Shown: positions 1 to 14,137 of the stretch, piece by piece | How the letters are laid out: each line of letters starts with the position of its first letter | Numbering within the stretch: position 1 is the stretch's first letter | NCBI GenBank assembly: GCA_902796705.1 | Contig: CADBQF010000241.1 | Span: 1 to 14,137, forward strand | Source: Ruminococcus flavefaciens | GTDB lineage: Bacteria; Bacillota; Clostridia; Oscillospirales; Ruminococcaceae | DNA: 14,137 bases | Direction: 5' to 3' | The notes under the pieces: generated by a model | The model's input: only the letters and a program-made list of their open reading frames with translations | Databases searched by the model: none | Told to the model about the DNA's origin: nothing | Position numbers and translations under genes: made by a program

Positions 1-202
1 ATACAAGTGCCTTACCTGCTTTGCCTGCGTTGAAAGATGCCCAAGAGGCGTTGAACCTGCAAAGGTAGTTGAGGCTGTACGTCTTGCGGCAGTTCGTCAG
101 CAGGGCGGGAACCGTCTTACCCCCGACATGATACCTGATATGCTCGATGACGATCTGCCGCAGCAGGCTATCGTTACGGCTCTCAGGAAGTACGCTAAGT
201 AA
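1..202 (+). CDS. hdrC: HdrC-like [4Fe-4S] subunit, 3' end only
   Basis: Partial gene: the reading frame is open from base 2 to the TAA at 200-202 and its start lies upstream of the window, leaving about 66 codons. Its beginning reads YKCLTCFACVERCPRGVEPA, a CxxCxxCxxxCP cluster-binding motif followed by RGVEPAKVVEAVR, which matches the second [4Fe-4S] site and following helix of heterodisulfide reductase subunit C. HdrC passes electrons between the HdrA flavoprotein and the HdrB active-site subunit. The gene ends 14 nt before hdrA and is co-directional, so it is in the same operon. Since hdrC directly precedes hdrA, any hdrB would have to be further upstream, out of view. Another di-cluster ferredoxin protein is possible given the short fragment. 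Confidence 0.75.
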   Translation, partial: YKCLTCFACVERCPRGVEPAKVVEAVRLAAVRQQGGNRLTPDMIPDMLDDDLPQQAIVTALRKYAK

Positions 203-216
203 GGAGGAGCGCAAGA

Positions 217-2208
217 ATGCAGAGAATAGGTGTGTTTGTCTGTCACTGCGGTACGAATATCGCTGCGACCGTCGATGTAAAGGCTGTTGCAGAGGCACTC
301 GGCCATGAGCCGGGCGTTGTTATCTCGCAGGACTACCAGTATATGTGCTCCGAATCCGGACAGAACCTCGTCAAGAACGCCATAAAGGAGCATAAGCTCA
401 CAGGTATCGTTATCTGCTCGTGCTCACCGCGTATGCACGAGAATACATTCAGAAAAGCTGCCGCTGCCGCCGGACTTAATCCTTATCTCGTTGAGATAGC
501 CAATATCCGCGAGCAGTGCTCATGGATACATAAGGATATCGCTACAGCTACCGAAAAGGCTGTTATCCTCGGCAGAGCCGCTGTTGCAAAGGTACACCTC
601 AATGCACCGCTCACAGCCGGTGAGAGCCCTGTGGTAAAGAGAGCCCTCGTTATCGGCGGAGGCATTGCCGGTATACAGACTGCCCTCGATATCGCTGAGG
701 CAGGCTTCGATGTTGACATCGTTGAGAAGAAGCCAACTATCGGCGGCAAAATGGCTCAGATAGACAAGACCTTCCCGACGCTCGACTGTGCCGCCTGTAT
801 CCTTACTCCTAAAATGGTCGAGGCTTCACAGAATGAGCATATCACGATACACTCTTTCAGTGAGGTCACAGAGGTCAAGGGCTTCGTCGGAAACTTCACA
901 GTCAAGATAAAGAAGAAGGCTCGTTTTGTTGACGAGACTAAGTGTACCGGCTGCGGACTCTGCACAGAGAAATGTCCGATGAAGAAGGTACCCAACGAGT
1001 TCAACATGGGTCTTGACAACAGGAGCGCTGTTTATATCCCGTTCGCACAGGCTGTCCCGAAGGTAGCTACTATCGATCCGAATTACTGCATGATGCTGAA
1101 AAACGGCAAGTGCGGCGTCTGCTCAAAGGTCTGCTCAGTGGGAGCTATCGACTACAAGCAGCAGGACAGATTCATCGAGGAAAAATATGGTGCTATCGTC
1201 GTAGCAACAGGATTCAATCCGATAAAACTCGACAAGTATGATGAATTCGCATACAGCCAGAGTCCTGACGTTGTGACATCTCTCGAACTCGAAAGACTCA
1301 TGAACGCAGCAGGCCCGAACGGGGGAACGCTTCTCCGTCCGTCCGACAAGACTCACCCGCACACTATCGTATTCGTACAGTGCGTAGGTTCAAGATGCGA
1401 CGATTCAAAGGGCAAGCCGTATTGTTCTAAGATATGCTGTATGTATACCGCAAAGCACGCAATGCTCATTCGTGAGAAATATCCGGATACAGAGGTATAT
1501 GTATTCTATATAGATGTACGTACTCCCGGCAAGAACTTCGACGAGTTCTACCGCCGTGCAGTTGAACAGTACAACGTTCACTATATCAAGGGCATGGTCG
1601 GAAAGGTAACGCCTCAGTCCGACGGAAAGCTCAAAGTACAGGCTTCTGATCTTCTTGCAAACAAACAGCTCCGCATCGATGCTGATATGGTCGTTCTTGC
1701 AGCAGCTATCGAGCCTGACAAGACAGCACGTCCGCTCGCAACGATGCTCACAACTCAGATGGATACGAACGATTTCTTCACAGAGGCTCACCCGAAGCTC
1801 CGTCCTGTAGAGAGTGCTACAGCAGGTATATTCCTCTCAGGTGCTTGTCAGGGCCCGAAGGATATCCCGGAGACAGTTGCTCAGGCAAGTGCCGCAGCAG
1901 CAAAGGCTATCGGACTCCTCTGCAAGAACAGTATCACCTGTAACCCGTGTGTCGCTCATTCAGACGAACTCATGTGCAACGGCTGCTCGTCATGTGAAAA
2001 GGTTTGTCCTTACGGAGCTATCACCTACATCGATAAGGAATTCAGGATGCCTGACCGTACAACAAAGGTACGCAGAGTCGCAAGTGTCAATCCTGCTGTT
2101 TGTCAGGGCTGCGGTGCTTGTACAGTAGCCTGCCCGTCAGGAGCAATGGATCTCAACGGATTCTCTAACAGTCAGATCATGGCGGAGGTAGATGCAATAT
2201 GCCGATAA
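217..2208 (+). CDS. hdrA: HdrA-like electron-bifurcating flavoprotein
   Basis: 663 residues, the usual length for HdrA, the FAD subunit at which flavin-based electron bifurcation takes place in cytoplasmic Hdr complexes. An N-terminal domain carries CHCGTNI (about residue 9). A dinucleotide-binding GGGIAG is at 147-152 and the HdrA hallmark TLDCAACILTPKM follows. Cysteine clusters are at C243/246/249/253, C291/299/302/306, a QCVGSR region from C389, and two C-terminal ferredoxin-type sites at C587/590/593/597 and C629/632/635/639, the latter pair being the expected route to ferredoxin. The ATG at 217 has a strong AAGGAGGAG 7 nt upstream, right after the hdrC stop. The stop overlaps the next start by 10 nt. 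The sequence shows the family; the bifurcation role is known for methanogen HdrA and proposed for bacterial Flx-Hdr. The low-potential product here is presumably reduced ferredoxin. Confidence 0.95.
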   Translation: MQRIGVFVCHCGTNIAATVDVKAVAEALGHEPGVVISQDYQYMCSESGQNLVKNAIKEHKLTGIVICSCSPRMHENTFRKAAAAAGLNPYLVEIANIREQCSWIHKDIATATEKAVILGRAAVAKVHLNAPLTAGESPVVKRALVIGGGIAGIQTALDIAEAGFDVDIVEKKPTIGGKMAQIDKTFPTLDCAACILTPKMVEASQNEHITIHSFSEVTEVKGFVGNFTVKIKKKARFVDETKCTGCGLCTEKCPMKKVPNEFNMGLDNRSAVYIPFAQAVPKVATIDPNYCMMLKNGKCGVCSKVCSVGAIDYKQQDRFIEEKYGAIVVATGFNPIKLDKYDEFAYSQSPDVVTSLELERLMNAAGPNGGTLLRPSDKTHPHTIVFVQCVGSRCDDSKGKPYCSKICCMYTAKHAMLIREKYPDTEVYVFYIDVRTPGKNFDEFYRRAVEQYNVHYIKGMVGKVTPQSDGKLKVQASDLLANKQLRIDADMVVLAAAIEPDKTARPLATMLTTQMDTNDFFTEAHPKLRPVESATAGIFLSGACQGPKDIPETVAQASAAAAKAIGLLCKNSITCNPCVAHSDELMCNGCSSCEKVCPYGAITYIDKEFRMPDRTTKVRRVASVNPAVCQGCGACTVACPSGAMDLNGFSNSQIMAEVDAICR

Positions 2209-2645
2209 ATGATAATAAAGATTTTCAGCCGCTGATCGTTGCATTCTGCTGCAACTGGTGTTCGTATGCAGGTGCGGATCTCTCCGGCACAAACAGACTC
2301 AATTATCCTACTAACGTAAAGATAATCAGAGTACCCTGCTCATGCAGAGTAAACCCGATGTTCATACTCCGTGCATTCCAGAGGGGAGCAGACGGAGTCA
2401 TACTCTGCGGCTGCCACCCCGGTGACTGCCACTATACATCAGGCAACTACTTCACAAGAAGAAGAATGACTCTCCTTTTCAGTATGCTCGACTATCTCGG
2501 TATAGAGCGTGACAGAACAAGAGTAGAGTGGGTATCAGCAGCAGAAGGTGCAAAATTCGCTGCTACCATGAATGAATTCACCGAAGCTGTGAGAAAACTC
2601 GGCCCTAACCGCAGATTGGAGGATCTAAGATGCAGGAAGCAATGA
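2199..2645 (+). CDS. mvhD: MvhD/FlxD-type [2Fe-2S] adaptor subunit
   Basis: 148 residues. The family signature is clear: CCNWCSYAGADLSGTNRL (17-34), YPTNVKIIRV (36-45), a conserved Cys at 47, RGADGVILCGC (62-72) and HPGDCHY (73-79). In methanogens MvhD links the hydrogenase to HdrA; in bacterial FlxABCD-HdrABC complexes the homologue FlxD links the NADH-oxidising module to HdrA. Here it lies between hdrA and the Flx-like genes, which fits the second role, since no hydrogenase gene is in view. The ATG at 2199 lies inside hdrA (10 nt overlap) with GGAGG at 2184-2188; the stop overlaps the next gene by 16 nt, so translational coupling is likely. One small departure from the sequences I remember is CSCRVNP (47-53), where CSGRVDP is common. 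Confidence 0.93.
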   Translation: MPINDNKDFQPLIVAFCCNWCSYAGADLSGTNRLNYPTNVKIIRVPCSCRVNPMFILRAFQRGADGVILCGCHPGDCHYTSGNYFTRRRMTLLFSMLDYLGIERDRTRVEWVSAAEGAKFAATMNEFTEAVRKLGPNRRLEDLRCRKQ

Positions 2646-3601
2646 TCGAAAAAGCAAAACAGCTCCTTGCTGACGGCACTGTAAACCGTGTCATCGGCTG
2701 GAAAAGAGGAGAGTTCGCATATGATATAACTCCGGCTGTATTCAGGAATGCGGAAGAACTCGAAGCTGACTTCGTGTATGACGATTTCACCGCTGCGAAC
2801 GTATCAAAGTATCTCGTAAAGGAAAGTGCCAAAGAAGGAAAGATACTTGCTTTCCTCAAGCCATGCGATACTTACAGTTTCAATCAGCTCACAAAGGAAC
2901 ACAGAGTCGTTCGTGACAACGTGTATATAGTCGGTATCCCCAGCGAAGGAAAGCTCGATATAGAGAAGATAAAGGCAAAGGGCATCAGCGGCGTGCTTTC
3001 AGTTGAGAGAGACGGCGATACCCTTAAAATAGAGACTGTATACGGCACAGAGACTATGCCCGTATCAGAAGCTATAAGCACAAAGTGCCTTAGCTGCAAG
3101 AGCAAAAAGCACGTCGTATATGATGAGCTTATAGGCGAGGACGGAGATGTCATCGCTTCTGACCGCTTCGATATGGTTGAGAAGCTCGAAAATATGACTG
3201 CTAAGGAAAGATATGAATTCTGGAGAGAGCAGCTCTCAAAGTGCATCAGATGCAATGCGTGCAGAAATGTCTGTCCTGCCTGCACTTGTGAGAAGTGCGT
3301 ATTCGATAACCCGAATTCAGGCGTTGAGAACAAGGCCGCATCAGACAGCTTCGAGGAGAATATGTTCCATATAATCCGTGCATTCCACGTAGCAGGAAGA
3401 TGTACGGACTGCGGCGAATGTTCAAGAGTCTGCCCCCAGAATATCCCGCTCCACCTCCTCAACAGAAAGTTCATCAAGGATATCAACTCACTTTACGGAG
3501 AGTATCAGGCAGGAGAGGATACAACTTCAAAAGCTCCTCTTACAAACTATACATTCGATGACTGCGAAGCAAGCATCGTTCACGAAAGGGGAGTTGAGTA
3601 A
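2630..3601 (+). CDS. AsrA-like di-[4Fe-4S] protein (FlxB/FlxC-like), copy 1
   Basis: 323 residues, soluble, no membrane segments. Residues 72-90 carry KPCDTYSFNQL, the counterpart of the G-x-R-x-CD signature of the AsrA / sulfhydrogenase-beta-like family. C153 and C156 form a CxxC. The C-terminal half holds two ferredoxin sites: C205/208/211/215, followed by the extra cysteines C218, C220 and C223, and C258/261/264/268. Such proteins pass electrons between a flavin NAD(P)H subunit and a partner. In Desulfovibrio FlxABCD two proteins of this kind, FlxB and FlxC, connect FlxA to FlxD; I cannot say which of the two this one matches. It overlaps mvhD by 16 nt, and GGAGG at 2618-2622 sets the ATG at 2630. 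Its stop TAA shares one base with the next ATG (TAATG). Confidence 0.82.
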   Translation: MQEAMIEKAKQLLADGTVNRVIGWKRGEFAYDITPAVFRNAEELEADFVYDDFTAANVSKYLVKESAKEGKILAFLKPCDTYSFNQLTKEHRVVRDNVYIVGIPSEGKLDIEKIKAKGISGVLSVERDGDTLKIETVYGTETMPVSEAISTKCLSCKSKKHVVYDELIGEDGDVIASDRFDMVEKLENMTAKERYEFWREQLSKCIRCNACRNVCPACTCEKCVFDNPNSGVENKAASDSFEENMFHIIRAFHVAGRCTDCGECSRVCPQNIPLHLLNRKFIKDINSLYGEYQAGEDTTSKAPLTNYTFDDCEASIVHERGVE

Positions 3602-4620
3602 TGCTTAAAATATCACTTGAAAAGCTCGATGATCTTTTTGCTGCCATATCAGCAAAGCAGACGCTCTATATCCCGTCTGACCGTGCTGACGGTGCTTCTG
3701 AATACAAGAAGTATGAAGCAGGCATGAAGCTCAGCAATAACCTCAATACAGTCCGCAGTGCAAAGGATTTCTTCTTCCCTCAGACTGAAAACCTCGTCGA
3801 TTTCAAAATGGAGGGAAAGAACATCGAGGTCATCGATATCCGCAAAGAGGCGGAAGATTTCGTAGTATTCGGCGTTCGTGCGTGCGATGCGAGAAGCTTT
3901 ACGATCCTTGACAAAGTTTTCCTCTGCGATCCTGTAGACAGCTACTACAAGAACCGCCGTGACCACGGAACGGTCGTAACAATGGCCTGCACACGTCCGG
4001 CAGAGACCTGTTTCTGCGGAACGTTCGGCATCGATGCAACAGCACCGGAGGGAGACTGTGCTTGTTTCTCTGACGGAGAATCACTCTTCTTCAAGGCAAA
4101 CAACGAAAAGGGACAGGCATTCATCGACTCTGTGGCTTCACTTCTCGAAGAGGGTGACACAGCAAAGCTCGACGAAGTTCAGGCAAAGACAAAGGATATA
4201 CTTTCAAAGCTGCCGCTCTCAAAGCTCAGCACAGATGCTTTCGGCGGCGACAGACTTATGGAATACTTCAATTCTGACAAGTGGGGTGAGCTTTCCGAGA
4301 GCTGCCTCGGCTGCGGTACGTGTACGTTCGTATGCCCGACCTGTCAGTGCTATGATATAAAGGATTTCAACACCGGTAACGGCATAAAGCGTTTCCGCTG
4401 CTGGGATTCGTGTATGTATTCAGACTTTACAAAAATGGCACACGGAAATCCGAGACTTACACAGCTCGAACGTTTCCGCCAGAGATTCATGCACAAGCTC
4501 GTGTACTTCCCGGCTAACAACAACGGCGAATTCGGCTGCGTAGGCTGCGGAAGATGTCTCTCGAAGTGTCCGATATCTATGAATATCGTCAAGGTTATGA
4601 AAGCACTGGAGGTAAAGTGA
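3601..4620 (+). CDS. AsrA-like di-[4Fe-4S] protein (FlxB/FlxC-like), copy 2
   Basis: 339 residues. It has the classic family motif GVRACDARSFTILDKVF at 91-107, and a second cysteine-rich patch, C130 with CFC at 137-139, resembling the CFC-containing region of AsrA-type subunits. Two C-terminal [4Fe-4S] sites are at C235/238/241/245 (followed by C248 and C250) and C313/316/319/323. It is a paralogue of the preceding gene with the same layout, but keeps the N-terminal signature better. Expected role: electron relay from the FlxA-like NADH dehydrogenase downstream towards MvhD/HdrA. A GGGGAG at 3587-3592 precedes the ATG, which overlaps the previous stop by one base; its own TGA overlaps the next ATG (TGATG). 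An anaerobic sulfite reductase is unlikely because no siroheme AsrC-type subunit is present. Confidence 0.85.
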   Translation: MLKISLEKLDDLFAAISAKQTLYIPSDRADGASEYKKYEAGMKLSNNLNTVRSAKDFFFPQTENLVDFKMEGKNIEVIDIRKEAEDFVVFGVRACDARSFTILDKVFLCDPVDSYYKNRRDHGTVVTMACTRPAETCFCGTFGIDATAPEGDCACFSDGESLFFKANNEKGQAFIDSVASLLEEGDTAKLDEVQAKTKDILSKLPLSKLSTDAFGGDRLMEYFNSDKWGELSESCLGCGTCTFVCPTCQCYDIKDFNTGNGIKRFRCWDSCMYSDFTKMAHGNPRLTQLERFRQRFMHKLVYFPANNNGEFGCVGCGRCLSKCPISMNIVKVMKALEVK

Positions 4621-5450
4621 TGAACAGTATAGATACATTGATACCGCACGTCGGAGTCGTTACTGATATCAGGATAGATACTCCCGATGTAAAGACGTTC
4701 AGAGTCGTATCTCCGGAAGGCGGCAAGGTGTTCGAGCATATGCCCGGACAGTGTGCTATGCTTTCGATACCCGGAGTAGGTGAGGGTATGTTCTCGATAA
4801 CTTCCTCCCCGACAAACAAGGAATTCATGGAATTCAGCATAAAGAAATGCGGCTGCCTCACATCATGGCTCCACGCAATGGACGTAGGACAGCAGATAAC
4901 GATAAGAGGACCTTACGGAAACCACTTCCCGGTAGAGACTGAACTCAAGGGAAAAGACCTCCTCTTCATCGCCGGAGGAATCGGACTTGCTCCGCTCCGT
5001 TCGGTTATCAACTATGTCCGTGACAAGCGTGAGAATTACGGAGATGTACAGATAGTTTACGGTTCACGTTCAAAGGACGATCTCGTTGACTACAAGGAGA
5101 TCATCGATGAGTGGATGAACGACAAGGGCGTTGAGGTGGACCTCACTATCGACAACCCGCAGGAGGGCTGGGACGGCCACGTAGGATTCGTTCCGAACTA
5201 TGTAAAGGAACTCCAGCCGTCGCTCAATAAGACTGTCCTCATATGCGGACCGCCGATCATGATAAAGTTCACGCTCGCAGGTCTGAAGGAACTCGGATTT
5301 ACCGAAACACAGGTCTATACCACTATGGAGCTTCGCATGAAGTGTGCAGTGGGAAAATGCGGAAGATGCAATATCGGCAATAAGTACGTATGCAAGGACG
5401 GCCCGGTATTCCGTTTCGATCAGCTGGGCGAGCTGCCTGACGAATATTAA
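4620..5450 (+). CDS. flxA: FlxA/AsrB-type FAD- and NAD(P)H-binding oxidoreductase subunit
   Basis: 276 residues from the ATG at 4620. An in-frame upstream ATG at 4554 lies within the previous gene and lacks the good GGAGG found at 4608-4612, so 4620 is preferred. A ferredoxin-NADP reductase-like fold is visible: a FAD-binding barrel with MFSITSSPT (57-65), a nucleotide-binding AGGIGLAPLRS (118-128), CGPP (209-212), and a C-terminal [2Fe-2S] site with C242, C247, C250 and C258 in MKCAVGKCGRCNIG...YVCKDGPVF, as in AsrB and PyrK. The role is oxidation of NADH (or NADPH) and entry of electrons into the complex. The neighbouring AsrA-like, MvhD and HdrA genes match the Flx-Hdr set. The order differs from Desulfovibrio, where flxA comes first. 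NADH versus NADPH preference cannot be read from the sequence. Confidence 0.88.
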   Translation: MNSIDTLIPHVGVVTDIRIDTPDVKTFRVVSPEGGKVFEHMPGQCAMLSIPGVGEGMFSITSSPTNKEFMEFSIKKCGCLTSWLHAMDVGQQITIRGPYGNHFPVETELKGKDLLFIAGGIGLAPLRSVINYVRDKRENYGDVQIVYGSRSKDDLVDYKEIIDEWMNDKGVEVDLTIDNPQEGWDGHVGFVPNYVKELQPSLNKTVLICGPPIMIKFTLAGLKELGFTETQVYTTMELRMKCAVGKCGRCNIGNKYVCKDGPVFRFDQLGELPDEY

Positions 5451-5463
5451 GGAGGAGCTTAAC

Positions 5464-6147
5464 ATGGATAATATGTTGAATATATATCTGTTCGGCAAGA
5501 AGTATGAAGTGCCGGCAGGACTTACTATAATGACAGCTATGGAGTATGCCGGCTATGAGCTGGTAAGAGGCTGCGGATGCAGAAACGGTTTCTGCGGTGC
5601 TTGTGCAACTATCTACAGGATAAAGGGACATCAGGAGCTTCACGGATGTCTCGCCTGCCAGACTGAGATACAGGAAGGTATGTATGTTGCAACACTTCCT
5701 TTCTTCCCGCTTGAGAAGAAGATCTACAGCATCGAGGAGATAAAGCCCACACAGCAGATAATGATGCAGCTCTACCCGGAGATATACGCTTGTATCGGCT
5801 GCAACGCCTGTACAAAGGCTTGTACTCAGGAACTCAACGTAATGCAGTACATAGCTTACGCCCAGAGAGGCGAGTACGAGAAGTGTGCAGAAGCTTCATT
5901 CGACTGCGTAATGTGCGGCGTATGTTCATCACGCTGTCCGGCAGGCATCTCACACCCGCAGGTAGCAATGCTTGCAAGAAGACTCAACGGCAAGTACATC
6001 GCTCCGGAATGCAAGCACCTCAGCGACAGGGTAGGCGAGATCAACGAGGGTATCTTCGATGAGCAGATCGCTGACCTCATGTCAAAGGCTGTTGACAGCG
6101 TTCAGGAACTCAAGGATATGTACAATCACCGTGAGATAGAAAAGTAA
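5464..6147 (+). CDS. frdB: Fumarate reductase/succinate dehydrogenase-type iron-sulfur subunit, soluble type
   Basis: 227 residues from the ATG at 5464, which follows GGAGGAG at 5451-5457; an in-frame ATG at 5344 lies inside flxA and is disfavoured. The N-terminal domain is a plant-type [2Fe-2S] ferredoxin fold with C39, C44, C47 and C62 as probable ligands (C37 and C65 are also present). It is followed by two full CxxCxxCxxxC [4Fe-4S] sites at C110/113/116/120 and C148/151/154/158. Classical quinone-linked FrdB/SdhB carries [2Fe-2S], [4Fe-4S] and [3Fe-4S]; here the pattern implies a second [4Fe-4S] instead. That, and the lack of a membrane anchor gene, argues for a cytoplasmic electron donor to the flavoprotein encoded next. 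It lacks the HdrB-like CCG domains of methanogen TfrB. It sits 13 nt after flxA and 12 nt before frdA. Confidence 0.87.
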   Translation: MDNMLNIYLFGKKYEVPAGLTIMTAMEYAGYELVRGCGCRNGFCGACATIYRIKGHQELHGCLACQTEIQEGMYVATLPFFPLEKKIYSIEEIKPTQQIMMQLYPEIYACIGCNACTKACTQELNVMQYIAYAQRGEYEKCAEASFDCVMCGVCSSRCPAGISHPQVAMLARRLNGKYIAPECKHLSDRVGEINEGIFDEQIADLMSKAVDSVQELKDMYNHREIEK

Positions 6148-6159
6148 GGAGGAGCAGAT

Positions 6160-7764
6160 ATGTACAAGATAGATAAGCTTAACGAGCTTGCAAAGATAGT
6201 TGCAGAGCATAGAGCTGAAAATGCTGCTCTCGAACCCAGAAGAATGACTGCTGAGGAAAAGGACGAACTTCTTGCATCTTTCCACCCGGATTACAAGCAG
6301 AACGAGTTCACAGTCCTCTCCGCCGGCGTGAACAAGGGCGATAAAGTTCCCACACAGCTTGCTGATCTCTTACAGGGAAAGAGCAGGATCAAGGCTGATG
6401 ACGTTGATCTCTCAAACCCGGATTACGATACAGATGTGCTTATCATCGGAGGCGGCGGAGCAGGTGCTTCATGTGCGATCGAAGCTGACGAAGCAGGCGT
6501 AAAGGCTATGATCGTTACAAAGCTCCGTATAGGCGATGCAAATACGATGATGGCAGAAGGCGGTATACAGGCTGCTGACAAGCCGAACGATTCACCGGCT
6601 ATCCACTTCCTCGATGCTTTCGGCGGCGGCCATTTCGCTGCAAAGCCTGAACTCGTAAAGAAGCTCGTTACAAAAGCTCCTGAGGCTATCCAGTGGCTCA
6701 ACAAGCTCGGCGTAGAGTTCGACAAGGAAGCAGACGGAACTATGGTAACGACTCACGGCGGCGGTACTTCCAGAAAGAGAATGCACGCTGCAAAGGACTA
6801 TTCCGGTGCTGAGATCATGAGAACTCTCCGTGACGAGGTACTCAACAGAGGTATCCCCGTTATAGATTTCACAGCAGCAGTTGAAATAATCCTCGACGAG
6901 AACGGCAAGGCTGCCGGTGCTGTACTCATGAACATGGAGACAAAGGAACTCCTCGTTGCAAGGGCAAAGACAGTCGTTATCGCTACAGGCGGTGCCGGAA
7001 GGCTCCACTATCAGGGATTCCCGACTTCAAACCACTACGGTGCAACAGCAGACGGACTTATCCTCGGCTACAGAGTAGGTGCAAAGCTCCTTTACGCTGA
7101 TACTCTCCAGTATCACCCGACAGGAACAGGCTATCCGGAGCAGATCTTCGGAGCTCTCGTTACAGAGAAAGTGCGTTCGCTCGGAGCTAAGCTCGTAAAT
7201 ATCGACGGCGAAGTATTCATGCACCCGCTTGAGACTCGTGACGTTACAGCAGCTTCGATCATTCGTGAGTGTACAGCAAGAGGCAAAGGCATCGAGACAA
7301 ACCTCGGCAAGGCTGTATGGCTCGATACTCCTATGATCGAGTACAAGAACGGCGAGGGTACTATCGAGAAGAGGATACCTGCCATGCTGAGAATGTTCGG
7401 CAAGTACGGCATCGATATCCGCAAAGAACCTATCCTCGTTTATCCTACGCTCCACTACCAGAACGGCGGACTTGACATCACTGATGACTGTGCAACAGGT
7501 GTAGAGAACCTCTATGCAGCCGGAGAAGTTGCCGGCGGTATCCACGGCAGGAACAGACTCATGGGCAACTCGCTCCTTGACGTTATCGTATTCGGCAGAA
7601 ATGCAGGTATCTATGCTGCTGCCAAAGCTAAGGAGACAGCCGTTCCCGAAAAGCTCACACTTGACCATATAGAAAAATTCAACAAGGAACTTGCTGATGC
7701 AGGCGTTGCAGGAGAGACATTATCACCGATGCTCCTCCCGCACTACGCAAGAAAGAGCAGGTAA
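6160..7764 (+). CDS. frdA: Fumarate reductase-type flavoprotein subunit
   Basis: 534 residues. The FAD-binding GGGGAG is at 97-102. Catalytic positions known from E. coli FrdA are all matched: H319 in QYHPTG, E336 and R339 in TEKVR, R360 in TRDVTAA (proton-donor arginine), H432 in PTLHY, and R466 in HGRNRLMGNSLLD (substrate carboxylate). The histidine that binds FAD covalently in Frd/Sdh is replaced by N128 in ANTMMAEGG, so FAD should be non-covalent, as in soluble fumarate reductases, TfrA and L-aspartate oxidase. The protein is shorter than membrane FrdA (about 600 residues) at the C-terminus. Predicted reaction: fumarate to succinate with electrons from FrdB. L-aspartate oxidase is less likely since nadA/nadC are absent and frdB is adjacent. 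GGAGGAG (6148-6154) sets the start. It is the last gene before a probable terminator. Confidence 0.88.
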   Translation: MYKIDKLNELAKIVAEHRAENAALEPRRMTAEEKDELLASFHPDYKQNEFTVLSAGVNKGDKVPTQLADLLQGKSRIKADDVDLSNPDYDTDVLIIGGGGAGASCAIEADEAGVKAMIVTKLRIGDANTMMAEGGIQAADKPNDSPAIHFLDAFGGGHFAAKPELVKKLVTKAPEAIQWLNKLGVEFDKEADGTMVTTHGGGTSRKRMHAAKDYSGAEIMRTLRDEVLNRGIPVIDFTAAVEIILDENGKAAGAVLMNMETKELLVARAKTVVIATGGAGRLHYQGFPTSNHYGATADGLILGYRVGAKLLYADTLQYHPTGTGYPEQIFGALVTEKVRSLGAKLVNIDGEVFMHPLETRDVTAASIIRECTARGKGIETNLGKAVWLDTPMIEYKNGEGTIEKRIPAMLRMFGKYGIDIRKEPILVYPTLHYQNGGLDITDDCATGVENLYAAGEVAGGIHGRNRLMGNSLLDVIVFGRNAGIYAAAKAKETAVPEKLTLDHIEKFNKELADAGVAGETLSPMLLPHYARKSR

Positions 7765-7786
7765 GACATATCATAGAAATAATAAT

Positions 7787-7808
7787 GGGACGCTTTTAAC
7801 AGCGTCCC
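7787..7808 (+). terminator. Probable terminator of the Hdr-Flx-Frd operon
   Basis: GGGACGCT (7787-7794) and AGCGTCCC (7801-7808) form a perfect 8-bp stem with a 6-nt loop, 22 nt after the frdA stop. A T-rich but interrupted stretch, ending in five T at 7822-7826, follows; the U-tract is therefore weak, and partial read-through into the transporter gene is possible. Confidence 0.6.
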
Positions 7809-7824
7809 GTTAGTTATGTAATTT

Positions 7825-7854
7825 TTGATATGTAGAAAATCAGAGCCATATTTT
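7825..7854 (+). promoter_or_regulatory. Candidate sigma-70-type promoter of the transporter gene
   Basis: TTGATA (7825-7830), an 18-nt spacer and TATTTT (7849-7854) lie 42 nt before the transporter start and just behind the terminator hairpin, in the only gap (132 nt) between frdA and the transporter gene. Both boxes are imperfect and the region is AT-rich, so chance is possible. Confidence 0.4.
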
Positions 7855-7896
7855 GTGCATATCAGACAATATCTTAAAAAGGAAAAGTGATCTATC

Positions 7897-9144
7897 ATGA
7901 ATTTATTTGGTGGTGTACTGAGCGTAGAGAAAGTCACCTTTCTTATGTTCTGTGTACTTGCTATCTCAGCACTCGGTTATATCCTCGGAAGAATAACTAT
8001 CAAGGGCGTATCTCTCGGAACAGCCGGAGTATTCATCGTCTCGCTCATCTTCGGCGGAATTTTCAGCAATGAACTCAGCAATCAGCTCCTCGTCGATAAA
8101 AAGGACGAACTCGGCAATGTTGTTGAGTCGTTCACGTATATGGATTCGGCATTGAAGATAGTCGATAATATCGGACTCATACTCTTTGTTACGGCAGTAG
8201 GATTCATAGCCGGCCCGAATTTCTTCGGCAATTTAAAGAAGAACTTCAAATCATACGTAGTTCTTGCAGTAATAATAATCTTCAGCGGCGGACTTGCCTG
8301 TGCGGGCTGCATACTCGTTGGAAGAAACTTTTCAGACCGTACACCATCAGAGTTTGCAGCGATCATGTCAGGTATCCTCTCAGGTGCTTTGACAAGTACA
8401 CCGGGATTCTCCGCAGCAAAAGATGCAGCCGGCCCGGAGCTTGAATCGCTCGTTACGGTCGGATACGGTATCGCCTATATATTCGGCGTTATCGGAGTCG
8501 TTCTCTTCGTTCAGCTCATTCCTAAGATCACAAAGGCTGACATGGAGAAGGAAAGAAAGCTCATAATGGGCAATGACAGCAAAAAGAAGAACGCTGCCGA
8601 CGGAACAAAACTTATCAATATGGACGACTTCGGAATAATGCCTTTTGCTTTTGCAGCAGTTGTCGGAATAATCATCGGTTCGTTCAAGTTCGGTATGTTC
8701 TCGCTTTCGATAACAGGCGGCTGCCTGCTCGTTTCACTCGTTCTCGGTCACTTCGGTCATATCGGCAAGATAAATCTCATGCCGAAAGATACTACACTTA
8801 AAGTATTCAGAGAACTCGGACTCATGTTCTTCCTCATCGGTGCAGGTATCTCCGGCGGAGCTAAGTTCAGGGCGAATTTCGAGGCTATCTACTTTGTATA
8901 CGGCATGATAATGACTATCGTTCCAATGATAATCGGCTACCTCTTCGCAAAGTATGTTCTGAAACTCAGTCTCCTCAACAATCTCGGCTCTATCACAGGC
9001 GGAATGACCTCTACTCCGGCTCTCGGAACACTTATCAGCACAGCAGGTACAGAAGATGTCGCCTCTGCATACGCTTCAACATACCCTATCGCCCTCATCT
9101 CCGTAGTCCTCGTATCCCAATTCCTGCTGATGATATTCAAATAA
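7897..9144 (+). CDS. AspT/YidE/YbjL-type (AAEx family) transporter lacking TrkA-C domains, possible succinate exporter
   Basis: 415 residues, strongly hydrophobic, with two repeated membrane halves. The family repeat appears twice: GLILFVTAVGFIAGPNFF (93-110) matches GLMFFLIGAGISGGAKF (308-324), and GALTSTPGFSAA (163-174) matches GGMTSTPALGTL (368-379). These are the hallmarks of the aspartate:alanine exchanger family. Members such as E. coli YidE are about 550 residues and carry two TrkA-C domains between the halves; here only a short charged linker (about 211-245) is present. The substrate cannot be read from sequence. C. glutamicum SucE, a succinate exporter, belongs to this family, so with frdA just upstream succinate or another dicarboxylate is the natural guess. 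The ribosome binding site is poor (AAAGGA about 13 nt before the ATG). It converges on the GH9 gene. Confidence 0.8.
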   Translation: MNLFGGVLSVEKVTFLMFCVLAISALGYILGRITIKGVSLGTAGVFIVSLIFGGIFSNELSNQLLVDKKDELGNVVESFTYMDSALKIVDNIGLILFVTAVGFIAGPNFFGNLKKNFKSYVVLAVIIIFSGGLACAGCILVGRNFSDRTPSEFAAIMSGILSGALTSTPGFSAAKDAAGPELESLVTVGYGIAYIFGVIGVVLFVQLIPKITKADMEKERKLIMGNDSKKKNAADGTKLINMDDFGIMPFAFAAVVGIIIGSFKFGMFSLSITGGCLLVSLVLGHFGHIGKINLMPKDTTLKVFRELGLMFFLIGAGISGGAKFRANFEAIYFVYGMIMTIVPMIIGYLFAKYVLKLSLLNNLGSITGGMTSTPALGTLISTAGTEDVASAYASTYPIALISVVLVSQFLLMIFK

Positions 9145-9146
9145 AC

Positions 9147-9256
9147 ATTATGGTCGGTACTCATAGTTAGGCACAGACCTATTGTGGGGGAAACCCTTTT
9201 TCAAAAGGGTTTCCCTCATAATAGGTGTATGCTTAACTATAAATACCGACCATAAT
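9147..9256. repeat. 110-bp near-perfect palindrome between convergent genes
   Basis: The outer arms ATTATGGTCGGTA (9147-9159) and TACCGACCATAAT (9244-9256) are perfect 13-bp inverted repeats. Inside, ATAGTTA (9163-9169) pairs with TAACTAT (9234-9240), ACCTATT (9177-9183) with AATAGGT (9220-9226), and the core GGGAAACCCTTTT (9188-9200) with AAAAGGGTTTCCC (9203-9215). Only a few mismatches and G-U pairs interrupt the whole. It starts 3 nt after the transporter stop and ends 16 nt before the GH9 stop on the other strand, so it probably ends transcription in both directions. The outer ends can be read as TA-flanked terminal inverted repeats of a small MITE-like element. No coding sequence fits inside. 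Confidence 0.85.
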
Positions 9257-9272
9257 TATCAGTTTGAACAGA

Positions 9273-11849
9273 TCAGCCGGCTAAGGACTGGATCTTTGCG
9301 GAAGTTGTCGGGAGGTCTGTTGTTTTGAGTGATTTAGCTTCGATCATCTGGATAGCGAGAGCATCGGTAGGTGTAACGCCCTTGGGGTTGTCAACGCAGT
9401 CAGCGTTAGCGATGCCTTCTTTTGTGAGAGTATACTTCTCAGGGTTAGCCTGGTTCTGCATTATGAGAACGGCATCAGAGATATCTACTGTCTTATCGCA
9501 GTTAGCATCGCCGTAGAGGACATCGGAAGTTTTATCCTCGCCGGTAGAAGGCTGTGAAGTTGTCGGCTCTTCAGTTGCCGGAACAGAACCGTCAGGCTCG
9601 ATACCGCCGATGAGAGTATCTCCGCTGTAAACGCAGATATTATCGGTCTTTACTTCTGTACCTGTAGCGAAGAACGCATCGTCGTCCTTGTACATTGTGA
9701 GTCCGTTATAGCTCCAGTCGTCGGAAGGCACCCATGAATCACCGTAGTAAAGACCAACAGTGAACTGATACTTCTTGCCGGAGTTAGCGATGTAATAGTC
9801 GCTCCACTTTATCTCGACGTAGTAAACGTCGTCCATTTTGTCGTACTTGTAAGGGCCGCTGATCTCACCGTTAGCGGGTGCAGCCTCAGTTGCAGCCTGA
9901 TCGTAAAGCTCGGTAGCTTTTACATTATTGACATTGCTCATACCCTTAGCACTGAAATAGTAGCGTACTGAAAGATCTTCGACTTTCTTTGTAGCACCTG
10001 TCATAACGTAAAGTGATACCTTGGTAACGCCAGCACCGTCAGCATTGAGGTCGTCGATACCGCAGGCTGTTACCCAGAAAGCGTTGCTTCCGCCGCCGCC
10101 TTCTTCGGAGTTGAATGTAGGCTTCGGAGGGAAGTTGCTTGTAGGAGCCATTTCGGGAGTGCCGTAGAACTCATAGAGACCTGCGGAAGCTCCGACGAAT
10201 GCAGCATTGTAGTCGATAGTAACTTCGTTGTAAGTCCAGTTCTTTGTTATATCGTCGTGTCTGTCCAGATTGTCAGGGCCGCCTGCGAGAGCTCCGAAGA
10301 GAACGTATCTCTGCGGATCGGGATCTTCACACTTTGTAAGGCCGGAGCTTGCTCTGTGGTGCGGATAAGCAGCGGAATTCTCGTTATATCCGACGATAAA
10401 GCATCTGCTGCCGTGGAGTTCATCTTCTGACCACGGAGCGGGTTCGCCCTTCTTTTCAGCTTCGGTATTGGCATTTATACGCTCAAGGTAAGTGATGTCG
10501 TTTTTGCCCATGATGTATTCCATCTGTCCCTTAGCCCAGTCGCTGTACTTTCCGGGAGTATTTCCGTTGTACTTTGTATAAACGAGAGCCATGAGCTGGG
10601 CAGCGGTATTGTATCTTGCACTGCCCCATGTATCGAGCCACCAGTAACCCTGCGGAGTGATCTTGCCGACGCCGCCTGTCATGTAAGTATTGATAGCCTT
10701 CTCAACGGAAGCCCAGCAGTTCATTTCCTCATAGGGGCTCTTGTTGGCAGCTTTCTTGAATTCTTCGATGAAATCAGGGTAAACGTGTTCGCCTTCCTTG
10801 GCAGGCTTATCCATGCAGATCTCACCGAGAACGCACTGTACGCCGCCCCAAACGTCGTTCCAGCAGTGAACGTAGCAGGGAGCTGCATAGTAGTCGTAGT
10901 TGGGGTAGATCTCTTCGAGGTACATATGGTCGCCGGTTATCTTGTAGAGCCATGCAGCAGCCCAGCAGTAATCGTCTTCCCATTTGCCTGATCTGTAGTA
11001 ACCCTTCGGGCCGTCGCCGTTGTCGGAGAGCTCCTTGGGGTGATCCTTTGCGAACTTGAAGAGAGCCTCTGCGTAGTCAAGGTTTTTCTGAGCGTATTCC
11101 GGATCAGTATCCTTGAAGTTGAGGTAGTTTATAGCGAGAGATGCGGCAGCGGAAACGCAGTAGTCAGTCTGCGGCTTTTCAGGTGTGAGGAAGAAAGCCG
11201 GTCTGCCCATAGTGTCCATTTCCGGAGAATTCCAGTAATTGTGATCCTCGTCGCCGTCGCCCACCTGATAGCAGTGGAGTACAACGTCGCCGTTCTCGTC
11301 AAGGAAAGTACACTTCATGAGATAGTCATTGAAGTGACGGAGGATAGTCTCGATATGCTCCTGCTCACCGATCTTTATATAAGAATCACGGAATTCGTAG
11401 TAGCCCCAGCCGACAGTAGAAGCGGCATAGTTCTCCGGCATACCGAATTCAACGTGGTCGCCGGCATCGTGGAAACCGCCTGCAACGTCAACGCAGCCGT
11501 CGCCGTCCGGATCAAGGATATCACGGTACTTTTCAATCTGTTCTTCTGTGAGGTTCACGCCTACCCAGTCTTCGATAGGGTGGAGCGGGACTTTTGCATC
11601 GTAAGTATGACAGTTGCCTCTCCACTCGAAGCGGTTGTTTCCTTCAACGTCAGTACCGCACATATTGGCATCGTAGAAATACATAGAATACTGTAAAGCA
11701 CGGGCGAAGTCGTATTCAACGCCTGATGAATTGGCGATCGCATCTTTCAGCTCGTCGGCAGCATTTGCAGCCGGAAGGAAAGTCAGCGTCTGAGTGAGAG
11801 CTATTGCAGCACCTGCGGCAGCAGATAGAAGCCGTTTCTTTAACTTCAT
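9273..11849 (-). CDS. Cellulosomal GH9 endoglucanase: signal peptide, GH9, CBM3-like, dockerin
   Basis: 858 residues. A Sec signal peptide (KKR, hydrophobic core, cleavage after ANA near 30) precedes a GH9 catalytic domain at about 43-570: NRFEWRG (72-78), DAGDH (128-132; D128 and D131 the catalytic base positions), PHHR (496-499), LAGGPD (521-526), and the proton donor E542 in the NEVTIDYNAAF segment. The loop between WRG and DAGDH is about 30 residues longer than in Cel9G-type enzymes and contains DPDGDG, a calcium-loop-like stretch. Residues about 588-730 resemble a CBM3 (LSVRYYF, YYVEIKW, DDWSYNG), as in processive GH9-CBM3 endoglucanases; exact CBM3 subtype is uncertain. A Thr/Ser/Pro linker (751-775) leads to a dockerin (778-858). 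Expected role: extracellular cellulose hydrolysis in a cellulosome. AGGAGG lies 8 nt before the ATG. It is second in the operon, 72 nt after the GH26 gene. Confidence 0.93.
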   Translation of the reverse strand: MKLKKRLLSAAAGAAIALTQTLTFLPAANAADELKDAIANSSGVEYDFARALQYSMYFYDANMCGTDVEGNNRFEWRGNCHTYDAKVPLHPIEDWVGVNLTEEQIEKYRDILDPDGDGCVDVAGGFHDAGDHVEFGMPENYAASTVGWGYYEFRDSYIKIGEQEHIETILRHFNDYLMKCTFLDENGDVVLHCYQVGDGDEDHNYWNSPEMDTMGRPAFFLTPEKPQTDYCVSAAASLAINYLNFKDTDPEYAQKNLDYAEALFKFAKDHPKELSDNGDGPKGYYRSGKWEDDYCWAAAWLYKITGDHMYLEEIYPNYDYYAAPCYVHCWNDVWGGVQCVLGEICMDKPAKEGEHVYPDFIEEFKKAANKSPYEEMNCWASVEKAINTYMTGGVGKITPQGYWWLDTWGSARYNTAAQLMALVYTKYNGNTPGKYSDWAKGQMEYIMGKNDITYLERINANTEAEKKGEPAPWSEDELHGSRCFIVGYNENSAAYPHHRASSGLTKCEDPDPQRYVLFGALAGGPDNLDRHDDITKNWTYNEVTIDYNAAFVGASAGLYEFYGTPEMAPTSNFPPKPTFNSEEGGGGSNAFWVTACGIDDLNADGAGVTKVSLYVMTGATKKVEDLSVRYYFSAKGMSNVNNVKATELYDQAATEAAPANGEISGPYKYDKMDDVYYVEIKWSDYYIANSGKKYQFTVGLYYGDSWVPSDDWSYNGLTMYKDDDAFFATGTEVKTDNICVYSGDTLIGGIEPDGSVPATEEPTTSQPSTGEDKTSDVLYGDANCDKTVDISDAVLIMQNQANPEKYTLTKEGIANADCVDNPKGVTPTDALAIQMIEAKSLKTTDLPTTSAKIQSLAG

Positions 11850-11893
11850 TGTAATTACCTCCTGATAATGATATGTTTATAAATTGTCGTTCA

Positions 11894-11913
11894 GGCACAC
11901 AGAAAAGTATGCC
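11894..11913 (-). promoter_or_regulatory. Intercistronic hairpin between GH26 and GH9 genes
   Basis: On the minus strand GGCATAC and GTGTGCC can form a 7-bp stem (one G-U pair) with a 6-nt loop, 8 nt after the GH26 stop. No U-tract follows, so it is not a standard terminator. It could set mRNA processing or the relative level of the two enzymes. The rest of this 72-nt gap holds only the GH9 ribosome binding site. Confidence 0.35.
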
Positions 11914-11921
11914 GGGTAAGC

Positions 11922-13808
11922 TCAGCTTATGAGAGAATTGAGATATTCTCCTGTAACGGGCAGATCGGCGGCTTTGATAGTCTTAGCCTCGATCATCTGT
12001 ACAGCGAGTGCATCTGATGCAGTTACGCCTTTCGGGTTGTCAACGCAGTCTGCATTTGCTGCACCATTTGCGGAGAGCTTGTATTTTTCGGGATTTGCCT
12101 GGCTCTGCATTATCAATACCGCATCAGAGATATCGACAGTACCGTCAGTATTAGCATCTCCGTAAAGAATATCACCTGACGGTGAAGACGGATTTGTGTC
12201 TGACTCGGAGCTGCTTATCGGATAAGTCTTGAGATCCGGCAGTTCATCGAGCGTAATGCAGTATTCACTGTTGTAGACTTCAATGAGATTATCCACAGGA
12301 TTGTTCTGCTCGCTTGTGAGATAGTTCATATACCACGGGCAGAAGTAGAGCCAGTAAGCCTTGTCTTTTGTGAGGTTCTCGACAGACGGGATAGAATCGT
12401 TCTCGGACATGGCGACCATTTTCTGACCGTCCGTACTCTGCACGAGACTGTAGAAAGTTGATGATATAGAGCTGAGGTTCGGCAGGCCGTCCTTTGCGTT
12501 GTACTTGTCATAGCCGACGAGATCGACAACGTCATCTCCCGGATACCATGCCGGTGAGGTCGGGAAAGTAGAACCTGTCCATACCCAGATAAGATTATCA
12601 AGACCGTAGACATTCGTGAGCTGGTCATAAAGCAGCCTGTAGAGCTTCTTGCACGGTTCAGGGCCTTCAACTCCCCACCAGAACCAGCCGCCCTCGGCTT
12701 CATGCAGAGGTCTCCAGAGAACGGGTACATCTGCATCTTTGAGCTTTTTGAGTTCGCCTGCGATGAGTTCTATATCAGCCATAAGAACGTCATGTTCCCA
12801 TGTGCCTTCTTCGAGTGCCTTTGATATGCTGAAAGTGGTGTACGTTTCGCTTGCCGATTTAACATAGAAAGCCGTTTTATCGCTGCCCTCCTCCAGAGGA
12901 ACGTTCCAGTGCCATGTGAGAGTAGCTATGCCGTGGTACTTGTTTGTCCATTCGATAGCACGCTCCGGGGCATCATCACGCCATTCAGTGGTGGTATTGT
13001 AAGCGAGCAGGTCGATACCACGTATAGCAGGCTGTTTTCCTGTAGTTTCGAGGATATACTGGAATTCGCTCTCATTGTCCTTGATGAACACGTCAGGACT
13101 GTTCCACGAATTGTAGTTATGAGAGCCGCAGTATTCCTGCTGACCGGCGATTATATGTTTTCCGTACTGATCCCGCAGATAGCTGTAGAGTCTCTTTGCC
13201 GATTCTGAAGCATTCGGATTTGAAAGCTCAGCCGTAGGGGAGAGCTGTGCGATATGCTCCGGAGCAGGCGACAAAGTCAGATAATCATAATAGGTATAAC
13301 CCCAGTATCCTTCGAGTTCGATAGTGTTCCTGCCCTTTTTGAGGACGACGATACCTCCGGAAGTTTCGGAGAATCCCTCATTGTACGGGAAGCTCACCTC
13401 GCCCTGATTTACTCCGTTTACGTTCAGATACTGGACTTTTTTGCTCCTGTCGCTCGGCTGACAATAGCAGAACGTAAGCTGATAAAGTCCGTCTTCCGGA
13501 ACATCGACATCGACGCTCACAGTAGTGCCTTTCTGGTCAAGATAAGAAAAACCCTTTCCCGAAAAGCCTGAGAGATCTGTGGCATCGCTCCAGTCACCGC
13601 CTCTTTTGAGACCGGTCGTGCCGTCTGAGAAGATCTTTCCTCCGGAAGTCTTTCCGTCCTCGAACTCATACTTCCATACGCTGTCAGAAGCAGCATATAC
13701 AGCAGCACTGTCAGAAAACGGTACAGCAGCCTGTGACACTATAACAGCGGCTGCGGCTGCGGAGAAGGATTTGAATAAATGCTTTTTCAATATCATCCGC
13801 CCTTTCAT
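11922..13808 (-). CDS. Cellulosomal beta-mannanase: signal peptide, CBM35-like, GH26, dockerin
   Basis: Up to 628 residues. A signal peptide with an Ala-rich core is cleaved near VYA-A (about 39). Residues 45-180 form a beta-sandwich CBM6/35-like module (YEFEDG start, YWGYTYYDYLTL end), probably CBM35 by association with GH26. GH26 spans about 185-525: HIIAGQQEY (218-226), acid/base E370 in WRPLHEAEGGWFWWG, nucleophile E469 in MSEND. A Ser-rich linker (531-545) leads to the dockerin (548-628). The role is endo-cleavage of beta-mannan outside the cell. Start: the first ATG (13808) has no upstream Shine-Dalgarno; AAAGGGCGG (13805-13797) instead points to the in-frame TTG at 13790 (6 nt spacing; product MKKHLFKSF...) or, less well spaced, the ATG at 13796. 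First gene of the operon with GH9. Confidence 0.92.
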   Translation of the reverse strand: MKGRMILKKHLFKSFSAAAAAVIVSQAAVPFSDSAAVYAASDSVWKYEFEDGKTSGGKIFSDGTTGLKRGGDWSDATDLSGFSGKGFSYLDQKGTTVSVDVDVPEDGLYQLTFCYCQPSDRSKKVQYLNVNGVNQGEVSFPYNEGFSETSGGIVVLKKGRNTIELEGYWGYTYYDYLTLSPAPEHIAQLSPTAELSNPNASESAKRLYSYLRDQYGKHIIAGQQEYCGSHNYNSWNSPDVFIKDNESEFQYILETTGKQPAIRGIDLLAYNTTTEWRDDAPERAIEWTNKYHGIATLTWHWNVPLEEGSDKTAFYVKSASETYTTFSISKALEEGTWEHDVLMADIELIAGELKKLKDADVPVLWRPLHEAEGGWFWWGVEGPEPCKKLYRLLYDQLTNVYGLDNLIWVWTGSTFPTSPAWYPGDDVVDLVGYDKYNAKDGLPNLSSISSTFYSLVQSTDGQKMVAMSENDSIPSVENLTKDKAYWLYFCPWYMNYLTSEQNNPVDNLIEVYNSEYCITLDELPDLKTYPISSSESDTNPSSPSGDILYGDANTDGTVDISDAVLIMQSQANPEKYKLSANGAANADCVDNPKGVTASDALAVQMIEAKTIKAADLPVTGEYLNSLIS

Positions 13809-13824
13809 GATATAAGCTGGATCA

Positions 13825-13850
13825 TACTTAAATTATCCGAAATTTAAGTA
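13825..13850. promoter_or_regulatory. Perfect 10-bp inverted repeat in the GH26 leader
   Basis: TACTTAAATT (13825-13834) and AATTTAAGTA (13841-13850) are exact reverse complements separated by 6 nt. The repeat lies 16-42 nt upstream of the first GH26 ATG and downstream of the candidate promoter. It could be an operator for a dimeric repressor or an AU-rich leader hairpin. No Shine-Dalgarno falls inside it. Confidence 0.5.
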
Positions 13851-13886
13851 ATATCAGCGTCAAATAAACATTATGTAAACTCCGTT

Positions 13887-13915
13887 GTTATAATAATATC
13901 ACTTTCTTCGGTAAA
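13887..13915 (-). promoter_or_regulatory. Candidate promoter of the GH26-GH9 operon
   Basis: Read on the minus strand: TTTACC (13915-13910), a 17-nt spacer and TATAAC (13892-13887). This gives a leader of about 70 nt before the GH26 start that includes the inverted repeat at 13825-13850. Both boxes are 4-5 of 6 consensus with ideal spacing, but the region is AT-rich. Confidence 0.5.
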
Positions 13916-13920
13916 ATGCA

Positions 13921-14137
13921 ATAGTTTTCACGAAAAATTAATAATATATATATCGATATTTAGTACAGCATCATTAAATAATTGCTTGTACGCAAGAGGT
14001 TAAATAAATTAAGCCCGCCTGTCACGCCGGTGCTTGCAGGAAGTATGTATCTATTATGAGGGAAACCCTTTTGAAAAAGGGTTCTCCCTCAAACTCCCTT
14101 CCTAAAACTTTCAGCGTAAAATTTCCCCTGACGGGAC
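13921..14137. other. Non-coding stretch upstream of the GH26 operon
   Basis: No credible reading frame is seen on either strand. It holds an AT-rich run with a TATATATAT tract (about 13947-13955), a short GC-richer patch (14011-14040) and the hairpin repeat at 14051-14090. After that comes about 47 nt with no recognisable feature up to the window edge. Confidence 0.5.
14051..14090. repeat. Second copy of the palindrome core (inverted)
   Basis: Bases 14051-14083 are identical to the reverse complement of 9192-9224 (33 of 33). The segment folds as GAGGGA-AACCCTTTT / AAAAGGGTT-CTCCCTC with one bulged base. The outer arms of the 110-bp copy are not present here, so only the core is shared. It may act as a terminator for a gene beyond the window, or be a remnant of the same dispersed element. 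Confidence 0.75.

What the first reader, a model, noticed from the sequence alone, without database searches (positions are those of the whole stretch)
1..7764. Hdr-Flx operon joined to a fumarate reductase pair: candidate electron-bifurcating, NADH-dependent fumarate reductase
Seen: hdrC (3' end), hdrA, mvhD, two AsrA-like genes, flxA, frdB and frdA in one uninterrupted co-directional run with overlaps or gaps under 15 nt and no membrane anchor. Known: Flx-Hdr complexes oxidise NADH and reduce ferredoxin together with a disulfide acceptor; R. flavefaciens-type bacteria excrete succinate; fumarate/succinate (about +30 mV) is high enough to drive ferredoxin reduction from NADH. Inference: FrdAB takes the high-potential branch, so each fumarate reduced would also yield reduced ferredoxin. 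I know of no biochemical description of such a complex in Ruminococcus, but cannot search.
Basis: partly seen in the sequence, partly recalled or inferred. Interest (0 to 1): 0.88.

Follow-up and report, generated by a model that had tools for sequence, protein, structure and literature searches.

The report
NADH-driven, ferredoxin-coupled fumarate reductase operon
A rumen Ruminococcus carries one conserved gene set that very probably uses NADH to turn fumarate into succinate while banking part of the energy as reduced ferredoxin; the idea has been proposed before for another bacterium but, as far as I could find, not tested biochemically.

Summary
Window 1-7764 is one co-directional run: hdrC 3' end, hdrA, mvhD/flxD, flxC, flxB, flxA, frdB, frdA, with gaps of -16 to +14 nt and no membrane anchor. 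The contig starts inside hdrC. In 62 of 62 named relatives with at least 7.8 kb upstream, the run is hdrB-C-A-mvhD-flxC-B-A-frdB-A; 61 of 62 also carry class II fumarase. In 245 genomes of the order, FrdB and HdrA co-occur in 48 (FrdB alone 1, HdrA alone 2). In 32 such genomes no MenD, no Sdh cytochrome (both by cut-off) and no DsrC were found; RnfC is in 25. The bifurcating-fumarate-reductase reading is well supported but unproven. As an idea it is not new: an operon of the same described gene content, with the same mechanism, was proposed for Pseudoclostridium thermosuccinogenes (PMC7282089), and a related one for tubeworm symbionts (PMC6315080). Added here: its conservation in Ruminococcus and kin, a Rex gene and Rex-like operator upstream, and evidence that FrdBA is a plug-in pair found beside several different redox modules.

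The parts
2..202 (+). hdrC, 3' end only (contig begins inside the gene)
   Evidence: Sequence; TIGR03290 HdrC 33.3 bits on 33 residues, below cut-off; the fragment is 52-77% identical to hdrC genes in front of hdrA in order relatives
217..2208 (+). hdrA, 663 aa, FAD and Fe-S bifurcating subunit
   Evidence: NF040770 HdrA2 804.5 bits over residues 3-661 (cut-off 1100, a model that also spans MvhD); 5odc_A 698 bits
2199..2645 (+). mvhD / flxD, 148 aa
   Evidence: PF02662 FlpD E=1.5e-55
2630..3601 (+). flxC, 323 aa, 4Fe-4S dicluster, weakly AsrA-like
   Evidence: Fer4_8 35.7 bits; AsrA 19.9 bits
3601..4620 (+). flxB, 339 aa, AsrA / sulfhydrogenase-beta-like
   Evidence: PF17179 106.7 bits; NF040829 ShyB 169.5 bits; AsrA 130.6 bits, the last two below cut-off
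4620..5450 (+). flxA, 276 aa, FAD/NAD(P)H oxidoreductase with DHODB-type Fe-S end: NADH entry point
   Evidence: PF00970, PF00175, PF10418
5464..6147 (+). frdB, 227 aa: Fer2 domain plus two four-cysteine (2x[4Fe-4S]-type) motifs
   Evidence: PF13510, PF13187; Fer2 cysteines 39, 44, 47, 65 and Fer4 cysteines 110, 113, 116, 120, 148, 151, 154, 158 in 41 of 41 sequences, the window included
6160..7764 (+). frdA, 534 aa, short soluble fumarate-reductase flavoprotein with an ~88-residue N-terminal extension
   Evidence: PF00890 244.9 bits; alignment to 1kf6/3p4p with the catalytic residues kept; AF2 model pLDDT 76.4 matches E. coli FrdA first
7787..7808 (.). hairpin between frdA and the transporter gene; its T tail is on the - strand, so it is a weak candidate for a + strand terminator
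   Evidence: 8-pair stem; the number of terminator-like sites in the region is at chance level (8 against 7.6)
7897..9144 (+). AspT/YidE-type transporter, candidate C4-dicarboxylate exporter
   Evidence: PF06826 194.2 bits, TIGR01625 134.1 bits over cut-off; a homologue follows frdA in 62 of 71 loci with enough downstream sequence

Best explanation
The operon encodes a soluble, electron-bifurcating, NADH-dependent fumarate reductase. NADH delivers a hydride to FlxA. Electrons pass through FlxB/FlxC and FlxD (MvhD) to the FAD of HdrA, which splits them. One goes down to ferredoxin. The other goes up through HdrC and the two CCG-type clusters of HdrB to FrdB, then to the FAD of FrdA, which reduces fumarate to succinate. 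Expected stoichiometry: 2 NADH + fumarate + 2 oxidised ferredoxin -> 2 NAD+ + succinate + 2 reduced ferredoxin, about -49 kJ/mol at Fd = -420 mV. The co-encoded fumarase (and in 30 of 80 relatives a probable malate dehydrogenase) feed it, the transporter probably exports succinate, and Rnf or hydrogenase reoxidises ferredoxin. Shown: gene set, conservation, catalytic residues, cluster ligands, genomic co-occurrence, absence of the tested alternatives by search. Inferred: complex formation, electron path, bifurcation, direction, the transporter's substrate.
For: HdrA aligned over its whole length with a bifurcating HdrA of known structure, NADH-type FlxA, HdrB with both CCG motifs in 63 of 63 relatives that show hdrB. 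FrdA keeps the residues aligned with E. coli FrdA His232, Glu245, Arg287, His355, Arg390 (numbers recalled) in 40 of 40 sequences with an unbroken frdA, window included. Synteny 62 of 62; fumarase 61 of 62; LDH/MDH-family gene in 30 of 80. FrdB/HdrA co-occurrence 48 of 49 and of 50 in 245 genomes. Gene set also together in two other gene orders. MenD and Sdh_cyt 0 of 32 over cut-off, DsrC 0 of 32, RnfC over cut-off in 25 of 32. Rex gene next door in 26 loci, Rex-like operator in 15 of 31 loci against 0.26 expected. Published for P. thermosuccinogenes: the operon described there rises about 4-fold under CO2 limitation, not significantly for every subunit, and the same role is proposed.
Against: No biochemistry. 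FrdBA exists without HdrA: G179 (99% complete) has FrdBA and only a 17-bit HdrA match, and G311 and G538 have none at E<=1e-40; in 10 of 20 distant loci no Hdr gene is adjacent. So FrdBA does not always need Hdr-Flx. HdrB keeps its disulfide-type clusters, so a thiol could still intervene. The window's own MAG shows no RnfC over cut-off, like 6 others of the 32. 22 of 32 genomes have sub-cut-off MenD-model matches (at most 76.5 of 244.2 bits) and 4 of 32 have futalosine-type Pfam matches at 26-37 bits, so a quinone is unlikely but not excluded. The Rex-like site is missing in 11 of the 26 rex-adjacent loci at 12 of 14. The FrdB model was too poor to use. In tubeworm symbionts tfrAB did not follow the expression of the Hdr-Flx cluster.
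Confidence: 0.72

Rival explanations
1. Simple, non-bifurcating NADH:fumarate reductase: Flx-Hdr acts as a wire and ferredoxin is not a partner.
For: The sequence cannot show bifurcation; [quoted passage not shown] paper not held).
Against: HdrA aligns with the solved bifurcating HdrA over residues 3-661. A simple NADH:fumarate enzyme would not need HdrA, HdrC and MvhD, yet these are kept in 62 of 62 loci.
Confidence: 0.13
2. Thiol-mediated: HdrB reduces or oxidises a small disulfide/thiol, and fumarate reduction runs like the methanogen thiol:fumarate reductase, not by direct HdrB-to-FrdB transfer.
For: HdrB keeps all ten CCG cysteines; FrdA's best NCBIfam score is TfrA (346 bits, below cut-off).
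Against: FrdB has no CCG-domain match; DsrC, the protein partner proposed in Desulfovibrio, was not found in 32 of 32 genomes; hdrC-hdrB-frdB-frdA alone form a cluster in three distant genomes, which points to direct contact.
Confidence: 0.09
3. Reverse (confurcating) direction: succinate oxidation to fumarate pulled by reduced ferredoxin, making NADH.
For: Bifurcating enzymes are reversible in principle (general knowledge).
Against: Co-encoded fumarase and probable malate dehydrogenase in fermenting hosts, a Rex gene and Rex-like site upstream in the Ruminococcus group, and Asn in place of the FAD-linking His in 41 of 41 FrdA, which in E. coli FrdA is needed for succinate oxidation (recalled).
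Confidence: 0.03
4. Incidental adjacency: FrdAB uses another donor and only shares a promoter.
For: FrdBA occurs without Hdr in several genomes.
Against: 62 of 62 synteny, 48 shared of 49 and 50, three gene orders.
Confidence: 0.03

Closest known systems
Pseudoclostridium thermosuccinogenes 'succinate operon' (PMC7282089; the preprint by Koendjbiharie & van Kranenburg 2019 that it cites is not held)
   Same: Fumarate hydratase, Flx-Hdr genes (locus-tag range implies seven), two fumarate reductase genes, then a hypothetical gene that may be a succinate transporter; the same proposed reaction (passages)
   Different: Different organism; the sequences were not compared here. In Ruminococcus kin there is often a malate-dehydrogenase-like gene, or rex, upstream
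FlxABCD-HdrABC of Desulfovibrio vulgaris
   Same: The same set of subunit types (names recalled and)
   Different: Its likely acceptor is DsrC (passages), not found in 32 of 32 genomes here; here FrdBA is co-encoded
flxABCD-hdrABC with tfrAB and korABCD in tubeworm symbionts (PMC6315080, PMC11636981)
   Same: Fumarate reductase genes interspersed with Flx-Hdr, complex proposed (passages)
   Different: rTCA carbon fixation, TfrAB type, extra KorABCD; tfrAB expression did not follow the cluster
Thiol:fumarate reductase TfrAB of methanogens
   Same: FrdA scores best with TfrA among NCBIfam models; HdrB-like and FrdB-like parts are fused in TfrB (recalled)
   Different: Below the TfrA cut-off (346 of 718 bits); the CCG part is a separate protein, HdrB
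Quinol:fumarate reductase (E. coli FrdABCD)
   Same: FrdA fold and catalytic residues
   Different: No anchor gene beside it, no MenD or Sdh cytochrome over cut-off in 32 genomes, no covalent-FAD His, two four-cysteine motifs in FrdB

Membership tests
FlxABCD-HdrABC (NADH dehydrogenase/heterodisulfide reductase) | HdrA, HdrC, FlxD (MvhD), FlxB, FlxC and NADH-type FlxA encoded together | tested here: met
   hdrC only as a 3' fragment in the window; no FlxB/FlxC model of their own was available
FlxABCD-HdrABC (NADH dehydrogenase/heterodisulfide reductase) | HdrB with two CCG motifs | tested here: met
   Outside the window: 63 of 63 named relatives that show hdrB; hdrB also on a co-binned contig
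FlxABCD-HdrABC (NADH dehydrogenase/heterodisulfide reductase) | DsrC as protein acceptor (the Desulfovibrio case) | tested here: not met
   PF04358: 0 of 32 genomes; concerns the acceptor, not the complex itself
FlxABCD-HdrABC (NADH dehydrogenase/heterodisulfide reductase) | NADH-dependent ferredoxin reduction coupled to a high-potential acceptor | not testable with these tools
   Needs the enzyme
Fumarate reductase / complex II flavoprotein superfamily | FAD_binding_2 fold with His, Glu, Arg, His, Arg active site | tested here: met
Quinol:fumarate reductase | Membrane anchor, quinone route, covalent-FAD His | tested here: not met
   No anchor gene; Sdh_cyt and MenD 0 of 32 over cut-off; Asn in 41 of 41; 4 of 32 futalosine-type Pfam matches at 26-37 bits left open
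Thiol:fumarate reductase TfrAB | TfrA over curated cut-off; CCG domain within TfrB | tested here: not met
   346 of 718 bits; no CCG match in FrdB
L-aspartate oxidase NadB | NadB over cut-off and Glu121 (recalled) | tested here: not met
   271 of 452.75 bits; His (38) or Phe (3) at that column in 41 sequences
'Succinate operon' of P. thermosuccinogenes | Fumarase, Flx-Hdr, Frd (2 genes), transporter-like gene in a row | tested here: met
   Gene content of relatives against the published list; sequence orthology not tested; fumarase, hdrB and most of hdrC lie outside the window

The most novel reading that the evidence does not exclude
FrdBA is a plug-in fumarate-reducing pair that evolution has coupled repeatedly to different electron suppliers (NADH-bifurcating Flx-Hdr in three gene orders, HdrABC with a second long HdrA-like protein, HdrCB alone, Fer4-cytochrome b561 membrane proteins, FMN-bind/Fer4 proteins). 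In the Ruminococcus version HdrB has become an internal relay to FrdB, so that an HdrABC machine bifurcates to a protein acceptor with no disulfide substrate at all.
Probability: 0.5. Interest if true: 0.75.

Novelty: new member of a known kind. Interest (0 to 1): 0.5.

Why it matters
If it works as proposed, succinate formation by rumen cellulose degraders such as Ruminococcus flavefaciens conserves energy: each fumarate oxidises two NADH and yields two reduced ferredoxins for Rnf (ion gradient) or hydrogenase (H2). That would change energy and hydrogen budgets for rumen fibre fermentation, help explain how these bacteria could make succinate where no MenD or Sdh-type cytochrome is found, and give the Hdr family a physiological acceptor that is neither heterodisulfide nor DsrC. 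Two named strains that carry it (R. flavefaciens FD-1 and ATCC 19208) make it directly testable.

Tried and rejected
L-aspartate oxidase reading of FrdA: rejected. Quinol-linked reading: rejected on MenD and Sdh_cyt cut-offs, with 4 of 32 futalosine-type matches left open. DsrC as acceptor: rejected. Reading a binding mode from a FrdB model: abandoned, mean pLDDT 46.6. FrdB against solved structures gave ferredoxin-domain, RnfC and SdhB matches, none over the whole protein. The hypothesis that FrdBA always needs Hdr is rejected. The FrdA N-terminal extension stayed unexplained. The promoter/terminator scan of window 1-9400 found counts near chance (15 against 10.9 and 8 against 7.6). The scan for Rex sites over all 62 loci with enough upstream sequence found 12 of 14 or better in 20, and little gain in the mean over shuffles (10.4 against 9.4); outside the Ruminococcus group most loci lack the site.
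Full report
WHAT IS THERE. The window is one whole contig (C241) of a fragmented MAG (441 contigs, 88.7% complete). Bases 1-7764 hold one co-directional run: hdrC 3' end (2-202), hdrA (217-2208), mvhD/flxD (2199-2645), flxC (2630-3601), flxB (3601-4620), flxA (4620-5450), frdB (5464-6147), frdA (6160-7764). Gaps run from -16 to +14 nt. After 132 nt with a hairpin comes an AspT/YidE-type transporter gene (7897-9144). No anchor subunit is beside it. The own genome has one FrdA hit and one FlpD hit.

UPSTREAM. The contig stops inside hdrC, so hdrB was sought elsewhere. A second contig of the same MAG (C117) matches window 1-1020 at 86% nucleotide identity, so it is probably another strain or species binned together. 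It reads isocitrate dehydrogenase (3' part), Rex, class II fumarase, hdrB, hdrC and the start of hdrA. Among these 80 named loci, all 80 have flxA-frdB-frdA in order. Of the 62 with at least 7.8 kb upstream, 62 have hdrB-hdrC-hdrA-mvhD-flxC-flxB-flxA-frdB-frdA in order on one strand and 61 also fumC (L157 lacks it). Of 71 with at least 1.3 kb downstream of frdA, 62 have the transporter. R. flavefaciens FD-1 (L108) and ATCC 19208 (L109) are among them.

MALATE BRANCH. 30 of the 80 loci also carry a gene of the lactate/malate dehydrogenase family in front of fumC. The one scanned against NCBIfam (L064, 319 aa, not among the 80) is named L-lactate dehydrogenase over the cut-off and malate dehydrogenase below it. 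The substrate loop however shows Arg in 29 of the 30, mostly as xRKPGQ(S/T)R (L172 is only a fragment), which by recalled specificity rules means malate dehydrogenase. In that reading these operons hold every step from oxaloacetate to succinate; the family models do not settle it.

IS ADJACENCY INCIDENTAL? In 245 genomes of the order, FrdB (E<=1e-10) is in 49 and HdrA (E<=1e-100) in 50, with 48 shared. FrdB alone: G179. HdrA alone: G096 (49% identical) and G142 (82% identical; its contig ends just after mvhD). Fisher's test gives 2e-47, but genomes are related and not independent. Of 20 order genomes fetched wide (20 of 48 other than our own), 18 have hdrB to frdA, L071 is cut by the contig end and L080 (G179) has frdBA without Hdr. 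G179 has only a 17-bit match to HdrA anywhere.

BEYOND THE ORDER. FrdB is in 32 of 348 phylum genomes, our own included. Of the 31 others, 20 were fetched wide. Four have the complete Flx-Hdr set: three with frdBA in front of hdrB (L086, L090, L101) and one with hdrC before hdrB (L093). Three have hdrA, hdrB, hdrC, a second long HdrA-like protein (1053-1489 aa; scanned against families only in L088) and mvhD but no flxA match (L087, L088, L100). Three have only hdrC-hdrB-frdB-frdA (L082, L091, L092). Ten have no adjacent Hdr match. Among those ten, L083 and L085 have a malic-enzyme gene next door, L094 a pyruvate carboxylase, L084 and L095 FMN-binding/Fer4 proteins, and L096 and L098 Fer4-cytochrome b561 proteins. 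In L086 the gene upstream of frdB scores best as aspartase. Of the 13 genomes in the last two classes, 11 have HdrA somewhere (E<=1e-40) and G311 and G538 do not. On a tree of FrdA+FrdB (41 rows) the Flx-Hdr-linked pairs fall in three separate places with three gene orders. L089, L094 and L095 sit on long branches, the root is a midpoint, and one origin with losses is not excluded.

ANATOMY. FrdA keeps the residues aligned with the E. coli FrdA active site (His319, Glu336, Arg339, His432, Arg466 of the window protein) in all 40 sequences with an unbroken frdA, window included; the 41st, L067, has a truncated frdA. In the 80 named loci the motifs around His319, Arg339, His432 and Arg466 are found in 74; of the 6 misses 4 are cut by the end of the locus (L139, L145, L162, L167) and 2 have a frame that stops early (L106, L156). 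The column of the covalent-FAD His is Asn in 41 of 41. E. coli residue numbers and their roles are recalled. The AF2 model of FrdA (pLDDT 76.4, pTM 0.81) matches E. coli FrdA first. FrdA ends shortly after the last catalytic motif, so it lacks the C-terminal part of FrdA/SdhA, and has about 88 extra N-terminal residues of unknown role. FrdB has a Fer2 domain and two CxxCxxCxxxC motifs (Fer4 cysteines in 41 of 41), hence probably two [4Fe-4S] and not the [3Fe-4S] of quinone-linked enzymes (recalled). HdrB keeps both CCG motifs in 63 of 63 loci that show it. HdrA aligns to 5odc_A over residues 3-661.

GENOME CONTEXT. I searched 32 operon-bearing genomes: our own plus the 31 FrdB-positive order genomes with at least 90% completeness, at most 5% contamination and an HdrA match; the other 17 of the 49 were not searched. 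RnfC is over cut-off in 25 (not in our own MAG, but in G201 of the same genus). MenD is over cut-off in 0, with sub-cut-off matches in 22 (at most 76.5 of 244.2 bits). The futalosine-type Pfam PF02621 is over its cut-off in 4, at 26-37 bits. Sdh_cyt is over cut-off in 0, with one match just below (24 of 25.8 bits). DsrC is in 0. So the acceptor proposed for Desulfovibrio Flx-Hdr was not found, a classical quinone route is unlikely, and most can use reduced ferredoxin.

REGULATION. A Rex-family gene lies upstream in 26 loci of the Ruminococcus group (71-78% identical to the C117 Rex). Of 31 loci with any Rex hit and fumC, 15 (all among the 26) have a site matching TTGTTAANNNNTTAACAA at 12 of 14 or better; 0.26 were expected from dinucleotide shuffles. 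Of the other 11 rex-adjacent loci, 3 reach 11 of 14 and 8 do not. The consensus is recalled and the loci are related, so the count overstates independence. NADH-sensing control would fit an NADH-consuming operon.

ENERGETICS. With NADH -320 mV and fumarate +33 mV (quoted in PMC5861303, passages) and Fd -420 mV (recalled), 2 NADH + fumarate + 2 Fdox -> succinate + 2 Fdred is -48.8 kJ/mol, and still -33.4 at Fd -500 mV.

LITERATURE. [quoted passage not shown] PMC6315080 and PMC11636981 (passages) propose a link of Flx-Hdr with TfrAB in tubeworm symbionts. PMC10920352 (passages) gives DsrC as the most likely second acceptor in Desulfovibrio. PMC12773636 (passages) assumes an NADH-dependent fumarate reductase in Blautia luti and has no occurrence of Hdr. 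My ten searches cover open-licence PMC papers only. They gave no paper that I recognised as describing this operon in Ruminococcus or an assay of the complex, but I saw passages of only nine papers and otherwise listings.

VERDICT. Observation confirmed, interpretation supported at about 0.7, idea already in print for another genus. New here, as far as those searches reach: the extent of conservation in Ruminococcus and relatives, the missing rival acceptors, the Rex link, and the plug-in nature of FrdBA.

Noticed in passing
window 9273-11849 (-) and 11922-13808 (-): Two large enzyme genes on the opposite strand: a GH9 glycoside hydrolase and a CBM35-GH26 protein, both ending in dockerin-like repeats (by eye, recalled motif), as in cellulosome-forming Ruminococcus.
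   Followed up: partly
L187 (G000:C117), 1-5325: The MAG also holds the start of the same operon, probably from another strain or species (86% nucleotide identity to window 1-1020): the bin looks mixed.
   Followed up: yes
L080 / L192 (G179): frdBA nested in the order's clade but without Hdr-Flx in a 99%-complete 1.2 Mb genome: donor unknown.
   Followed up: partly
L096, L098: frdBA followed by a Fer4-cytochrome b561 protein, a possible membrane-linked version of this soluble reductase.
   Followed up: no
L087, L088, L100: frdBA beside hdrA/B/C, a second long HdrA-like protein and mvhD, with no flxA match: another electron donor is likely.
   Followed up: no
window 6160-6423 (frdA residues 1-88): Conserved N-terminal extension of FrdA of unknown role; possibly a docking element.
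   Followed up: partly
L106 and L156 (frdA): The frdA reading frame stops early inside the locus in these two MAG loci; sequencing error or decay not distinguished.
   Followed up: no
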